DNA from: Kordiimonas sp. SCSIO 12610
GTDB taxonomy: Bacteria > Pseudomonadota > Alphaproteobacteria > Sphingomonadales > Kordiimonadaceae
Assembly (NCBI RefSeq): GCF_024398015.1
Contig: NZ_CP073747.1
Coordinates: 2,663,001 to 2,727,000 of the forward strand
Direction of reading: 5' to 3'
DNA: 64,000 nucleotides
Part shown: positions 1 through 64,000 of the stretch, in pieces
Position numbering within the stretch: the first letter of the stretch is position 1
How the letters are laid out: each line of letters begins with the position of its first letter
Program-made: the position numbers and the translations under genes
The notes under the pieces: generated by a model
Database searches by the model: none
Told to the model about the DNA's origin: nothing
Seen by the model: the letters and a program-made list of their open reading frames with translations, nothing else

Positions 1-602
1 AACCCCAAAGACAAGCCTCTCCCATAACCAAAGAGCGGTTATTCATGATGCTGGATACCTGTGATAAGGACATCAAAGGTATTAGGGATAGAGCAATCTT
101 GCTCATAGGCTTTACTAGTGCCATGCGTCGATCGGAACTGATTGGGTTAGATAGGAAAGACTTAGAGTTTGTACCTGAAGGTGTGATTATCACCATAGAG
201 CGCTCTAAAACCGATCAGGAAGGCCAAGGCCAGAGAATAGCCATTCCCTTTGCCAAAGGAGATCAGTGCGCTGTGAAGGCGCTTAAAACCTACTTAACAA
301 CTGCACAGATTGAGGAAGGGCCGATCTTCCGTTCCATGAATGGAAACAACCTATGGCATGAACGAATGTCATCACGGGGGTTGGTCTACATCATCAAGGC
401 ACGAGCAAAAGCCGCAGGCATGGACCCAAGCTATTTCTCAGGACATTCGCTAAGAGCAGGCTTTGTTACCACCGCAGCGCACTCAAGTGTTTCAACATGG
501 CAAATCATGGAGCAAACACGTCATAAATCAGAAGCAACATTAAGGCGCTACATCAGAGAAGCTAATCTCTTCAAAAAGCATGCACTCGATGGGATTTTGT
601 GA
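1..602 (+). CDS. Tyrosine recombinase/phage-type integrase, C-terminal catalytic part (5' end outside window)
   Basis: This is a site-specific DNA recombinase of the lambda-integrase family. The frame is open back to base 1, and codons before the first ATG (base 45) read as protein (ASPITKERLF), so the gene enters from the left and only the catalytic domain is seen. Visible catalytic elements are the first Arg in AMRRSEL, the hairpin Lys in SKTDQ, the HxxR box in GHSLRAG, a His in TRHKS and the nucleophile Tyr in RRYIREA. No catalytic residue is missing. It probably mobilises the accessory region to its right; a possible matching attachment site lies near 15.4 kb. Target and activity are not shown by the sequence. 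Confidence 0.9.
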   Translation, partial: PQRQASPITKERLFMMLDTCDKDIKGIRDRAILLIGFTSAMRRSELIGLDRKDLEFVPEGVIITIERSKTDQEGQGQRIAIPFAKGDQCAVKALKTYLTTAQIEEGPIFRSMNGNNLWHERMSSRGLVYIIKARAKAAGMDPSYFSGHSLRAGFVTTAAHSSVSTWQIMEQTRHKSEATLRRYIREANLFKKHALDGIL

Positions 603-627
603 AGAGGCGGCAGTTGCTTTAGCTGTG

Positions 628-641
628 TGCATTTAATTGCA
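628..641. repeat. Imperfect copy of the TGCAATTAATTGCA palindrome
   Basis: TGCATTTAATTGCA lies 25 bp after the integrase stop and has one mismatch to the palindrome repeated in the first 15 kb. Confidence 0.5.
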
Positions 642-726
642 AAAACATTATTATATTCAATTACTTATGAATAATTAAGCTTGACTTTCAGCTGAATATC
701 TTTATTATGATTGCCATATATATAAA

Positions 727-744
727 TGTGCAATTAATTGCACA
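727..744. repeat. 18-bp perfect palindrome TGTGCAATTAATTGCACA
   Basis: This is the longest copy of a palindrome (core TGCAATTAATTGCA) that recurs at 3048, 3383, 10021 and 15261. It lies between the integrase and the Rep-like gene. It could be an operator, or a site recognised by the element's recombinase or replication protein. Confidence 0.65.
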
Positions 745-762
745 CATGGCTACTAAAATTAG

Positions 763-1926
763 ATACAAATACTGATTGATCCATGGAGGGATCGAGCTAT
801 ACCTTTTAAAGTTATCAACAACACTTCCCCCTCTTCAATAACGACCGGGAAAAGTAATTTTTCCAAGAACGATTTTGGTATACCGAACGAGGAAATTAGC
901 TATACATACACAAGTTATGGTTTAGATGGCAACTCAAGTGAAGTATTTGTTCTAAAGCCAAAAATAGATTACCTCAGGTTCAGTGTTCCCCTAAAAAACA
1001 AATCAATAGCGCAATTCAATCAGGCTCATATAGGAAGCATTGAAACAAAGAACTTAAAAGTAAAAGTTTTTTCAAAAAAACACGCACCTAAAGGGCTAAG
1101 TGTATCTAACCAAAGATACTATAAAAACTACGAAATCTCTGGGCTTCCAGGTTATGCACTAGTTCAAATGAATCCAATGTATTCCAAGCTAAAGTTTTTC
1201 AAGATTACGATCATCCCGTCAGAATGGTCAGAACAGTTAATTGCTGAATTTTGGGAACTCATCGAAAAAATTAGCCAAGGAAACATCACCCCGCATGTAT
1301 TGGAATACGAAGCAAATCTATTGAGATTAGACTACGCGATAGATTTTATAGGCGCACCGACTCAAGACTTTTATATTAATAAGCCTAAATCAAAAACAAA
1401 GAAGAACAGTACGAAACGCAAGGGTAACATATATATCGGCAATGAAGGCAATATGGAAACCTACTATTTGGCACCTTCAACCAACAAGGAAATTAAAGAA
1501 AGATCTGCGGCGTATATATACGATAAGAAAGCCAAAAATATTTTCGACAAAAAGCCTGAAAAATGCAAAGGTGCGGATTACACACGATTTGAACTAGTTT
1601 TTGTTAGGAACAAACTAAAAAAGAAACAAATCTTTAATTTGATCAATTTCGCGCCCAACAGCGTTAACTATTTCAAACGATACGACATCATAGATTTTCG
1701 TGCCTTTAACGTGGAAAACCACGGCAAGGAATATAAACAAGAAAATTGGCTAGTATTTGGCGATGCATCCAAGTTAAGAAGAATTGAGAATGCTTTAGAG
1801 ATATTCCCATCCAGCACTCAAAAAGTATATAAGATGGGGTTGAGTTATTCACGTTTACGATCTTGGCAATTTAAAAGACTTTGGAATGACAAGTCAAAAA
1901 ACCTTAACAAAATTTTAGGTAAGTGA
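763..1926 (+). CDS. Replication-initiation-factor-like (Rep_trans-type) protein, 5' end uncertain or frameshifted
   Basis: The protein resembles plasmid/phage replication initiation factors of the Rep_trans type. Motifs in order are IDYLRFSVP, LRLDYAIDF (the RxDxAxD-like motif), GNIYIG, an AAYIYDKKAK segment matching the YDK motif, and YTRFELVF. The first in-frame ATG is at 1168, but the frame is open from 763 and the IDYLRFSVP motif lies upstream of that ATG, so 1168 is not the true start. No ATG, GTG or TTG occurs in frame between 763 and 1168. A short frame starting ATG at 746 (MATKIRYKY, stop 773-775) would join this frame after a -1 shift. The gene is therefore probably frameshifted at its 5' end, or uses a rare start. 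The family call is moderate. Confidence 0.5.
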   Translation: MQILIDPWRDRAIPFKVINNTSPSSITTGKSNFSKNDFGIPNEEISYTYTSYGLDGNSSEVFVLKPKIDYLRFSVPLKNKSIAQFNQAHIGSIETKNLKVKVFSKKHAPKGLSVSNQRYYKNYEISGLPGYALVQMNPMYSKLKFFKITIIPSEWSEQLIAEFWELIEKISQGNITPHVLEYEANLLRLDYAIDFIGAPTQDFYINKPKSKTKKNSTKRKGNIYIGNEGNMETYYLAPSTNKEIKERSAAYIYDKKAKNIFDKKPEKCKGADYTRFELVFVRNKLKKKQIFNLINFAPNSVNYFKRYDIIDFRAFNVENHGKEYKQENWLVFGDASKLRRIENALEIFPSSTQKVYKMGLSYSRLRSWQFKRLWNDKSKNLNKILGK

Positions 1927-2017
1927 AGAGTAATTTTCGAGCATATCATGGTATAGATTAATGCCAACTATAGATAAATACTACACCAAAAATTAAGGCA
2001 AATATTTAGAAGTAAAT

Positions 2018-2344
2018 TCATTGAATTGCGTCGATAACACCCAAAGTTCTCTTTAAATCCGTTTCTGTCATTTTCGAAAGCTTTTCATTTATTTGGTTTA
2101 GTAAAAGCGCTCTTTCGCTATTCACAACTGTTGCAGTATCTCCAGAAAACAGGGCTGCGGGAGGAATATCGAATACTCTACTTAACAATTCAATTGTAAC
2201 GAAAGACGGGGATGAATAGCCACGTTCTATTTTCCCCACCATATCAGTTGTCATGTTCAAACGGTCAGCAAGTTCAGCTTGCGTCATATTGTTGATTTTT
2301 CTGTATTGACGGACATTCGCCGCAACAATTGATTTAAGCTGCAT
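2018..2344 (-). CDS. XRE-family helix-turn-helix transcriptional regulator
   Basis: This is a small (108 aa) DNA-binding protein with a Cro/C1-type HTH at about residues 8-62: VRQYRKINNMTQAELADRL, then MVGKIERGYSSPSFVTIELL. The C-terminal 40 residues are a short helical tail with no recognised ligand domain. It is transcribed leftwards, divergent from a lipoprotein gene at 2504. A near-perfect inverted repeat in the shared upstream region (2422-2444) is a good candidate for its own operator. Such repressors are common on integrated elements. Confidence 0.9.
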   Translation of the reverse strand: MQLKSIVAANVRQYRKINNMTQAELADRLNMTTDMVGKIERGYSSPSFVTIELLSRVFDIPPAALFSGDTATVVNSERALLLNQINEKLSKMTETDLKRTLGVIDAIQ

Positions 2345-2421
2345 AACTGCCTCCCAGTTATGAGTAAGCTAATCAATACGAAATCAAATTATGAGGAACT
2401 TGTGTTATTGATATTTACATT

Positions 2422-2444
2422 AAACAATAATTTAATTATTGTTT
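2422..2444. promoter_or_regulatory. Palindromic operator candidate for the XRE regulator
   Basis: Two 11-bp arms, AAACAATAATT and AATTATTGTTT, are perfectly inverted around one base. The site lies 78 bp upstream of the regulator start and 60 bp upstream of the divergent lipoprotein gene, as expected for a repressor controlling both. Confidence 0.6.
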
Positions 2445-2503
2445 TATCGTTCTAAATATGGCATTGATTTAACTATACTAATCAATCAGGGGAAATAATT
2501 CAG

Positions 2504-2983
2504 ATGCGATACTCTGTTATTATTCTAATCTCTATTCTAGCCTCGGCATGTGTAACAAATTCACCATCACCATATCCAGGTCAGCCTCAGCAAGGCATAG
2601 TTTCGATCAAGAAAGTTCACTATTCAGACGCAACAGAGACAATCGAAACTGAACCAAAGCCAGACCCAGAAACTACTATCCTTCAATCGACAGATTTTGA
2701 ATTGTGCTCAAGGTACATCCGCCCCGCAACATTGAACCAAACTGCTTTTGCCGAGCTGAAACGCAGAAACCTATACCGTGAAAAATATTTCAAAATCGCG
2801 AGAAGAAGTCGCTTAGCGCTAGGCATGAACGAATGTGAAATCCTTATCGCATTTGGTAGTTCAACCCGCATCAACTCAAACACCTATCGCTGGGGCACCG
2901 TGAATTTTTATCATAGCGCTGGAAGGTTCGCCAAAACTGAGAACGGTGTTGTCGCTGCCTTCGATGATGGGTTTGTTCGCTAA
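2504..2983 (+). CDS. Small lipoprotein of unknown function
   Basis: The 159-aa product has a lipoprotein signal: a short hydrophobic stretch ending in the lipobox LASAC, so Cys16 is the likely acylated residue. A Pro-rich linker follows. The C-terminal half contains LGMNECEILIAFGSSTRIN, which resembles the short repeat of SmpA/OmlA-type lipoproteins, but the match is weak. The start has a good ribosome-binding site (AGGGGAA). The gene is 20 bp from the next one, a TonB-C protein with its own GAGGAAAG site, so the two probably form an operon opposite the XRE regulator. Function is not recognised. Confidence 0.75.
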   Translation: MRYSVIILISILASACVTNSPSPYPGQPQQGIVSIKKVHYSDATETIETEPKPDPETTILQSTDFELCSRYIRPATLNQTAFAELKRRNLYREKYFKIARRSRLALGMNECEILIAFGSSTRINSNTYRWGTVNFYHSAGRFAKTENGVVAAFDDGFVR

Positions 2984-3003
2984 GATACTCAGAGGAAAGA
3001 TAT

Positions 3004-3369
3004 ATGAACAAGTTCATCGGCATTGCAGCTAGTATATTATTATCCGCGCAATTAATTGCACAAGACAACACGCAATCAAACAATGGCGAAACCGAAGAAG
3101 AAATAATCTACTGGGAACAGCCAGTATATCCTCAACGCGCACTCAATGAAAAAGTAGAGGGATATGTGACCTATCAATTTACAGTTGGGCCAGATGGTAA
3201 AGTAACCAATGACTTGGTTTTGATCGTTACAGCAAAACCACGTGGTTACTTTGAAAGAGCCACCAGAAAAGCGATCAAGAAACTGCGTTTTAAGCCTGCA
3301 ACGAAAAATGGTCTTCCCACCACCGCTAAGGATGTCTGGTATCGCTTTGACTTTACAATACCTGAATAA
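3004..3369 (+). CDS. Periplasmic TonB C-terminal domain protein
   Basis: The 121-aa protein has an N-terminal secretion signal (first about 20 residues, ending near LIAQDN) and a TonB C-terminal domain over about residues 35-120: PVYPQRALNEKVEGYVTYQF, GPDGKV, RATRKAIKKLRFKPAT. It lacks the membrane anchor plus Pro-rich spacer of a full TonB, so it is a stand-alone domain as often seen in energy-transducer-like families. Its role and partner are unknown. The first codons overlap a copy of the GCAATTAATTGC palindrome. Confidence 0.8.
   Translation: MNKFIGIAASILLSAQLIAQDNTQSNNGETEEEIIYWEQPVYPQRALNEKVEGYVTYQFTVGPDGKVTNDLVLIVTAKPRGYFERATRKAIKKLRFKPATKNGLPTTAKDVWYRFDFTIPE
3048..3059. repeat. GCAATTAATTGC palindrome inside a coding region
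   Basis: This is a 12-bp perfect core of the repeated palindrome, followed by A as in the consensus. It sits in the signal-peptide codons of the TonB-C protein. Confidence 0.5.
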
Positions 3370-3382
3370 TTTTAGGGCAATT

Positions 3383-3396
3383 TGCAATTAACTGCA
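3383..3396. repeat. Imperfect TGCAATTAACTGCA palindrome copy
   Basis: This copy lies 13 bp after the TonB-C stop codon and has one mismatch to the TGCAATTAATTGCA consensus. Confidence 0.5.
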
Positions 3397-3446
3397 TCGA
3401 ACTTCGCTTGTTTCAACCACGCCATAATCAAACGCAGGAAAAAGAT

Positions 3447-4001
3447 ATGTCGGAATTACTCCCTTGCCCTACCTGTAATCGCTTAATATCGGAACAAGCC
3501 GAAGCATGCCCGAAGTGTGGTGAGCCCCTTCAGGAAGGTTGGATAGAAGATTACAGGAAAGCCAAGCAGAAATCACGAGGTCGATATTTTGGGGCATTTA
3601 TAATTGCGATACTGTTATTGCCAGCTCTAGCTCGACTTGGGAATAAAAAGCCAAATTACATCGCACCATCCGAAACCGTGAACGAACAGGTAGGTAAGGT
3701 ATTTCGTGCAAGCGAATATGGCGAAGGATGGCCCTTCTCTAATTATCGAAGTGTTGAAGGGAATTGTTTTTACAGAAAGTTTGGAAACACGAATAGACCA
3801 TTAGTAATCATACGAATTGGTGAAGAAAATTACGGAATGAATGGCGCTGCAATGGGGGTTGGTGGCTACCCAGATGCAAGGAAGTTTATACCCCGAGATC
3901 CAGAGTTCGGCGTTTATGATCAAAAACTTTATCCCACATATGGCAAGATATTCGAAGCAACAAAAGAACTATGCGACCCGCCGATAAATATTACAAACTA
4001 A
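3447..4001 (+). CDS. Zinc-ribbon membrane protein of unknown function
   Basis: The chosen ATG at 3447 gives MSELLPCPTC and is preceded by an AGGAAAAAG ribosome-binding site; an in-frame ATG at 3408 is less likely. The 184-aa product starts with a CPTC...CPKC zinc ribbon (about residues 7-25), then a basic linker, one membrane helix (FGAFIIAILLLPALARLG, about 49-66) and an extracytoplasmic region of about 115 residues without a recognised domain. The ribbon and single-pass architecture is known from many uncharacterised proteins. Confidence 0.75.
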   Translation: MSELLPCPTCNRLISEQAEACPKCGEPLQEGWIEDYRKAKQKSRGRYFGAFIIAILLLPALARLGNKKPNYIAPSETVNEQVGKVFRASEYGEGWPFSNYRSVEGNCFYRKFGNTNRPLVIIRIGEENYGMNGAAMGVGGYPDARKFIPRDPEFGVYDQKLYPTYGKIFEATKELCDPPINITN

Positions 4002-4520
4002 GCTATTCTTACCACTTTAATCTTTGCATGATTCACAAAGTATGTTGATATTACAATTACCTATAAATCGGCAAAAAATAATTAGTTCCTTAAATGCCAA
4101 ATCTCAAATTTCTATGACCTATTAAACGTCAGGTAATCTATCAAAGCCCACCCCAACTATATCGATTAGGAAGCGAAACGACCATCTTCAATTCGCTCAG
4201 CCTGTCCAAGGACTTCACGGCTTTCGAGTAAAGGCAGAACCGCATTGGTGCGCGCACGGGTAAATTTGCGTGCTACTCAGCGCTCAATTTGCACGTTTCA
4301 AACAATGTATAGCAGAATAACGCAATTGCGTTGGTGTTCAACAAAGTAGTAGCGAATTCCATTTCCGAGAATGAACTGAACAGCCAGATAGCTTGATTTG
4401 ACACTTTGGATGCTTCAGGTATCTCGACCTTGGTGACCTTACTGTTGTGTTATGGTTGATTTTGTGCACTTATGAGTGTTGTCTCAATGTAACTAGTTGT
4501 AGGGGAGTGAGCAGAGAAAA
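4002..4520. other. Intergenic region of 519 bp with a probable gene fragment
   Basis: No complete gene is visible. A minus-strand fragment of about 36 codons at 4166-4276 reads like real protein (listed separately). The last 60 bp form the leader of the dGTPase gene, including a GGGGAGTGAG ribosome-binding region. The rest shows no clear hairpin or repeat. Confidence 0.5.
4166..4276 (-). pseudogene. Remnant of the 3' end of an unidentified gene
   Basis: The minus strand encodes the protein-like tail RKFTRARTNAVLPLLESREV followed by LGQAERIEDGRFAS and a stop. It is cut off upstream by an in-frame TGA at 4277-4279. No start or upstream part was found. The codon pattern looks like true coding sequence, so this is probably debris from an earlier insertion. 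The parent family is not recognised. Confidence 0.3.
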
Positions 4521-5867
4521 ATGAACAAATGGGAACAGCGTCGTGACGGTTGGAAACCAGGAGAAGGAGATGCGAGAAATAGTTGGGATGTCGATTATGG
4601 ACGTATAATACATAGTGCTTCATTTAGGCGACTGCAAAGTAAGACACAAATTTTAAATCTTGGAGATGGCGACTTTTACAGAACAAGATTAACTCATTCT
4701 CTAGAGGTGGCTCAGATCGCAAGTGGGCTAACCAAACAATTAGCATTTGATAATCTCGACAACTCAGAACTTAAAGATGTTTTACCTGAGGAAAAGCTTA
4801 TACAGACAATAGCTATGACACATGACTTAGGTCACCCTCCTTTTGGTCATGGGGGTGAAATAGCCTTAAATTATTGTATGCGCGAACATGGCGGCTTTGA
4901 AGGGAATGGCCAGACGTTGCGAATACTTTCAAAGCTAGAAAAAATGTCTAAGAACGATGGGGCCAATCTTAGCCGGCGGACACTTTTAGGTGTATTGAAA
5001 TATCCCGTGCCATATTCAGCGGTTAAAAATAGACAAATACATCCTTCTATGATCAATGGAGATAAACCATTAAAATTACTAGATAAAAATTCATCTAAAC
5101 CGCCTAAATGTTATCATGATACAGAGCAGGACATAGTAAATTGGATAATGGAGCCATTATCTGAAAAGGATAGGCTACAGTTTGTAGCCTTTGATCCGGT
5201 TGTCGGTAAACATGCCAAAAGTAAACATAAGTCTTTTGATTGCAGCATTATGGACCTCGCTGACGAGATATCATACGGGGTCCATGATTTTGAAGACGCC
5301 ATAACATTGGGAATGTTAACGGAACAACATTTCCGTAAATATGTTTCAGCGGAAGATTGTGCACCATTTATTGAATTTGCAGCCAGAAGAAATTCACAAG
5401 AATTGGATAATGATCAATATGAAGGCCTTATTAAATTGCTTTTTAATAACGGTAGTAAGCGCAAAAAATACATCAATCTATTGGTGGGTTACTTTATCCA
5501 AAACGTACAATTTATTCGAATAGAAGAGTTTGCGGAGCCCCTTATACAATATAGAGCAGTGTTACGGAAAGGCGACAGAAAACTACTGGATTCTCTCATT
5601 GAGATTGTTAAACATAAAATGATTCTTAGTGCCGAGGTACAGCATCTAGAGTTTAGAGGTCAAATGATGGTTTTGAAAGTATTTGATGTTCTTACCAGTG
5701 ACCCATATTGCTATTTACCCGAAGATATTTTCGAAAAATACATTGACCAGAATAAAAACCCTAGGATTGTATGCGACTATATAGCGGGAATGACTGATAA
5801 TCATTTAGTGAAGATTTACAATAGACTCTTCAGCCCAAACGAAGGGTCTGTATTTGAGAAAATATAA
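4521..5867 (+). CDS. dgt: Deoxyguanosinetriphosphate triphosphohydrolase-like protein (dGTPase)
   Basis: This HD-domain enzyme is predicted to hydrolyse dGTP to deoxyguanosine and triphosphate. The 448-aa protein has the family N-terminus (DYGRIIHSASFRRLQSKTQI), the first metal His in RTRLTHSLEV (about H59) and the HD pair in MTHDLGHPPFGHGGE (about H101-D102). GFEGNGQTLRIL follows, the usual Dgt substrate-site segment. The length fits the family. It stands directly before a restriction-modification module. dGTPases are known to act as nucleotide-depletion antiphage factors, so a defence role is plausible, but housekeeping nucleotide control is equally compatible. Confidence 0.9.
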   Translation: MNKWEQRRDGWKPGEGDARNSWDVDYGRIIHSASFRRLQSKTQILNLGDGDFYRTRLTHSLEVAQIASGLTKQLAFDNLDNSELKDVLPEEKLIQTIAMTHDLGHPPFGHGGEIALNYCMREHGGFEGNGQTLRILSKLEKMSKNDGANLSRRTLLGVLKYPVPYSAVKNRQIHPSMINGDKPLKLLDKNSSKPPKCYHDTEQDIVNWIMEPLSEKDRLQFVAFDPVVGKHAKSKHKSFDCSIMDLADEISYGVHDFEDAITLGMLTEQHFRKYVSAEDCAPFIEFAARRNSQELDNDQYEGLIKLLFNNGSKRKKYINLLVGYFIQNVQFIRIEEFAEPLIQYRAVLRKGDRKLLDSLIEIVKHKMILSAEVQHLEFRGQMMVLKVFDVLTSDPYCYLPEDIFEKYIDQNKNPRIVCDYIAGMTDNHLVKIYNRLFSPNEGSVFEKI

Positions 5868-5875
5868 GAAGTTCA

Positions 5876-6433
5876 ATGATAAAGTTCACTATCAATGATT
5901 CCATTTATGCTGAAGTTTCTCGTAAACTTAAAACACTCCCCATATTCAAAGGCTCACATCGCAAAAATGAAACGAATTTAGTTGGCACATTAGATTAAGT
6001 TATTGTTGAAAAGTGGTTGAAGCAAAATAACGTTATGTTTCGCGACGACAGAAATAGCACCTCTCATGACTATCAATTGAATAATGGAGAAACTTTTGAG
6101 GTGAAAACTAAAGACAGAACAGTTCCCTCTCAAAAAAAATACGACTGTAATATTCCATTATACATTCATGAACATCATAAGCCGAATTATTATATTTTCG
6201 TATCTTTAGAACGTGATAAAAATAGTAATATTGAGGACCTGAAGAGATTTCATTGTGCATATATTTTAGGCAGCATTAATCAACTCAAGTTAGACAAAGT
6301 GAGAGTTGTTTAGAAAAAGTACTCAGTAGACACCCGCAATAACACTAAGTTTTGGACCGACTTTAAAAACGTTCAAATAGATCAATTATATTCAACTAAT
6401 ACTGTACTTTCTCAGTGGAAATCCATTTCATAG
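5876..6433 (+). pseudogene. Decayed copy of the PD-(D/E)XK nuclease-like gene found at 8096
   Basis: Translated through its stops, this 185-codon frame aligns along its length with the intact 187-aa protein at 8096-8659. Shared segments include KWLKQNN against NWLTKNN, the STSHDYQ/TTHDYK region, FEVKTKDRTVP against FEIKTKDRTVP, and FVSLERD against FISLERD. Two in-frame stops break it: TAA at 5996-5998, where the intact copy has GAA (Glu), and TAG at 6311-6313. The putative catalytic ExK is still present, so decay looks recent. It is probably one arm of a duplication flanking the methyltransferase. Confidence 0.8.
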
Positions 6434-6582
6434 ATACTAAATCAGAAAAAGAACACAAAGCGAACGTTTCGACAGAAATTTCCTGAAATTAAAACTTAAA
6501 TTGTGCTATACAGCGATACATTAATCCTGGATTTCCACATGAGATCATGTTATGATAATTATAATTTATACAGGTTAGTATT

Positions 6583-8043
6583 ATGGCATTAAAGTATATC
6601 GATTTATTCTCTGGATGTGGGGGATTATCATTAGGGCTTGAGCAAGCTGGTTTTGAACTTGTTTTAGCTGTTGAGAAGTCTGATATGGCCGCTGAAACTT
6701 TTTATCACAACTTCATAAAAAGATTACATGGGGAAGACGAATGGCAATCATACTGCTCAAAACCCATTGAAGATCAGGCAGTATCGAAGTTGGTAGTGAA
6801 TGAACTACGTGCAGTACTTGATAGTGATCAAATCATGACGGACCTTGTCAGCCAAGAAGTCGACCTTGTTGCTGGAGGGCCTCCTTGTCAAGGCTTCTCA
6901 ATGGCAGGCCGTCGAAATCCTGATGATATTCGAAATCAACTCCCATGGCAGTTTCTGGAAATGGTTGAACGCGTATCTCCTAAAGCTGTAATCATGGAAA
7001 ATGTTGTGGGGATGAGCCGCCGCTTTGAAAAACATGGAAAAGACAGCCCTTTTGAACAAATTCAACAAATTCTTCGCGAGACAGGAAAAGGCTATATAGT
7101 CCAACCTGTACTATTAAACGCAATGCATTTTGGCGTTCCGCAACATCGCCCAAGAATTATGATACTGGCATTAAGAGCAGACATCGCTAAACAACAAAAC
7201 ATGCAAGACTCTACAAGTGTTTGGAAGTCTGATTTCGATGACCCTGCATTAGACACAATTATGAAAAAACCTGAATTAGCGCCCGAAGGCACTCATTTTG
7301 GCGATAATATTTTAACAGTACGTGATGCTTTATGGGATATTCGATCTAAAGGATATTGGCTAAACAACACCAATGAAAATTACCAAATTCCTGAAAACTC
7401 TTATGCTGATCATATGCGTAACGACGTAAGTTGGATGCCTACGAAAATCGCTCAAGTTAACCGTAAGAACGCACTTACAAATCATAATTTACGAAATCAT
7501 GCATCACATATTCAACAAAGATTTAGAATTTATCAAATTCTCCAAAGATATGATGTGCCCGCAAAGGTAATGGGAATTCCTGTTGATATAGAATTATCGG
7601 AAGAACAAAAGCATTCGCTACTCGACGTAAAGTTATCTAGTGTATCATTTCCCTGCAAAGCGCCAGATGGTAAGCTCGTTGCGCGTTCACTAAAAGGCCT
7701 CAAAAAACATATTTTTGACTTACACACAAAGAAACACAGCCAACGCCCATTGAGAGATAACCAGCCTTCACCAACCGTTCTAAGTTTGCCCGATGATTTC
7801 GTACATCCATATGAAGCACGGACACTCACTGTGCGTGAAATGGCTCGTTTTCAGTCTTTCCCAGATACATTTGAATTTAGGGCAAAAGAAACAACAGGCG
7901 GCTTAAAACGCAGAACAGAAGTACCACAGTATACCCAAGTTGGGAATGCAGTTCCCCCTAAGATGGCTCATTCAGTAGGTATAAAGATTTCACAAATATT
8001 AACCCGCTTTAAACTACATTACAAACAGTCACACCACATATAA
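6583..8043 (+). CDS. DNA (cytosine-5-)-methyltransferase of a restriction-modification system
   Basis: This C5 cytosine methyltransferase transfers a methyl group from SAM to cytosine in a target site. Visible motifs are I (DLFSGCGGLSLGLEQAGF), IV with the catalytic Cys (GGPPCQGFSMAGRRNPDD, about C102), VI (IMENVVGM), VIII (QHRPRIMIL), IX (RPLRDNQPSPTVLSLP) and X (YTQVGNAVPPKMAHSVG). The target-recognition region lies between about residues 215 and 395. The 486-aa length is normal. It is followed 52 bp later by a nuclease-like gene and then by a convergent MvaI/BcnI-type endonuclease, so it probably protects host DNA from that enzyme. Target sequence is not deducible here. Confidence 0.95.
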   Translation: MALKYIDLFSGCGGLSLGLEQAGFELVLAVEKSDMAAETFYHNFIKRLHGEDEWQSYCSKPIEDQAVSKLVVNELRAVLDSDQIMTDLVSQEVDLVAGGPPCQGFSMAGRRNPDDIRNQLPWQFLEMVERVSPKAVIMENVVGMSRRFEKHGKDSPFEQIQQILRETGKGYIVQPVLLNAMHFGVPQHRPRIMILALRADIAKQQNMQDSTSVWKSDFDDPALDTIMKKPELAPEGTHFGDNILTVRDALWDIRSKGYWLNNTNENYQIPENSYADHMRNDVSWMPTKIAQVNRKNALTNHNLRNHASHIQQRFRIYQILQRYDVPAKVMGIPVDIELSEEQKHSLLDVKLSSVSFPCKAPDGKLVARSLKGLKKHIFDLHTKKHSQRPLRDNQPSPTVLSLPDDFVHPYEARTLTVREMARFQSFPDTFEFRAKETTGGLKRRTEVPQYTQVGNAVPPKMAHSVGIKISQILTRFKLHYKQSHHI

Positions 8044-8095
8044 TCTTAGATTTGAATTTTCATGTTAGCTGATAATTGCTGCTGGTAGATATTTT

Positions 8096-8659
8096 ATGCT
8101 AGAAATTAAAATTACGAATGAAGACCGGAAACTCGCTGCGAGACGTGCTAACAACATGCCTGAATGGCGCTTATCTATGAGAGGACATGAAGCTAATGTG
8201 GTAGGCATTCTAGGAGAAGTGATTGCCGAAAATTGGCTAACTAAAAACAATATCGTAATTTATGACGAACGCAATCTAACAACACATGATTATAAACTCG
8301 GGGACAGAAAAAACACCTTTGAAATAAAAACAAAAGACAGAACAGTCCCAATGCAAATGAGTTACGAATGCACAGTCCCGGATTACAACCACAGCCATCA
8401 AGACCCTGACTTCTATCTCTTTATCTCTCTTGAGAGAGATGCGAGCAACCCACAAAATGATATCACTCGCTTCCACACCGCTTATATAGTTGGTGCTATC
8501 AGCAGGAAAAAATTCAACGAAAAAAAGCGATCTTGGAAAATAGGAGATGAGGATCGTTCAAATAGGTGGAAACCATCAATGGATTGTTGGAATGTATACG
8601 CAAAAGACTTAGGCCCACCCAAAACTGTTATTAAGCATTGGTCCAAATTTAATCCATAA
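8096..8659 (+). CDS. PD-(D/E)XK nuclease-like protein linked to the methyltransferase
   Basis: The 187-aa protein is not a family I can name. It has an LGEVIAENWL helix, then DYKLGDRKNTFEIKTKDR, which matches the D...ExK core of PD-(D/E)XK nucleases, then strands DFYLFISLERD and AYIVGAI. It lies between the methyltransferase and the MvaI-like endonuclease and has a dead paralogue on the other side of the methyltransferase (5876-6433). It could be a second restriction or repair nuclease, or an accessory subunit. The nuclease fold is inferred from motif spacing only. Confidence 0.7.
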   Translation: MLEIKITNEDRKLAARRANNMPEWRLSMRGHEANVVGILGEVIAENWLTKNNIVIYDERNLTTHDYKLGDRKNTFEIKTKDRTVPMQMSYECTVPDYNHSHQDPDFYLFISLERDASNPQNDITRFHTAYIVGAISRKKFNEKKRSWKIGDEDRSNRWKPSMDCWNVYAKDLGPPKTVIKHWSKFNP

Positions 8660-8667
8660 TATAATTA

Positions 8668-9858
8668 TTACATTAAACTAATGACTTCAGGTTGCGGGAA
8701 CATTAGATGATGGTCTTTCTCTTGAACCCTAAATAAGTAACCATGATCTCTTGCCTTACCATTTTCCTTAAGATGCATCGTTAAATCAACCTTAAGTGTC
8801 CCATCAGCCAATCTATAGGGAACTTGTGAGATGGGAGGGTTATCAGTGAACGTAACCTTTTCATACTTGAAATAAGTCGCTCCATTCTCAACCTTCTTTT
8901 TAGCTGAAACCCATGCTGTCATTCTATGCTTAACTCTCATACGATCCATCAATTTTTGCATGTCCCAAAACAGTATTTCTGCATCAGATTCGACAGGCTT
9001 GCCAGCCCATAATATGTCACCCTCTATATCTACAGTGAGTTGCCAATTCTTTGTATTTGGCTGCTGGGAATGCATTGTAAAAGCCAAGCTCAACCGCCCA
9101 TCAGACATGTAAGCATGAGAGGATAATAAATCTACCGCATTCGATACATTGGATCGTTTCCAGTCAGGTGCCATACTTATAATTGTCTTTAATTTCGTTG
9201 TATTTCCTGATTTTGATGCATTGCCAGATTTTATTTCTATTCCTTTGTAGTCAGGCTTCTTACTTGAGTTGGCAGCAATACCTAGTAAACTCTCTAGAGT
9301 TTCCCCAACAGCTTTTGGGCCATGGCCTACAGCCTTAACAAAACCAAGTTTGGCAATGTCTTTCAATTTAAACAACAGCTCTTGCTTAATTTCATTCTGT
9401 TTTTCTTTTGTAGCCCGGATAAAATTACGAATATCGCTATCAGGGTCGATTAATCCGTCCCAAGTTTTTCTAGAACTGCAGTTAAACAGTGCAATGCCAT
9501 CATTGTATTTTATCATGGCCAATAGGTTATTATGATTTGCGATTGCCTTTAATCCATAAAACCAAATTCTAGGATCACCGTTCTTAGTTACTGGGCGATA
9601 GAGGCTGGCCATTTTGTCAACTTCATAATTACCAGAAAACATCTTTAACGGTAACAGAACTTTATTGTCAGGACCTTGCAATTGCTTGCCATAAAAGTGC
9701 AAATCAGTAATTTCTAAGAAGCTCCTAAAGCCTCTTGTCGCATCAATAATGCTTTTTTTCATTGCAGTTACAGTGGGTACAAGTAGAGCAAATTCCACGC
9801 CGAGTGAAGAAAACAAATCTACGACAGGTTTTGTATCCACATCAGATTTAGTTAGCAT
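8668..9858 (-). CDS. MvaI/BcnI-family type II restriction endonuclease
   Basis: The 396-aa protein has the MvaI/BcnI signature in its middle: GETLESLLGIAANSSKKPDY followed by KGIEIKSG, giving the D...ExK metal-binding active site. Characterised members (MvaI, BcnI) act as monomers on CCWGG or CCSGG sites. The N-terminal 190 residues are longer than in the minimal enzymes and probably help DNA recognition. It converges on the nuclease-like gene with only 8 bp between stops. The start is supported by AAAGGGA. Its upstream region carries a small inverted repeat (9925-9939) that could serve timing control. Specificity is not readable from the sequence. Confidence 0.85.
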   Translation of the reverse strand: MLTKSDVDTKPVVDLFSSLGVEFALLVPTVTAMKKSIIDATRGFRSFLEITDLHFYGKQLQGPDNKVLLPLKMFSGNYEVDKMASLYRPVTKNGDPRIWFYGLKAIANHNNLLAMIKYNDGIALFNCSSRKTWDGLIDPDSDIRNFIRATKEKQNEIKQELLFKLKDIAKLGFVKAVGHGPKAVGETLESLLGIAANSSKKPDYKGIEIKSGNASKSGNTTKLKTIISMAPDWKRSNVSNAVDLLSSHAYMSDGRLSLAFTMHSQQPNTKNWQLTVDIEGDILWAGKPVESDAEILFWDMQKLMDRMRVKHRMTAWVSAKKKVENGATYFKYEKVTFTDNPPISQVPYRLADGTLKVDLTMHLKENGKARDHGYLFRVQEKDHHLMFPQPEVISLM

Positions 9859-9924
9859 TCAGTCCCTTTCGCAAACTACTAGCAAGTCAGATTTACTGTT
9901 TTTTCGTTAGAAAACTTCCGTAAG

Positions 9925-9939
9925 AACAATTAAATTGTT
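9925..9939. promoter_or_regulatory. Inverted repeat upstream of the restriction endonuclease
   Basis: Two 7-bp arms, AACAATT and AATTGTT, flank one A, and a further TAACAATTG follows. The site is 67 bp upstream of the endonuclease start. Its arms resemble the outer part of the XRE operator at 2422 (AACAAT...ATTGTT), so the XRE protein might bind here too. Confidence 0.35.
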
Positions 9940-10020
9940 TAACAATTGATCGTATTTCTAGCAATCTAATATATTATACACGTCAATATTATATGCAGAT
10001 AGGAGAGTTGATATTATCAA

Positions 10021-10036
10021 ATGCAATTAATTGCAT
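10021..10036. repeat. 16-bp perfect palindrome ATGCAATTAATTGCAT
   Basis: This is an exact copy of the repeated TGCAATTAATTGCA palindrome, located between the defence block and the AraC-esterase block. Confidence 0.65.
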
Positions 10037-10218
10037 GGATTTATCGCTGTCCATAATAGAGTCTTATCGGAAGCTATCAGCATAACAAATTTCACCATCT
10101 TCTGGTCCGAAGTACTTCTGGAGCGATTTTAACTTCCAGAGATAACAGCTTGAGAATCGAACCAAATAAGGCAAACTAAGACGAGTTCGTTTTTAGGCTG
10201 ATCGCATCCACCGTTAAG

Positions 10219-11244
10219 TTAGGTTTTCTGTTTTTTTCTATATTCATTTGGTGAACAACCAACTGTATTATGAAACTCTCGATAGAAGTTCGATTTAGTC
10301 TCATAACCCACATTGAGCATGATGCTTAAAATATCCTCATTAGAGCTAACAAGTTGCTTCTGAGCTTCTTCAATTCTGAGGTCATTTATAAAACGCCTAA
10401 TTGTTTTATTATATTTTTGATTAATAGCGTTTGATACTAACCGTTCAGGTGCGCCTAAAGCTTCGGCAAGGCTTTTAAGGTTCGTCTCGGAATTCAAGTG
10501 AATCTGTTCTTTCATAATGAGGTTGTCTAATTTTGCGATCACTTCGCGATGGCTATCAAGCGAGTACTTAGTGTCTATGGGTGCCGCCTCATATTTGCGC
10601 TTAAATACCCATGCAACTGCATCGGCTCTGTTGAGCAAAGACCAAGCTGAGAACAAACTGACCAATGCAAAGACGAATGACACAACTACAAGACTAACGG
10701 GCGCATGGCCATCATCCAAAAAACTAATCTCAAAATAGATGAGCAAATCCATTGCAGTCAGTACAAACAAAAAGGTGAGACAAAATAATGCAAACCTTCG
10801 AATGTGCTCGGGGAGTTCGTTAAGTCTTTTTCTATTATTATATAAAAGCAGTTGTGCAGACAACAGGCTATAGGCAATCAAGCTAATCAAAATAAAAATA
10901 TCTGGTATGATTTGAGTATTCCGAGTGAAGAAAAATACCAGAGGTGAAACTAGCGCCGGTAATACATGCATATATCTTGCCTTCAACAACATCCTGCCTT
11001 TTGTCAGGTTGTACAGATAGAGGTAAATTAATGGCCCCACGCACATGGCCAGAACGCTGTTGAATATATAGGCTTCCAGATATACCTCATACAATCTCGC
11101 AGTCAGGCCAAACATCTGCATAGAAAGTACTGCAAGTAATCCGGCGAGGATGCGATTGGTATATTGGTACGCAGATGGAGCGCGATATAAAGACCCGGCA
11201 ATAATAGCTAGTAATATAGCGGACGTAAACGGGATAAATTGCAT
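10219..11244 (-). CDS. Membrane-bound AraC-family transcriptional regulator
   Basis: The 341-aa protein has an N-terminal membrane sensor of about seven hydrophobic helices (residues about 5-210) and a C-terminal AraC DNA-binding domain (about 240-340). The latter includes NLKSLAEALGAPERLVSNAI for the first HTH and EDILSIMLNVGYETKSNFYR, the conserved second HTH region, then FHNTVGCSPNEYRKKQ. Such 7TM-AraC proteins usually control neighbouring uptake or hydrolysis genes. Here a broken beta-propeller gene lies divergently upstream and a secreted esterase and amidohydrolase lie beyond. The ligand is unknown. Confidence 0.9.
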   Translation of the reverse strand: MQFIPFTSAILLAIIAGSLYRAPSAYQYTNRILAGLLAVLSMQMFGLTARLYEVYLEAYIFNSVLAMCVGPLIYLYLYNLTKGRMLLKARYMHVLPALVSPLVFFFTRNTQIIPDIFILISLIAYSLLSAQLLLYNNRKRLNELPEHIRRFALFCLTFLFVLTAMDLLIYFEISFLDDGHAPVSLVVVSFVFALVSLFSAWSLLNRADAVAWVFKRKYEAAPIDTKYSLDSHREVIAKLDNLIMKEQIHLNSETNLKSLAEALGAPERLVSNAINQKYNKTIRRFINDLRIEEAQKQLVSSNEDILSIMLNVGYETKSNFYREFHNTVGCSPNEYRKKQKT

Positions 11245-11352
11245 ATCATTTTCCTATTGTCACGAACCTCTTACAGCTTTTGCAGCCTTTTTCAAGGGTT
11301 CACAAATATGATTGTGGACGATGTTCACTTTAACATTCCTTAAAACGAACAT

Positions 11353-11850
11353 ATGAGCTTAACAATGGTGGTGCGAATGAAACAGAGCGATCAACATACT
11401 TCTAAGGTTCCGCGCGTTTATAGAATTTGCTTGGTAGTAGGCAGCACTCTCTTACTAGCTATCATGGCCATTGCCATGGCCCAAGATAAGCAGAAACATG
11501 ATAATCCTGTATACACAATGCCAGTTGGGATTACTTCTGATAGCAAGCGTGTAATTTATCAGGTGTGGCATGTATCCCCCTGACGGCAAGAAAATTGTCT
11601 TTTCTTCTGATCGAAATGGTATTGAGGGCGGTTTTGTGCTTCACGCAATGGAAACTGACTTTCTGGCCGATGTATTCCAATAATGCGGAGGATGCCAAAG
11701 AATTGGCGTTCAGCAATGCTCATTAAGAGGTTACGATAGTCAGCATTTCTTCCGATGGGAAGGTTCACACAGCATTGGAAGGCAAATCAATAGGCACCAA
11801 AGCTATGGCTTCTGCTATGACACGGGCGAGCGCTATCTTTCTGTACCGAA
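11353..11850 (+). pseudogene. Frameshifted PD40/TolB-like beta-propeller gene remnant
   Basis: The frame opens with a membrane or signal helix (ICLVVGSTLLLAIMAIAMAQ) and runs to HVSP, where TGA at 11581 ends it. Skipping one C of the C5 run at 11576-11580 continues it as SPDGKKIVFSSDRNG, a textbook PD40/WD40-like repeat of TolB-type propellers. A second stop (TAA, 11681) and another frame change follow: SNNAEDAKELAFSNAH, then VTIVSISSDGKVHTALEGKS. Full-length members are several hundred residues, so the gene is broken and truncated by its convergent neighbour. The real start may be ATG 11377. Confidence 0.65.
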
Positions 11851-11868
11851 CTTTTGCCTGGGTAAAGT

Positions 11869-12810
11869 TCATTCCCATTTTAGCGGACTGGACGATGGTT
11901 TTCGGTCCGTTTCACCAGCATATACACCTACGATACCACGCATGAAAGCGGAGGGAAAAACTCCTTCATGTTGCTCACCCGACAAAACTTCCAGATTTAT
12001 CTTTAGTCTATCATTCCGGCGCTTGCGCAAGTTGTTTGCCAGCACATACAGATCGGTCACCAGATCAAGACGTTCTTCTGCTTCACCAACCGCAAAATAG
12101 ACGCGTGTTTCACCCGAGTACTCAGTCTCTTTTGTGGCGCGCGCGGCTTTCATCACCCAGCGTTCTTCGCGAGGCAAAAGCCAGTCATCCCACCAAATAG
12201 CCGGACTGATGATCACATATCGGTTAAATAACCCTGGCTTATTCAACAGTGCATAAGTTGCCCCAAGACCGCTGGTGGATTTGCCAATCAGAACCCGGTC
12301 CATTTTATGGACATCGAAGTTTGCTTCCATGAACGGAATGATTTCTTTTTCCACCACATCAAAGAAAGCCGGAGCGCCGCCGGAGCCAACCCAGTCCTTT
12401 CGGCTCTTTTCTAAAAAATGACCCGCAGGAGGTTTAAATTTGGTTGGCGTATAATCACGGGTACGGTTCTCTTCTTTCCAGAAATCGCCTTCTTCGTTTT
12501 TGTATCCAATACCAACAAAATAAGCAGATGGAATGTAATTGAAGATTTCATAGTTATAAGACATTGCCGCAGCTGGCGTCATGTTGGCCAAAGCATCCAG
12601 AAAATAGAATGTTGACGATTTCTCGCCGTCGGCGGGTGGTCTGAGAGGGGCTCGGATTATCAGTTGATAGTCCACCCCGTTGGCTGCGGTAGGAAGGTCA
12701 TATACCTTCATGTCATATGGGTAGGTAAATGGTTTGGCCTCTGGTTCACTAGCCCACAGGCCGTTCAAACCAACAACTACATAAAGCATCGCGTAAAGTA
12801 GATTTCTCAT
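11869..12810 (-). CDS. Secreted esterase-D-family alpha/beta hydrolase
   Basis: The start at 12810 is chosen because GAGGGATA precedes it and the product then begins with a signal peptide (MRNLLYAMLYVVVGLNGLWA); an in-frame ATG at 12873 would overlap the upstream gene. The 313-aa protein is a putative esterase (PF00756 type). The nucleophile Ser is in GKSTSGLGATYAL, a variant of the usual GHSLGG elbow, and the likely catalytic His is in GEQHEGVFPSAF. It is predicted to work in the periplasm on an unknown ester. It lies downstream of an ABM-domain protein and an amidohydrolase on the same strand. Confidence 0.8.
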   Translation of the reverse strand: MRNLLYAMLYVVVGLNGLWASEPEAKPFTYPYDMKVYDLPTAANGVDYQLIIRAPLRPPADGEKSSTFYFLDALANMTPAAAMSYNYEIFNYIPSAYFVGIGYKNEEGDFWKEENRTRDYTPTKFKPPAGHFLEKSRKDWVGSGGAPAFFDVVEKEIIPFMEANFDVHKMDRVLIGKSTSGLGATYALLNKPGLFNRYVIISPAIWWDDWLLPREERWVMKAARATKETEYSGETRVYFAVGEAEERLDLVTDLYVLANNLRKRRNDRLKINLEVLSGEQHEGVFPSAFMRGIVGVYAGETDRKPSSSPLKWE

Positions 12811-12857
12811 TATCCCTCGCTTGGATTGATTTTTATTATGCCAATACAATGGCGATG

Positions 12858-13193
12858 TTAGTTCTGTTTCCAACTCTTTTGTAAATTGAAATGGTTGAAT
12901 ATATCCACGGTTTCAAAAGAAGCCAGGTAAGCACTAAATTCCGGCCTTTTCTGGTAAATCTTGACCCTACGTGCCGCTTTTTCTGCAAGCTCCAGAGTTT
13001 CCCATTTTACAATATCCATAAATACATTTGGTTCACCCATACACTTGTAAAATTCATAGCTAATACATCCTTCAAAACTCATCACAAACTCACGAAATTC
13101 TTCGATTGAGGTATTTACATATGTTGCCTGCATACTTTGTTTTATCTTGTAGACGACAAGTTCTACTATGGGCGTTTCTGGCAAATTGCTCAT
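12858..13193 (-). CDS. Antibiotic biosynthesis monooxygenase (ABM) domain protein
   Basis: The 111-aa cytoplasmic protein has the ferredoxin-like alpha/beta-barrel pattern of ABM-domain proteins: ELVVYKIKQ, EEFREFVMSFEGCISYEFY, FMDIVKWETLELAEKAARR and the helix before FETVDIFNHF. Members are small homodimers, some cofactor-free oxygenases and others haem-degrading or stress proteins. It is 47 bp upstream of the esterase and 20 bp downstream of the amidohydrolase, so the three are probably co-transcribed. The substrate is unknown. Confidence 0.75.
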   Translation of the reverse strand: MSNLPETPIVELVVYKIKQSMQATYVNTSIEEFREFVMSFEGCISYEFYKCMGEPNVFMDIVKWETLELAEKAARRVKIYQKRPEFSAYLASFETVDIFNHFNLQKSWKQN

Positions 13194-13213
13194 ATTACAC
13201 TTTCTTTTTTAAA

Positions 13214-14767
13214 CTAATGCACTGCTTGTTTGGAGGTATCATCCTTAAGAGCACTAAAATTATTCCTGTCATGAGCAACACCGCCTAAAACAACCCACTC
13301 GATATTATCGTATGCTTCAATAGTTTCCCATGGGTTTTGGGTAAGCAGCAACAAGTTTGCCTGCTTACCTTCTTCAATAGTTCCCAAACGATCTTGTATG
13401 CCAAATGCTCTGGCGTTTTCTTGTGTTGCCGCTGCAAATATTGATTTGAGAGAAATACCGCTCTGTTCCCAGTTTTGCATTTCTACATAGCTACTAAACC
13501 CCGCTAGCGAGCCCCATCCAAAACCACCAGATGAAGTATCTGTTCCAAATAAAAAGCGAACTTTCTTGGAATTCATATCGCCAACAATCCGCCCGTATCT
13601 AGTAAACATCTTTTCCATTGCTAAACTGACATTTTTTTTGCCTCCACCTGTAACGATTTTCTCCCCAAAGAGTCTCAGGAAAATATCTTTTTGACGTTGA
13701 CCATCTGTTTTTAGGTAAGAAATGAAATCAGTCGGCAAAGCATGTTTTAGGCCCTTTCGTTCCAGTAAACCAAAATCAAACATGGAAATCGTATGACGGA
13801 GTGCACCGAAAGTTGGCTGAACTTTAATACCTGACTTTGCCACCTCTAATATAGAAGTAGTTACGTTTTCAGGTACATCCGGCAGGCTATAATTGTTGTT
13901 TCGCCAATCCCACAAGCCATGCGCCATAATATCCACCCCCACATTTGCACCAAAAGAATATGCCGCCGGTGATGTGCCATGTAAAATTACGGGTAGATTG
14001 TGTGCATGAGCTTCAGATACTAATTCCTGCATAATTTGGACACTTGGCAAACTAAATTTGCGTTCTTGTTCGGGCATCCACAGGGCTTCTTCATAATAAA
14101 TCTTCAAGCACTTTGCCCCTGCCTTCAGGCGGTTTTTAACGACAGCTTTTGGGCTATGATCTGCAGCATCAACACCATTCGGTAGATACCCATCGTTGAA
14201 CCGGTCATGAAGAAAATTTGGTGCATAGCTTAATAGAGATTTCTTCGGGAACTCCATTGCCATAAATCCGTCACTCAAAATGACGCCTTTACCGCAATGT
14301 ATCAATTCAGGGTGTATCGGCGTTGACAAAAATCGTTTATTGGATTGAACGTCAGCGTTTGTTTCAACAATGGTTGTATAACCATAATATAGGTAACTGC
14401 GAGGCATTTGATCCAAATACTGATTATATAAGGCGTCATAGTTAGATGTATAATGACGCTTTAGGCCGGGCGCATGATAAAGGTGTACGTGACTATCAAT
14501 CAGCCCGGGAGTTAGGTATTTTCCTGTGCCATCAATTTCTTTTTTTGCATGCCACTTGATAGGTTCTCTGCTGACTCTGACAATTTTGTCCCCCTTTATC
14601 GCAATATGAACATTTTTAAGCGGGAGGTCGCGTTCAGGGGAAATCAGGATGACATTTTTTATCAGCAAATCATATGACGTATCATCCGCTTTGCTCGGTA
14701 TTGCAAGAAAGTTTAAGGTTAAAAGAGCAAAGCCAATTTTCAAAATCTGCAGCATAGTTTTCGCCAT
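13214..14767 (-). CDS. Secreted metal-dependent amidohydrolase
   Basis: This 517-aa amidohydrolase-superfamily enzyme, of the imidazolonepropionase/prolidase-like group, has an N-terminal signal peptide (about residues 1-27). Metal-site features are the HxH motif in GLIDSHVHLYH, a probable carboxylated Lys in KCLKIYYEEA, His in LPVILHGTSP, and the final Asp in LFGTDTSSGG. The C-terminal strand-rich part (IEEGKQANLLLLTQNPWETI) closes the usual beta-sandwich. It is the first gene of a probable amidohydrolase-ABM-esterase operon. Substrate unknown; homologues cleave amides, cyclic amides or dipeptides. Confidence 0.85.
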   Translation of the reverse strand: MAKTMLQILKIGFALLTLNFLAIPSKADDTSYDLLIKNVILISPERDLPLKNVHIAIKGDKIVRVSREPIKWHAKKEIDGTGKYLTPGLIDSHVHLYHAPGLKRHYTSNYDALYNQYLDQMPRSYLYYGYTTIVETNADVQSNKRFLSTPIHPELIHCGKGVILSDGFMAMEFPKKSLLSYAPNFLHDRFNDGYLPNGVDAADHSPKAVVKNRLKAGAKCLKIYYEEALWMPEQERKFSLPSVQIMQELVSEAHAHNLPVILHGTSPAAYSFGANVGVDIMAHGLWDWRNNNYSLPDVPENVTTSILEVAKSGIKVQPTFGALRHTISMFDFGLLERKGLKHALPTDFISYLKTDGQRQKDIFLRLFGEKIVTGGGKKNVSLAMEKMFTRYGRIVGDMNSKKVRFLFGTDTSSGGFGWGSLAGFSSYVEMQNWEQSGISLKSIFAAATQENARAFGIQDRLGTIEEGKQANLLLLTQNPWETIEAYDNIEWVVLGGVAHDRNNFSALKDDTSKQAVH

Positions 14768-15002
14768 CTCACGTCTCTCTCTTATCAGGTGATTCTGATT
14801 ACCTTTTGAGATTTACTGGGTAACCGGCTTGAATGTCGTCCACAATCACGTTTGTGAACCAACAAAATGCGCTATTTCAAAATCTGTGAATAAGTGTCCG
14901 CAAGTCCATGGGCATTTCACTAGGTATTGTCACGTGTAGACGAGTCTTGATTTACAAAAATCTGGTTTATAATTGATTGTGGGATACAGTGATGGGGGGG
15001 GA

Positions 15003-15165
15003 TTGGTAAAGCAAATAGATGTTGATCAAGTGTATCCACTACCCTATCTTCATCAGATGCATAAAAATCCATTTCGTTATTTTAAAACATCTCGAAAAGT
15101 GATCCATCTCGCAGTATTGATGAACATTCGTTTCCCGCTTTCTTTGCAAGAGTTCGAAGACTAGT
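15003..15165 (+). mobile_element. IS6-family transposase remnant, N-terminal part (relic A, left)
   Basis: The sequence encodes KNPFRYFKTSRKVIHLAVL and IRFPLSLQEFED, matching the start of an IS6/IS26-type transposase and closely matching the copy at 55126. It stops within the first 45 residues, and the catalytic middle is absent. It is preceded by a G8 run (14994-15001). It forms the left part of a decayed insertion whose C-terminal part lies at 15480-15813. Confidence 0.8.
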
Positions 15166-15404
15166 TTTGTAATGTTAAAATATACCCGGACGGGTTATAG
15201 AACATTGTAGAGAAATCAACCTATTCAGAATTATCCTCAGTAGCATTATCTTTAATTCGATGCAATTAATTGCACGCTTTCTCTTTGCACTAAATTTACA
15301 CTATATTATACTCTATAAATCGATACTTGAATGAACCATGGATGGGAATATTCAATTAATAAAATGACTTAGAATTTTAGTAACGGAGAAGACTTTAATC
15401 CCTT
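15166..15404. other. Spacer between two IS6 relic parts
   Basis: This AT-rich stretch has no reading frame. It contains the TGCAATTAATTGCA palindrome at 15261 and ends in a tRNA-Ser-3'-end-like sequence (15394-15415). Confidence 0.45.
15261..15274. repeat. TGCAATTAATTGCA palindrome, rightmost copy
   Basis: This is a perfect 14-bp palindrome identical to the core at 727 and 10021. No further copy was noticed to the right of this position. Confidence 0.6.
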
Positions 15405-15415
15405 CGTCTCCGCCA
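15394..15415 (+). other. tRNA-Ser 3'-end-like sequence, possible attachment site
   Basis: AATCCCTTCGTCTCCGCCA (15397-15415) reads like the T-arm end, acceptor stem and CCA of a bacterial serine tRNA (typical 3' end CGTCTCCGCCA). No tRNA body precedes it. Such fragments are left as direct repeats when an element integrates into a tRNA gene, and a tyrosine recombinase lies at the far left. The partner tRNA is outside the window, so this remains tentative. Confidence 0.35.
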
Positions 15416-15813
15416 CTATCTGGCTAACCACTTATTTTCTATACATTTTATTTTGCGACCTTAGTTGGATTTCCCATCTTACACTAAGATGGCAAAAATC
15501 TATTGCACTGACACCTCAACAACAGATGTGTTTGCGACGCAAACGTTTACGTCAAAATTCACACCTTTCCTTCCGACGACAAGAACGAGCCAAGCTCCGG
15601 TTCAGGCGAATGCGAAGCTTACATAAATTCGCCTCGATGCATGCCTCACTATATAATCACTTTAATGGAGAACGACACCTAAGTAACCGAGACATTTTCA
15701 AAAAATACTGATCCGCAGCTCTTTCGACATGGCGTCAGCTTGCGGAAATTACGGCATAAAATCTCACCAGAAAAGTGACATTTGAGACTAGTTAGCATTA
15801 AACTGACAGCACC
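15405..15813 (+). mobile_element. IS6-family relic A, right part (shared spacer plus transposase C-terminus)
   Basis: After about 90 bp of non-transposase sequence, which is also present in relic B, the region encodes the IS6 transposase C-terminus: NSHLSFRRQERAKLRF, RRMRSLHKFASMHASL, YNHFNGERHL, then degenerate codons for SAALSTWRQLAEIT. It ends with ATTAAACTGACAGCACCC, the right terminal sequence shared by the other copies. The element ends a few bases from the stop of the DASS transporter gene. It cannot make an active transposase. Confidence 0.8.
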
Positions 15814-15816
15814 CTT

Positions 15817-17316
15817 CTAGCCAAATACAATTGGTACGAAAATGGTTGCCACCAGTGTTAATACGATAATGCCAATCAGATTTAAAACGAAGCCTGCACG
15901 CATCATTCGCGGTATAGAAACACGACCGGAACTGAAGACAATAGCATTAGGTGGTGTCGCAACAGGTAGCATGAACGCGAAGCTCGCGGCGAGTGTTACC
16001 GGAACAACAAAAACCAATGGATTATTTCCGGTTTCAATAGCAAGCGAAGCCATCACTGGCAGGAATGTTGCTGCTGTTGCCGTATTTGAGGTGAGTTCTG
16101 TAAGGAAAATGACAAGTGTACAGGAAACGACCACAAGTACTGCAATATGCAAGGCACCTAATGGAGCCAACTGTTGCCCAATCCAACTGGTAAGGCCGGA
16201 TGCAGTCATTGCACCAGCGAGTGCTAACCCCCCGCCAAAAAGAATGAGAACCCCCCAAGGAAGGCGTTTTGTATCTTCCCACACTACCAAAGCCTCACCG
16301 CGCTTGCTGCTCGGAATTAAAAATGCTGCAATAGCTGCTGTCATCGCTACAGCGGCATCTGTAAGCTCGGCAATTCCGGTTAAAGCAACGATAGGTTTCC
16401 GGGAAAGCCATCCAAGTACCAATGTAATAAATAAAATTAATGTCCGTTGCTCATTGACACTAAGCTTACCAAGTGATTGATGCTTTGCTTTCAGATGCCC
16501 TAGAGTCCTTTCAGAAGCCATAAAACGAACAGGGTACAGAAGTTTCACCAGTACAAACCATATGATGGGTAGCATAACAGCGGCAAGAGGTACGCCAATG
16601 ATCATCCATTTTGCAAAGTCTACTTCAATACTATATGTCGATTGCATAAAGCCCGCCATAAACGCATTAGGGGGTGTGCCTACCAGCGTCGCAATTCCAC
16701 CCATTGTGGCTCCATAAGCAAGGCCAAGAAATATAGATGTTTCAAAATTATTGACATCTTCACTTTTAAGTTCAGGCATTGACTCCTTGATCACATAGAC
16801 AACAGACATCGCAATTGGGAGCATCATAAGTGCGGTCGAGGTATTTGATGCCCACATGCTGATAAGTGCTGCAGCTACCATGAAGCCACCGATGATCGAT
16901 TTGGCATTAACTCCCACAATACGAAATACACCTAACGCTGCGCGTTGGTGCAAGCCTGATTTTTCGATGGCAATCGCCATCACAAATCCACCCATAAACA
17001 AATATACGATAGGATTGGCGTAAGAGCTTGCAACCACGGTCATTTGCCCTACACCAAATATAGGGAATAATATCATTGGAAGAAATGAGGTAACTGCTAC
17101 GTGGGTTGCCTCAGTTGCCCACCAGACAGCCATAAGTGTCGCAATTGCAGCGACATAAGTTGCTTCTTCAGGTAGGCCAACGGGTCTGAAAAATAAGTAT
17201 ATCAATAAAGCAAGCAATGGGCCCGCAATTAGTCCAACCTTCTTTGAAGTATCGTCAGAAATAGTATCGCCCTCATTTATAGATGTCTTATGGTCTATAA
17301 TATTTACGTCAGTCAT
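15817..17316 (-). CDS. DASS/SLC13-family anion symporter
   Basis: The 499-aa inner-membrane protein belongs to the divalent anion:Na+ symporter family. Its two family signature regions are visible, MWASNTSTALMMLPIAMSVV and ELTSNTATAATFLPVMASL, each with the SNT-type substrate/sodium loop. A short cytoplasmic N-terminus precedes about 11-13 hydrophobic segments. Members import dicarboxylates, sulfate or related anions with sodium. It follows a TonB receptor by 145 bp on the same strand and may take the receptor's cargo across the inner membrane. Substrate is not predictable; the nearby taurine genes make a sulfonate possible but unproven. Confidence 0.85.
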   Translation of the reverse strand: MTDVNIIDHKTSINEGDTISDDTSKKVGLIAGPLLALLIYLFFRPVGLPEEATYVAAIATLMAVWWATEATHVAVTSFLPMILFPIFGVGQMTVVASSYANPIVYLFMGGFVMAIAIEKSGLHQRAALGVFRIVGVNAKSIIGGFMVAAALISMWASNTSTALMMLPIAMSVVYVIKESMPELKSEDVNNFETSIFLGLAYGATMGGIATLVGTPPNAFMAGFMQSTYSIEVDFAKWMIIGVPLAAVMLPIIWFVLVKLLYPVRFMASERTLGHLKAKHQSLGKLSVNEQRTLILFITLVLGWLSRKPIVALTGIAELTDAAVAMTAAIAAFLIPSSKRGEALVVWEDTKRLPWGVLILFGGGLALAGAMTASGLTSWIGQQLAPLGALHIAVLVVVSCTLVIFLTELTSNTATAATFLPVMASLAIETGNNPLVFVVPVTLAASFAFMLPVATPPNAIVFSSGRVSIPRMMRAGFVLNLIGIIVLTLVATIFVPIVFG

Positions 17317-17461
17317 TTTGGCTCACCTATATGAAAACACAAGAAAAAATTGGATGGAAGTTTCGATGTCGATCGAGATGGAGTGGCTCATTTATGGGCT
17401 ATTGGAAGCTTAATATAGTAAGACGAGCTTGATATTGTGCTCGTCTTACTCATTACTTTCG

Positions 17462-20227
17462 TTAGAAACGTTGTCGGATGTTTATAAAGACCTGACGTCC
17501 ACGAGGGTCTGCTACTTCCGTATCAAAAAGAGGCCGAGCATTAAGGGATGGAGGATCTAAGTCAAAGAGATTGGTTACACCTACTCCCAGTGTGGTTCCT
17601 TCTCCACCAATCACGGGGTCCAGATTGACAGCGTATCGCAAATCAATTGTTGTCTGACCGTCAATGGTAGTGTTGGTCTGGTCGTCTAGATAATTTCCAA
17701 TATGGCGCGCTGTGATATTGAAAGTATGAATATCATAATCAAGTGTTAGGCCTGCATTTAGTTTAAAATCCGGTGTCGAACCAAATCCATTTGTGAAGTT
17801 TCTGCTACCACGAATATTTCCGAAGATTGATGAGTCAAATTCGGTGATAATCGTACTCGACGCGTCAATTGTCGCTGCTATCTCTCCAATTTCAAATCGA
17901 TAGCGTCCTACTATATCGAACCCAGATGCCGTTGCGTCGCCAAAATTATCGAAGAAGGCCGTTGCAACAGCTGGCTGCCCCGCAGCATCGCGAGTAGCAA
18001 GCTCTGGAGGCAAATTACCCGCAAAGACTTGGTCAAAGATAAATTGTGGGTCCGCATCTGCTAGTATAAGATTTTGATAATCATAAGTAAAATAATCAAC
18101 CGATAGATCAAGCCCCCAATCTGCGCGATATACAAGCCCAAAGTTAAAGTTCTCCGCGGTTTGCGGGGTTAGGTCTGGTCCGCCTTGTGTGACGACCGTA
18201 ATGATAAACGCCCCTCCGCCGGGATCAGCCGGATCATTAATCGTCGCCTGTGAAGTGACGCCTGAAATCTGGCGAATTGAAGGTGCTTGGAATGAAGTAC
18301 CAAATGACCCTCGGAATGAGATTTCATCTGTTAGGTCAAATTTTACGGCAACTTTCGGATCTACAGTACTACCACCTTCGTCTCCAAAGTCCTCAAACCT
18401 TACAGCTCCTTGTATTTCTATTCTGTCAGTTACAGGGAAAACCGCTTCACCAAAAAATGCATAGACATCCTGAGAGCCAAATACTGCAGGAATCGTTTCC
18501 AGCAAGCGGTTATTACCGTTTTGAAAACGGCCATCCGGTATATCTTCTAGATTGATGCTCCGATACTGTCCCCCTACAGCGACAGCAACCGGACCACCTG
18601 GCAATGTAATAGGAGTTTCACCAGAAAGAATAACTTCAGCAACTTGTTGTGTTACTTGTGCATTGTCATTCCTGAACAGCGCGATTTGATTGAGTACTGC
18701 CTCACTATTTCCGGCTACCGAGACGCCGTCCCTTGGAGAGACGAAGGTTGGATCAGTAACCCGAGTACCAAATGGATTAAATGACCCATCTAACAGAGCA
18801 GCTTGAAAAGCCAGAATATCAAATTCATTTGGTTGAATGCGATTGAAATCTGAATTTGCCCAAACATAACTGGCATTTAAGGTCCAACTTTCACCAATAT
18901 CATAGTCGAACCCACCAACAAGACGAATATTTGTAAAAGTCGTATCAACATCTGAAAGGTTTGGACCGTCTGCATCTGCACCTAACACACGGCCGCGGAA
19001 AATTAATGGTGCCGCCTGAAGCGTTGGGTCTGATGCAAAAGCGCCTGGACCTGCAAATGAGATACCGCCATTGCCGTCAGGAACGAAAAAGTTGAACGGA
19101 TGACCTGCAGGGATCAGGAATCCACCTGCAGTAGTTGTTTGACGCGTCAACAAACTTCCGACGCCATCACGGATGTTATTACGTGAGAAACTAGCTTCGC
19201 TGAAAAAATGTAAGCGATCCGTGAAGTCATATTTTAACTGAGAAAAAATCTGGATACGATCTTCTTCAGCAATAATTCTGCGCTGGTCCAGGAATAATAA
19301 ACGGCAATTTGTGCCATCAGACTCCGTATTTGGAATACCACCAGCAGCTTGACAATCCGGATCACCTATACTCGTACCACTGCGAGCAAAGCCTCCTGGC
19401 GATGTTGGATCAGGCACAGCAAGATTAAATCTCCCCGGTGCCCCTGTGATAGAGTCAAATAGCCCTGCAGTCCCTGCGTCTGCCGTATTCCCTTCCGCAA
19501 TGAAATCAAAATCTGAGCGAACATTACCGCCTTGTGTGTAATATTGCGCGAAGATTGAGAAGTGGCCGTTATCAATTTCTTGGCCATATGCTAAACCAAC
19601 TTGAAATGATTCATGAACGGACGTACGACCTTCTGCCGTTAGTTCAAATCCTTCAAATCGGTCCCGTGTTATGATGTTAACAATTCCGGCCACAGCTTCA
19701 GAACCATAAGTGGATGATGCACCATCAGTTAGAACTTCAATACGTTCGATGAAATTAATGGGATATTGGTTTGAGTCTGTAAACAGTTGGCCTGAAGAGT
19801 CAGAGATAGCAGCTAACCCTGCACGTCGCCCGTTTATTAATGTCAAAGTTGAACCAACGCCCAGACCTCGTAAAGAGAATTGAGATAACCCTTGGAGGTT
19901 ATTCTGAACATTCGAAGTTTGTGACCCAGAGTTAGCAGTAATACCCTTAAAGATATCTTGAATACGCACAGCGCCTGTATCCGCGATTTGCTTGTCACCA
20001 ACTGTCTGCACTGGCGAGGCTGTGCGGAAATCTTTATTTCTTGAGCGGATGTTTGAGCCGGTGACAACTATAGTATCAATAGTTTCCTCATCGTCAGCAT
20101 CCTGCGCAAACACTGTTTGGCTTGTTGATGATAGTACTGCGGTCAACATGATTGTTTTTAACGATGAAAACCCATGCCAATATGACTTTTTACAATCAAA
20201 TCGTTTAGTTTTTTCGATATAACTCAT
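17462..20227 (-). CDS. TonB-dependent receptor (large, plug plus beta-barrel)
   Basis: The start at 20227 is preceded by GGGGAGAAAG; an in-frame ATG at 20251 has poorer support. The 921-aa outer-membrane receptor has a signal peptide, a TonB-box-like ETIDTIVVTGSNI, a plug domain (IADTGAVRIQDIFKGITANS to VAGIVNIITRDRFEGFELT), and a long barrel ending in RQVFINIRQRF with the terminal aromatic residue needed for assembly. The plug wording matches the group of receptors common in sphingomonad-like and marine alphaproteobacteria that take up oligosaccharides, peptides or other organics. A double-TetR regulator lies divergently 252 bp away and probably controls it. Confidence 0.92.
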   Translation of the reverse strand: MSYIEKTKRFDCKKSYWHGFSSLKTIMLTAVLSSTSQTVFAQDADDEETIDTIVVTGSNIRSRNKDFRTASPVQTVGDKQIADTGAVRIQDIFKGITANSGSQTSNVQNNLQGLSQFSLRGLGVGSTLTLINGRRAGLAAISDSSGQLFTDSNQYPINFIERIEVLTDGASSTYGSEAVAGIVNIITRDRFEGFELTAEGRTSVHESFQVGLAYGQEIDNGHFSIFAQYYTQGGNVRSDFDFIAEGNTADAGTAGLFDSITGAPGRFNLAVPDPTSPGGFARSGTSIGDPDCQAAGGIPNTESDGTNCRLLFLDQRRIIAEEDRIQIFSQLKYDFTDRLHFFSEASFSRNNIRDGVGSLLTRQTTTAGGFLIPAGHPFNFFVPDGNGGISFAGPGAFASDPTLQAAPLIFRGRVLGADADGPNLSDVDTTFTNIRLVGGFDYDIGESWTLNASYVWANSDFNRIQPNEFDILAFQAALLDGSFNPFGTRVTDPTFVSPRDGVSVAGNSEAVLNQIALFRNDNAQVTQQVAEVILSGETPITLPGGPVAVAVGGQYRSINLEDIPDGRFQNGNNRLLETIPAVFGSQDVYAFFGEAVFPVTDRIEIQGAVRFEDFGDEGGSTVDPKVAVKFDLTDEISFRGSFGTSFQAPSIRQISGVTSQATINDPADPGGGAFIITVVTQGGPDLTPQTAENFNFGLVYRADWGLDLSVDYFTYDYQNLILADADPQFIFDQVFAGNLPPELATRDAAGQPAVATAFFDNFGDATASGFDIVGRYRFEIGEIAATIDASSTIITEFDSSIFGNIRGSRNFTNGFGSTPDFKLNAGLTLDYDIHTFNITARHIGNYLDDQTNTTIDGQTTIDLRYAVNLDPVIGGEGTTLGVGVTNLFDLDPPSLNARPLFDTEVADPRGRQVFINIRQRF

Positions 20228-20478
20228 AAATCTTTCTCCCCGATTTTCCACCTAATCATGTCTCAATTTTATAGTTTGATTGATGATTAATGATAATTGC
20301 CGGTGGCAGAAAAACCTCCTCAGCCACATAAGCTGAATATAAGGCTATGCAAAATTTTATTCATGTCAATAAAAAAATACAAGTTGTTCAGTTTTTAAAA
20401 ATACCGTATATATTATCAGTAGTTGAAACTTTCGCAGGCCTTGGATAACCTACTGATGTTATATCTAAAGCTACAAAC

Positions 20479-21789
20479 ATGGATATTGGATACGCTTTGA
20501 CACCTGCTGCAAACATTACTGCTGTTCGAAAGAAAACAGGCTCAAAGCGTGAGCTAATTCTGTGTGAAGCAATCCGACAATTTAATCATCAAGGCTATTA
20601 CGACACCCGGCTTGAAGATATTGGCGAAGCGTTTGGCTTAAGTAAAACCAGCATCAGCTACCATTTTAAGAATAAAGAACGTCTGTTGGAAAATGCTTAT
20701 GCTGCGACTTGTAATTTCATGGACACTCAATTGGCAGATGCTTCTACTGAGTCAAATGGCCTTGCAAAAGTAATTAAATTTTTCAGATCATTTCTTGAAG
20801 TACAGACTGCCATTAACAACGGCACTCATAACCCCCTGGCATTAATGAGCGATCTGTCAGGTCTTGCTGAAGAAGATCAACCGGTAATACTGACCCGATA
20901 TCAACAGCAGATCGAAAATTTCCGTGCCTTTTTGGAAGAAGGTATTTCTGATAATTCAATTTCAGTTCAATCAGTCGATGCCGCCACCTTCTTTGCTTTC
21001 AACGTTTTGCAATATATCCCTAGCTGGCTGGAAACCATCCCGCCGCGCTTATATGATCAATCAATTGATGAGTTTTGTGATTTGATGACTTTTGGATTGT
21101 CAAATCTCAGCGAACGACCAAATGTGATGCCCATTTCGCGAAACCCAACGATCGACTTTCAGGATATTTTTGATCGGAACGCTCGTAATAATATGAAGCG
21201 TGATGCGTTCTTAAGAACAGGAATCCGTTATCTCAATCGTAGTGGATATCGCAACTTGTCCCTGGATGATATTGCTGCCGAACTTGGAGTAACAAGGGGG
21301 GCACTATATTATCAGATTGCAGATAAAGAGACATTCCTGATTGAATGCTTCAATAGGAGCTGCGACCTTATTGAAAAGGCGTTCGATCAGGCGCAGGAAT
21401 TGGGAGGCCAACAAACGCTGCCGAAGCTTGAAAGCGCAATCAGATTGCTGTTTGAAAACCATATCACCGAGCATGACCCTCTTATTCGGCAGAATTTAAT
21501 CAATATGCTGGATAAAGCTTCATACACTGTCGTGAAGGCGCGAATTAATCGATTGAAAGCCCAGTATGTGGAACTCCTTGCGCAAGGTATGCTCGACAAT
21601 TCAATTCGGACAATCAATATGGAAGCAGCTGAACATATTATCTTTGGGACAATTTTTGCTGCAAGCGGCAGGCGCTTCGCAGCAACACAATTAGGCAATT
21701 CCTGGCATCCGCACAGTGAACCTGTTTCAGCATCCGCCAGCTATTTTGACCCGTTAATTACAGGCTTTGCGAACAGTCGTTCCGGATAA
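20479..21789 (+). CDS. Double TetR-family transcriptional regulator (two fused TetR proteins)
   Basis: The 436-aa protein contains two complete TetR-type units. The first HTH is at about residues 18-75 (YYDTRLEDIGEAFGLSKTSI, SYHFKNKERLLENAY) with a ligand-domain-like region to about 210. The second HTH is at about 240-295 (YRNLSLDDIAAELGVTRGAL, YYQIADKETFLIECF) with its own C-terminal helical domain. TetR proteins normally dimerise, so a fused pair could act as an intramolecular dimer with asymmetric DNA binding or two ligands. It is divergent from the TonB receptor and is the likely local regulator of receptor and DASS transporter. Confidence 0.9.
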   Translation: MDIGYALTPAANITAVRKKTGSKRELILCEAIRQFNHQGYYDTRLEDIGEAFGLSKTSISYHFKNKERLLENAYAATCNFMDTQLADASTESNGLAKVIKFFRSFLEVQTAINNGTHNPLALMSDLSGLAEEDQPVILTRYQQQIENFRAFLEEGISDNSISVQSVDAATFFAFNVLQYIPSWLETIPPRLYDQSIDEFCDLMTFGLSNLSERPNVMPISRNPTIDFQDIFDRNARNNMKRDAFLRTGIRYLNRSGYRNLSLDDIAAELGVTRGALYYQIADKETFLIECFNRSCDLIEKAFDQAQELGGQQTLPKLESAIRLLFENHITEHDPLIRQNLINMLDKASYTVVKARINRLKAQYVELLAQGMLDNSIRTINMEAAEHIIFGTIFAASGRRFAATQLGNSWHPHSEPVSASASYFDPLITGFANSRSG

Positions 21790-21794
21790 TTCAT

Positions 21795-21825
21795 ACGTTT
21801 GGCACGGCTGGAATAAGCCAAACGT
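21795..21825 (+). terminator. Inverted repeat after the double-TetR gene, possible terminator
   Basis: Perfect 9-bp arms, ACGTTTGGC and GCCAAACGT, are separated by 13 bases, starting 6 bp after the stop codon. No strong T tract follows, so termination would be weak or Rho-assisted. Confidence 0.45.
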
Positions 21826-22237
21826 CGATCGAAATAAAATAATGAATTGGACTCGCAGCATCATTTAGCTAACATTATTTTCTATAATCATTTTACGAAA
21901 CTGATCGCAAGCAAACGCGGACGTCAAAGATCTTTGTGTTTACCGCAATCTCCACCAGAAAAATAGTACTTAGACAGGGCCTCGTTAAGATTAACTTAGA
22001 GCCCAACACAATATTTGTGGAAGACTGTTTAGTACTAAGGTGAAGTATTGGAGGCTTATTCTATTAAAAATGCATCATGACTGTAGCTATAAGATTCCTT
22101 TTGGAAATACTGAAACACTAAGCTTAGCCTCAAGCTATTGTAATTGACCGGCCAAAATTACACATCGCTGCAATGAGTAAACTTGGCAAACAGTTCTGCT
22201 AGCCAGTAATTTTCTTGGGTGCAAATGTTTGTAAAAA

Positions 22238-22247
22238 CTGGACCTAA
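22238..22247 (+). promoter_or_regulatory. TauR-box-like site CTGGACCTAA upstream of tpa
   Basis: The site matches the CTGGACYTAA element that I recall as the TauR direct-repeat consensus in Rhodobacter capsulatus. It lies 95 bp before the tpa start. A partial second copy, CTGGAATATT, follows at 22278-22287. A MocR-type TauR is encoded about 8 kb downstream, so TauR activation of tpa-xsc-pta is likely. The consensus is from memory. Confidence 0.5.
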
Positions 22248-22332
22248 GGCCTTTTGCGCAACACTCTTATAAAACTTCTGGAATATTTAGAGTCTTTAAC
22301 GACTTCCGTTGGCTAATCTGGGAGGCTTTGCA

Positions 22333-23712
22333 ATGACAATCATGAATGCAATTGAGCCCGATGTTGTTGAAATTGATCGCAACGCTGTATGGCATCATTT
22401 GACGCAGCATCAGGCATTTGAAATGGTTGACCCTTTGGTTGCTGTAGAAGGCAAAGGTCTAATCATTACGGACGCTAAAGGGCGTGAATTTCTTGATGCG
22501 ACCTCAGGCGGCGTTTGGTCAGTCAATATTGGATATGGCCGTGAAAGTATGGGGCGAGTTGTTGGTGAACAGCTTACTAAAATGTGCTTTTTCGCAGGTA
22601 CTGGTGGTACCGTTCCAGGTGCCCTATTTGCTGAGAAGCTTTTAGATAAAATGCCAGGCATGGGGCGTGTTTATTATTCGAATTCTGGTTCAGAGGCGAA
22701 CGAGAAAGCATATAAAATGGTTCGCCAACTTGCTCATTTGAAGGGGGATGGGCGTAAGCACAAAGTTATCTATCGTCACAGGGATTATCATGGAACAACA
22801 ATAGCAGCCTTGAGTTCCACTGGTCAGGAGCAACGCCGTGCCGACTATGGGCCTTTTGTCGATGGTTTTGTAGAATTTGCGAACTGCGATCGTTATCGTA
22901 CGTCATTTGTGGGTGGCGAGGAAGAATTTGCAGAATTCAGTGCAAATGATCTGGAACGTGTCATTCTTCAAGAAGGTCCCGATACTGTTGGGTCAGTAAT
23001 TTTGGAGCCAATCACTGCTGGTGGTGGTGTAATCGTGCCCCCCAAGGGATATTTTGAACGCATTCAGGAAATATGCCGTCAATATGATGTTTTGTTGCAT
23101 ATGGACGAGGTGGTTTGTGCATTTGGGCGTACTGGTAAATGGTTTGGCTATGAGCACTTTGGTGTTAAGCCAGATATCGTGACAATGGCAAAGGGGGTGG
23201 CCAGCGGATATGCAGCTATCTCGTGCACTGTTACGACTGAGGATATTTTCAACGGGTTTAAATCAGATAATCAGGATCCCCTAGGTTATTTCCGAGATAT
23301 AAGTACATTTGGCGGATGTGCTGGCGGCCATGCCGCGGCCCTTGAAAATATTCGAATTATTCAAGAAGAAAAGCTTGTTGATAATGCGCGCGTTATCGGC
23401 GCTTATTTTAAGGATAAGCTTTTCGAGCTTGCTGAAAAACACGAAGTTATTGGCGATGTTCGAGGTCTTGGTCTGCTTTTAGGGCTTGAATTGGTAAAAG
23501 ATCGAAATACTCGAGAGCCACTGGATGAGGCTGAGATCGTTCGTTTTCAAGGCCTTTGTATGGCTCATGATCTGATGATTGGCCGAACCAATCGTAGTTT
23601 TAATAAATTGAACAATACGATCTGTTTAACGCCAGCATTAATAGCGGCAAAATCTGACATTGATGAAATTGTTTCAAGGCTTGATCAGGCATTTGGCTTG
23701 CTTGCGGCTTAA
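22333..23712 (+). CDS. tpa: Taurine-pyruvate aminotransferase
   Basis: This class III PLP aminotransferase transfers the amino group of taurine to pyruvate, giving sulfoacetaldehyde and alanine in the cytoplasm. The 459-aa protein shows the subgroup III pattern: YYSNSGSEANEKAYKMVR, HRDYHGTTIAALSSTGQ, the Asp in LLHMDEVVCAFGRTGKWFGY and the PLP Lys in MAKGVASGYAAISC (about K287). ATG 22333 was chosen over an upstream TTG because GGGAGG sits 7 bp before it. The gene is followed 22 bp later by xsc and then by pta, the standard order, which makes the substrate assignment secure. Confidence 0.95.
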   Translation: MTIMNAIEPDVVEIDRNAVWHHLTQHQAFEMVDPLVAVEGKGLIITDAKGREFLDATSGGVWSVNIGYGRESMGRVVGEQLTKMCFFAGTGGTVPGALFAEKLLDKMPGMGRVYYSNSGSEANEKAYKMVRQLAHLKGDGRKHKVIYRHRDYHGTTIAALSSTGQEQRRADYGPFVDGFVEFANCDRYRTSFVGGEEEFAEFSANDLERVILQEGPDTVGSVILEPITAGGGVIVPPKGYFERIQEICRQYDVLLHMDEVVCAFGRTGKWFGYEHFGVKPDIVTMAKGVASGYAAISCTVTTEDIFNGFKSDNQDPLGYFRDISTFGGCAGGHAAALENIRIIQEEKLVDNARVIGAYFKDKLFELAEKHEVIGDVRGLGLLLGLELVKDRNTREPLDEAEIVRFQGLCMAHDLMIGRTNRSFNKLNNTICLTPALIAAKSDIDEIVSRLDQAFGLLAA

Positions 23713-23734
23713 ATATTAGTGACGGGGAAATATT

Positions 23735-25519
23735 ATGACAAAAATGACAACAGAAGAAGCCTTTGTAAAAGTTTTGCAGATGCATGGTATTGAGCATGCC
23801 TTTGGGATTATTGGATCAGCTATGATGCCAATTTCTGACCTTTTCCCTAAGGCGGGGATAACCTTTTGGGATTGTGCGCATGAATGCAATGCCGGGATGA
23901 TGGCAGATGGTTTTAGCCGTGCAAGTGGTAAAATGTCGATGATGGTTGCGCAAAACGGCCCTGGCATCACGAATTTTGTTACACCTGTAAAAACTGCTTA
24001 TTGGAACCATACACCGCTTCTGCTTGTAACTCCTCAGGCCGCGAATAAGACGATTGGCCAAGGTGGTTTTCAGGAAATCGAGCAGATGAAGCTCTTTGAA
24101 GATATGGTTTGCTATCAGGAAGAAGTGCGTGACCCAAGTCGTATCGCTGAAGTTCTAAACCGTGTTATTATGAAAGCATGGCGTGGCTGTGCCCCTGCTC
24201 AGATAAATATACCAAGAGATTTCTGGACGCAGGTTATTGACTGTAAATTACCCCAAATTGTTCGCTTTGAACGTCCAGCAGGTGGTGAAAGTGCACTTAA
24301 TGACGCTGCTAAACTGCTCTCTGAAGCAAAGAAGCCTGTCATTTTGAATGGCGCTGGCGTTGTCTTGGGTGATGCGATTGCGGAATCAGTTAAATTAGCA
24401 GAGAAACTAGGCGCACCTGTCTGCTGTAACTACCAACACAATGATGCCTTCCCGGGGAGCCATCCTCTGTCAGTTGGACCATTGGGATATAATGGTTCGA
24501 AGGCTGCGATGGAGTTGATTTCAGAAGCAGACGTAGTTCTGGCACTAGGTACACGTCTTAATCCATTCTCTACATTGCCGGGATACGGAATTGATTATTG
24601 GCCTACCGATGCAAAACTTATTCAGGTTGACATTAATGCAGACCGTATTGGTCTGACAAAGCCAGTGACTGTAGGTATTCAAGGTGATGCCAAAAAAGTT
24701 GCTGAAACCTTGACAGATTTGATCGAGACAGAAACAACCGCTGAAGAACGTGCAGAGCGTGAGGCGCATATTCATAGAACCAAATCATCTTGGCTACAGA
24801 CCTTATCATCGATGGACCATGAAGATGATGACCCTGGTACAACATGGAATGAAAGAAGCAGAGATCGACAACCTGACCGTATGAGCCCGAGACAGGCTTG
24901 GAGAGCCATTCAACGTTCCTTACCGCGTGAAGCGATTATTTCATCAGATATCGGTAATAACTGCGCTATTGGAAACGCCTATCCAACATTTGAAACCGGA
25001 CGTAAGTACTTAGCTCCTGGTTTATTTGGTCCTTGTGGTTATGGTTTTCCAGCAATTCTTGGAGCCAAAATCGCACAACCGTCTGTTCCCGTTGTCGGGT
25101 TTGCAGGAGATGGGGCTTTTGGGATTTCCATGAATGAAATGACAGCTTGTGGCCGTGATGACTGGCCAGCTATTACGATGGTAATTTTCCGGAACTACCA
25201 ATGGGGCGCGGAGAAGCGAAATACGACGCTTTGGTTTGATGATAACTTTGTTGGTACCGAATTAGACCTTGATGTGCATTATGCGAAAATTGCAGAAGCT
25301 TGTGGTATGAAAGGGGTTCAGGTTGTAACGCAAGAAAAGCTTTCCTCCGCTCTTGAGGAAGCTATCCGCGCACAAATGGAAGATGGCGTAACAACCTTCA
25401 TTGAATGCATTCTTAATCAGGAACTCGGGGAACCGTTCAGACGAGATGCAATGAAAAAACCTGTGCAGGTCGCGGGGATTGATTCTGAGGATATCCGTTT
25501 ACAACTTGATATCGGTTAA
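23735..25519 (+). CDS. xsc: Sulfoacetaldehyde acetyltransferase
   Basis: This ThDP-dependent enzyme converts sulfoacetaldehyde and phosphate to acetyl phosphate and sulfite. The 594-aa protein has the three-domain acetolactate-synthase fold: an N-terminal pyrimidine-binding domain (HECNAGMMADGFSRASG, with QNGPGITNFVTPVKTAYWNH), a central domain (about 190-330), and a C-terminal pyrophosphate domain with GDGAFGISMNEM...RNYQWG for Mg-ThDP. It sits between tpa and pta, which supply its substrate and consume its product. The released sulfite is probably handled by the sulfite dehydrogenase at 28225-29487. Its end reads MKKPVQVAGIDSEDIRLQLD. Confidence 0.97.
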   Translation: MTKMTTEEAFVKVLQMHGIEHAFGIIGSAMMPISDLFPKAGITFWDCAHECNAGMMADGFSRASGKMSMMVAQNGPGITNFVTPVKTAYWNHTPLLLVTPQAANKTIGQGGFQEIEQMKLFEDMVCYQEEVRDPSRIAEVLNRVIMKAWRGCAPAQINIPRDFWTQVIDCKLPQIVRFERPAGGESALNDAAKLLSEAKKPVILNGAGVVLGDAIAESVKLAEKLGAPVCCNYQHNDAFPGSHPLSVGPLGYNGSKAAMELISEADVVLALGTRLNPFSTLPGYGIDYWPTDAKLIQVDINADRIGLTKPVTVGIQGDAKKVAETLTDLIETETTAEERAEREAHIHRTKSSWLQTLSSMDHEDDDPGTTWNERSRDRQPDRMSPRQAWRAIQRSLPREAIISSDIGNNCAIGNAYPTFETGRKYLAPGLFGPCGYGFPAILGAKIAQPSVPVVGFAGDGAFGISMNEMTACGRDDWPAITMVIFRNYQWGAEKRNTTLWFDDNFVGTELDLDVHYAKIAEACGMKGVQVVTQEKLSSALEEAIRAQMEDGVTTFIECILNQELGEPFRRDAMKKPVQVAGIDSEDIRLQLDIG

Positions 25520-25529
25520 TCAGTTTAAA

Positions 25530-26534
25530 ATGGCTCAGTTTTCTTCTGTGATCGAAAAAGCGATGGCTTCCCGGAAAAAAATTGTATTTCCGGAAGCTAA
25601 GGATGAACGCATATTAGACGCAGTAATTCGCGCAAAATATGAAAGCCTATGCGAGCCAGTCCTGATCGGTGATGTAGATGAAATATATAGATTGCTTAGG
25701 ATAAAAGGATTTAAAGGCGAGATTGAGATCGTAGATTCATCAAGGCATTGTTCGGGCAATGCTGAGAAATTGAGCGCAGCATATTTCAAACTTCGCAAGC
25801 ACAAAGGCGTTACTATGGAAGGGGCCATTGCCGCTATACGTGATCCGCTGATTTGTGCCGCATTGATGGTTCACCTGGGAATGGTTGATGGAGGCGTCGC
25901 CGGAGCTGTCTATACAACATCACAGACCGTAAAAACGATATTGCAGATTATTGGATGCAGTCCTGAATATACCTTTGTATCAAGTTTTTTTCTGATGGTG
26001 ATGGATCAGCCGCACCATTCCCGCCATGAGACGGTAATGTTCTCTGATTGTGGTTTGGTTATTGATCCCGATGCAGAGGCGTTAGCGCAAATAGCGTATT
26101 CGGGGTCCAACAGTTATCTGGCCTTATTCGATGAAAATCCAGTAACTGGCTTTTTATCTTTTTCTACTTGTGGCAGTGCTTCTCATGCAAAGGTACATGA
26201 GATAAAAAAAGCAATTGAGCTTGCGAAGAAGGTCGCGCCAGGAAAAATCCTTCCGGATGAATTACAATTTGATGCGGCTTTTGCGCCAGAAGTGGCCGCT
26301 AGAAAAATACCCAATCATTCTTCATCAGATACTGTAAATATCTTCGTTTTTCCTAACCTAGAGGCAGGCAATATTGGCTATAAAATCGCGGAGCGTATTG
26401 GTGGTGCAAAGGCAATCGGGCCAATTTTACAAGGCCTGCAACAGCCGTTTAATGATCTGTCTAGAGGGTGCAATGTTGACGATATTTTCAATGCGGTAGC
26501 AGTTACGTGTGTACAAGCACAGAGTAGAAATTAG
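25530..26534 (+). CDS. pta: Phosphate acetyltransferase
   Basis: The enzyme makes acetyl-CoA from acetyl phosphate and CoA, finishing taurine carbon assimilation. ATG 25530 lies 10 bp after the xsc stop and begins the family N-terminus (MAQFSSVIEKAMASRKKIVF); an in-frame ATG at 25479 inside xsc is rejected. The 334-aa product is a single PTA_PTB domain, without the N-terminal DRTGG/P-loop extension of long Pta. Motifs include GAVYTTSQTVKTILQIIGCS, SSFFLMVMDQP, FSDCGLVIDPD and the C-terminal FPNLEAGNIGYKIAERIGGA. Short Pta proteins of this kind are typical in tpa-xsc operons. Confidence 0.95.
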   Translation: MAQFSSVIEKAMASRKKIVFPEAKDERILDAVIRAKYESLCEPVLIGDVDEIYRLLRIKGFKGEIEIVDSSRHCSGNAEKLSAAYFKLRKHKGVTMEGAIAAIRDPLICAALMVHLGMVDGGVAGAVYTTSQTVKTILQIIGCSPEYTFVSSFFLMVMDQPHHSRHETVMFSDCGLVIDPDAEALAQIAYSGSNSYLALFDENPVTGFLSFSTCGSASHAKVHEIKKAIELAKKVAPGKILPDELQFDAAFAPEVAARKIPNHSSSDTVNIFVFPNLEAGNIGYKIAERIGGAKAIGPILQGLQQPFNDLSRGCNVDDIFNAVAVTCVQAQSRN

Positions 26535-26593
26535 GATTGTCGTATACATACCGTTTCTGGCTGTCCTATCTGAATTATACCAAAAGAGTTATT

Positions 26594-27706
26594 ATGCCTT
26601 ATATCGAAGAGTTAAATGCTGGAATGCCAGCACTGGACGAGAGTGCTGGAACAACATCTTGGTTCGAATTTGCCCCGCCAAAGATTTTCTATGCACCAAT
26701 AGCGTTTTATAGCCTGTATTTAAGTTTACGCCATTTAGGCGTAACTTTACCTACGTGCACTAATCCTGCACTTCCTTTTTCAGGATTGGTTGGCGAGAGT
26801 AAATTTGAAGTATTAAATGCGTTTGATAAAGAGGCATCAGACTACCTTCCTACTTATGCGCAAGTTCGTAAGTCTAATGATGACACTAATAATCAGGAAA
26901 CTATGTCTAAAGCACTACAGCAGAAGAACGCGAATAAGCTTGAGTATCCTTTTGTAGTTAAGCCAGACATTGGAATGCGCGGTGCAGGTGTTCGCGTTGT
27001 GAAATCAGATGAGGAGTTGGAAAATTATATAAAGGCCTTTCCAGGCGGCGCTGATATATTATTGCAAGCGCTGGTGAATGAAGAAGGGGAAGCTGGTGTT
27101 TTCTATATAAGACACCCTGGAGATGAAGTAGGTAGTATTACCAGTTTGACGCTAAAATATTTCCCAAAGGTTATCGGCGATGGCTCTAAAACACTAAGAG
27201 AATTGATTATGGCTGATAGCCGAGCAAGTCAAATTGCCCATGTTTATTTTGAAAGGCATGAAGATTATTTAGATGAGGTGGTTGAAGAAGGTAGAACAAT
27301 TAGATTAGCTTTTGCAGGCAGCCACAGCCGAGGGACTATTTTTAGAAATGGTAATGATCACATAACGCCTGAGATGGTCAAAACCTTCGATAAGCTTGCT
27401 AAGCAAATGGGCGAGTTTTACATCGGTAGATTTGATATCAGGTTTAGTGACTTTGATGCATTAAAAGACGGTAAGGGATTTCAAATTATTGAAGTTAACG
27501 GTGCGGGCGGTGAACCGACCCATATTTGGGATTCCCGAACAAAGCTATTTGAAGCTTATAGCGCACTTATGCAACAATATAAATCGCTCTATCAGATTGG
27601 TTCCTTTAACCGGTCGAGAGGGTTTAAACCCGATAGTCCGATCAGCTTATTCAAGGCTTGGATGCGTGAGAAAAGACTGACCGAACGGTACCCATTCAAT
27701 CATTAG
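26594..27706 (+). CDS. ATP-grasp-fold protein next to the taurine operon
   Basis: The 370-aa protein has the ATP-grasp pattern: FVVKPDIGMRGAGVRVVKSD for the nucleotide-binding strands, ILLQALVNEEGEAGVFYIRH, GRFDIRFSDFDALKDGKGF and the metal-ligand segment QIIEVNGAGGEPTHIWD. It therefore probably ligates a carboxylate to an amine using ATP. I chose ATG 26594 (MPYIEELNAG) rather than 26537 because the earlier residues do not look conserved; the ribosome-binding site is weak. It starts 60 bp after pta and may be co-transcribed. A ligase is not part of the known taurine pathway, so its substrate is open. Confidence 0.75.
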   Translation: MPYIEELNAGMPALDESAGTTSWFEFAPPKIFYAPIAFYSLYLSLRHLGVTLPTCTNPALPFSGLVGESKFEVLNAFDKEASDYLPTYAQVRKSNDDTNNQETMSKALQQKNANKLEYPFVVKPDIGMRGAGVRVVKSDEELENYIKAFPGGADILLQALVNEEGEAGVFYIRHPGDEVGSITSLTLKYFPKVIGDGSKTLRELIMADSRASQIAHVYFERHEDYLDEVVEEGRTIRLAFAGSHSRGTIFRNGNDHITPEMVKTFDKLAKQMGEFYIGRFDIRFSDFDALKDGKGFQIIEVNGAGGEPTHIWDSRTKLFEAYSALMQQYKSLYQIGSFNRSRGFKPDSPISLFKAWMREKRLTERYPFNH

Positions 27707-27712
27707 TGTTTT

Positions 27713-28225
27713 TTATTGCTCTTCATACCTTGGAAAATGCTTGGCCAGATACGCAATTACACGCTTCTTATCTTCTTCCGGCAAAGGTGGCATACCCTGT
27801 TTTTTTTCCATCCAGGTCAATAAATCCTGCCACCCATCGTAGGTAGATCTTTGTTGCATAACGATGCTAAGGCTATGGCAGCCAGAACAGTATATATCTA
27901 TTAATTCATGAGAAGCATCTTCTTCTCTAGGAAGCCCCCAGTATTCATCATTTGGGTTAAACAGAGTTGCTGTTAATGCAGAAACCTTTATGGATGGGGT
28001 CAGTGCGTTGAATTGGTTTTCATATTGTGGTGTCTTCGGCCATGTTTCCGCATTCTCGCGTATACGATTTCGCTGCTGGGGAGATAGTTCCGACGTTTCA
28101 ATGGGAACTGACTTGGAAGATATGTTGGATAAACTGACGCTCGAAGAGGTTTGGTCTATATATTCAACATATGCAGCGAATACTAAAAGAGCAATTATGA
28201 TAAAGGCAACAACCCGGATTTTCAT
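27713..28225 (-). CDS. Monohaem cytochrome c subunit of the sulfite dehydrogenase (SorB-like)
   Basis: The 170-aa protein has an N-terminal membrane/signal segment (VVAFIIIALLVFAAYVEYI) and one haem c site, CSGCH, at about residues 110-114, with a probable distal Met in KKQGMPPLPEEDKKRV. Its ATG overlaps the stop of the molybdoenzyme gene by one base (TAATG), so the two are translationally coupled. It is predicted to carry electrons from sulfite oxidation to the respiratory chain in the periplasm. It ends 6 bp from the convergent ATP-grasp gene. Confidence 0.88.
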   Translation of the reverse strand: MKIRVVAFIIIALLVFAAYVEYIDQTSSSVSLSNISSKSVPIETSELSPQQRNRIRENAETWPKTPQYENQFNALTPSIKVSALTATLFNPNDEYWGLPREEDASHELIDIYCSGCHSLSIVMQQRSTYDGWQDLLTWMEKKQGMPPLPEEDKKRVIAYLAKHFPRYEEQ

Positions 28226-29487
28226 TATGCTACTCCAAAAACCGCAATACGGTGTTGCATGTTATTTAAATACCCTTTTGGATTCCAGCCAGGTGTAGTT
28301 GCGGGCTGCGTTTTGCCTTCACTATCAGTTGCTCGCGCCCATACTTCATAATAACCTGATTGAGGTAAAGACAGTTCTGCATACCAATGTTGCCATGCGT
28401 ATTTGTTTACAGGTTTTTCTAATATTGCTGATTGCCATGTTGCTCCGAAATCAAGCGATATATCGACTGCAATTACATCGAGGTCGCCAGCCCAAGCATG
28501 CCCTCTGACTTCAAAAGCAACTTTAGGTGCTACTCGGGCACCCGTTTCAGGATATGTGATCAGAGACTTAACGGGCATTGACTCTATGATCTTCATATCT
28601 TCATCAGGCACTTTAGCGCCTGGTGGTACCGGATAAGCAGGTACTCGATATGAACTTCCTGTCATCTTAGGGCCGTCATGTACCTGATCTCGGATGGTTA
28701 TTTTAGTAAGCCATTTTTGAGAACATGAGCCCGGCCAACCAGGGACGACAAGCCTTAGTGGTGCACCATTCATGAAGGGTATAGGATCGCCGTTCATGGC
28801 CCAGGCTATCAGATTATGCTCATCCATTGCTTTTTCAATTGGCACGCCTCTGGATATGGGCAGTCGGGCGGGGTCACCGGACAAATGTTCGTCAGCGCCA
28901 TAATGTGCCGTATATACCGCAGAGGGTTTTACACCTGCAGCCTTCAGGACGTCATGTAAACGAACACCTGTCCATTCTGGACATCCAATAGCGCCAAAAG
29001 ACCACTGATTTCCACGAGCACTTGGGTTGTAGAATTTGCGCCCATTGCCCCCACACTCTAATTGAAGCTGAAATGTATGAGGGGTAAACTGTGTTTTAAG
29101 ATCTTGTATGGATAGGTTAAGCGGTGTTTTCACTTCACCATCTATGACTAAACGCCAATTTTGAATTATATCGCTATCCAGAAATGGTGGGATACCGTTG
29201 TTTCGGATAAAAAACCTCTCAGCTGGTGTTACCTTGTCATCTAACAGATGCGGTGGTGTTTCCATATTGAGAGGGCGATCATTCAGTAGCGTGAGGCCAT
29301 CTTTGCCAGAACTCTCTTCTGCATTAACATCTTGTATTATATGCTTATTAAGATTGTCTATAAACGGTATAGGTAACCCTAATGTGTTTGCAACAGTTGC
29401 TCCCCCAAGCAATCCTAATGCTTTGCGTCGAGAAATGTTGGAAACAGTGGTGTCGGTTTGCTTTCCATTTTTGCGATTTTCTTTCAT
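28225..29487 (-). CDS. Periplasmic molybdenum sulfite oxidase/dehydrogenase (SorA/SoxC-like)
   Basis: This 420-aa molybdopterin enzyme is predicted to oxidise sulfite to sulfate. It carries a twin-arginine signal (NISRRKALGLLGG). The oxidoreductase molybdopterin domain follows, with the Mo-ligating Cys in LQLECGGNGRKF, and then PLRLVVPGWPGSCSQKWLTK. The C-terminal Mo-co dimerisation domain runs from about residue 290 (SLITYPETGARVAPKVAFEV). It pairs with the cytochrome c gene and lies downstream of a YeiH-type exporter and tauR on one strand. Placement beside the sulfite-releasing xsc operon supports sulfite, not another sulfur compound, as substrate. Confidence 0.92.
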   Translation of the reverse strand: MKENRKNGKQTDTTVSNISRRKALGLLGGATVANTLGLPIPFIDNLNKHIIQDVNAEESSGKDGLTLLNDRPLNMETPPHLLDDKVTPAERFFIRNNGIPPFLDSDIIQNWRLVIDGEVKTPLNLSIQDLKTQFTPHTFQLQLECGGNGRKFYNPSARGNQWSFGAIGCPEWTGVRLHDVLKAAGVKPSAVYTAHYGADEHLSGDPARLPISRGVPIEKAMDEHNLIAWAMNGDPIPFMNGAPLRLVVPGWPGSCSQKWLTKITIRDQVHDGPKMTGSSYRVPAYPVPPGAKVPDEDMKIIESMPVKSLITYPETGARVAPKVAFEVRGHAWAGDLDVIAVDISLDFGATWQSAILEKPVNKYAWQHWYAELSLPQSGYYEVWARATDSEGKTQPATTPGWNPKGYLNNMQHRIAVFGVA

Positions 29488-29514
29488 GCTTCTTCAACTC
29501 ATAAGTTTAGGACT

Positions 29515-30552
29515 TTAAGGGAATATATACATAGCACTTAAAGCGGCGGCGGACATAAATAGTGTGGTTACAATAAGGGCAATCAACGGTTTTATACCAA
29601 CGGTTAATATTTCAAATACATTTGTTTTTAAACCAATTGCAAACAAGGATGCTACCAGGAAAAAACGCGAGGTATCGTTGCCGATTAGCGTGATGTGCTC
29701 CGGGATAAAGTTCAAACAAGATGCAATCGCCAATACAAAGAACACGACTAAAAAAGGTGGAAAAAACGTTCTTATTCTTATTGAGTGTGATTTAGCTACT
29801 GACATGGTTTTAGCGCGAGTAGCAAAAGTAACTATCATAACTATTGGTAAAAGCGCAGAAACGCGGACCATCTTTAATAAAACAGCCATATCGCCTGCTT
29901 CGTTTGAAATGCTATATCCCGCACCGACAACTTGGGAAACATTGTGAATTGAACCACCAACAAATACACCTGAAGCAAGTGGTGTCAGTTCCAGCAAAAA
30001 AGCAATTGCCGGATGCGTTATCATCACTAACGTACTTAAGATAGCTATACCTGCCGCGGTAATGGCCAGCTCACGGTTTCTCTCTTTACATTGAGGCATT
30101 GCGCAGCAAATTGCGGCAGCGGCAGCGACGCCGCATACAGCCACGGCGCCGCCGATAAGGAAGGAGAGATTTTTTGTCGATCCAAGTAACCGCGATACTT
30201 TATAGCCAACTGCGAATGTCGCAAATAATAGAATTATGATAAAAACAGGAGCAGAAATATTAACTGCGGTGATGTCTGCGATGTCCATTCTCAACCCCAG
30301 GAGGGCAACTCCTGTATAAAGAATAGTAGTTGATGTCCAATGTATGCCCTGTGTGAGTATGGCATTACTATATAGGCGATGTAGTAATAAACCAGAAAGT
30401 ACAGCCAATAGCATTGGAGAAACAGGTATTAGATTTGCGACTACGAGCAGAAAAAAAGTCACTAGAAAACAAAAACATACCCCGAAGAAATATGGAAGAA
30501 AGGTGGTGTAATGGACCGCTCCGTTTTTTGTTGCAACCGTTTCACTACTCAT
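29515..30552 (-). CDS. YeiH-family putative sulfate/sulfur-oxyanion exporter
   Basis: This 345-aa inner-membrane protein of the YeiH (PSE) family has about ten hydrophobic helices. Conserved stretches are LLGLRMDIADI, SFLIGGAVAVCGVAAAAAI and GVFVGGSIHNVSQVVGAGYS. ATG 30552 was chosen because GAGAGG precedes it; the ATG at 30636 would add a non-hydrophobic leader. YeiH-type genes are often found in taurine and other sulfonate loci, where they are proposed to export sulfite or sulfate. It lies 27 bp upstream of the sulfite dehydrogenase gene, so export and oxidation are probably co-regulated. The transported ion is inferred. Confidence 0.85.
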   Translation of the reverse strand: MSSETVATKNGAVHYTTFLPYFFGVCFCFLVTFFLLVVANLIPVSPMLLAVLSGLLLHRLYSNAILTQGIHWTSTTILYTGVALLGLRMDIADITAVNISAPVFIIILLFATFAVGYKVSRLLGSTKNLSFLIGGAVAVCGVAAAAAICCAMPQCKERNRELAITAAGIAILSTLVMITHPAIAFLLELTPLASGVFVGGSIHNVSQVVGAGYSISNEAGDMAVLLKMVRVSALLPIVMIVTFATRAKTMSVAKSHSIRIRTFFPPFLVVFFVLAIASCLNFIPEHITLIGNDTSRFFLVASLFAIGLKTNVFEILTVGIKPLIALIVTTLFMSAAALSAMYIFP

Positions 30553-30689
30553 TGTTAAACCTCTCAACTTTCGACACAGGCAAACTGGCAAGGGCCTGAT
30601 AATGTCATGTTGTGCCTGCCTTAAAATAAGGTGCAATCGGTGATTTTGATTAGAGCCAGCTTATAAGAAACGATATATCCAGTGATTTG

Positions 30690-32171
30690 CTAATCGTGAT
30701 TGCTAAGTTTTTTTACGTTATGTGCAATGATGTCTATACCTGTGGGAATACGATCAATCGGGATATAAGAATAGCCAATTCTGAAGCAATTCTGAGGCCT
30801 GTGATGTTGGTGAAAATGAACATCACCCGTTTCAATAAGTGCATTATCTTCCATGCACAAATTCATAAGCTTAGACGTGTCAAAGTGTTTGGGCCCTTCT
30901 AACCAAAATGATGAACCGCTTTTGGTTGGTAATATATGCCAGCCGGGCAATTTCTCTTGCAGCAAACGATAGCATAGCTGCCATTTTTTATGGTTAGATT
31001 CGGTCAGGTTACGTAATAATCGATTATAATAGCCTCGTTCGAGAAAATAAGCGATCGCACGTTGATTGTTAGCTGGGGGGTGGCGCATGATCAAGCGCCT
31101 AAGGGCTCTAGCTTTTTGTATGAATTTTTTAGGTCCAATCAGATACCCGAGCCGTATACCCGGCGCTAGTGTTTTCGACATGCTGCCTAAATAGATAACG
31201 CGCCCATACTTATCATAGCTTTTCAAGGCAGGTAGAGGAGCCTCCGCAAAATTAGTCTCGGCACCATAATCATCTTCGATAATAAGAAAGTCATGCTCTT
31301 TGGCCATTTCAATTAAATGCTGCCTGCGGTGAATGGGCATTGTAACTGTCGTAGGGGATTGATGGCTGGGTGTAGTAAAGACCAAATCACATGATTTTAG
31401 TTGGTCGTCGATAATAAGACCCTGATCGTCTATTTTTAGGCATTTGAGATTTGAGGTGAATTCGTTGGCGATGTTTCTCGCATCAGGATAGCCCGGCTCC
31501 TCTAGGCCAAATGTACTATCTGAGTTCAACAGCATTTTCATAGCCATATACAGCGCGTTTTGTGCGCCAACAGTAACTAATATTTCAGACTCGTCGACCC
31601 ACAAGCCTCTTCGTGTGATCAATCTGGATCGTATTTGCTCAATCAACAGCGGATCATCACGGTCTATTCTATCTTGCGACCAATCAGTTATTTCCTGAAT
31701 GCTGACAGCGTCTTTCCAGCATTCTCTCCAATGATGCACGGGGAATAAAGACGGGTCAGTTTGCCCGTATATGAAGGAATATTTGAAATCTCGCCAATTC
31801 TTGGGTTTGGTAATGTTTCGTTGCTTCTCTTCAGGCTGATTGAGTTTTTCTTGCCAGTTTACCGTATCGACATACCCGTTTTGAAGGCGTTTGCTTCGTT
31901 CATGAGCTGTGGTGATATAATCGATTACTTCTGGATTTACATAGTATCCTTTCCGCTCTTGCGATAATAAAAAACCATCCCCTTGCAACAGCTCATATGC
32001 CAGCGTGACGGTGTTGCGCGATACACCCAGTTGATTGGCGAGTTTGCGACTGGAGGGCATAATAACATTAGGAGCGATTTTACCATCCATTATGAATTTG
32101 GAAATTTGATCACATAACTGCTTTTGCAAGCCACGTTTATCAAGGCGATCAAGATTGAATAGGAAATCCAT
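30690..32171 (-). CDS. tauR: MocR/GntR-type transcriptional regulator, probable TauR
   Basis: The 493-aa regulator has an N-terminal GntR winged helix (about 12-75: SSRKLANQLGVSRNTVTLAY) and a C-terminal class I aminotransferase-like domain that binds PLP, with the Schiff-base Lys in LGSMSKTLAPGIRLGY (about K333). This is the MocR architecture of TauR, which activates taurine genes in Rhodobacter. Its position between the tpa operon and the gltS operon, and the CTGGACCTAA box before tpa, support the name. Other MocR proteins (PdxR, GabR) have the same layout, so the identity rests on context. GGAG precedes the start. Confidence 0.82.
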   Translation of the reverse strand: MDFLFNLDRLDKRGLQKQLCDQISKFIMDGKIAPNVIMPSSRKLANQLGVSRNTVTLAYELLQGDGFLLSQERKGYYVNPEVIDYITTAHERSKRLQNGYVDTVNWQEKLNQPEEKQRNITKPKNWRDFKYSFIYGQTDPSLFPVHHWRECWKDAVSIQEITDWSQDRIDRDDPLLIEQIRSRLITRRGLWVDESEILVTVGAQNALYMAMKMLLNSDSTFGLEEPGYPDARNIANEFTSNLKCLKIDDQGLIIDDQLKSCDLVFTTPSHQSPTTVTMPIHRRQHLIEMAKEHDFLIIEDDYGAETNFAEAPLPALKSYDKYGRVIYLGSMSKTLAPGIRLGYLIGPKKFIQKARALRRLIMRHPPANNQRAIAYFLERGYYNRLLRNLTESNHKKWQLCYRLLQEKLPGWHILPTKSGSSFWLEGPKHFDTSKLMNLCMEDNALIETGDVHFHQHHRPQNCFRIGYSYIPIDRIPTGIDIIAHNVKKLSNHD

Positions 32172-32242
32172 CTAAAATTACTCCAAAAGTTAGGCCGCCG
32201 CCAAATTATTAGGTTGATCAATTGGCGAAAATAGTTTTATCA

Positions 32243-32260
32243 TATTTATCATGATAAATA
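32243..32260. promoter_or_regulatory. 18-bp palindrome TATTTATCATGATAAATA, operator candidate 1
   Basis: This perfect palindrome lies 102 bp upstream of the gltS-like gene. The 14-bp core TTTATCATGATAAA is repeated exactly before the TonB receptor (36345) and imperfectly before the GntR/FCD regulator gene (39616). Confidence 0.65.
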
Positions 32261-32361
32261 AAATATCTATTTTCAGTATTACATTGGGCTTTTGGCAGAT
32301 AAGTTCATTGTGGGATTAAATTGAGATAATTTTGACTGCTGCAACGGAATAGGAAAAAAGA

Positions 32362-33747
32362 ATGGCGGGAACGTTTCCAGATATCATTGCATTTGCGATA
32401 CTTTGTACGTTTCTGCTATTGGGGACAATACTTCGCACTAGCGTCCCTTTTCTAAAAAGAAACCTTGTACCTTCAAGTATAATTGGAGGGTTGGTGGGCT
32501 TCGCTGCTTTGGTGTTTTTATCGAGATACATTGGTTGGTCATATAATTTCAATACGCTGACATTTCATTTCTTTACGCTTAGTTTCATGTCGCTTTGCCT
32601 AACCATGCAGCCTGACCATCATGAAGGAAGCACTAAAACTGTTATTAGTGGGGGGCTTTGGTTGGCATTAATCTGGGTAGCTAGTCTAGTCTTACAGTCA
32701 TTGATGGGGTTTGGCGCAATCTATGCCTTCAATATCTTTAGTATAGAAGCTGTTAACGAGTATTTGGGAGCTTTATCCACGCATGGTTTTACACAAGGAC
32801 CCGGGCAAGCGCTTGCGATTGGTACAATTTGGCAAGATGAATTCAATGTTGACCGAGCCGCTGATATTGGGATTATCTATGCTTCACTTGGCTTTGTCGC
32901 AGCATTTTTAATTGGTGTTCCTTGTGCGCGGTGGGCTGTTGCACGTGGTCTAAATGCTAATAAAGATGCGGCAATAACGCTTGATTTTGAAAGAGGTGTG
33001 TATCCTGAAGTCGATCGCCCAGCAAGCGGTCAGCAAGTGACACAGCCGAGCAATGTGGATAGCCTTGCATATCATATTTCATTATTAGGTGTCGCTTACT
33101 TGTTGACTCATCTCTGGTTGGTTTCAATGCAAGGAGCAGTTACGGATGTCGCTCCGTTTGGTATTCGACTGGATATTTTGTTTAGCCATAACCTCTTTTT
33201 TGTTCACGGTCTGATTGTCTGTATTTTGCTGCGAATGATAATTCAAAAGATGGGATTTGCGCGATATTTTGATGCTGATACGCAAAAACGTATTACCAGT
33301 AGCTCAGTAGATTTTATGATCATAGGTACCTTGATGGGGATCAAGGTTGCTGTTCTAGCAGCATATTTGGCTCCTGTTATTGTTGTTGCCATATCAATTT
33401 CAATGATAACGGCTATATTTTGTTACTTTATGGGACGACAACTAGCCGTATTTGGTCTTGAAAGATCATTGACCATCTTTGGCTGTTGCACTGGTTCTAC
33501 TGGGAGTGGGTTGCTTTTGCTCAGGATCGTTGATCCAGATTTTCGGACCACCGTTTCACGGGAGCTTGCATTTTTCAATGTGGCAATTGTCTTTCTGTCT
33601 ATTCATGTATGGGCAATCGTGTCTCCTTCACTTCCATCTTACGAAATATCTACATTTTTGGCCATATATGGTGGGACGTTTGCTGTATGTCTCCTGCTGC
33701 TCTGGTTGTTACAAAAACGTCTATCTTATGTGCAAGAGGAGCGATAA
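32362..33747 (+). CDS. GltS-like sodium/glutamate-type symporter (ESS family)
   Basis: The 461-aa inner-membrane transporter resembles the glutamate:Na+ symporter family. Two inverted halves of hydrophobic helices are visible, with LSTHGFTQGPGQALAIGTIW in the first half and FGCCTGSTGSGLLLLRIVDP in the second, the latter matching the conserved GltS hairpin region. Length is a little above GltS (about 400). The next gene starts directly after its stop (TAA then ATG), so the transporter and the YtcJ-like amidohydrolase are translated together. The cargo is probably an amino acid or N-acyl amino acid; glutamate itself is not established. Confidence 0.82.
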   Translation: MAGTFPDIIAFAILCTFLLLGTILRTSVPFLKRNLVPSSIIGGLVGFAALVFLSRYIGWSYNFNTLTFHFFTLSFMSLCLTMQPDHHEGSTKTVISGGLWLALIWVASLVLQSLMGFGAIYAFNIFSIEAVNEYLGALSTHGFTQGPGQALAIGTIWQDEFNVDRAADIGIIYASLGFVAAFLIGVPCARWAVARGLNANKDAAITLDFERGVYPEVDRPASGQQVTQPSNVDSLAYHISLLGVAYLLTHLWLVSMQGAVTDVAPFGIRLDILFSHNLFFVHGLIVCILLRMIIQKMGFARYFDADTQKRITSSSVDFMIIGTLMGIKVAVLAAYLAPVIVVAISISMITAIFCYFMGRQLAVFGLERSLTIFGCCTGSTGSGLLLLRIVDPDFRTTVSRELAFFNVAIVFLSIHVWAIVSPSLPSYEISTFLAIYGGTFAVCLLLLWLLQKRLSYVQEER

Positions 33748-35367
33748 ATGAGCAATGAAATTGAAGTTTTCTCGGCGCGCAAAATATACACAATGATGGA
33801 ACAAAATCCTGTTGCCACCCATGTTGCAGTAAAAGATGGTAAAATCCTTAAGGTGGGTGACTATGAGTCAATGGCCGAGCTGGGGCTATACACCTTGAAT
33901 GAACAGTTTCATGACAAGGTCATTATGCCTGGTTTTGTTGAGGGCCACTCTCACACTCTGGAAGGGCACTTATGGCAATATACGTATGTTGGATACTATG
34001 ATCGTGTTGGTCCTGACGGAAAGAAATGGTCAGGCTTGAAATCAACTACAGAGATTATTGGCCGCCTGAAATCAACGATGAAAGACAGCGATGGGCCCAT
34101 CGTTGCGTGGGGCTTGGACCCAATATTTTTTGGTGGCAAACGTATTTCCACACATGACCTAGATCAAGTAACTACAGACCGCCCCATTATCATTCTGCAT
34201 GCTAGTGGACATTGCGTTAACGTTAATAGTTGGGTTTTGAACGAAGCAGGAATTGATTCTGAGACTAACATTGAAGGAATATTGAAATCAAATGATGGTG
34301 TTCCGACGGGTGAGCTACGAGAATTAGCAGCAATGTTTGTTGCCTTTGAGGTTACGGGTACAAATTTTTTTGATAAAATGGGTGCCGAAGATGACTTGTG
34401 GCGATTTGCACAACAAACTAAGACTGCAGGTGTAACGACTGCCACAGAACTGTATTCCCCAATTCACGACGGAATTTTGAATTCGTTACAAAATGCAACG
34501 AAGATGCCTGAATTTCCTCTCAGGCTGGCAGTGTCTAAAGCTGCTGTAACATCGAATCCTGAAGCAGATGTTCAGCGTGTGAAAGAGTTAGCTAATTTAA
34601 ATACGGACAAGTTATTTTTTGGTTCCATTAAGGTTATGACCGATGGATCAATTCAAGGATATACGGCGCGAATAAAGGATGAGTCTTATTATAATGGTGC
34701 TCCCAATGGGATTTGGAATGCACCACCGGCAGAGATTAAGACTGCAATAGGCTATTACATCCAACATGGTATTCTAACTCATATTCACACGAATGGGGAT
34801 GAGGCCATTGAACTAGCAATTGACGCAATTGAAGCGGCACAAAATATGGCTTCTATGCGTCCGGTATTGCAGCATGCACAGCTTATTACCGAAGATATGA
34901 TTGAACGTTGTGTCGAGAACGCGATTCATACCAATATTTTTTCCAACCATCTTTATTATTGGGGTGATCAGCATGCGAGTTATACGATTGGTCCAGAACG
35001 TGTTCAGATGTTGAACCCGGCGGCCTCTTTATTAAAGGCGGGAGTTACCCTAGCCTTTCATTCAGATGCCCCTATTACACCAATGGCGCCATTGTTTACT
35101 GCCTGGTGCGCGGTAAACCGTATGTCTAGTAGTGGGCAGATACTAGGATCAAGTGAGCGTATTTCAGTGGAAGAAGCCCTTTATGCTATTACGATGGGAG
35201 CTGCAAAAACGCTTGGGCTTGATGACAAGATCGGAAGTATTACAGATAATAAGTATGCTGATTTTGCTGTTTTAGATGATGACCCTTATGAAGCTGAACC
35301 TATTGCAATAAAGGATATTGGTATTACCGGCATAGTTGTAGGAGGTAAGATTTTCCTCAATGACTAG
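33748..35367 (+). CDS. YtcJ-like metal-dependent amidohydrolase
   Basis: The 539-aa cytoplasmic enzyme belongs to the amidohydrolase_3 (YtcJ) group. The metal-site HxH is in PGFVEGHSHTLEGHL; further ligands are likely in ILHASGHCVNVNSW, GILTHIHTNGDEAI, PVLQHAQLI and the final Asp in LAFHSDAPITPMAPL. The C-terminus (GSITDNKYADFAVLDDDP) is the usual small beta domain. It has no signal peptide. It is coupled to a GltS-like transporter upstream and overlaps a metal-chaperone GTPase downstream by 8 bp, suggesting import, hydrolysis and metal loading in one operon. Substrate is unknown. Confidence 0.88.
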   Translation: MSNEIEVFSARKIYTMMEQNPVATHVAVKDGKILKVGDYESMAELGLYTLNEQFHDKVIMPGFVEGHSHTLEGHLWQYTYVGYYDRVGPDGKKWSGLKSTTEIIGRLKSTMKDSDGPIVAWGLDPIFFGGKRISTHDLDQVTTDRPIIILHASGHCVNVNSWVLNEAGIDSETNIEGILKSNDGVPTGELRELAAMFVAFEVTGTNFFDKMGAEDDLWRFAQQTKTAGVTTATELYSPIHDGILNSLQNATKMPEFPLRLAVSKAAVTSNPEADVQRVKELANLNTDKLFFGSIKVMTDGSIQGYTARIKDESYYNGAPNGIWNAPPAEIKTAIGYYIQHGILTHIHTNGDEAIELAIDAIEAAQNMASMRPVLQHAQLITEDMIERCVENAIHTNIFSNHLYYWGDQHASYTIGPERVQMLNPAASLLKAGVTLAFHSDAPITPMAPLFTAWCAVNRMSSSGQILGSSERISVEEALYAITMGAAKTLGLDDKIGSITDNKYADFAVLDDDPYEAEPIAIKDIGITGIVVGGKIFLND

Positions 35368-36316
35368 CTCAAGAACACAGAAAAATACTGAGATTCCGAT
35401 CACGGTTATTAGCGGATATTTGGGAGTAGGAAAAACAACCTTTTTGAGGCGGTTGATAGAATTACCTGATAGCAGGCAGTCAGTTTTCATTGTTAACGAT
35501 TTTGGGTCGTTAAATATTGATGCAGCTATTGTCGAGATGAATGGAGGTAATACATTTCAACTAGAGAATGGTTGTATATGTTGCTCTCTTGTAGATGGCT
35601 TGGTGAAAACTTTATTGGAAATAAAGAAATTAGACCCTAGACCAAAACGAATTATTATTGAGGCTAGCGGTATCGCAAACCCAAAGCGAATATCTGAGGT
35701 TGGTCAGCTTTCTCGTTCATACAAAGATAACGGAATTATCACTATTGTAGATGCGTCTACTCTTTTTCATCGAATGAATGACTATGATACCTGTAATTTG
35801 TTGAACGAGCAGATTCGTGCTGCAAAAACCGTCATTGTAAATAAAACGGACCGAGCAACCGCGAATATGGTAAAGTGCGTACTTAGCAGCTTGCGTGATG
35901 TTAACCCGAAGGCTGAATTGCAGACCACTAGCTACATGCAGTTCTCAGATAATGTTCTGATGAACTTTTTAGATCGCTCGACAATTGAAATGCCAACAGA
36001 TGATTTTATAGATAGTGAAAACCATAATATGGCTACTTATCGGTTTCAATTTCCTCAGTCCGTTTCGAGAACAAAACTTATCAGCTTTATTGAGGGATTA
36101 CCCGATACTATTCATAGAGTGAAAGGATTTGTGAAACTTTCCGACCGTGTCAACGTTATGGCCATTGAGCGCTCCGGGCTCAATCAAGTTTCTATTTCTG
36201 AAGCAGTAGGTGTATCTAAAGAAGTATTAAATGAGGTTGTCATCATTGGCACCCGTGAAATGCCACATTTGGCCGAGTTACAATTGCGGTTGAAAAATTT
36301 GGTTCAAGAAGTTTGA
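35360..36316 (+). CDS. COG0523 (CobW/YjiA-type) G3E GTPase, probable metal chaperone
   Basis: The 318-aa protein is a G3E GTPase. It shows the Walker A in VISGYLGVGKTTFLRR, the metal-binding CxCC motif in LENGCICCSLVDGL, the EASGIANPKRI switch and the NKTD guanine-specificity motif in VIVNKTDRAT. A C-terminal CobW-type beta domain follows from about residue 215. Family members insert zinc or other metals into client enzymes. Its 8-bp overlap with the amidohydrolase gene makes that enzyme the likely client, which is inference. It differs from the common GFLGAGKTT Walker A by two conservative changes. Confidence 0.88.
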   Translation: MTSSRTQKNTEIPITVISGYLGVGKTTFLRRLIELPDSRQSVFIVNDFGSLNIDAAIVEMNGGNTFQLENGCICCSLVDGLVKTLLEIKKLDPRPKRIIIEASGIANPKRISEVGQLSRSYKDNGIITIVDASTLFHRMNDYDTCNLLNEQIRAAKTVIVNKTDRATANMVKCVLSSLRDVNPKAELQTTSYMQFSDNVLMNFLDRSTIEMPTDDFIDSENHNMATYRFQFPQSVSRTKLISFIEGLPDTIHRVKGFVKLSDRVNVMAIERSGLNQVSISEAVGVSKEVLNEVVIIGTREMPHLAELQLRLKNLVQEV

Positions 36317-36344
36317 CGTTTCGATCATTTATTTGTCTGATTTA

Positions 36345-36358
36345 TTTATCATGATAAA
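36345..36358. promoter_or_regulatory. Palindrome TTTATCATGATAAA, operator candidate 2
   Basis: This exact copy of the 14-bp core of the palindrome at 32243 is placed 144 bp upstream of the TonB receptor gene and 29 bp after the GTPase gene. Confidence 0.65.
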
Positions 36359-36501
36359 CTGGTTGATAAATGAATAAGAACTGGCCCTAAGGTGTGTTTC
36401 AGTATTCAGGTAGGGTTGAATAAGGAGGAAAGGGTCAAAATTGAACACATGTTCGGTTTTGATCCATATCGCGGGATATGTATAACTAGAAGGGGAATTC
36501 G

Positions 36502-38682
36502 ATGAAGTATAGATCCATTGGCTTAAAAGCTTCGTGTTCATTTATGGCCTTATCAATACTGGGTCCTGCATTAGTTGCACAAGATGCATCTGATGAGAAA
36601 GATGAATTTGTATTAGAGGAAATTGTCGTTACTTCAACTAAAACTGGCGCTGTTAGTCTTCAAGAAGTTCCCGCAGCGATTACTGCAATATCATCAGATG
36701 CTTTGGATCAATCGGGTGTGATCGATTTACAGGGCATTTCCTATAGGACCCCAGGATTGACTTTAGGTGAATTTAATGTTGGGCAGCCTCAGATTTTCAT
36801 TCGGGGAATTGGTTCTAATGATGATGGTGCAGGAGGTGATCAGTCTGTTGGTATTTTTGTTGATGAAGTTTTTATAGGCCGATCAGCAGGAGCATCATTA
36901 GATATTTTTGATCTAGAGCAAGTGGAAGTACTGCGAGGACCTCAAGGTACCTTATTCGGTAAAAATGTTATTGGCGGTGCGATCAGTTTTACTACCAGAA
37001 AGCCAACTGAAGAAGTTGAAGGTAAATTAGAGGCGACTTATGGTAATTTAGATGCGACGCGTATTCGTGGATATTTGTCAGGACCACTATCAGATAGCGG
37101 TACAGTTTTGGGCAAAATAGCTGTTAATTATTTCCATAGAGATGGTTTCGTTACCGATATCGATGAAACTCTAGAGTTTAATGACCGAAATGATGTGTCG
37201 GTAAGAGGTCAGCTACGGTTGATTCCTAACGAAGACTGGATAATTGATTTAAGCGCTGATTATGCGCGTAAACGCCAAAATGGTATCGGCAGAAATGGTG
37301 AAGGCTTATTAGGCACCTTAAATGAAGACATATTCCCAACGTCAGCGGACCCATTTATTACGGTTGCCGACGAAGAAGGGTTCCAGGATCGCGATATATT
37401 TGGGTTCAGTGCGCGGGCGGAATATTCAACAGAGAAAGGAACCTTAACGTCAATAACTGCTTATCGTGATATCGAATTCAGTTTTCTGGATGACGTCATT
37501 GCGCAAAGGCCTGGTTCGGCAGGGCCTAACCTTGACAATGGAGCCATTGAAAATAGTTATCAGTTTACACAAGAACTAAGATGGTCAGGTTTTATAGGTG
37601 ATCTTGATTATGTCGTAGGTGCGTTCTACCTATTTGAGGATGTATTCCGTAACGAATTCTTTGAAATACCAGGTTTGGATAGAGGAGACTCTTTCCAAGA
37701 TAACCTGACAAACAGTTACGCGATTTTTGCACAGGCGTCTTACAACATCAACGATAGACTTACGGCAACAGTTGGTGCACGGCAAACATGGGAAACTAAA
37801 GAGAATACTCAGTCAGTTGAAGCAGCACCAGCTGTTATCACGAATGATATTGCAGAGCAAACGAACGATGCAAGCTTTAGTGCGTTTACGCCCCGATTTG
37901 TATTAGACTATCAAGCTAACGATGACTTGCTTTTGTATGGTAGTATCGCTAGAGGCTTTAAATCTGGAGGCTTTCAGGGAACACCCGGTAATGCGCAAGT
38001 TGCAGCTAATTCATTTGACCCAGAATTTGCTTGGAATTTTGAGGTCGGCTTTAAATCAACATTACTTAATGATCGTCTACGGTTTAATGTTGCGGCATTT
38101 CTGACTGACAATACAGACTTACAAGTTTTGCAGTTTATCAGTGCTAACGATCCAAATGATCCAACCGCTGGTTTCATCGCGACAGATAATGCCGCAACGG
38201 CTGAAATTAAAGGGATTGAAGTCGAGTTCAACTTCTTGGCTACTGAGCGTCTTGAAATTGGCGGGTCGTACTCATATTTGGATGCAGAATTTACAGAGTT
38301 TTTTGATGCTACAGGTGCTGACTTTAGCGGGAACCCGCTTCGCAATGCACCAGACCATAAGTTCAATATCGGTGTAACATATACTCAACCTTTATCCAAT
38401 GGCAGTAACTTGGTTGCTTATTATGAACATAGAGGACAAACAAGAGCATTTCAGGACCCCGCTGGGGATTTACGTCTTGCCTCTTCTATTCCGGGGTTTG
38501 ACGTTGCAAATGCGCGGTTAAGCTATGTCCCTGAAAGTGAACGATGGAAAATTGATGTCTGGGTTGATAATTTATTTGATGAAGTGTTTCAAACACATAA
38601 TTTCCCACTTGGAAATGCAAATGGTTTCTCTACCCCGGGAGCTCCGAGAACTTACGGTGTAACTGCTACTATAAATTTCTAA
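36502..38682 (+). CDS. TonB-dependent receptor (726 aa)
   Basis: The outer-membrane receptor has a signal peptide (to about residue 24), a TonB-box-like LEEIVVTSTKT, a plug domain (ALDQSGVIDLQGISYRTPGL, LRGPQGTLFGKNVIGGAISF) and a 22-strand-type barrel ending in RTYGVTATINF with C-terminal Phe. The plug sequence resembles siderophore/other-substrate receptors of the broad FecA/FhuA-like class in marine alphaproteobacteria. An AGGGG ribosome-binding site precedes the ATG. It shares an operator palindrome with the transporter operon upstream and is followed by a strong terminator, so it probably imports the substrate of that operon. Confidence 0.92.
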   Translation: MKYRSIGLKASCSFMALSILGPALVAQDASDEKDEFVLEEIVVTSTKTGAVSLQEVPAAITAISSDALDQSGVIDLQGISYRTPGLTLGEFNVGQPQIFIRGIGSNDDGAGGDQSVGIFVDEVFIGRSAGASLDIFDLEQVEVLRGPQGTLFGKNVIGGAISFTTRKPTEEVEGKLEATYGNLDATRIRGYLSGPLSDSGTVLGKIAVNYFHRDGFVTDIDETLEFNDRNDVSVRGQLRLIPNEDWIIDLSADYARKRQNGIGRNGEGLLGTLNEDIFPTSADPFITVADEEGFQDRDIFGFSARAEYSTEKGTLTSITAYRDIEFSFLDDVIAQRPGSAGPNLDNGAIENSYQFTQELRWSGFIGDLDYVVGAFYLFEDVFRNEFFEIPGLDRGDSFQDNLTNSYAIFAQASYNINDRLTATVGARQTWETKENTQSVEAAPAVITNDIAEQTNDASFSAFTPRFVLDYQANDDLLLYGSIARGFKSGGFQGTPGNAQVAANSFDPEFAWNFEVGFKSTLLNDRLRFNVAAFLTDNTDLQVLQFISANDPNDPTAGFIATDNAATAEIKGIEVEFNFLATERLEIGGSYSYLDAEFTEFFDATGADFSGNPLRNAPDHKFNIGVTYTQPLSNGSNLVAYYEHRGQTRAFQDPAGDLRLASSIPGFDVANARLSYVPESERWKIDVWVDNLFDEVFQTHNFPLGNANGFSTPGAPRTYGVTATINF

Positions 38683-38710
38683 CTAAAAATCAACACTATT
38701 AGACCAATAT

Positions 38711-38736
38711 AAAGGGCCGGAAATTTCCGGCCCTTT
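38711..38736. terminator. Strong hairpin terminator after the TonB receptor
   Basis: A 13-bp arm (AAAGGGCCGGAAA) is followed at once by its perfect complement, giving a 26-bp palindrome, then a T-rich stretch. It lies 28 bp after the receptor stop and 40 bp before the end of the convergent regulator gene, so it can serve both directions. Confidence 0.85.
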
Positions 38737-38776
38737 GCTTTTGGTTATAATTGCGAGTGGCTTAGCCAGAGGTTGA

Positions 38777-39562
38777 TTATAGTTCTGGGTTGTTTTTTAC
38801 TTGATTTAAAACGGACCTTATAAAGGCCATCCGCTCACGGACACTCGCAATAGCGCCTTCTTCGTCCTCTCTGATTAAACACTCGTAATATTGTTTGAGA
38901 ATTTTATATGCGGTTTTGCCGTATTCTTCTTTGATTGAAGAATGAAAATACATAAAGTTTTCTATAATGGTATCGCTGATTAAATCATTGATAAATAAAC
39001 ATAAAAATCCAAGCAACTGATTTGGGGATTGCTGAGCAATAATACTGTTGAATTCAATTTCAGTTTTCCGCCTTAGTCGCCAGATATCGATATTTGTTTC
39101 CGGCGTATCAAGAAACTCCTCACATTTGTCCAGTAATTTCTTAAGCTCTGAGAAAGTGTTTTTTGAGATATTCCCTATTACTGAAGAGCATAAGGCGATT
39201 TCTAATGGTTCCCTAACATCATATATCTCATTAGTTGATAAATTTTTAAAACGAAAATAGTTTCGCAGTGACTTGTTGGCATATGAATACGATACATCAA
39301 TTAATCGTGCGCCCCCTTTTGGGCCTGTTTCGATAGTTATCAAGCCTTGATTTTCAATACTTTTTAGGGCTTCTCGTAGCGTGCTTTTACTGCAACCAAA
39401 TTCAGCTATTAACTCGACTTCTTTAGGCAGTCTGTCACCCGGTTGCATACCATCTGAAACAATTCGTTCTAACAGATCGTTAGCAACGCTTTCCGATAAT
39501 TTAATGCGTTTCGCCTTGGGTGAACGAGATAATTTTATGCCTGTGTTTTGTTGATTGGTCAT
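38777..39562 (-). CDS. GntR-family (FadR/FCD-type) transcriptional regulator
   Basis: The 261-aa regulator has an N-terminal winged helix (about 22-85: RLPKEVELIAEFGCSKSTLR, EALKSIENQGLITIE) and an FCD-type all-helical ligand domain (about 110-250: IYDVREPLEIALCSSVIG). FCD regulators usually repress metabolic genes until an organic acid binds. Related palindromes before this gene, before the gltS-like operon and before the TonB receptor suggest one regulon. It is convergent with the receptor gene. The exact ligand is unknown. Confidence 0.9.
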   Translation of the reverse strand: MTNQQNTGIKLSRSPKAKRIKLSESVANDLLERIVSDGMQPGDRLPKEVELIAEFGCSKSTLREALKSIENQGLITIETGPKGGARLIDVSYSYANKSLRNYFRFKNLSTNEIYDVREPLEIALCSSVIGNISKNTFSELKKLLDKCEEFLDTPETNIDIWRLRRKTEIEFNSIIAQQSPNQLLGFLCLFINDLISDTIIENFMYFHSSIKEEYGKTAYKILKQYYECLIREDEEGAIASVRERMAFIRSVLNQVKNNPEL

Positions 39563-39598
39563 GAATTGCTCATTTCGCTGATAACAAATATTAGATTA

Positions 39599-39630
39599 TT
39601 TACATGATATCATTTATTATCATGTTAAAC
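39599..39630. promoter_or_regulatory. Imperfect operator copies upstream of the GntR regulator
   Basis: ATTATCATGTTAAA (39616-39629) matches TTTATCATGATAAA with two mismatches, and TTTACATGATATCA lies just before it. Both are within 70 bp upstream of the regulator start, consistent with autoregulation. Confidence 0.45.
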
Positions 39631-39846
39631 ATAGTAAATATTTAAAATTGATAGCAAGAAGTCAGGATATAAAGATGAATTTCAATTTTATTGGATAGTG
39701 AAAAAAGTAAAGACTGGCACTAAAATCGAAGTACTCTACAAACTATTATGATCACGCAATAAATTCAATTTATGAAGAACTGCCTGCGACATTCCAAAAG
39801 GTTTTATTCGGGTAGCTTATATTGTTGAATATTAGGGGAACTGTGA

Positions 39847-41535
39847 ATGGGACAATTAAGTTATGTATCTGGCGTTAGCGATCAGCCACTTAGGTATCAA
39901 ACCATTGGTGATGCGTTGGCACATGCCGCGGATTGTTTTGGCGACAAAGAAGCGTTGGTTTTCCCGGAACAAGATGTGAGGTTGAGCTATGCAGATCTTA
40001 ACATTGCAGCAGAGAGGATGGCAGCGGGTTTTTTAGCACTAGGTTTTAAAAAGGGAGATAGGGTTGGTATCTGGTCCCCAAACCGATATGAATGGGCGTT
40101 AACACAATATGCAACGGCCAAGGTTGGTATTATCCTTGTTAATGTTAATCCTGCCTACCGGATATCCGAGCTTGAATACGCCCTTAATAAAGTTGAATGC
40201 AAAGGCATTGTAACCGCCAGAGTATTTAAAACCTCAAATTATCTGGAGATGATCAACAGGTTAGCCCCCGAGCTTGCTGAAAGTGAGAAAGGCCAGCTAC
40301 GTGCTAAAAAGCTTCCGCATCTGTCACATGTCATTGTTATGGGCGAAGGTGACGTGCCGGGTTGTTATGGTTTTGATGAAATAAGCACCTTAGAGTCTGA
40401 GGCTGATCATCAACTACTATCGGATATTGCTGCAACGTTGGAAGCAGATGATCCCATTAATATCCAATTTACCAGCGGCACCACGGGCTCGCCGAAGGGC
40501 GCGACCTTAACGCATCATAATATCCTGAATAATGGCTATTTTGTTGGAGCGCGACAGAATTTCTCAGCTTCGGACAGGTTGGCAATACCAGTCCCCTTAT
40601 ATCATTGCTTTGGTATGGTTATGGGGGTTCTGGGGTGCCTGATGCACGGCGCTACAGCAGTTTTCCCTGGTGTGGGCTTTGATCCTGTTCTCACGCTCAA
40701 AGCCGTACAGGAAGAAAAATGCACCGCTCTTTACGGTGTGCCAACCATGTTTGTGGCGATGTTGGAAACCCCTGAATTTGAAAGCTTCGATCTTTCCACG
40801 CTTCGAACTGGTTGTATGGCGGGCTCACCTTGCCCTGTCGAGATTATGAAGCGCGTAATCGCAGATATGAATATGGCTGAGGTTACCATCGCTTATGGTA
40901 TGACAGAAACCAGCCCTGTTAGCTTACAATCCATGTCTGATGATGTTTTGGAAAAAAGAGTTTCTACTGTTGGGCAAATTCACCCCCATGTGGAAGTGAA
41001 GCTTGTGGATGAATTCGGTCAAACGGTACAGCGCGGAACCCAGGGTGAACTGTTAACGCGCGGTTATTCTGTTATGCTTGGATATTGGAACGATAGTGAG
41101 CGAACTTCAGACTCTATCGACAAGAACGGCTGGATGCATACAGGTGATCTGGCGGTGATGGACGACGAGGGATATGTAAACATCACTGGCCGCGCCAAGG
41201 ATATGATTATCCGCGGCGGAGAAAATATATATCCGCGTGAAATAGAGGAATTTTTATATACCCACCCTTCTATTCAGGATGTTCAGTGCTTTGGTGTGCC
41301 TGATAAAAAGTTCGGTGAAGTTGTGAGCGTATGGGTCAAGCTGAAACCTGAGCAAACATTGGATGAAGCTGGTTTGAAGAATTTTTGCAAAGACCAGATC
41401 GCACACTATAAGGTACCAACCTATGTCAGGTTTGTTGATGAATTTCCCATGACTGTTACGGGTAAAATGCAGAAATTTGTTATGCGCGACAAGATGGTTG
41501 AAGACCTGAATATCACCGAACAAAAAACCGCATAA
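39847..41535 (+). CDS. AMP-binding fatty acyl-CoA synthetase
   Basis: The 562-aa enzyme activates a carboxylic acid with ATP and CoA. ANL-family motifs are visible: the P-loop-like [18 protein letters not shown], the A5 region [14 protein letters not shown], the A7/A8 hinge [40 protein letters not shown], and the A10 Lys in [15 protein letters not shown]. The length and wording fit medium/long-chain acyl-CoA synthetases near AcsF/FadD-like groups. A GGGGA site precedes the ATG. It is a stand-alone gene bounded by the GntR regulator upstream and an IS6 relic downstream, so its pathway is not shown by context. Confidence 0.9.
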
Positions 41536-41542
41536 GGGGAAT

Positions 41543-41943
41543 TGTCAGATTAAACTGACAGCACCGCCACTATATGGCTAACCACTTATTCTTTATAGAT
41601 TTTATTTTGCAATCTTAGTTTGATTCTCCATCTTACACTAAGACGGCAAAAATCTATTGCACTGACATGTTAGCAACAGATGTGAGAACTCACGCTCACC
41701 TTTTCCATGACGAGAACGAGCCATGCTCAGGTTCAGACGAATGCGAAATTTACAGAAATTCGCCTCGATGCATGCCTCACTATATAATCACTTTAATAGA
41801 GAACGACACCTAAACAACCGAGATACTTTTAAGCGATACCGATCCGAAGCTCTTTCGGAATGGCGTCAGCTTGTCGAGAGCAATTTTTAGAATTCACCCT
41901 TTATAGTGTAATTTGAGACGAGTTAACATTAAACCGACAGCAT
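41543..41943 (+). mobile_element. IS6-family relic B (shared spacer plus transposase C-terminus)
   Basis: The relic begins with TGTCAG...CTGACAGCACC, a terminal-type sequence, then carries the same about 90-bp spacer as relic A (CCGCCACTAT...TTGCACTGACA). It then encodes the IS6 transposase C-terminus in broken frames: MLRFRRMRNLQKFASMHASL, YNHFNRERHLNNRDTFKRYR, SEALSEWRQL. It ends in ATTAAACCGACAGCATC. The junction of spacer and transposase fragment matches relic A, so both come from one rearranged ancestor. Confidence 0.78.
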
Positions 41944-42030
41944 CTCCGGATGTGCTTTGTGTATTTAGAAAATTATTAATTGACAATTTTGTAATGTGTA
42001 ATCTATATATAATAATATAAGGAATAAAAA

Positions 42031-42693
42031 ATGACTAATTCTGAAACAGAGGAAACAAATGTTGTTCAACCCCAAGCGCTCATTGATGCGCTTGCACCTG
42101 ACTTTGAGGCGCGAACAACCTTGGGACTTGTCAAACGATCCGACTATCTTGGGCGTTGGCTGGTATTCTTTTCACACCCTGCCGACTTCACGCCTGTATG
42201 CACCTCTGAATTTGTTGCGTTTCAGGAAGCTTCGGACAAGTTCTCAGAACTGAACTGCGACCTTTTGGGGCTTTCAGTGGACAGTCTCTATGCTCACATC
42301 GCTTGGGTGAGGGATATTGAAGAGCGTTTTGGTGTTAGAATCACTTTTCCGATCATCGAAGATATATCAATGGCTGTTTCACGCACTTTTGGGATGATCC
42401 ATGACCAGTCAACAACAACGGCAGCAGTGCGTTCGGTCTTTTTCATCGACCCGAAAGGGTATATTCGGGCCATGATCCATTACCCTATGAATATTGGGCG
42501 GTCAGTCGACGAAATCCTTCGTGTCCTTGCAGCGCTTCAAATCACTGACGAAAAAAAGATTGCAACCCCTGAAGGCTGGACGCCCGGTACAAAGACTGTC
42601 CTGCCACCACCACTTGATCAGGATGAAGCGGATACGCGAACTGGGGATGAGGGTGGAGCTTGGTATCTTACTCATGTGGAGGATAGCAAATGA
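42031..42693 (+). CDS. 1-Cys peroxiredoxin (Prx6/AhpC-TSA-like), first copy
   Basis: The 220-aa thiol peroxidase has the peroxidatic Cys in HPADFTPVCTSEFVAFQ and the Prx6-type C-terminal arm (IATPEGWTPGTKTVLPPP). Peroxiredoxins of this type reduce hydrogen and alkyl peroxides and may also reduce persulfides or peroxynitrite. The C-terminus has an unusual acidic tail (DQDEADTRTGDEGGAWYL). Its stop overlaps the start of the ArsR-type regulator by 4 bp (ATGA), so it belongs to the sulfide-oxidation operon. A second copy lies at 50369. An AAGGAA site precedes the ATG. Confidence 0.9.
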   Translation: MTNSETEETNVVQPQALIDALAPDFEARTTLGLVKRSDYLGRWLVFFSHPADFTPVCTSEFVAFQEASDKFSELNCDLLGLSVDSLYAHIAWVRDIEERFGVRITFPIIEDISMAVSRTFGMIHDQSTTTAAVRSVFFIDPKGYIRAMIHYPMNIGRSVDEILRVLAALQITDEKKIATPEGWTPGTKTVLPPPLDQDEADTRTGDEGGAWYLTHVEDSK

Positions 42694-43100
42694 ACATCCC
42701 CATGGACCAAATGGAACCGCTAGCCGAAGAGGCGACTTCTCTTTTGAAAGCACTCGCGCATCCGTCACGCCTAATGATCTGCTGCAAGCTTCGCCATGCT
42801 GAGCTTTCAGTTGGTGACATCGAAAAACAGTTGCAAATCAAACAGCCGAACCTCTCTCGCGAATTAATGAAGCTTCGTGATGAAGGCCTGGTTGAAACAC
42901 GCCGGGAATCAAAGGTGATCTTTTACCGTCTTGCTGACAAACCACGTGTTCAAGGGATGATAGATGGTATTTGCGCTGTCATGCTCGGTCAGGCACCTGC
43001 CCCCGCCACGATGGAAGCACCATCCACAAACACACCAAAACGTCGTCCTAATCCCGCCGGTGGTTACGGTGTTTTCGCAACAACACGATCTTCGCCGTAA
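42690..43100 (+). CDS. ArsR-family persulfide-sensing repressor (SqrR/BigR-like)
   Basis: The 136-aa regulator has an ArsR winged helix (ALAHPSRLMICCKLRHAELS, KQPNLSRELMKLRDEGLVET, FYRL). SqrR and BigR use two Cys about 65 residues apart that form a polysulfide bridge; here Cys31/Cys32 in helix 2 and Cys95 in the last helix have that spacing. It lies in an operon with persulfide dioxygenase and SQR, the known targets of this group. A longer, Pro-rich tail (about residues 100-136) is unusual. The name is by motif and context; arsenic sensing is unlikely. Confidence 0.85.
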   Translation: MNIPMDQMEPLAEEATSLLKALAHPSRLMICCKLRHAELSVGDIEKQLQIKQPNLSRELMKLRDEGLVETRRESKVIFYRLADKPRVQGMIDGICAVMLGQAPAPATMEAPSTNTPKRRPNPAGGYGVFATTRSSP

Positions 43101-43117
43101 GAATAAAGGAACCGATC

Positions 43118-43984
43118 ATGATCCAACCTGCAGTGACAGCTTTCTTCGATGAGCCAACCAACACGGTCAGCTACGTCGTAGCAGACCCCGCAACAGGCAA
43201 GTGTGCAATCATTGACTCTCTCCTCGATTTTGATCAGGCGTCCGGACGGACAAGCACCGCGTCTGCTGATCAGATCATTAAACATGTTGTCGCTCAAAAT
43301 CTGTCCATGGAGTGGATCATTGACACCCATGTTCATGCCGATCATTTGACTGCCGCCCCCTATTTGAAAAGGATGCTTGGTGGTCGCACCGGCATTGGAG
43401 ATCAAATCTCGACAGTCCAACGAGTTTTTAAGACAATTTTCAACGAAGATCGGTCGTTCCATACAGATGGCAGTCAGTTTGATCACTTGTTCAAGGATGG
43501 CGAGATCTATTCTGTTGGATCGATTGAGGCAAAAGCCATCCATACACCAGGTCATACGCCTGCCTGCATGAGCCATTTAATCGGTGATGCATTATTTGTG
43601 GGTGACACTCTGTTTATGCCTGACTTTGGGACAGCACGCTGTGATTTTCCGGGAGGCGATGCAGGCACGCTTTACGATTCCATTCAAATCCTGCTTGAGC
43701 TTCCGGATGATACGCGCATGTTCCTTTGTCACGACTATAAAGCGCCAGGGCGTGACGATTATGTCTGGGAGACGACGGTTGGTGAAGAAAAGCGATCAAA
43801 CGTTCATGTGGGTGCAGGCAAATCTCGCGATGAATTTATTCAAATGCGGGAAGCCCGCGATGCGACGCTCGCCATGCCACAGCTTATTCTACCGTCTGTT
43901 CAGATCAATATGCGAGCTGGTGACATGCCGCCTCCGGAAGACAACGGCCAGCGCTATATGAAGTTACCGATAAACGCGCTTTAG
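43118..43984 (+). CDS. Metallo-beta-lactamase-fold persulfide dioxygenase (ETHE1/Blh-like)
   Basis: The 288-aa enzyme has the MBL fold with the metal motif THVHADHLTAA (H71, H73, D75, H76), then HTPGHTPACMSHL, GDTLFMPDFGTARCDFPGG and LCHDYKAPGRD. ETHE1-type enzymes use non-haem iron to oxidise glutathione persulfide to sulfite. The TARCDFPGG segment is typical of this group rather than of glyoxalase II. In many alphaproteobacteria the orthologous Blh carries an N-terminal DUF442 domain; here that domain is fused to the next gene instead. It is 17 bp after the repressor and 10 bp before the SQR fusion. Confidence 0.9.
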   Translation: MIQPAVTAFFDEPTNTVSYVVADPATGKCAIIDSLLDFDQASGRTSTASADQIIKHVVAQNLSMEWIIDTHVHADHLTAAPYLKRMLGGRTGIGDQISTVQRVFKTIFNEDRSFHTDGSQFDHLFKDGEIYSVGSIEAKAIHTPGHTPACMSHLIGDALFVGDTLFMPDFGTARCDFPGGDAGTLYDSIQILLELPDDTRMFLCHDYKAPGRDDYVWETTVGEEKRSNVHVGAGKSRDEFIQMREARDATLAMPQLILPSVQINMRAGDMPPPEDNGQRYMKLPINAL

Positions 43985-43994
43985 GAGAGTAAGG

Positions 43995-45728
43995 ATGGAC
44001 ATTAAAACGATTGCTCCGGATTTTTCTGTTACCGAACAAATTCAGCCTCAGGATGTGAGTATTATTGCATCCCAGGGATTTCGATCGATCATAATCAATC
44101 GACCGGATAATGAATCCAGTGACCAGCCCGAGTATCAAGCTTTCGAAAACTCATGCTCAGCAGCCGGTGTCAATCTCCGTTTTATTCCGGTTGTTCCCGG
44201 TAAAATAACCGACGAAGATGTGGAAAGATTTCGCATGGCGCTTCAAGAGCTGCCTGCGCCGACGCTCGCTTTTTGTCGGACAGGAACACGATCGATGACG
44301 CTATGGGCACTCGCTCAATCTGGCCACCTCTCCACTGATGCAATTTTAAAAGCTGCTAGTGGCGCAGGCTATGATTTATCGGCTCTACGTTCTAAGCTTG
44401 AATCAAAAGAACACCACAATAGACCGATAGTACCAACATTTGAGCATCATGATATTCTTATCATTGGTGGGGGTGCAGGCGGTGTCGCTACAGCGTCTAG
44501 TATAGTGAAACGGCGACCAGGGTCTGATATTGCGATTGTTGAGCCCAAGAACGAGCATTATTATCAACCTGGTTGGACATTAGTTGGGGGCGGTGTGTTT
44601 GATCGAGAACAGACAGAGCGACCAATGGCTTCAGTGATACCAAGTGGAGTGACCTGGATAAGGTCTGCCTGTGCTGAATTTGAACCAGATCGCAATCAAA
44701 TTGTTCTCGAAGATGGTCGGCGCATTTCTTATCAAGTTCTTGTAGTCTCTCCCGGTTTGAAACTCAATTGGGAAGGAATCGAAGGTCTAAAAGATACGCT
44801 TGGCCAAAATGGTGTAACATCAAACTACCTCTTTGACATGGCACCATACACTTGGGATTTGATATCTGCCTTCAAAGGGGGGCGAGCTTTATTCACTCAA
44901 CCCGCCATGCCAATTAAGTGCGCGGGCGCCCCTCAAAAAGCTATGTATCTTGCGTGCGATCACTGGAAGCGGCACGGAGTACTCGGTAATGTCAATGTGA
45001 AGTTCCACAATGCAGGCGGCGTGCTTTTTGGCGTTAAGGACTATGTCCCCTCTCTTATGAAATACGTCGACATGTACGGGATTGACCTATGTTTCAATGA
45101 AAACCTAATTGCCGTTGATGGGCAGACAAAAGAAGCGACGTTTGAAGTCACAGATGCAGCGGGCGAGATAAGCAAAATTAAACGCGGTTTTGATATGCTG
45201 CACGTCACGCCGCCGCAGGTGCCGCTCGGTTTCATTCAAAACTCGCCACTTGCTAATGAAGCAGGATGGATTGATGTTGATGGCGAAACACTGCAGCATA
45301 CAAAGTATGGCAATATATTCGGTTTGGGTGATGGCGGGTCCACTCCAAATGCTAAGACCGCAGCAGCTGTGCGCAAACAAGCACCTGTGGTGGCACACAA
45401 TGCACTAGCCGTTCTTCGGGGCAAAACGCCGACAGCTGTCTATAATGGGTATGGTTCCTGCCCACTCACTGTAGAGCGGGGTAAAATTATCCTCGCGGAA
45501 TTTGCCTACGGAGGAAAACTTGATCCATCGGTTCCCACATGGATGCTAGATGGAACAAAACCGACACGTCGAGCCTGGTTTTTGAAGGAAAAAATGTTAC
45601 CCAATATCTATTTTGACATGATGCTAAAAGGAACAGAAACACTAGCAAAACCAAAAATCCTGCCGCATCGACCGGTTGCACATCAAGCGCATGATGCTTT
45701 TAGAGATCAAATAGATAATAGACCTTAG
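43995..45728 (+). CDS. DUF442-sulfide:quinone oxidoreductase fusion (type II SQR)
   Basis: The 577-aa protein joins two activities. Residues about 1-115 are a DUF442 (Blh N-terminal, phosphatase/rhodanese-like) domain with the active-site-type loop AFCRTGTRSMTLWAL. Residues about 150-577 are a type II SQR with the FAD-binding DILIIGGGAGGVATASSIV, the redox Cys segments MPIKCAGAPQKAMYL and GYGSCPLTVERGK, and IFGLGDGGSTPNAKT. SQR oxidises sulfide and reduces ubiquinone, passing sulfur to an acceptor as persulfide. The fused domain could relay that sulfur to glutathione or to the dioxygenase. AGGAGAGTAAGG supports the start. Confidence 0.9.
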   Translation: MDIKTIAPDFSVTEQIQPQDVSIIASQGFRSIIINRPDNESSDQPEYQAFENSCSAAGVNLRFIPVVPGKITDEDVERFRMALQELPAPTLAFCRTGTRSMTLWALAQSGHLSTDAILKAASGAGYDLSALRSKLESKEHHNRPIVPTFEHHDILIIGGGAGGVATASSIVKRRPGSDIAIVEPKNEHYYQPGWTLVGGGVFDREQTERPMASVIPSGVTWIRSACAEFEPDRNQIVLEDGRRISYQVLVVSPGLKLNWEGIEGLKDTLGQNGVTSNYLFDMAPYTWDLISAFKGGRALFTQPAMPIKCAGAPQKAMYLACDHWKRHGVLGNVNVKFHNAGGVLFGVKDYVPSLMKYVDMYGIDLCFNENLIAVDGQTKEATFEVTDAAGEISKIKRGFDMLHVTPPQVPLGFIQNSPLANEAGWIDVDGETLQHTKYGNIFGLGDGGSTPNAKTAAAVRKQAPVVAHNALAVLRGKTPTAVYNGYGSCPLTVERGKIILAEFAYGGKLDPSVPTWMLDGTKPTRRAWFLKEKMLPNIYFDMMLKGTETLAKPKILPHRPVAHQAHDAFRDQIDNRP

Positions 45729-45737
45729 CTTCCCCGA

Positions 45738-45788
45738 AGCCGGTGATTAACGATTTTCTGCCCCCCATTAAAATGTTGATCACCGGCT
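45738..45788 (+). terminator. Long-stem hairpin between the SQR fusion and SulP genes
   Basis: Arms AGCCGGTGAT and ATCACCGGCT pair perfectly across 31 bases, and an inner ATTTT/AAAAT pair extends the stem. It starts 9 bp after the SQR stop and ends 23 bp before sulP. No T tract follows, so it may be an attenuator or processing site and not a full terminator. Confidence 0.5.
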
Positions 45789-45811
45789 GAATAAAAAGTT
45801 GGTAAAGAAAC

Positions 45812-47587
45812 ATGCTTGAGAAAGTAGCTAAATATTTGCCCATTTTAAACTGGATCAAAGCCTATAATAGTGAAACGCTGGCTAGCGATTTGGTTGCGTC
45901 CGTCATTGTAACTATCATGTTAATCCCGCAGTCGCTTGCTTACGCACTTCTTGCTGGGTTGCCGCCACAGATCGGCCTGTACGCATCCATTCTTCCTCTT
46001 GTTGTTTATGCCCTGTTTGGAACGAGCCGGAGTCTGGCGGTTGGCCCTGTCGCTATCTTATCGCTTATGACAGCCGCTGCAGCAGGGAAGATTGCAGCAA
46101 CTGGCACAGTCGAATATATAGAAGCTGCTGTTATTTTAGCATTTTTATCTGGTCTTATCCTCCTCATTCTGGGAATGCTTCGAATGGGGTTTCTCGCAAA
46201 TTTTTTGAGCCATCCGGTTGTGTCAGGATTCATTACCGCGTCAGGAATTCTGATTGCCGCCTCGCAGTTGAAACATATTCTCGGGATTAGAACAGAAGGC
46301 CATACCCTCATTGAAATCATTGTGTCGCTTGGCGAGAAAATAGACCAGGTTAACGTGCCTACATTTGCAATCGGTATCAGTTCTTTATTGCTTCTCTTCT
46401 TTATCCGCAGCCATTTAAAGTCGCTTTTAGTCGCCCTTGGCCTTCCAGATAAGGTTGCAGTCATTATATCCCGAGCAGGTCCCGTTTTCGCTGTTGTCGC
46501 CAGCATCTTCGCCGTTTCAGCTTTCTCACTGAACGATGTCGGGGTCAGCATTCTCGGTGACATACCGCGTGATTTACCGGAAATTGGTTTACCAGCTTTT
46601 GATCAGGATATCTGGTTACAGCTCGTAGGGTCTGCCGGGCTCATTAGCCTAATCGGCTTTGTTGAATCCGTATCGGTTGGCCAAACGCTCGCCGCGAAGA
46701 GGCGCCAACGAATTGACCCAAATCAGGAATTAATCGGCCTTGGCGTTGCAAACCTGGCTGCGGGAATATCTGCTGGATATCCTGTAACGGGAGGACTTGC
46801 ACGATCTGCTGTCAATTTTGATGCTGGCGCTGAAACTCCAGCAGCGGGCGCTTTTACAGCAATTGGTATTGCTGTCGCTACCATATTCCTGACACCTTTC
46901 CTGTATTTTCTGCCGCAAGCGGTGCTCGCCGCAACCATTATTGTTGCAGTGCTTTCGCTTGTCGATCTGCACGCCATCAAGAATGTATGGGCTTATTCAA
47001 AGCATGACTTCACTGCGATGATCGCAACAATCATTGTCACTTTGGTGTTTGGTGTCGAACTTGGAATCACGGCAGGAGTGATGCTATCGCTTGTTCTCCA
47101 TCTCTATAACACAAGCAGGCCGCACTTTGCCATTGTGGGACGGGTGCCGGGGACACAACATTTTCGCAATATACATCGCCATCAGGTGATTACTTCGGAC
47201 AGAGTTTCAACAATTCGTGTCGATGAAAGTCTCTATTTTGCGAACGCTCGGTTTCTTGAGGAGACGATTTACAATCTTGTCGCTGAAATGAGTGCAATTG
47301 AACATCTGGTCCTGATGTGCCCGGCTGTCAATCATATTGATGCGAGTGCACTAGAAAGCCTGGAGCATATAAACCACGTGCTACGGGACGCCGGGATATC
47401 CTTGCATCTCTCCGAAGTGAAGGGGCCTGTGATGGATAAGCTTGAGGGTACCAGCTTCCTGAAGGGTCTGACCGGCAAAATCTATCTTCATCAATATGAA
47501 GCGATTGGTGATTTGGACCGAAATTGTATCGATAGACCTTTGGAATCGGCGAGGATGGAACCAAGTCCTTTTCATCATTCCTGTTGA
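45812..47587 (+). CDS. SulP-family sulfate/anion transporter with STAS domain
   Basis: The 591-aa inner-membrane protein has the SulP N-terminal region (ASVIVTIMLIPQSLAYALLA, GLPPQIGLYASILPLVVYAL), about 12-14 helices, and a cytoplasmic STAS domain from about residue 445 (VSTIRVDESLYFANARFLEE, MCPAVNHIDASALESLEHIN). SulP proteins carry sulfate, bicarbonate or other anions. Such genes recur in bigR-type sulfide operons, where they are proposed to move sulfite or sulfate formed by the dioxygenase. Direction of transport is unknown. A hairpin precedes it, so its expression may be lower than that of the SQR gene. Confidence 0.9.
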   Translation: MLEKVAKYLPILNWIKAYNSETLASDLVASVIVTIMLIPQSLAYALLAGLPPQIGLYASILPLVVYALFGTSRSLAVGPVAILSLMTAAAAGKIAATGTVEYIEAAVILAFLSGLILLILGMLRMGFLANFLSHPVVSGFITASGILIAASQLKHILGIRTEGHTLIEIIVSLGEKIDQVNVPTFAIGISSLLLLFFIRSHLKSLLVALGLPDKVAVIISRAGPVFAVVASIFAVSAFSLNDVGVSILGDIPRDLPEIGLPAFDQDIWLQLVGSAGLISLIGFVESVSVGQTLAAKRRQRIDPNQELIGLGVANLAAGISAGYPVTGGLARSAVNFDAGAETPAAGAFTAIGIAVATIFLTPFLYFLPQAVLAATIIVAVLSLVDLHAIKNVWAYSKHDFTAMIATIIVTLVFGVELGITAGVMLSLVLHLYNTSRPHFAIVGRVPGTQHFRNIHRHQVITSDRVSTIRVDESLYFANARFLEETIYNLVAEMSAIEHLVLMCPAVNHIDASALESLEHINHVLRDAGISLHLSEVKGPVMDKLEGTSFLKGLTGKIYLHQYEAIGDLDRNCIDRPLESARMEPSPFHHSC

Positions 47588-47673
47588 AGAGAGGACTGCG
47601 GCCTGTTGTCCGAGAGCTGATGACGGAATGACGCTAGAGGCTTACAATTGCCTTAAACGAGTAGGAAAAAGTC

Positions 47674-49083
47674 GTGTTTGATTTATTTGATGCTGGTCAA
47701 CTTGCCCGAATGCAGTTTGCATTTACGGTATCTTTTCATATCATTTTTCCGGCCTTTTCAATCGGGCTTGCAAGCTATCTAATGGTTCTTGAGGGCTTGT
47801 GGTTGAAGACCGGTGACAATGCCTATCTAAAGCTTTTCAAATACTGGTTGAAGATATTTGCTGTTGCCTTCGGGATGGGTATCGTCTCAGGCATAGTCAT
47901 GTCCTATCAGTTTGGCACCAATTGGAGTGTGTTTTCCGACAAGGCGGGGCCTGTGATCGGCCCTTTGATGGCATATGAGGTGCTCACCGCCTTCTTCCTG
48001 GAAGCTGGTTTCCTGGGTGTCATGCTTTTCGGGATGGGCCGTGTTTCTAAATCTCTCCATTTTACTGCGACTTGTATGGTCGCTTTCGGAACACTTCTTT
48101 CTGCTACTTGGATATTATCGGTAAATTCATGGATGCAAACACCCGCGGGCTTCAGCATCAACGATGTTGGGCAGTTTATTCCAGAGGACTGGTTCGCAAT
48201 TATCTTCAATCCGTCCTTTACTATCCGACTTGTCCATATGGTGCTCGCAGCCTATCTAACTACAGCGTTCGTTGTCGGTGCGGTAGGCGCTTTTCATCTT
48301 CTCAGGAACAAAGCGAATAAAGAAGCGCGGATTATGTTTTCGATGGCTATGTGGATGGCCATTATAGTAGCTCCAATTCAAATCTTCGCTGGTGATTTGC
48401 ACGGCCTCAACACGCTTGAGCATCAACCTATTAAGGTTGCTGCTATGGAAGGGCATTGGGAACGACAACGGGGTGCTCCTCTGATCTTGTTCGCTCTGCC
48501 GGATGAAGAGCAAGAAGAAAATCATTTTGAAATCGCAATTCCAGGACTCTCAGCGCTTATCCTGACGCATGAATGGGATGGTGAGACGCCAGGGCTGAAA
48601 GATGTTAGAAAAGAAGATCGTCCACCAGTTGCCATTGTCTTCTGGAGTTTCCGGATCATGATTGCAATCGGAACTGCCATGCTTCTGATTGGTATCATTA
48701 GTGGGCTTCTCCGATTTCGAGGAAGGCTCTATGACGTACCAAACTTTTTGCGCGCAGCTTGCTTGATGGGACCATCCGGTTTTGTGGCGGTTTTAGCCGG
48801 ATGGATAACGACTGAGGTTGGGCGACAACCCTATACAGTTTATGGATATTTGCGTACTTCCCAATCACTCGCGCAGATCGACGCGCCAGCGGTAGCATCA
48901 TCACTAATTGCATTTATCATCGTCTATTTCACGCTCTTTGGTGCAGGCACCTATTATATTTTAAAAATGATGTCCCGGTCACCCAATGAATCATCCTCGA
49001 AACCAGGTGATAGAAACCCGAAGGCGCATACTCACGAGCCACCGTGGGTCGTTAATAAAACAGCCAAGGCAGTTGAGGAGTGA
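47674..49083 (+). CDS. cydA: Cytochrome bd-type ubiquinol oxidase subunit I
   Basis: Subunit I carries the haems and quinol site of a bd oxidase that reduces oxygen to water. The 469-aa product starts with GTG (FDLFDAGQLARMQFAF), with AGGA upstream. The haem ligand His is in TVSFHIIFPAFSIG (about H22), followed by the conserved GMGIVSGIVMSYQFGTNW. The short quinol loop and length are typical of the cyanide-insensitive (CIO) group. Because bd oxidases resist sulfide inhibition, its place directly after the SQR-SulP genes suggests it reoxidises quinol made during sulfide oxidation. Confidence 0.93.
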   Translation: MFDLFDAGQLARMQFAFTVSFHIIFPAFSIGLASYLMVLEGLWLKTGDNAYLKLFKYWLKIFAVAFGMGIVSGIVMSYQFGTNWSVFSDKAGPVIGPLMAYEVLTAFFLEAGFLGVMLFGMGRVSKSLHFTATCMVAFGTLLSATWILSVNSWMQTPAGFSINDVGQFIPEDWFAIIFNPSFTIRLVHMVLAAYLTTAFVVGAVGAFHLLRNKANKEARIMFSMAMWMAIIVAPIQIFAGDLHGLNTLEHQPIKVAAMEGHWERQRGAPLILFALPDEEQEENHFEIAIPGLSALILTHEWDGETPGLKDVRKEDRPPVAIVFWSFRIMIAIGTAMLLIGIISGLLRFRGRLYDVPNFLRAACLMGPSGFVAVLAGWITTEVGRQPYTVYGYLRTSQSLAQIDAPAVASSLIAFIIVYFTLFGAGTYYILKMMSRSPNESSSKPGDRNPKAHTHEPPWVVNKTAKAVEE

Positions 49084-49088
49084 ATGAT

Positions 49089-50090
49089 ATGTTTGATTTA
49101 CCGACTATTTGGGCAGGGCTCTTGGCAATTGCGATATTCACTTATGTGATCCTCGATGGCTTTGATCTTGGTATAGGTATTCTGTTTCCATTTCTTGAGA
49201 GTGAAGAGCAACGCGGTGCCTCTATGAACACTGTAGCACCTGTTTGGGATGGTAACGAGACCTGGCTCGTTCTGGGTGGTGGAGGCCTGTTTGCCGCGTT
49301 CCCGCTTGCGTATGCGGTAATAATGCCTGCGCTTTATACACCAATTACTATTATGCTCCTTGCTCTTGTATTTCGTGGGGTCGCCTTCGAGTTTCGTTGG
49401 CGTGATAAAAGCCATGAGAAGCTTTGGGATCGCTCGTTTCACTTCGGATCGATATTCGCGACTTTTTGCCAGGGCATTGTGCTTGGCGCCTTTGTACAAG
49501 GTATAGAAGTTGAAGGCCGAGCCTATGCTGGCGGCTGGTGGGATTGGCTTACACCTTTCACAATAATATGTGGCTTCGCTTTGACCACGGGTTACGCTCT
49601 CTTGGGTGCTACATGGCTTATTATGAAGACCGAAGGTAGTTTGCGAGAGCGCGTATATGTGCTTGCCCGATATACTAGCATAGGTACACTCTTCTTTATT
49701 GGAGTTGTTAGTATTTGGACCCCGTTCCTTTCGCCAGAGATCGCGGAACGTTGGTTCTCAACGCCCCAGATTATCTTTGTTCTTCCAGTGCCCACCCTCA
49801 CTATTGTCCTTGCGGCTGTCATGATGTGGGCGCTGATTAGGAAAAAGGACCGCATTCCTTTCGCAGCTGCAATCGGCTTGTTCGGTCTTTGCTTCGCGGG
49901 CCTGGGGATTGGCATAACGCCATACATCGTGCCGCGCGCGATAACGATCAGTGAGGCTGCAGCACCTGATGTCAGTTTGCAGTTTATGCTTATTGGCGCC
50001 CTCATTCTTCTACCCATTATTCTCGCGTACACGGCTTATTCGTATTGGATCTTCCGCGGGAAGATTGACCCTGATGCGGGGTATCATTAA
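49089..50090 (+). CDS. cydB: Cytochrome bd-type ubiquinol oxidase subunit II
   Basis: The 333-aa membrane partner of CydA has the family start MFDLPTIWAGLLAIAIFTYV and conserved ILDGFDLGIGILFPF, TVAPVWDGNETWLVLGGGGL and GVAFEFRWR segments. ATG 49089 is chosen over GTG 49080, which would overlap cydA, because GAGGAGTG lies just before it and family proteins begin at this Met. It starts 5 bp after the cydA stop. A very small DUF2474 gene follows within 24 bp. Confidence 0.93.
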   Translation: MFDLPTIWAGLLAIAIFTYVILDGFDLGIGILFPFLESEEQRGASMNTVAPVWDGNETWLVLGGGGLFAAFPLAYAVIMPALYTPITIMLLALVFRGVAFEFRWRDKSHEKLWDRSFHFGSIFATFCQGIVLGAFVQGIEVEGRAYAGGWWDWLTPFTIICGFALTTGYALLGATWLIMKTEGSLRERVYVLARYTSIGTLFFIGVVSIWTPFLSPEIAERWFSTPQIIFVLPVPTLTIVLAAVMMWALIRKKDRIPFAAAIGLFGLCFAGLGIGITPYIVPRAITISEAAAPDVSLQFMLIGALILLPIILAYTAYSYWIFRGKIDPDAGYH

Positions 50091-50113
50091 TGCGAAAAAA
50101 TTTGTGAACACCA

Positions 50114-50221
50114 GTGGATAAGACAGGTCCCAAAGAGATTTTATGGTTTATCACTCTGTGGCTAATGGGTGTGACCGCAGTAGTATTCATAGGTTCATTG
50201 ATTAAATATATATTATCCTAA
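50114..50221 (+). CDS. DUF2474/CydX-like small subunit of the bd oxidase
   Basis: This 35-residue protein, starting GTG (DKTGPKEILWFITLWLMGVT), is a single membrane helix with a short charged N-terminus and an IKYILS end. It fits the DUF2474 family, found right after CIO-type cydAB genes and thought to act like CydX, stabilising the oxidase. An in-frame stop at 50105-50107 fixes the start region. It is too short for ordinary gene callers. The gene lies 23 bp after cydB. The assignment rests on position, length and the WxxxLW membrane pattern. Confidence 0.65.
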   Translation: MDKTGPKEILWFITLWLMGVTAVVFIGSLIKYILS

Positions 50222-50284
50222 AAAATTATACATATAATAAAAATCGATTACATTATAAGTATAAATGAATTTCATATCTTATTT

Positions 50285-50330
50285 AATATTAATTAATATT
50301 TCAAAGAAGATATTATTTAAATAAATAATA
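50285..50330. promoter_or_regulatory. Two palindromes upstream of the second peroxiredoxin gene
   Basis: AATATTAATTAATATT (50285-50300) is a perfect 16-bp palindrome. Arms TATTATTTA (50311-50319) and TAAATAATA (50322-50330) form a second one. They sit 39-85 bp before the peroxiredoxin start and could bind the ArsR-type SqrR-like protein, whose relatives bind AT-rich palindromes. The surrounding DNA is very AT-rich, which raises the chance of coincidence. Confidence 0.4.
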
Positions 50331-50368
50331 CTTCAATGTAAATATTGTAATTAGAAAGAGATGAAACT

Positions 50369-50998
50369 ATGACTTTACGAATTGGAGACATTGCTCCAGA
50401 TTTCGCTGTTACCACCACCAAAGGTGAGATTGCATTACATGATTGGTCGAAGGGTAGCTGGGTATTTTTCTTCTCCCATCCAGCGGATTTCACACCGGTT
50501 TGTACAACGGAAATGGGTCGCACAGCACAGCTCGCCGATCAGTTTTCTGCTCGAAATACGAAACCGTTAGGTCTTTCAACAGACAGTGTGGCTGAACATT
50601 TGAAATGGATTGAGGATGTGAATCATACTCAGGATACGGCCCTCAATTTCCCAATTGTAGCTGACCCGGACTGTGAGATTGCCCAGCTTTATGATATGAT
50701 TCATCCGAATGAGAGCAACACGGCGGCAGTACGTTCGGTCTTCATAATCGATCCAGAAAATCGAATTCGGCTGATTATGACTTACCCGATGTCTGTTGGG
50801 CGCAATTTTGACGAAATCCTTAGGGTAATCGATGCTCTTCAAACAGGTGACGCGCATAAAATTGCTACTCCCGCTGATTGGACACCTGGTAAAAAGGTGA
50901 TCATACCGCCATCAATTTCGAGCGAAGATGCAAAAGAGCAATTTCCTCAAGGCTTTGAGGAAATCAGGCCTTATTTGCGCTATACAGAGGTTGCTTAG
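50369..50998 (+). CDS. 1-Cys peroxiredoxin (Prx6-like), second copy
   Basis: The 209-aa thiol peroxidase has the peroxidatic Cys in SHPADFTPVCTTEMGRTAQL and the Prx6-type C-terminal arm (IATPADWTPGKKVIIPPS). It is closely similar to the protein at 42031, but the N-terminus and C-terminal tail differ. It is separated from the cyd genes by about 150 bp of AT-rich DNA with two palindromes, so it has its own promoter. A terminator hairpin follows it. Its role in the sulfide cluster may be removal of peroxide or persulfide stress. Confidence 0.93.
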   Translation: MTLRIGDIAPDFAVTTTKGEIALHDWSKGSWVFFFSHPADFTPVCTTEMGRTAQLADQFSARNTKPLGLSTDSVAEHLKWIEDVNHTQDTALNFPIVADPDCEIAQLYDMIHPNESNTAAVRSVFIIDPENRIRLIMTYPMSVGRNFDEILRVIDALQTGDAHKIATPADWTPGKKVIIPPSISSEDAKEQFPQGFEEIRPYLRYTEVA

Positions 50999-51020
50999 TA
51001 CGTTCTGTTAAGCAGATACT

Positions 51021-51049
51021 ATCTCATGCCAATTAAGTTGGCGTGAGAT
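51021..51049. terminator. Bidirectional terminator hairpin
   Basis: Twelve-base arms ATCTCATGCCAA and TTGGCGTGAGAT pair with one G-T wobble around TTAAG. The hairpin lies between the convergent peroxiredoxin (stop 50998) and the DUF442-like gene (end 51061), so it can end both transcripts. Confidence 0.75.
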
Positions 51050-51060
51050 GTCAATTAGGC

Positions 51061-51648
51061 CTATTTTATGTCTTGACGCATTAACTCGCGCACTTGTAGC
51101 TCCTTCGACTTAAGGCCAACAGCGCGTCCCTCTTCAATTGCTATACTCGCCGGCACACCATCTTTAAAACGCTTGAGTGCCCATACAGCACCCGCTCGGT
51201 TTGCTGAGGCACAGTGTAACAAGATGGGATAATTTGATTTGTCCGCTAAAAGCCTCGAGACTTCGTCAACTTGTTTCCAGACCGATCCATCTCCCGCAAG
51301 CGGTATGTTTTTGTATAAAATATTCAAACGCGATGCTGTTTGCATTTCCTCAAACACGCCATCTTCTTCTGGTCGGCGAAGGTCAATGATTAGCGTGAAC
51401 CCGAGCCGCTTAGCTTCTTCCACACCAGCGACAGTTAATTTGCCACCCATTCCCAGATACGGGGCCGCTCGTGTATAATTGTTTATGTCTGGTGATACCG
51501 CACCACCAAATGGGGCTTCATTTATACCTTCATGAAGGCCATAAACGGATGCCTTCGCATCTTGACTATTGTGCGCGCCAAACGCTCCAGCCGTCAAAGC
51601 AAGTAGCATCAGCATGAGTAGCGCGTGGACTTTATAGATTGTCGACAT
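51061..51648 (-). CDS. Secreted DUF442/dual-specificity-phosphatase-like protein
   Basis: The 195-aa protein starts at ATG 51648 (AGGTTTT upstream), giving a signal peptide (MSTIYKVHALLMLMLLALTA) and a mature domain related to DUF442. The domain includes LTVAGVEEAKRLGFTLIIDL, RRPEEDG and the active-site loop PILLHCASANRAGAVWAL with Cys and Arg. It may be a periplasmic sulfur transferase or phosphatase. A cytoplasmic relative is the N-terminal domain of the SQR fusion at 43995. It starts 16 bp after the outer-membrane gene on the same strand and is likely co-transcribed with it and the YeeE/YedE genes. Confidence 0.78.
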   Translation of the reverse strand: MSTIYKVHALLMLMLLALTAGAFGAHNSQDAKASVYGLHEGINEAPFGGAVSPDINNYTRAAPYLGMGGKLTVAGVEEAKRLGFTLIIDLRRPEEDGVFEEMQTASRLNILYKNIPLAGDGSVWKQVDEVSRLLADKSNYPILLHCASANRAGAVWALKRFKDGVPASIAIEEGRAVGLKSKELQVRELMRQDIK

Positions 51649-51664
51649 CGAATAAAACCTTTCT

Positions 51665-53050
51665 TCAAAAGTTAGCCGTGATCTGTGTATAAGCATAAAA
51701 TGTGTTCTGATCTGGTGAGGCCGATGGCGCTTCTAGCAGGAAGCGGCCATGATCCAGGTAAGCTGCTCCAATTTCGAGACTTATATTTCCCGGCAACAGA
51801 GCGTATCGCATGCTAGCTTCAATTTGATGGCCAATACTGCTTCCAGCGCTACCTGTTGGATCCACTAATCCAACTGTCAGTAGTGCGTCTTGAGAGGACG
51901 CTAAAAATGCAGCCCTGTAGCCTAAAAATGCACGCCAACGATCAGAGGGATTGATTTCAAAACGGATTCCGGGTGAGTTGATATTGCTCCGAGCAAGTGG
52001 TCCAAAAATGCCGGTTGGGCCGAACTCAAAACGACGGGCGCCAAAGAGAGTCTCAAAACGACCATTATCATTGTCGAAAGGGTCATTGTCACCACTGGCA
52101 AAGTCATATTGGAAGACGATGCGTGATTTCCAAGCATTATCAAACGTGTATCCCAAATGGGCATGATAAAAATGAGCAAGTTGTTTGAGTGCGAGGGCTG
52201 TAGGAGCTGACGAGAAAGCAGCTTTTCCAAATTGAATAGCTGTTTCTAATTCATAATCAATCACACCAACAGCTTTGTCCCTAAATAGTCTGAAGCCAGG
52301 AGTGTAAAGGTTGCGGTCTCTCGTCTGCAAGTCGGCGCGATCATCTTCCTGCAAGCCGAATATATAGAACTCGCTATTCAGACCATTGATAAAATTTGGT
52401 ATTGCCAATACCAGACCCCAAAAACGGACATTGAAATTCTCTCGATCAAAAACAACGTCATTACCGAGAAGATCATTTTTAGAGGAAGGCAGGCGATCTA
52501 CAGGCAAAGTATAAAATGCTTGCAGAGTGTCCTCTTTAGGGCCTTGCCATGTGATATGCAGCCCATTGAAACCGTTAATTGTATTTCGAAAGCCATTGCG
52601 AGCTGCAAGGCGTCGACTCCCCGCGTCGATAGTTATTCTGCCAAGAGAGATGTCTAATGCATCCCCGGCAACAATAGCATTTCCTTGTCTCCAACCTACA
52701 TAAGCCTGCAACAACTCAAATGGATTAACATCATCTGTACCGATAGGAGTTTCACTATCCGCTAACTGTTGGCGCGAGTCTTGAAGTTCCCCACCAATAT
52801 AGAAATTTCCCAAACTATATCGAGCACTAAGCAGGAAACGTTCGACGAGGATTTGGTCTGAACCTGTTTGATTTGCCCTGAAGCGACCATCTAATAATTC
52901 ATATCGTATACGGTAAGTTGCTGTAATGTCCAAGCCACTCTCTTTCCCGACATAGTCATTAAGTCTAAGCGGTTCTTGTCCAAAAGCGGAATTATGAGGG
53001 TGCAATAAAGAAACAAGAAGGCTAAGTTTGAGAGCAAATACGCGATACAT
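51665..53050 (-). CDS. Alginate-export-family outer-membrane beta-barrel protein
   Basis: The 461-aa protein has a signal peptide (to about residue 24) and an Alginate_exp-type barrel: DITATYRIRYELLDGRFRAN, QILVERFLLSARYSLGNFYI, SLGRITIDAGSRRLAARNGF, NTINGFNGLHITW, and alternating strands ending in QNTFYAYTQITANF with C-terminal Phe. Such porins let anions or small organics pass the outer membrane; alginate transport itself is not implied. It follows the YeeE/YedE permease genes by 12 bp, so it may provide the outer-membrane step for the sulfur compound those permeases import. Confidence 0.82.
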   Translation of the reverse strand: MYRVFALKLSLLVSLLHPHNSAFGQEPLRLNDYVGKESGLDITATYRIRYELLDGRFRANQTGSDQILVERFLLSARYSLGNFYIGGELQDSRQQLADSETPIGTDDVNPFELLQAYVGWRQGNAIVAGDALDISLGRITIDAGSRRLAARNGFRNTINGFNGLHITWQGPKEDTLQAFYTLPVDRLPSSKNDLLGNDVVFDRENFNVRFWGLVLAIPNFINGLNSEFYIFGLQEDDRADLQTRDRNLYTPGFRLFRDKAVGVIDYELETAIQFGKAAFSSAPTALALKQLAHFYHAHLGYTFDNAWKSRIVFQYDFASGDNDPFDNDNGRFETLFGARRFEFGPTGIFGPLARSNINSPGIRFEINPSDRWRAFLGYRAAFLASSQDALLTVGLVDPTGSAGSSIGHQIEASMRYALLPGNISLEIGAAYLDHGRFLLEAPSASPDQNTFYAYTQITANF

Positions 53051-53062
53051 GAATGGAGAATC

Positions 53063-53494
53063 CTATTCAAGAAATTGCAAGCTTGGTTTTTGCCCCCTCA
53101 GACGAGCAATAAACATCCCGGCAAGCATTGAGAATACAAAGAGTGCTGCTTGCTCCGGTGCAGCTGTGAGCGCAGCAATTGCTGGCCCGGGACACAAGCC
53201 AACCAACCCCCAGCCAATCCCAAAACAGGTGGCACCAATAATTAGGTCATGATCGACATCAGTACGGTTGGGAATTAAGAACTCTCCAGCATACAGAGGA
53301 TTTGTGCGTTTTGTTATGAGCCTAAAGCCTATCAAATTAACACTGACAGCACCAGCCATAACAAAGGCGAGGCTTGGATCCCAGTTTCCAAAGACATCGA
53401 GAAATCTAATCACTTTTTGAGGGTTAATCATCTCGGAAACGATAAGGCCAAAGCTGAACAAGAGACCTGCTGAGAATGTAATTATATGCCTCAT
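53063..53494 (-). CDS. YeeE/YedE-family sulfur transporter half (second half)
   Basis: The 143-aa membrane protein has four helices and the family motif DLIIGATCFGIGWGLVGLCP with GPAIAA. YeeE/TsuA proteins take up thiosulfate through Cys-containing motifs. This protein supplies the GLCPGP half; its partner at 53500 supplies the GGGCTSGHG half. Together they correspond to one full transporter split into two genes (PmpA/PmpB type). It begins 5 bp after its partner's stop. Split YeeE/YedE pairs are typical of SqrR/BigR regulons. Confidence 0.88.
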   Translation of the reverse strand: MRHIITFSAGLLFSFGLIVSEMINPQKVIRFLDVFGNWDPSLAFVMAGAVSVNLIGFRLITKRTNPLYAGEFLIPNRTDVDHDLIIGATCFGIGWGLVGLCPGPAIAALTAAPEQAALFVFSMLAGMFIARLRGQKPSLQFLE

Positions 53495-53499
53495 AACTA

Positions 53500-53931
53500 T
53501 TATCCAATATCAAATGTTCGAACAATCAAGACTGTGATTATTGCTACTGCCATAAAGATTGCCGTCGCAGCAATGGAACGTCTGGATAATCTTGCTAGGC
53601 CACAAACACCGTGACCTGAGGTGCAACCACCTCCACGCGCCGTTCCAAAGCCAACAAACAGGCCAGATATAATCATAACAATAGTGTCTGTCTTCATTAC
53701 GACCGTTGGGGCTGTGCCCTGAGCAAGATAGTAAAAGAGTGGGGCGGTTATTACGCCCGCTATGAATGTTAGACGCCATATATTATTTGAGGCCCAGCTC
53801 TGAGAAAAAGGCGGAAGCAGGTTGGATACAATGCCGCTAACACCCATGACACGACCATTGCTCACCATCAGCATGATGGCAGCAATACCAATCATCGCAC
53901 CGCCTATCGTTGCCGCTATGTATTGATGCAT
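53500..53931 (-). CDS. YeeE/YedE-family sulfur transporter half (first half)
   Basis: ATG 53931 (MHQYIAATIGGAMIGIAAIM) has a strong AAGGAG site 8 bp before it; an ATG at 54003 would add a polar leader and is rejected. The 143-aa protein has four helices and the conserved Cys motif GFGTARGGGCTSGHGVCGLA. With the next gene it forms a split YeeE/TsuA-type importer for thiosulfate or another sulfane-sulfur compound. It is the first gene of an operon continuing with its partner, the alginate-export-type porin and the secreted DUF442 protein. A Crp/Fnr-type regulator is divergent upstream. Confidence 0.88.
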   Translation of the reverse strand: MHQYIAATIGGAMIGIAAIMLMVSNGRVMGVSGIVSNLLPPFSQSWASNNIWRLTFIAGVITAPLFYYLAQGTAPTVVMKTDTIVMIISGLFVGFGTARGGGCTSGHGVCGLARLSRRSIAATAIFMAVAIITVLIVRTFDIG

Positions 53932-53990
53932 GACGTTGAACTCCTTCACTTTCTTTACCGACACAATATGGGAAGGCCAATCCATTGACT

Positions 53991-54003
53991 GTGACTTTGT
54001 CAC
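53991..54003. promoter_or_regulatory. Short inverted repeat GTGACTTTGTCAC in the divergent promoter region
   Basis: Five-base arms GTGAC and GTCAC flank TTT, with TGTGA as in CRP-type half sites. It lies 60 bp upstream of the permease operon and 63 bp upstream of the Crp/Fnr-type regulator, so it could be that protein's operator. A 13-bp site is short, so chance is possible. Confidence 0.35.
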
Positions 54004-54066
54004 CTAGATTATGCAATTGTATATGCTTATATGGGGAAAACACACAAACCAACTAAAGGATGAAAA

Positions 54067-54696
54067 ATGGCTATGACAATAGGGATACCTCAATGTCTGA
54101 CAAACATGGAAAGAGTAAACATGCCAAAGGACACGGTGGTGTTTGAGCCTGGTGCAAACTGTAATCAGTTTGCGTTCATCCTATCAGGCAAGATACGGGT
54201 TGATCTTCTCAGTCGCCGCGGTAAGCCTGTAATGCTGTATCGCTTTGGCGGAGGTGAAACGTGTATCCTTACCACTGCATGTCTGTTGAGCGGCGATGAC
54301 TATAACGCAGTTGCAACAATTGAAGAGAATGTTGAGGCGATTGTTGTACCAGCAACTCAATTTAAAAACCTATTAGCGTCATCACCGGAGTTTCGAAATG
54401 TGGTCTTCAATTCTTTTGCAGACCGCCTTTCGAGCATGATGGTCAAAATTGATGAGATTGCATTTGTGCCTGTTGAACACAGAATAGCTGACCGATTGAT
54501 GCAACTATATAAAGGCGATGCAGAGCCAATCAACATAACCCACGAGCAACTAGCATCAGACGTTGGAACTGCGCGTGAAGTGGTCTCCAGAAAGCTAAAG
54601 TCTTGGGAGAGAGGTGGCTTGATCACACAAGAGAGAGGAAAGCTAAGCATCACGAGTCTGAACAATGTTAAGAAAATTGCTATGGAAAGTGACTAA
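54067..54696 (+). CDS. Crp/Fnr-family transcriptional regulator
   Basis: The 209-aa protein has an N-terminal cyclic-nucleotide-type sensor domain (KDTVVFEPGANCNQFAFILS, RRGKPVMLYRFGGGETCILT, TACLLSGDDYNAVA) and a C-terminal Crp winged helix (ITHEQLASDVGTAREVVSRK, GGLITQERGKLSI). Two Cys in the sensor (GETCILTTACLL) are close together and could take part in redox or persulfide sensing. It lacks the N-terminal Cys cluster of oxygen-sensing FNR. It is divergent from the YeeE/YedE operon and upstream of a DUF2892 gene. AAAGGA supports the start. Confidence 0.9.
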   Translation: MAMTIGIPQCLTNMERVNMPKDTVVFEPGANCNQFAFILSGKIRVDLLSRRGKPVMLYRFGGGETCILTTACLLSGDDYNAVATIEENVEAIVVPATQFKNLLASSPEFRNVVFNSFADRLSSMMVKIDEIAFVPVEHRIADRLMQLYKGDAEPINITHEQLASDVGTAREVVSRKLKSWERGGLITQERGKLSITSLNNVKKIAMESD

Positions 54697-54756
54697 GTCA
54701 CTGAAGGAATATCTTTAATTGGGTAACTACATGTTTATTCAGAAAAGGAGCTTATT

Positions 54757-54972
54757 ATGTTTAATGCAAATGTTGGGAATGTTGATCGTGGATTGCGGGC
54801 GGTCATTGGAGTGGGATTGATTGCAACACCGCTCCTTTCTCAGAATCTTATTGAACCAGGAACAGCTACTATCGTCAGTATAATTGCAGGGGCAATTCTG
54901 CTTACTACTTCAACAATGAAGTTTTGCCCAATTTACAAAATTTTCGGTTTGAAAACTTGCAACGACACGTAA
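54757..54972 (+). CDS. DUF2892 (YgaP-like) small membrane protein
   Basis: The 71-aa protein has two hydrophobic helices and the DUF2892 pattern: MFNANVGNVDRGLRAVIGVG, then a C-terminal MKFCPIYKIFGLKTC segment with the conserved Cys pair. In YgaP this region is a membrane domain attached to a rhodanese. Stand-alone copies are frequent beside sulfur-transfer genes. It has a strong AAGGAG site and follows the Crp/Fnr regulator by 60 bp. Confidence 0.88.
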   Translation: MFNANVGNVDRGLRAVIGVGLIATPLLSQNLIEPGTATIVSIIAGAILLTTSTMKFCPIYKIFGLKTCNDT

Positions 54973-55019
54973 AATGAAACCACAAGATTAAAATTTCTTC
55001 GGACACAATCTTCTATCTA

Positions 55020-55047
55020 GCGTAGCGGAATAACCATTCCGCTACGC
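55020..55047. terminator. Strong 12-bp hairpin after the DUF2892 gene
   Basis: Perfect arms GCGTAGCGGAAT and ATTCCGCTACGC flank an AACC loop, 48 bp after the stop. No T tract follows. It lies just before the left end of IS6 relic C. Confidence 0.6.
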
Positions 55048-55055
55048 GGTATTGG

Positions 55056-55788
55056 ATACTGTCAAAGAGTACTGTCAAAGCAAACTGATGTTGATCGGAA
55101 ATAGTCACTACCCTACCCTCATCAGATGAGCAAAAATCCATTTCGTTACTTCAAAACATCCCGCGAAGTTATCCAACTTGCAGTGATGATGTACATCCGT
55201 TTTCCACTTTCGCTTCGCAATGTCGAAGATTTGCTTCATGAGCGTGGAATTGACGTTTGTCATGAGAGCATCCGTCTTTTAGTTGATCGATTTGGAACGC
55301 TATTCGCAGGCGAAATTTTGGAAGCCTATGTTAGCAAGAAACGCTGCAAAGCTGGGGCTTTGAAGTTTTTAAAGAAAGCAATGAAAAGATATGGGGCACC
55401 GCAAACAGTAGTTACTGACAGACTAAAATCCTACGGTGCTGCCATGAAAGAATTGGGCAACAAGTATCAACAGAAAGTGGGTCAACACCTCAACAACAGA
55501 TGTGTTTGCGACGCAGACGTTTACGTCAAAATTCACAATTACCGTTCCGACGACAAGAACGAACCATGCTCAGATTCAGGCGAACGCGAAGCCTGCAGAA
55601 ATTCGCCTCGATGCATGCCTCACTGTAAAATTATTTTAATGGAGAACAAAACTTAAACAACCGAGATACTTTTAAGCGATTCCGATCCGATGCACTTTCG
55701 GAATGGTGTCAACTTGCGGAAATTACTGCATAAAATCTCACCAGAAAAGTGACATTTAAGACGAGTTAGTATTAAGCCGACAGCACCC
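55056..55788 (+). mobile_element. IS6-family insertion sequence, defective copy (relic C)
   Basis: This is the best-preserved copy. Its left end is doubled: TACTGTCAAAG occurs at 55057 and again at 55070. The transposase frame (55126-55656) has the HTH-like start KNPFRYFKTSREVIQLAVMM, YIRFPLSLRNVEDLLHERGI and FGTLFAGEI, then jumps to LEAYVSKKRCKAGALKFLKK. The part with the first catalytic Asp (WHLDE) is therefore deleted. The second Asp region (VVTDRLKSYGAAMKELGN) remains. The frame is then lost near NNRCVCDAD, and the rest (NSQLPFRRQERTMLRF) lies in another frame with the third catalytic Glu replaced. The right end is ATTAAGCCGACAGCACCC. Confidence 0.88.
55126..55656 (+). pseudogene. IS6-family transposase, internally deleted and frameshifted
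   Basis: The 176-aa frame covers transposase residues to about NNR and ends in frame-shifted sequence (CVCDADVYVKIHNYRSDDKN). It lacks the first Asp and the final Glu of the DDE triad. It is non-functional on its own; only a helper element could mobilise it. Confidence 0.85.
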
Positions 55789-55876
55789 ATCATCGTTTTG
55801 AAGTTTTAACAAAGTTTCGTGAAAGTGTTACAGAACTGCTTGACGGTGAAAAGTGAATGGCGTTAATTTGGCCTCG

Positions 55877-56236
55877 ATGAAGTTTATTACTAGACATATA
55901 GTAATTCTATCCATGCTAATTGGATTTGCAGCCCAATCCGTTTTGGCTTTGAATGCGGCTGGAACGATGATTTGCTGCGACCCCGAAATGAAAGCGATGA
56001 TGCAACAGCATGCTGATAGTGTGAGCGATTTAAGTATGTCTCAGGACATGCCGTGCCATGATATTGACCGTTCATGCAAAACATGCTGTATGGATGCCGT
56101 ACCGCAATCTTCGCTGATTGATCTAAGTACTGTGGTATCATTCCACTCGGTAATAAAGTCTCGGAAAGCAATACATTCGGATCAAATCCCAAATAGTATA
56201 TCAGCGGACTATATCCCCCCACCACCTAATGCCTGA
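55877..56236 (+). CDS. Small secreted Cys/His/Met-rich protein before the Cus efflux genes
   Basis: The 119-aa protein, started at ATG 55877, has a signal peptide (MKFITRHIVILSMLIGFAAQ) and a mature part rich in possible metal ligands: MICCDPEMKAMMQQH, MSQDMPCHDIDRSCKTCCMD. Its place directly upstream of a TolC-CusB-CusA set suggests a periplasmic copper/silver-binding or sensing role. It resembles in style the small Cys-rich proteins that open such operons, but I do not recognise a named family. An upstream GTG at 55853 is less likely. Confidence 0.65.
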   Translation: MKFITRHIVILSMLIGFAAQSVLALNAAGTMICCDPEMKAMMQQHADSVSDLSMSQDMPCHDIDRSCKTCCMDAVPQSSLIDLSTVVSFHSVIKSRKAIHSDQIPNSISADYIPPPPNA

Positions 56237-56293
56237 TTGAGTTCGATGTGCACTCAAATGAGTGCTGTTCAAATTTCAATCAAGGTAATTCCA

Positions 56294-57544
56294 ATGATAC
56301 AGAATATAGCGCCTGTTTTAGGCCTATTGTCAGCTATTGTAATCCCATCCATGACGCTGGCAGATGATACATTAAGCCTACATGAGGCTATTGAAATCGC
56401 ACGCAACGCCCACGATCCATCCGTAGAAGCAATTCGGGAACGAGCACTCGGTGAAGAAGAAGATAGCGTTTCCGCACGTGCGCTTCCAGACCCACGAATA
56501 GGTCTTGGCTTTGCAAATGTTCCAGTCGACGATTTTAGTCTAATCCGTGAACCCTTTACACAGTTGCAAGTGTCTGCTCGACAAGCCTTCCCTCGTGGTA
56601 ATACGCGCGCACTCAATGCACAGGAGCGTTCTATTCGATCACAGGATTATCGTGCACAGACCCAAATACAAATTGATACACTCGTAAGAGACGTATCAAT
56701 CGCATGGTTTAATGCTCATTATTCTCACACTGCTGAAGAGGAACTAAAGGCGCTGAACGCCCTTTTGAGTGAGTTGAATGCACAGCAAGAAAGTGACTTT
56801 GCCGCCAGTGGCACCGCAGCGCTTCAACGGCTTTACCGAACAGAGCTTGAGCAAGCGCTTATCGCAGATAGATTAGATGCCATAATCCAAGAGCGAGACA
56901 AGGCGGTAGAAGTGCTCGCGCGATACATTGGTCGCCCTGCAGCCAAACGCAATCTTGCCAAATATGCCTATCAAAATCGCCCTTTACTCAGCCAACCTCA
57001 GATTGAAGTAGCCCTAGAGAAAAATCCTGCAATTATTCGTATGGAACGACAGATTGATCTGGCGCGCAATGGTGCTGACCTCGCAAAGCAAGCTTACAAA
57101 CCTGAGTTCGGTGTAGAAGCACGATACGGCAGACGAGGCGCCGAAAGGTCTGATTTTGGTTCCTTGATGGTCACGTTTGACCTACCACTCTTCACTTCTA
57201 AACGACAAGACCCTGCACTCAGGGCTGCCAAACGACGTGAGCAGGCGGCAAGACTGGAACGCGACAGTTTGATCCGCGATTTAACCCAAGAAGCCCTTAC
57301 CTACGTTGCAACAATCGCTCGCTTGCGAAATCGTATTGAGCGGTTTGAAGGTGTGACGCTCGAACGTGCCAATGATGCCGTAACGGCAAGCCGGAACGCT
57401 TACGGTGCCGGTAATATTGATTTTGCCGAACTTGTCCGCGCAGAGATTGCGCTTAGAGATCTAAGACTTCGCCGTGCCACTCTTTACCGTGACCTTTATA
57501 TCGCCGAGGCCCAATTAAAATTCATCGTAGGAGAAGCGGCATGA
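56294..57544 (+). CDS. TolC-family outer-membrane efflux protein (CusC-like)
   Basis: ATG 56294 gives a signal peptide (MIQNIAPVLGLLSAIVIPSM) and is preceded by AAGG; an upstream TTG at 56237 is less likely. The 416-aa protein forms the outer-membrane channel of a tripartite efflux system. OEP-type repeats are visible: LSLHEAIEIARNAHDPSVEA, LPDPRIGLGFANVPVDDF, then long coiled-coil helices, with the second repeat near RMERQIDLARNGADLAKQAY. Its stop overlaps the adaptor start by 4 bp (ATGA). The substrate is assigned from CusA, not from this gene. Confidence 0.88.
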   Translation: MIQNIAPVLGLLSAIVIPSMTLADDTLSLHEAIEIARNAHDPSVEAIRERALGEEEDSVSARALPDPRIGLGFANVPVDDFSLIREPFTQLQVSARQAFPRGNTRALNAQERSIRSQDYRAQTQIQIDTLVRDVSIAWFNAHYSHTAEEELKALNALLSELNAQQESDFAASGTAALQRLYRTELEQALIADRLDAIIQERDKAVEVLARYIGRPAAKRNLAKYAYQNRPLLSQPQIEVALEKNPAIIRMERQIDLARNGADLAKQAYKPEFGVEARYGRRGAERSDFGSLMVTFDLPLFTSKRQDPALRAAKRREQAARLERDSLIRDLTQEALTYVATIARLRNRIERFEGVTLERANDAVTASRNAYGAGNIDFAELVRAEIALRDLRLRRATLYRDLYIAEAQLKFIVGEAA

Positions 57545-59007
57545 GTAAGAAAGCAATTATTGTTGGTAGCTTGCTGTTACTTGTAGGCTTGACGATTGGA
57601 AGCATTTTACCGTCACTGTTCAGTTCTGAAAGCCTAAGCGGCTCTAATAATTCTGGCGAACGCGAAATTGCTTATTGGGTTGCGCCAATGGATCCAAACT
57701 TCAGGCGCGATGCACCCGGAAAATCCCCAATGGGAATGGATTTGGTACCCGTTTATGCTGATGAGGCTGGCGGGCAAGCGGCTTATGATGGTGTAGAGAT
57801 TGATCCCCGTATTGTCGCAAATATCGGTGTTGAAACGGCCTCCGTTATCAGAGATACAAAAGCACCGACCATTCGTACAGTCGCGCATGTTGCGTATAAT
57901 GAGAAAGCAACTGCACACGTTCATGTACGTGCCAATGGTTGGATTGAAAAACTTCATGTACGGGCGGTTGGCGAGTCAGTTAAAGCAGGCGATCCGCTTT
58001 TTGATGTCTATTCACCTGAGTTGAACACGGCGCAAGCTGAATTTTTGCAAGCGGTATCATCAGGTAGAGGTGGTTTGGTGCGTTCTGCGGAAGAGCGCCT
58101 CATTGGACTTGGACTGTCCCGCGATGACATTGCGAAAATTCGCTCTTCAAAAGCAACGCAGTCAACAATGACCGTTCGCGCACCAATCAAAGGAGTGATA
58201 ACGGCCCTGAATGTATCTGACCAAGCCAGGGTCATGCTAGACCGCCCAACACTGACCCTTGTTGACTTGGATACAGTCTGGTTGCTAGCCGATGCATTCG
58301 AAGTTGATGTACCTCATATCCGTGAAGGCGCAGCGGTTCGTGTTTTCGATGTAAACACAGAAGAGCGCGTGGCTTCATCAAACGTAGATTATATATATCC
58401 TGACCTCAATATGCAGACTAGAACCAATCCTGTCCGTGTACTGCTTGATAATAAAAACAATCGCTTTAAACCGGGGCAATTTTTTAAAGTTGATATTGAG
58501 CGTAAGCGAATAGAAAATGCGCTTTTTGTGCCATCAACCGCGGTAATCCGGTTGGGTGATGGTAACCGCGTTATCCTGGCGGAAGGGGGCGGTCGTTTTA
58601 GGCCCGCTGAGGTCATGATTGGTGAGACAGTTGATGAATATACCCAAATTGTCGCTGGACTGAATGAAGGTGAAACAGTCGTTATCGGGAGCCAATTCCT
58701 GATTGATAGTGAAAGCAGTTTTACAGGCGCGCGCACCCGATTGACCACTGAAGAACCTGTGCTTGAAACGGAAGTGTTTGGCCGTGGTAATATTCTATCT
58801 CTTGATAAGGCGTCTCGCACAGTCACGATTAACCACCAGGCCATAGATGACTATGATTGGCCCGCAGGTGAGCGCGAATTTAGACTTTCCTCAAATGTTG
58901 TCGCTGAAGCCATTCCTGACAAAGCATCAATCCATTTCGGTATGGCAAGCAAGCCTGATGGCTCCGTCATTGTTACAGTTATTCATGTGATGGGAGAAAA
59001 TCAATGA
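57541..59007 (+). CDS. RND efflux periplasmic adaptor with metal-binding N-terminus and CusF-like C-terminus (CusB-like)
   Basis: The 488-aa membrane-fusion protein has an N-terminal membrane anchor, a heavy-metal-binding domain (YWVAPMDPNFRRDAPGKSPM, GMDLVPVY), hairpin and lipoyl regions (HVRANGWIEKLHVRAVGES, GDPLFDVYSPELNTAQAEFL) and beta-barrel domains to about residue 405. Residues about 410-488 form a CusF-like domain (GNILSLDKASRTVTINHQAI). This keeps the His and Trp of the CusF copper site, but the two Met ligands of the WPAMTM motif are replaced (WPAGEREF). Coupling with the TolC and CusA genes is by 4-bp overlaps on both sides. Confidence 0.9.
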   Translation: MSKKAIIVGSLLLLVGLTIGSILPSLFSSESLSGSNNSGEREIAYWVAPMDPNFRRDAPGKSPMGMDLVPVYADEAGGQAAYDGVEIDPRIVANIGVETASVIRDTKAPTIRTVAHVAYNEKATAHVHVRANGWIEKLHVRAVGESVKAGDPLFDVYSPELNTAQAEFLQAVSSGRGGLVRSAEERLIGLGLSRDDIAKIRSSKATQSTMTVRAPIKGVITALNVSDQARVMLDRPTLTLVDLDTVWLLADAFEVDVPHIREGAAVRVFDVNTEERVASSNVDYIYPDLNMQTRTNPVRVLLDNKNNRFKPGQFFKVDIERKRIENALFVPSTAVIRLGDGNRVILAEGGGRFRPAEVMIGETVDEYTQIVAGLNEGETVVIGSQFLIDSESSFTGARTRLTTEEPVLETEVFGRGNILSLDKASRTVTINHQAIDDYDWPAGEREFRLSSNVVAEAIPDKASIHFGMASKPDGSVIVTVIHVMGENQ

Positions 59008-62000
59008 TCCCGGCACTAATAAAATGGTCAATCGACAACCGCTTCCTCGTTTTGCTGCTGACAACACTCTTGCTCGGCACAGGCATTTATGCCGTCAAGG
59101 AAACCCCGCTGGACGCCATTCCAGATTTATCAGATGTTCAGGTTATTGTGAGAACCAATTACCCTGGGCAAGCCCCTCAGGTCGTTGAGGATCAAGTTAC
59201 CTACCCGCTTACCACAGCTATGATGTCTGTCCCGAAGGCAACAACAGTACGTGGCTTGTCTTTCTTTGGAGATAGCTATGTTTATATTCTGTTTGAAGAT
59301 AATACCGACCTCTACTGGGCACGTTCAAGGGTTCTAGAATATCTCAATCAGGTTACAGATCAGCTGCCGGAAGGTGTGCGGCCGGCACTCGGCCCCGATG
59401 CAACAGGCGTGGGCTGGATATATCAATATGCCCTCAAGGATACCTCAGGAACACGCAATCTTGCGGATCTAACCAGTATTCAAAACTGGTTCCTGCGATT
59501 TGAACTGCAAACCGTACCAGGCGTTTCTGAGGTCGCAACCGTTGGTGGGTTGGTTCGGCAATATCAGGTCGTTCTCGATCCATCCAAAATGCGTATTTTC
59601 AATCTCACATTCGCGGAAGTAAGAAACGCTATCAGAGAGGCTAATGGTGAAGTTGGTGGTTCAGTTGTTGAACTTGCAGAAGCGGAATATTTGGTCCGAG
59701 CCAAAGGCTATATCAAAGACCTTGATGACCTGAGGCAAATACCAATCTCAATGCCTATAAATGGCACACCACTCCTTCTCAAGGACGTTGCCGATATCTC
59801 AGTTGGGCCGCAAATACGCCGCGCCGTTGGCGAACTAAACGGTGAAGGCGAAGCAGTTGGCAGTGTTGTGATTATCCGATCTGGCGAGAATGCGCTTAAA
59901 ACCATTGCTGCTGTTAAAAACAAGTTAGAAGAAATTCAATCAGGGCTGCCTGAAGGTGTAGAGGTCATAACCACTTATGATCGCTCGGGCCTTATCAATC
60001 GCGCGGTCGATAATCTCAGCGAAAAACTAGTGGAAGAGTTTATTGTCGTAGCACTCGCGTGTGCATTATTCCTTCTGCACTTCCGATCATCACTGGTGAT
60101 TGTGCTAACGCTACCACTTGGTATCTTGGCTGCCTTCATTGTTATGTATATGCAAGGCATCAATGCAAATATCATGTCACTCGGCGGCATTGCAATAGCG
60201 ATTGGCGCAATGGTGGACGCTGCGATTGTTATGATTGAGGCGTTACACCGAAGATTGGAAAAAGAAGCACTAACTGAAGACAATCGATGGCGCATCGTTA
60301 AACAGGTTTGTGTTGAGGTTGGGCCTGCACTCTTTTTCTCACTAATTATCATCACCGTCAGTTTCATGCCTGTATTTGCACTCGAAGCTCAAGAAGGACG
60401 ACTCTTCAAACCTCTTGCCTTCACAAAAACCTATGCGATGGCAGCGGCGGCTATTTTGTCTATTACACTTGTGCCCGTACTGATGGGATATTTTATCCGC
60501 GGTAAGATGAAGCCAGAGACATCTAACCCACTCAACAGAATACTGCTTGCAGGATACCGCGCTGTTTTAAATGTGACATTAGCGGCTCCCAAAACAGCCC
60601 TTGTTGTCGCGCTACTCGCGACGGTATCAGCAGCCTATCCTCTTAACCGTCTCGGTAGTGAGTTTATGCCTGACCTCAATGAAGGGGATTTCCTCTATAT
60701 GCCCGTTGCTTTTCCAGGCGTGTCGATCGGCAAATCCCGTGAACTGGTGCAACAAACCAACAAACTCATCATGACAGTTCCAGAGGTACAGAGCGTTTAC
60801 GGTAAATCAGGCCGTGCACTCACGGCTACAGACCCCGCCCCTCTTACAATGACCGAAACAAATGTTCAGCTAAAACCTCGATCTGAATGGCGCGAAGGTA
60901 TGACGATTGAGCGCATCCGGGCTGAACTCGACCGGATAGTAAATGTGCCTGGCTTAACAAATGCATGGGTGATGCCAATCAAAGGCCGGATCGATATGCT
61001 AGCTACAGGTATTCGCACGCCCATAGGTATTAAAGTTTCCGGTGAAGATTTAAACGTTATTGATGAGATTGGTGAAACCATTGAATTTGCCTTACGTGAT
61101 TTGCCGGGCACATCATCCGTTTATGCAGAACGTGTTGTCGGCGGGCGCTATCTTGAGGTGGATATCAGGCGCGCGGATGCAGCACGCTACGGTATGTCAG
61201 TAGCAGCAGTGCAAGATGTTGTCCGTTCAGCAATTGGCGGTGCGGTTGTAAGCCAGAGTGTTGAAGGCTTGGAGCGCTACCCCATAAACCTCAGGTTCCC
61301 ACGCAGTGTTCGTGACAGTGTAGAGGATTTAGGCAATTTACCAATCGTAACACCTACTGGCGCACATATTCCCCTGAAGACACTCGTGGATATAAACCTT
61401 GTTGACGGTCCCGGTATGATCCGCAGCGAGAATGCACGACTGAGTGGCTGGGTTTTCATCGATATTACAGGTATTGATGTTGGCACTTATGTCGCAAACG
61501 CCAAAGAACGTTTAAATACATTTCTTACAATACCACCAGGGTACTCGATCGGGTGGTCGGGACAATTCGAGTATATCGAACGCGCCAAAGAACGCCTGAG
61601 CCTTATCATTCCGGTTACACTTATTCTGATTGTCCTTGTCCTGTTTCTGGTATTCAGGCGCTTTATGGACGTGGCAATTGTAATGCTGAGCCTTCCGCTC
61701 GCCCTCACGGGCAGCTTCTGGTTCCTCTATTTACTTGGTTATAATCTCTCGATCGCCGTTGCCGTTGGTATGATCGCGCTTGCAGGTGTCGCTGTTGAGA
61801 CAGGTGTTGTCATGCTCGTGTTCCTGCACACGACCTATAAGGACCACAAGAAGGACCAAAAAACGCCATTTGATCTAAAAGCGGCGGTTATGGACGGCGC
61901 ACTCCTGAGGTTAAGACCTATTATGATGACTGTAATTACAGTCATCGTCGGCTTGATCCCGATTATGTACGGGACAGGAACTGGATCAGAGGTGATGCAG

Positions 62001-62102
62001 CGTATCGCAGCGCCCATGGTTGGCGGTATGATTACAGCAACGGTTTTGACCCTTATTGTTATACCAGCAGTGTTTTACCTCTGGATGGATAAGTCCCGAT
62101 AA
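59004..62102 (+). CDS. cusA: CusA-type heavy-metal efflux RND permease (copper/silver)
   Basis: The 1032-aa inner-membrane proton antiporter belongs to the HME-RND group. Standard segments are ETPLDAIPDLSDVQVIVRTN, YPGQAPQVVEDQVTYPLT, and 12 membrane helices in two sets. The three Met residues that carry Cu(I)/Ag(I) in E. coli CusA are present and identically spaced: M566 (FLYMPVAFPG), M616 (PLTMTETNVQ) and M665 (RIDMLATGIR). This supports CusA over CzcA specificity. The gene ends the operon and is followed by IS6 relic D. Confidence 0.93.
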   Translation: MIPALIKWSIDNRFLVLLLTTLLLGTGIYAVKETPLDAIPDLSDVQVIVRTNYPGQAPQVVEDQVTYPLTTAMMSVPKATTVRGLSFFGDSYVYILFEDNTDLYWARSRVLEYLNQVTDQLPEGVRPALGPDATGVGWIYQYALKDTSGTRNLADLTSIQNWFLRFELQTVPGVSEVATVGGLVRQYQVVLDPSKMRIFNLTFAEVRNAIREANGEVGGSVVELAEAEYLVRAKGYIKDLDDLRQIPISMPINGTPLLLKDVADISVGPQIRRAVGELNGEGEAVGSVVIIRSGENALKTIAAVKNKLEEIQSGLPEGVEVITTYDRSGLINRAVDNLSEKLVEEFIVVALACALFLLHFRSSLVIVLTLPLGILAAFIVMYMQGINANIMSLGGIAIAIGAMVDAAIVMIEALHRRLEKEALTEDNRWRIVKQVCVEVGPALFFSLIIITVSFMPVFALEAQEGRLFKPLAFTKTYAMAAAAILSITLVPVLMGYFIRGKMKPETSNPLNRILLAGYRAVLNVTLAAPKTALVVALLATVSAAYPLNRLGSEFMPDLNEGDFLYMPVAFPGVSIGKSRELVQQTNKLIMTVPEVQSVYGKSGRALTATDPAPLTMTETNVQLKPRSEWREGMTIERIRAELDRIVNVPGLTNAWVMPIKGRIDMLATGIRTPIGIKVSGEDLNVIDEIGETIEFALRDLPGTSSVYAERVVGGRYLEVDIRRADAARYGMSVAAVQDVVRSAIGGAVVSQSVEGLERYPINLRFPRSVRDSVEDLGNLPIVTPTGAHIPLKTLVDINLVDGPGMIRSENARLSGWVFIDITGIDVGTYVANAKERLNTFLTIPPGYSIGWSGQFEYIERAKERLSLIIPVTLILIVLVLFLVFRRFMDVAIVMLSLPLALTGSFWFLYLLGYNLSIAVAVGMIALAGVAVETGVVMLVFLHTTYKDHKKDQKTPFDLKAAVMDGALLRLRPIMMTVITVIVGLIPIMYGTGTGSEVMQRIAAPMVGGMITATVLTLIVIPAVFYLWMDKSR

Positions 62103-62155
62103 AACGTTGGTATAATTATGCTAATATATTGAGATTATCCAATTCTCGGTAATGA

Positions 62156-62645
62156 TTCATACCCGTTTTCCACGGTCACTTTGTAATGTTGAGGTCCTGC
62201 TCCATGAGCACGGTATCGAGTTTTATCACGAAAGCATCCGTCTTTGGGTTGAGTGACTTGAACACTGTTCACAGGCAAAATTCGGGATCAAAGGTCGAGC
62301 TATATATGAAAGCTGACACAGTGGAAATGGCGAGACGCCCTACATGTTGCAAACCGTTGATCATGTTGGTGAGGCGCTGGCAGCTTATGTCACAAAGAAA
62401 CGTGATAAAGCTCCAGCTTTGAAACCTATCAAAAAAACCGTGAAACGATATTGATCACATCAACCGTAATCACAGACAAGCTTGATATATGGTGTCGAAC
62501 AGAGAACGACAAATAAATAACCGCACTACTTTTAAGCAATACCGTTCCGAAGTTCTTTCGGTTTGGCGTCAACTTGCTGAATTCTTTACATGTAAATCAT
62601 GGCTTACAGTGTAATTCGAGACTGATGGGCATTAAACTGACAGCT
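62156..62645 (+). mobile_element. IS6-family relic D, heavily decayed
   Basis: Broken frames encode IS6 transposase pieces: RFPRSLCNVEVLLHEHGIEF, YHESIRLWVE then a stop, NGETPYMLQTVDHVGEALAA, YVTKKRDKAPALKPIKKTVK, then a degenerate C-terminus. This copy retains part of the middle lost from relic C. It ends in ATTAAACTGACAGC at about 62645, 17 bp from the DUF885 stop. It is not capable of coding for transposase. Confidence 0.75.
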
Positions 62646-62661
62646 TCGATTAACTGTGCCT

Positions 62662-63891
62662 TCACCTAAGTTTTCCCAAAACAACTGTATGAATGTCAGC
62701 GAACTGATATTCGGGATTCGATTGCTTTAAATTTTCAATCTCTCTCAGTATCATGGCCTTACCATATACATAGGTAATGACCTGAACAGGCCAATTGTGA
62801 ATACGGGCAATTTCACGGTCCATAATATCTTGTTGTGAAGGAATATAGTGCATCCATACACTACGCGCCTGTTCATCCGACCAACCTTCAAAATGAATAC
62901 CAATGTCTAAAAGAACCCGTACAGCCCGCATTTCCTGCCAATCCAAAGCATACTCGAAACTAGAGCTATCGGTATATAACCCTAGTTCACGCCCCAGTGT
63001 TTCGACATACGCCCCCCATCCTTCTGCAAATACCGTAGACTGCACAACTGAGGGTAAATCACAGGTAGGGTGTTCCTCAAAATAGGAAAACTGGTAGTGA
63101 TGTCCGGGGTTGGCTTCATGGAGGTAGAGCCAATCCATATGTTTTTCCGGTAAGGTATCCGATGATAAATGATAGGTAAATTGTTTCATGGCTCCATTAT
63201 AAAAACCCGGAGCAGGAAAGCTTTTTGGTAAATTCGACTTAACAATCTTAATCTGCTCGGGAACAAAGTTTTTAACAATTACTTCCTGTAAGTTTTGCCT
63301 GACTATTCTGTCGCGCTTCTTAAAAGCTGCGAGTATGGCTGCGTGATCATTGCCAGAGAATTCTTTGTTATTTTCGGCGAGACCAAGTGCGTTAATCCGG
63401 GACCGCTTTATCTCAGCATCACGCAGTTCATTATAAGCGATCGCCTTCAAATCGTCAGTTGAAATATCAGACATCAACCAGCTTTTCAGCCAGTGCAAAT
63501 ACCAATCTTTTCCATGTCCAAGCGCAGCAAATTGGCCTGAATAATGGCCTTTATTCTGCGCAACTTTATTCGTCAATTCAATGCGATCTAGGGCCAGCTG
63601 TGTAATGTATTTCATATCAGCCAACAAATCTCTACGACACTGACTACCTTGCGCCTCATACCGTTTTAGTCTGGATAGGTAGATCTTCAGTTTGTCACTG
63701 GCTTCTTTTCCAACCGGCTCCATCGCATACCAGAAGTTACCAAAATCCATCGGAACCGTTAAAGAAACGTAACGATCAAATTGATTGCGTAGTGTTTCCA
63801 GCTCATCAGCGAGTGATGGTGACACCGACACAGAAAAAGAGAATAAAAGACTAATGAGAGGTTTCTTGAAGTATGCGTTAAATGAAATCAT
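62662..63891 (-). CDS. DUF885-family secreted metallopeptidase-like protein
   Basis: The 409-aa protein has a signal peptide (LISLLFSFSVSVSPSLADEL) and the DUF885 hallmarks LYLHEANPGHHYQFSYFEEH and FAEGWGAYVETLGRELGLY, plausible zinc-binding and catalytic elements. The family is usually near 550-600 aa; here both the N-terminal part and the C-terminal end look short. The last residues (FADIHTVVLGKLR) stop where family members normally continue for about 20 more, and an IS6 relic begins 17 bp on, so the end may have been clipped. Its start overlaps the AraC-type gene stop by 4 bp. Confidence 0.82.
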   Translation of the reverse strand: MISFNAYFKKPLISLLFSFSVSVSPSLADELETLRNQFDRYVSLTVPMDFGNFWYAMEPVGKEASDKLKIYLSRLKRYEAQGSQCRRDLLADMKYITQLALDRIELTNKVAQNKGHYSGQFAALGHGKDWYLHWLKSWLMSDISTDDLKAIAYNELRDAEIKRSRINALGLAENNKEFSGNDHAAILAAFKKRDRIVRQNLQEVIVKNFVPEQIKIVKSNLPKSFPAPGFYNGAMKQFTYHLSSDTLPEKHMDWLYLHEANPGHHYQFSYFEEHPTCDLPSVVQSTVFAEGWGAYVETLGRELGLYTDSSSFEYALDWQEMRAVRVLLDIGIHFEGWSDEQARSVWMHYIPSQQDIMDREIARIHNWPVQVITYVYGKAMILREIENLKQSNPEYQFADIHTVVLGKLR

Positions 63892-64000
63892 CTTTGTACT
63901 ATGGCCTTAGTCTGGCGTTTTTTATACTGCGACGCGGTACATTGCATTTGTTCTTTAAAAGCTTTGTTAAATGTTACACGATTTGAAAATCCAGCCTCTA
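63888..64000 (-). CDS. AraC-family transcriptional regulator, C-terminal end (start outside window)
   Basis: The minus strand reads EAGFSNRVTFNKAFKEQMQC, then TASQYKKRQTKAIVQR and a stop. This matches the end of the second AraC helix-turn-helix (GFxxxxxFxxxFKxxxGxxPxxYR). Its TGA overlaps the ATG of the DUF885 gene (ATGA), so the two are one transcription unit. The remainder of the gene lies beyond base 64000. Confidence 0.8.
   Translation of the reverse strand, partial: EAGFSNRVTFNKAFKEQMQCTASQYKKRQTKAIVQR

Follow-up and report, generated by a model that had tools for sequence, protein, structure and literature searches.

A tRNA-borne integrative island

The left part of the window, the 64,000-nucleotide stretch of Kordiimonas sp. 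SCSIO 12610 DNA analyzed here, belongs to a genomic island whose start lies upstream, outside the window, and which occupies tRNA-Ser(GCT) and stops at window position 15514. The island has the features of a tRNA-borne integrative element, with int1 beside tRNA-Ser(GCT) and identical 118-bp direct repeats at both ends. The right copy of the repeat, attR (15397..15514, + strand), forms the island end and is identical to the 3' end region of tRNA-Ser(GCT) left of the window (C1:2650808-2650925). The window opens within int2 (1..602, +), which encodes a tyrosine recombinase of 323 aa with catalytic motifs that appear intact by eye; its gene start lies 369 bp left of the window (C1:2662631). Next to it are the open frame of a Rep-like protein (763..1926, +), which gave no match in Pfam and shares 30% identity with a frame of the related locus L321 across 335 aa, and the gene of an XRE (HTH_3) regulator (2018..2344, −). 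The cargo includes a C5 cytosine DNA methyltransferase (6583..8043, +) and an MvaI/BcnI-family restriction endonuclease (8668..9858, −).

Searches with Pfam, PHROGs, and PADLOC over part of the island proteins recognized no packaging or capsid-redirecting genes, which can be novel, and no ParB was seen on the island. Close relatives of int1 were absent from the genome and viral collections, and neither the Rep-like nor the zinc-ribbon protein had relatives among viral contigs. The sole island protein with a phage-contig match was a zinc ribbon (45% over 64 aa), which the other phages do not have; the island zinc ribbon is probably a common bacterial domain. A zinc-finger remnant had only weak plasmid matches and was found nowhere else in 377 class genomes.

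Palindromes in the window and the genome

The 14-bp palindrome TGCAATTAATTGCA occurs six times in the window with at most one mismatch. An earlier note had placed six copies in the first 15 kb; all six were located, within the first 15.3 kb, and none (≤1 mismatch) between 15.3 and 64 kb. The first, TGCATTTAATTGCA (628..641, one mismatch), lies after int2 and ahead of the Rep-like frame; the second, an 18-bp perfect dyad TGTGCAATTAATTGCACA (727..744, exact 14-mer at 729), stands immediately before that frame, 20 bp past a promoter-like TTGACT-N16-TATTAT. Within the TonB-C gene is CGCAATTAATTGCA (3047..3060), which has one mismatch and a perfect 12-bp core at 3048-3059, while TGCAATTAACTGCA (3383..3396, one mismatch) occupies the intergenic gap between the TonB-C and zinc-ribbon genes. 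A 16-bp dyad (10021..10036) with an exact 14-mer at 10022 lies in the gap between the endonuclease and AraC genes, and a last exact copy (15261..15274) is found 123 bp inward of the right end of the island. Shuffled sequences gave 0.83 matches (≤2 mismatches) against the six seen, with 0 of 100 shuffles reaching six.

Pattern searches, on which all genome-wide site statistics are based, found ten sites in the 3.50-Mb genome (one contig, ≤1 mismatch), all at C1:2652128-2678274; four further copies thus lie left of the window, at most 10.9 kb away. All ten fall within the one 27.7-kb island (C1:2650808-2678514), for which p is ~1e-21 under uniform spread, and this rejects the uniform distribution or equal core density that the note had named as its own refutation. 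Eight of the ten sites are intergenic, although 78% of the island is coding. The proposed position at boundaries between gene blocks therefore holds for these eight and fails for the other two, one within int1 and one within the TonB-C gene. Exact copies were present in just 4 of 385 class genomes, and among 397 phylum genomes Kordiimonas sp. SCSIO 12610 alone had more than two copies of TGCAATYRATTGCA. The 14-mer was not found in the literature searched.

Related islands and a siphophage family

Within this bacterial order, the majority of the other site clusters are on tRNA-borne islands with integrase, Rep-like, or XRE relatives, in accord with the suggestion that the palindrome clusters with these families. 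Of eight site regions of order-mates, seven have genes resembling int1 or int2 and one has Rep- and XRE-like genes; a tRNA gene is present in six. Their sites directly precede or follow int1, fall in the opening part of int2, or lie upstream of the Rep or XRE gene. In L322 the palindrome is inside the int2 gene, and the Rep-like frame of L321 has palindromes at its start, as does that of the present island. The XRE relatives in L321 and L325 keep the recognition-helix region V-G-[KR]-[IM]-E-R, and each gene has a dyad upstream, one of them directly after TATAAT, unlike the XRE gene of the present island, which has no palindrome upstream. The fetched portions of L322, L323, L324, L326, L327, and L328 contained no XRE relative. 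Among 32 loci around sites in other genomes, a relative of int1, int2, Rep, or XRE occurred only in L318 and L320, which are duplicates of L321 and L328, and the palindrome was found at none of 80 int2 relatives elsewhere (about 30-48% identity). The other palindromes near int2 relatives, which are part of plasmid replication and parA/parB-like regions in L111, were set aside.

The earlier note had considered the palindrome an element-specific signal. Within the genome it is specific to the island, but it is not private to islands, since a family of siphophages carries the same dyad. It is iterated genome-wide in RcZahn, DLP5, Summit, the Rhizobium phages RHph_TM16 and Y1_11, and many IMG/VR contigs, with DLP5 and Summit being temperate members of the family. 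Copy numbers of 48, 36, 35, 27, 18, and 9 were counted in 92, 72, 72, 50, 33, and 18 kb, respectively. DLP5 has 31 copies of the general form TGCAA-N4-TTGCA and RcZahn has 9, whereas six control dyads gave counts of 0-1. The form ranks first among dyads in those stretches of the Rhizobium phages that were analyzed and is missing from the first 50 kb of the Vibrio relative VHS1. The arms are invariant and the spacer variable (TTAA, TCAA, CATA, CAAA, and others); arm variants differing by a single base do occur, for example TGAAATTAATTGCA, and the variant TGCACTTAAGTGCA showed no iteration in viral contigs. On the island, as in the G47x phages, the site is perfectly palindromic, and DLP5 has the TCAA/TTGA spacer in both orientations, though nearly all DLP5 genes run one way.

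Phage sites are biased toward intergenic positions in both DLP5 (5 of 17, 0.7 expected) and RcZahn (4 of 8, 0.2 expected). All 17 DLP5 sites are unchanged in Summit (238 of 238 bp, compared with 90.3% in the flanks), in a comparison of one pair at 90% identity in which random 14-mers, too, are unchanged in 36% of cases. A −10-like hexamer precedes the site by 0-4 bp in 18 cases, compared with 4.6 expected from an approximate −10 matrix uncorrected for local A+T, a promoter overlap that involves only a small fraction of sites. Complementarity between the flanks of phage sites stops at the 14 bp, which argues against hairpins, and a reading as RNA structure was dropped. Relatives of int1 or int2 were undetectable in the dyad-bearing phages, which speaks against a general function in integrase attachment or as Rep iterons, along the lines suggested earlier. 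No detectable protein is common to every site-bearing phage and island, and no clear binder emerged from the gene content of motif-bearing phages compared with VHS1. An MgsA_C-like gene is common to some islands and some phages.

Candidate functions and known systems

Given its confinement to one island in this genome and its scatter through a phage family, the dyad is probably a docking site for a control protein common to unrelated mobile elements. We somewhat favor a form of this reading in which a dimeric DNA-binding protein uses the dyads as operators or as stoperator-like roadblocks, which lie at mobility genes on the islands and at the borders of genes in the phages; binding, dimericity, and repression are what we infer for the protein acting there. 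Each 14-bp dyad would serve as a double-stranded site for the dimer. The promoter-adjoining subset would act as ordinary operators, and the remainder, at gene boundaries or within genes, as stoperator-style transcription roadblocks. Dyads that adjoin the mobility genes (int1, int2, the Rep-like frame) or precede cargo blocks would keep the island quiet until the protein is withdrawn, and DLP5/RcZahn-like siphophages would use the same site language genome-wide.

A rather unlikely alternative is operator mimicry, whereby a regulator of a DLP5/RcZahn-like phage controls tRNA-borne islands, several with defense cargo, in trans. The islands would have put the phage site at integrase, replication, and perhaps defense genes, in the manner of a satellite or an infection sensor. 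The letters are identical between elements with almost no genes in common, sites lie close to the mobility genes of related islands, and the MgsA_C-like gene occurs in some members of both groups. Against this, no DLP5/RcZahn-like phage was seen resident in this genome or other island carriers (≤10 sites per genome), and the scanned island proteins include no recognized packaging or capsid-redirecting gene.

We regard it as unlikely that each element has its own binder, which on islands would be the XRE protein and its relatives, repressing Rep, the integrases, and itself. The conserved recognition helix and upstream dyads in L321 and L325 point in this direction, as do the sites borne by the neighboring Rep-like genes here and in L321. 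The site-free XRE promoter of the present island and the six order-mate regions with no relative in the portions fetched speak against it, and similarity to a phage protein is only generic (E 0.003).

Centromere-like or nucleoid-organizing sites for a ParB-type protein are distinctly improbable. Four named motif-bearing phages encode a ParB_N protein beside their terminase genes, undetected in motif-free VHS1, and the isolation of DLP5 as a phagemid (PMC7326821) would fit such a role. On the island, however, no ParB was seen, Pfam shows no recognizable HTH in the phage ParB_N proteins, and matches are weak in G471 and G476 and insignificant in G472, all of which are rich in sites. More improbable still are recombination sites at which int1 or int2 insert or exchange cargo cassettes: the palindromes do flank gene blocks and adjoin integrase genes in related islands, but some lie within genes, phages with no detectable int1 or int2 relatives have tens of copies, the 80 int2 relatives elsewhere have none, and 14 bp is short for the two-monomer core site of tyrosine recombinases. 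An integron or cassette array would likewise not have sites inside int1, TonB-C, and the L322 int2 or in such phages.

The operator or roadblock reading can be compared with three known systems. Iterated palindromes of unknown function have been described in one mycobacteriophage cluster, the Cluster O phages such as Corndog, as 17-bp dyad repeats, TGTTCGG-N3-CCGAACA (PMC4351075). Both systems have tens of copies of one dyad per element (>30 per Cluster O phage; 9-48 per phage contig and 10 per 27.7-kb island here), invariant arms with a variable center, A+T-rich in Cluster O, meaningless orientation, no identified binder, and about one third of sites within genes, and Cluster O phages also encode ParB-like domain proteins (PMC4351075). 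The Cluster O dyads differ in sequence and mycobacterial hosts, their phages are not obviously temperate, and they have not been reported from genomic islands (PMC4351075). A comparable signal is now seen in Stenotrophomonas, Rhodobacter, and Rhizobium phages, among them DLP5, which is already in laboratory use, and the same letters stand on bacterial islands that have hardly any genes in common with these viruses. Should a single protein read both, the islands and phages would be wired into one regulatory circuit. As named dyad-bearing phages exist, the binder and its function are open to direct testing.

Stoperators of the Cluster A (L5 type) phages are likewise short, dispersed sites, distributed comparably over the genomes of temperate phages (PMC9283540, PMC4351075), and the enrichment at gene boundaries found here resembles theirs. 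They lack symmetry, point along the direction of transcription, and have a known repressor, which is monomeric (PMC9283540, PMC4351075), whereas the present dyad is symmetric and cannot encode direction. The SPBRE of prophage SPbeta is another repeated, intergenic element of a temperate element, a 15-bp motif of different sequence (PMC10516654). Its repressor, MrpR, has a tyrosine-recombinase fold of the same family as int1 and int2, but it lacks catalytic residues (PMC10516654), in contrast to the apparently intact catalytic motifs of int2.

Palindromic sites and the island that carries them

The six copies of a 14-bp palindrome that the earlier note had described in the window (C1:2663001-2727000) proved to be real, and the genome-wide search (3.50-Mb single contig, at most one mismatch) returned exactly ten sites, all within C1:2652128-2678274, so that the window covers just the right-hand portion of the cluster. 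The reversed pattern, run as a control, had zero matches in the whole genome. All ten sites are enclosed by a 27.7-kb island, and eight of them are intergenic although 78% of the island is coding. Three of the ten are surrounded by repeats, two of them 227 bp long (81% identical) and the third shorter; the flanks of the other island sites are unrelated, indicating that the 14 bp are conserved independently of their surroundings. Of 385 genomes of the class, 4 contain the exact 14-mer, three of them as a single copy, and copies of TGCAATYRATTGCA number two or fewer per genome in 397 genomes of the phylum, with the Kordiimonas genome as the sole exception.

Reading leftwards revealed the complete island, comprising tRNA-Ser(GCT), a tyrosine recombinase (int1), cargo, a second tyrosine recombinase (int2), further cargo, and a closing 118-bp repeat. 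Both end repeats, attL (C1:2650808-2650925) and attR (window 15397-15514; window coordinates are genome positions minus 2663000, negative to the left), are identical to the tRNA end. The attR repeat contains the start of the int1 coding region (first 25-50 bp), which may have been left behind by an earlier tandem element at this tRNA. Gene starts were taken from simple ORF calls. Int1 (580 aa; DUF6538-like N-terminus, SAM-like and integrase domains) has one site in its coding sequence (C1:2652128), and two more lie to its right (-10259 and -9926), followed by an RTX-repeat protein and a TonB-receptor/FecR/FecI block. The site at -1283 separates this block from a small cysteine-rich (zinc-finger-like) gene with one in-frame TAA (L012:1842-2098, equivalent to C1:2661842-2662098, left of the window), after which come a DUF488 protein and int2. 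Two more repeats, close to C1:2652741 and 2653074, contain truncated remnants of the start of the cysteine-rich gene. Sites 628 and 729 lie between int2 and a Rep-like frame, succeeded by XRE, lipoprotein and TonB-C genes, the last with a site inside (3047). Site 3383 precedes zinc-ribbon, dGTPase, C5 methyltransferase and MvaI/BcnI-type endonuclease genes, site 10022 precedes AraC, esterase, ABM and amidohydrolase genes, and site 15261 lies between the amidohydrolase and attR. A gene for a 187-aa protein is partly duplicated around the methyltransferase gene (6017-6313 and 8096-8659), with the endonuclease gene nearby.

Related islands in the order

A few further clusters were found among 298 genomes of the order, itself a partial sample, with one mismatch permitted. 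Eight regions around such sites (L321-L328) were fetched, L328 being picked for one exact site in a genome (G842) whose remaining near-sites are scattered. Seven of the eight, L322 to L328, have an int1- or int2-like gene: L322 matches int1 (43% over the C-terminal part) and int2 (58%) and has a DUF488 gene, L323 and L324 match int2 (45% and 49%), and L325 to L328 match int1 (26, 37, 36 and 24%, respectively). L321 has Rep-like and XRE genes. A tRNA gene, for Ser(GGA), Leu(CAG) or Glu(TTC), is present in six of the eight. Sites lie immediately before and after int1 in L327, after int1 in L325 and L328, within the first 140 bp of int2 in L323 and L324, upstream of Rep in L321, L323 and L324, and upstream of XRE in L321 and L325. 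For sites in other genomes, 32 loci were fetched; an int1-, int2-, Rep- or XRE-type gene is present in L318 and L320 alone, which are duplicates of L321 and L328, and the remaining loci are best regarded as chance occurrences. Defence-type genes are present on several islands: OLD-like ATPases in L322 and L325, and restriction-modification and dGTPase genes on the Kordiimonas island.

The palindromes at C1:2652128 and L322:1704 lie in two different recombinase genes at the same protein position, just past the catalytic-arginine box, in differing reading frames (V-Q-L-T-A-H versus V-A-I-N-C-K). Ahead of the recognised domains, the N-terminal part of int2 encodes repeated A-I-N-C-T in L323 (10392-10447) and L324 (11142-11209); A-I-N-C-T is the palindrome in translation, and the DNA sites thus seem to be retained within these genes.

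The same dyad in siphophages

Scanning viral contigs with the exact 14-mer identified some with many copies. Six such contigs of 91.8, 71.6, 71.8, 50.4, 33.5 and 18.2 kb hold 48, 36, 35, 27, 18 and 9 sites, respectively (one mismatch), at a median spacing of 1.3-2.4 kb per contig and a G+C of 57-59%, and belong to one siphophage family. The control TGCACTTAAGTGCA never exceeded one per stretch in 33 viral contigs. The large terminase of one site-bearing contig (G472) is ~48-53% identical to those of phages of Rhodobacter (RcZahn), Stenotrophomonas (DLP3, DLP5, Summit) and Rhizobium (RHph_TM16, Y1_11). In the phages examined the dyad takes the form TGCAA-N4-TTGCA. It occurs 31 times in DLP5, a phagemid isolated from a lysogen (PMC7326821), and 9 and 16 times in 100 kb of RcZahn and RHph_TM16, whereas six control dyads occur at most once each. 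In the stretches of RHph_TM16 and Y1_11 that were examined it ranks first among 5-mer dyads, and the first 50 kb of Vibrio phage VHS1 has none.

Site placement and candidate binders

All 17 DLP5 sites in the first 50 kb are identical in Summit (238/238 bp), versus 90.3% identity in the flanks; 36% of random 14-mers are unchanged between the two, giving ~3e-8 for all 17 by chance. With phage gene coordinates as deposited, 5 of these 17 sites are intergenic (0.7 expected), as are 4 of 8 in the first 50 kb of RcZahn (0.2 expected). In six phages a dyad is found no more than ~110 bp ahead of the start of the prohead protease, a region near-identical between DLP5 and Summit, alike in the two Rhizobium phages and different in the others. 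A −10-like hexamer immediately precedes the site 18 times versus 4.6 expected (combined set, approximate promoter matrix); ahead of the L325 XRE gene, TATAAT, one base and TGCAAGTACTTGCA follow one another. Close pairs are 23, 40, 44 and 119 bp apart, some upstream of genes. This pattern fits operators plus roadblock sites, and we infer a dimeric regulator that would bind them.

No gene common to all site carriers, phages and islands, was found. XRE is present in three site-bearing regions, with a site upstream in L321 and L325 and none upstream in the Kordiimonas island. A ParB_N protein adjoins the terminase genes in four named phages; it has weak matches in contigs G471 and G476, and VHS1 gave none. 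An MgsA_C-like protein is common to three islands (L323:10521-11588, L324:10013-11068, L326:2308-3414) and four phages (RcZahn gp141 among them) and absent from the Kordiimonas island. Profiles of int1 and int2 had no match in the phages. A putative phage factor acting in trans on the islands would account for sites of the same sequence in elements with no genes in common. A hairpin is unlikely, because phage flanks have no complementarity outside the 14 bp.

The closest precedents are the 17-bp dyads without known function of Cluster O mycobacteriophages (PMC4351075), L5-type stoperators (PMC9283540) and the SPBRE sites, whose repressor MrpR has the fold of a tyrosine recombinase (PMC10516654). 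The palindrome is symmetric and so matches the stoperator definition incompletely. In the literature searched, no paper contains the 14-mer or its main variants, and one, on Salmonella secretion systems, contains the 12-bp core. Other repeated palindromes, TTGCCACGTGGCAA and TTGCACGCGTGCAA, occur on Novosphingobium and Sphingopyxis contigs (L110:2330-2512, L111:5434-6853, L112:1495-2882), those in L111 adjoining replication and parA/parB-like genes.
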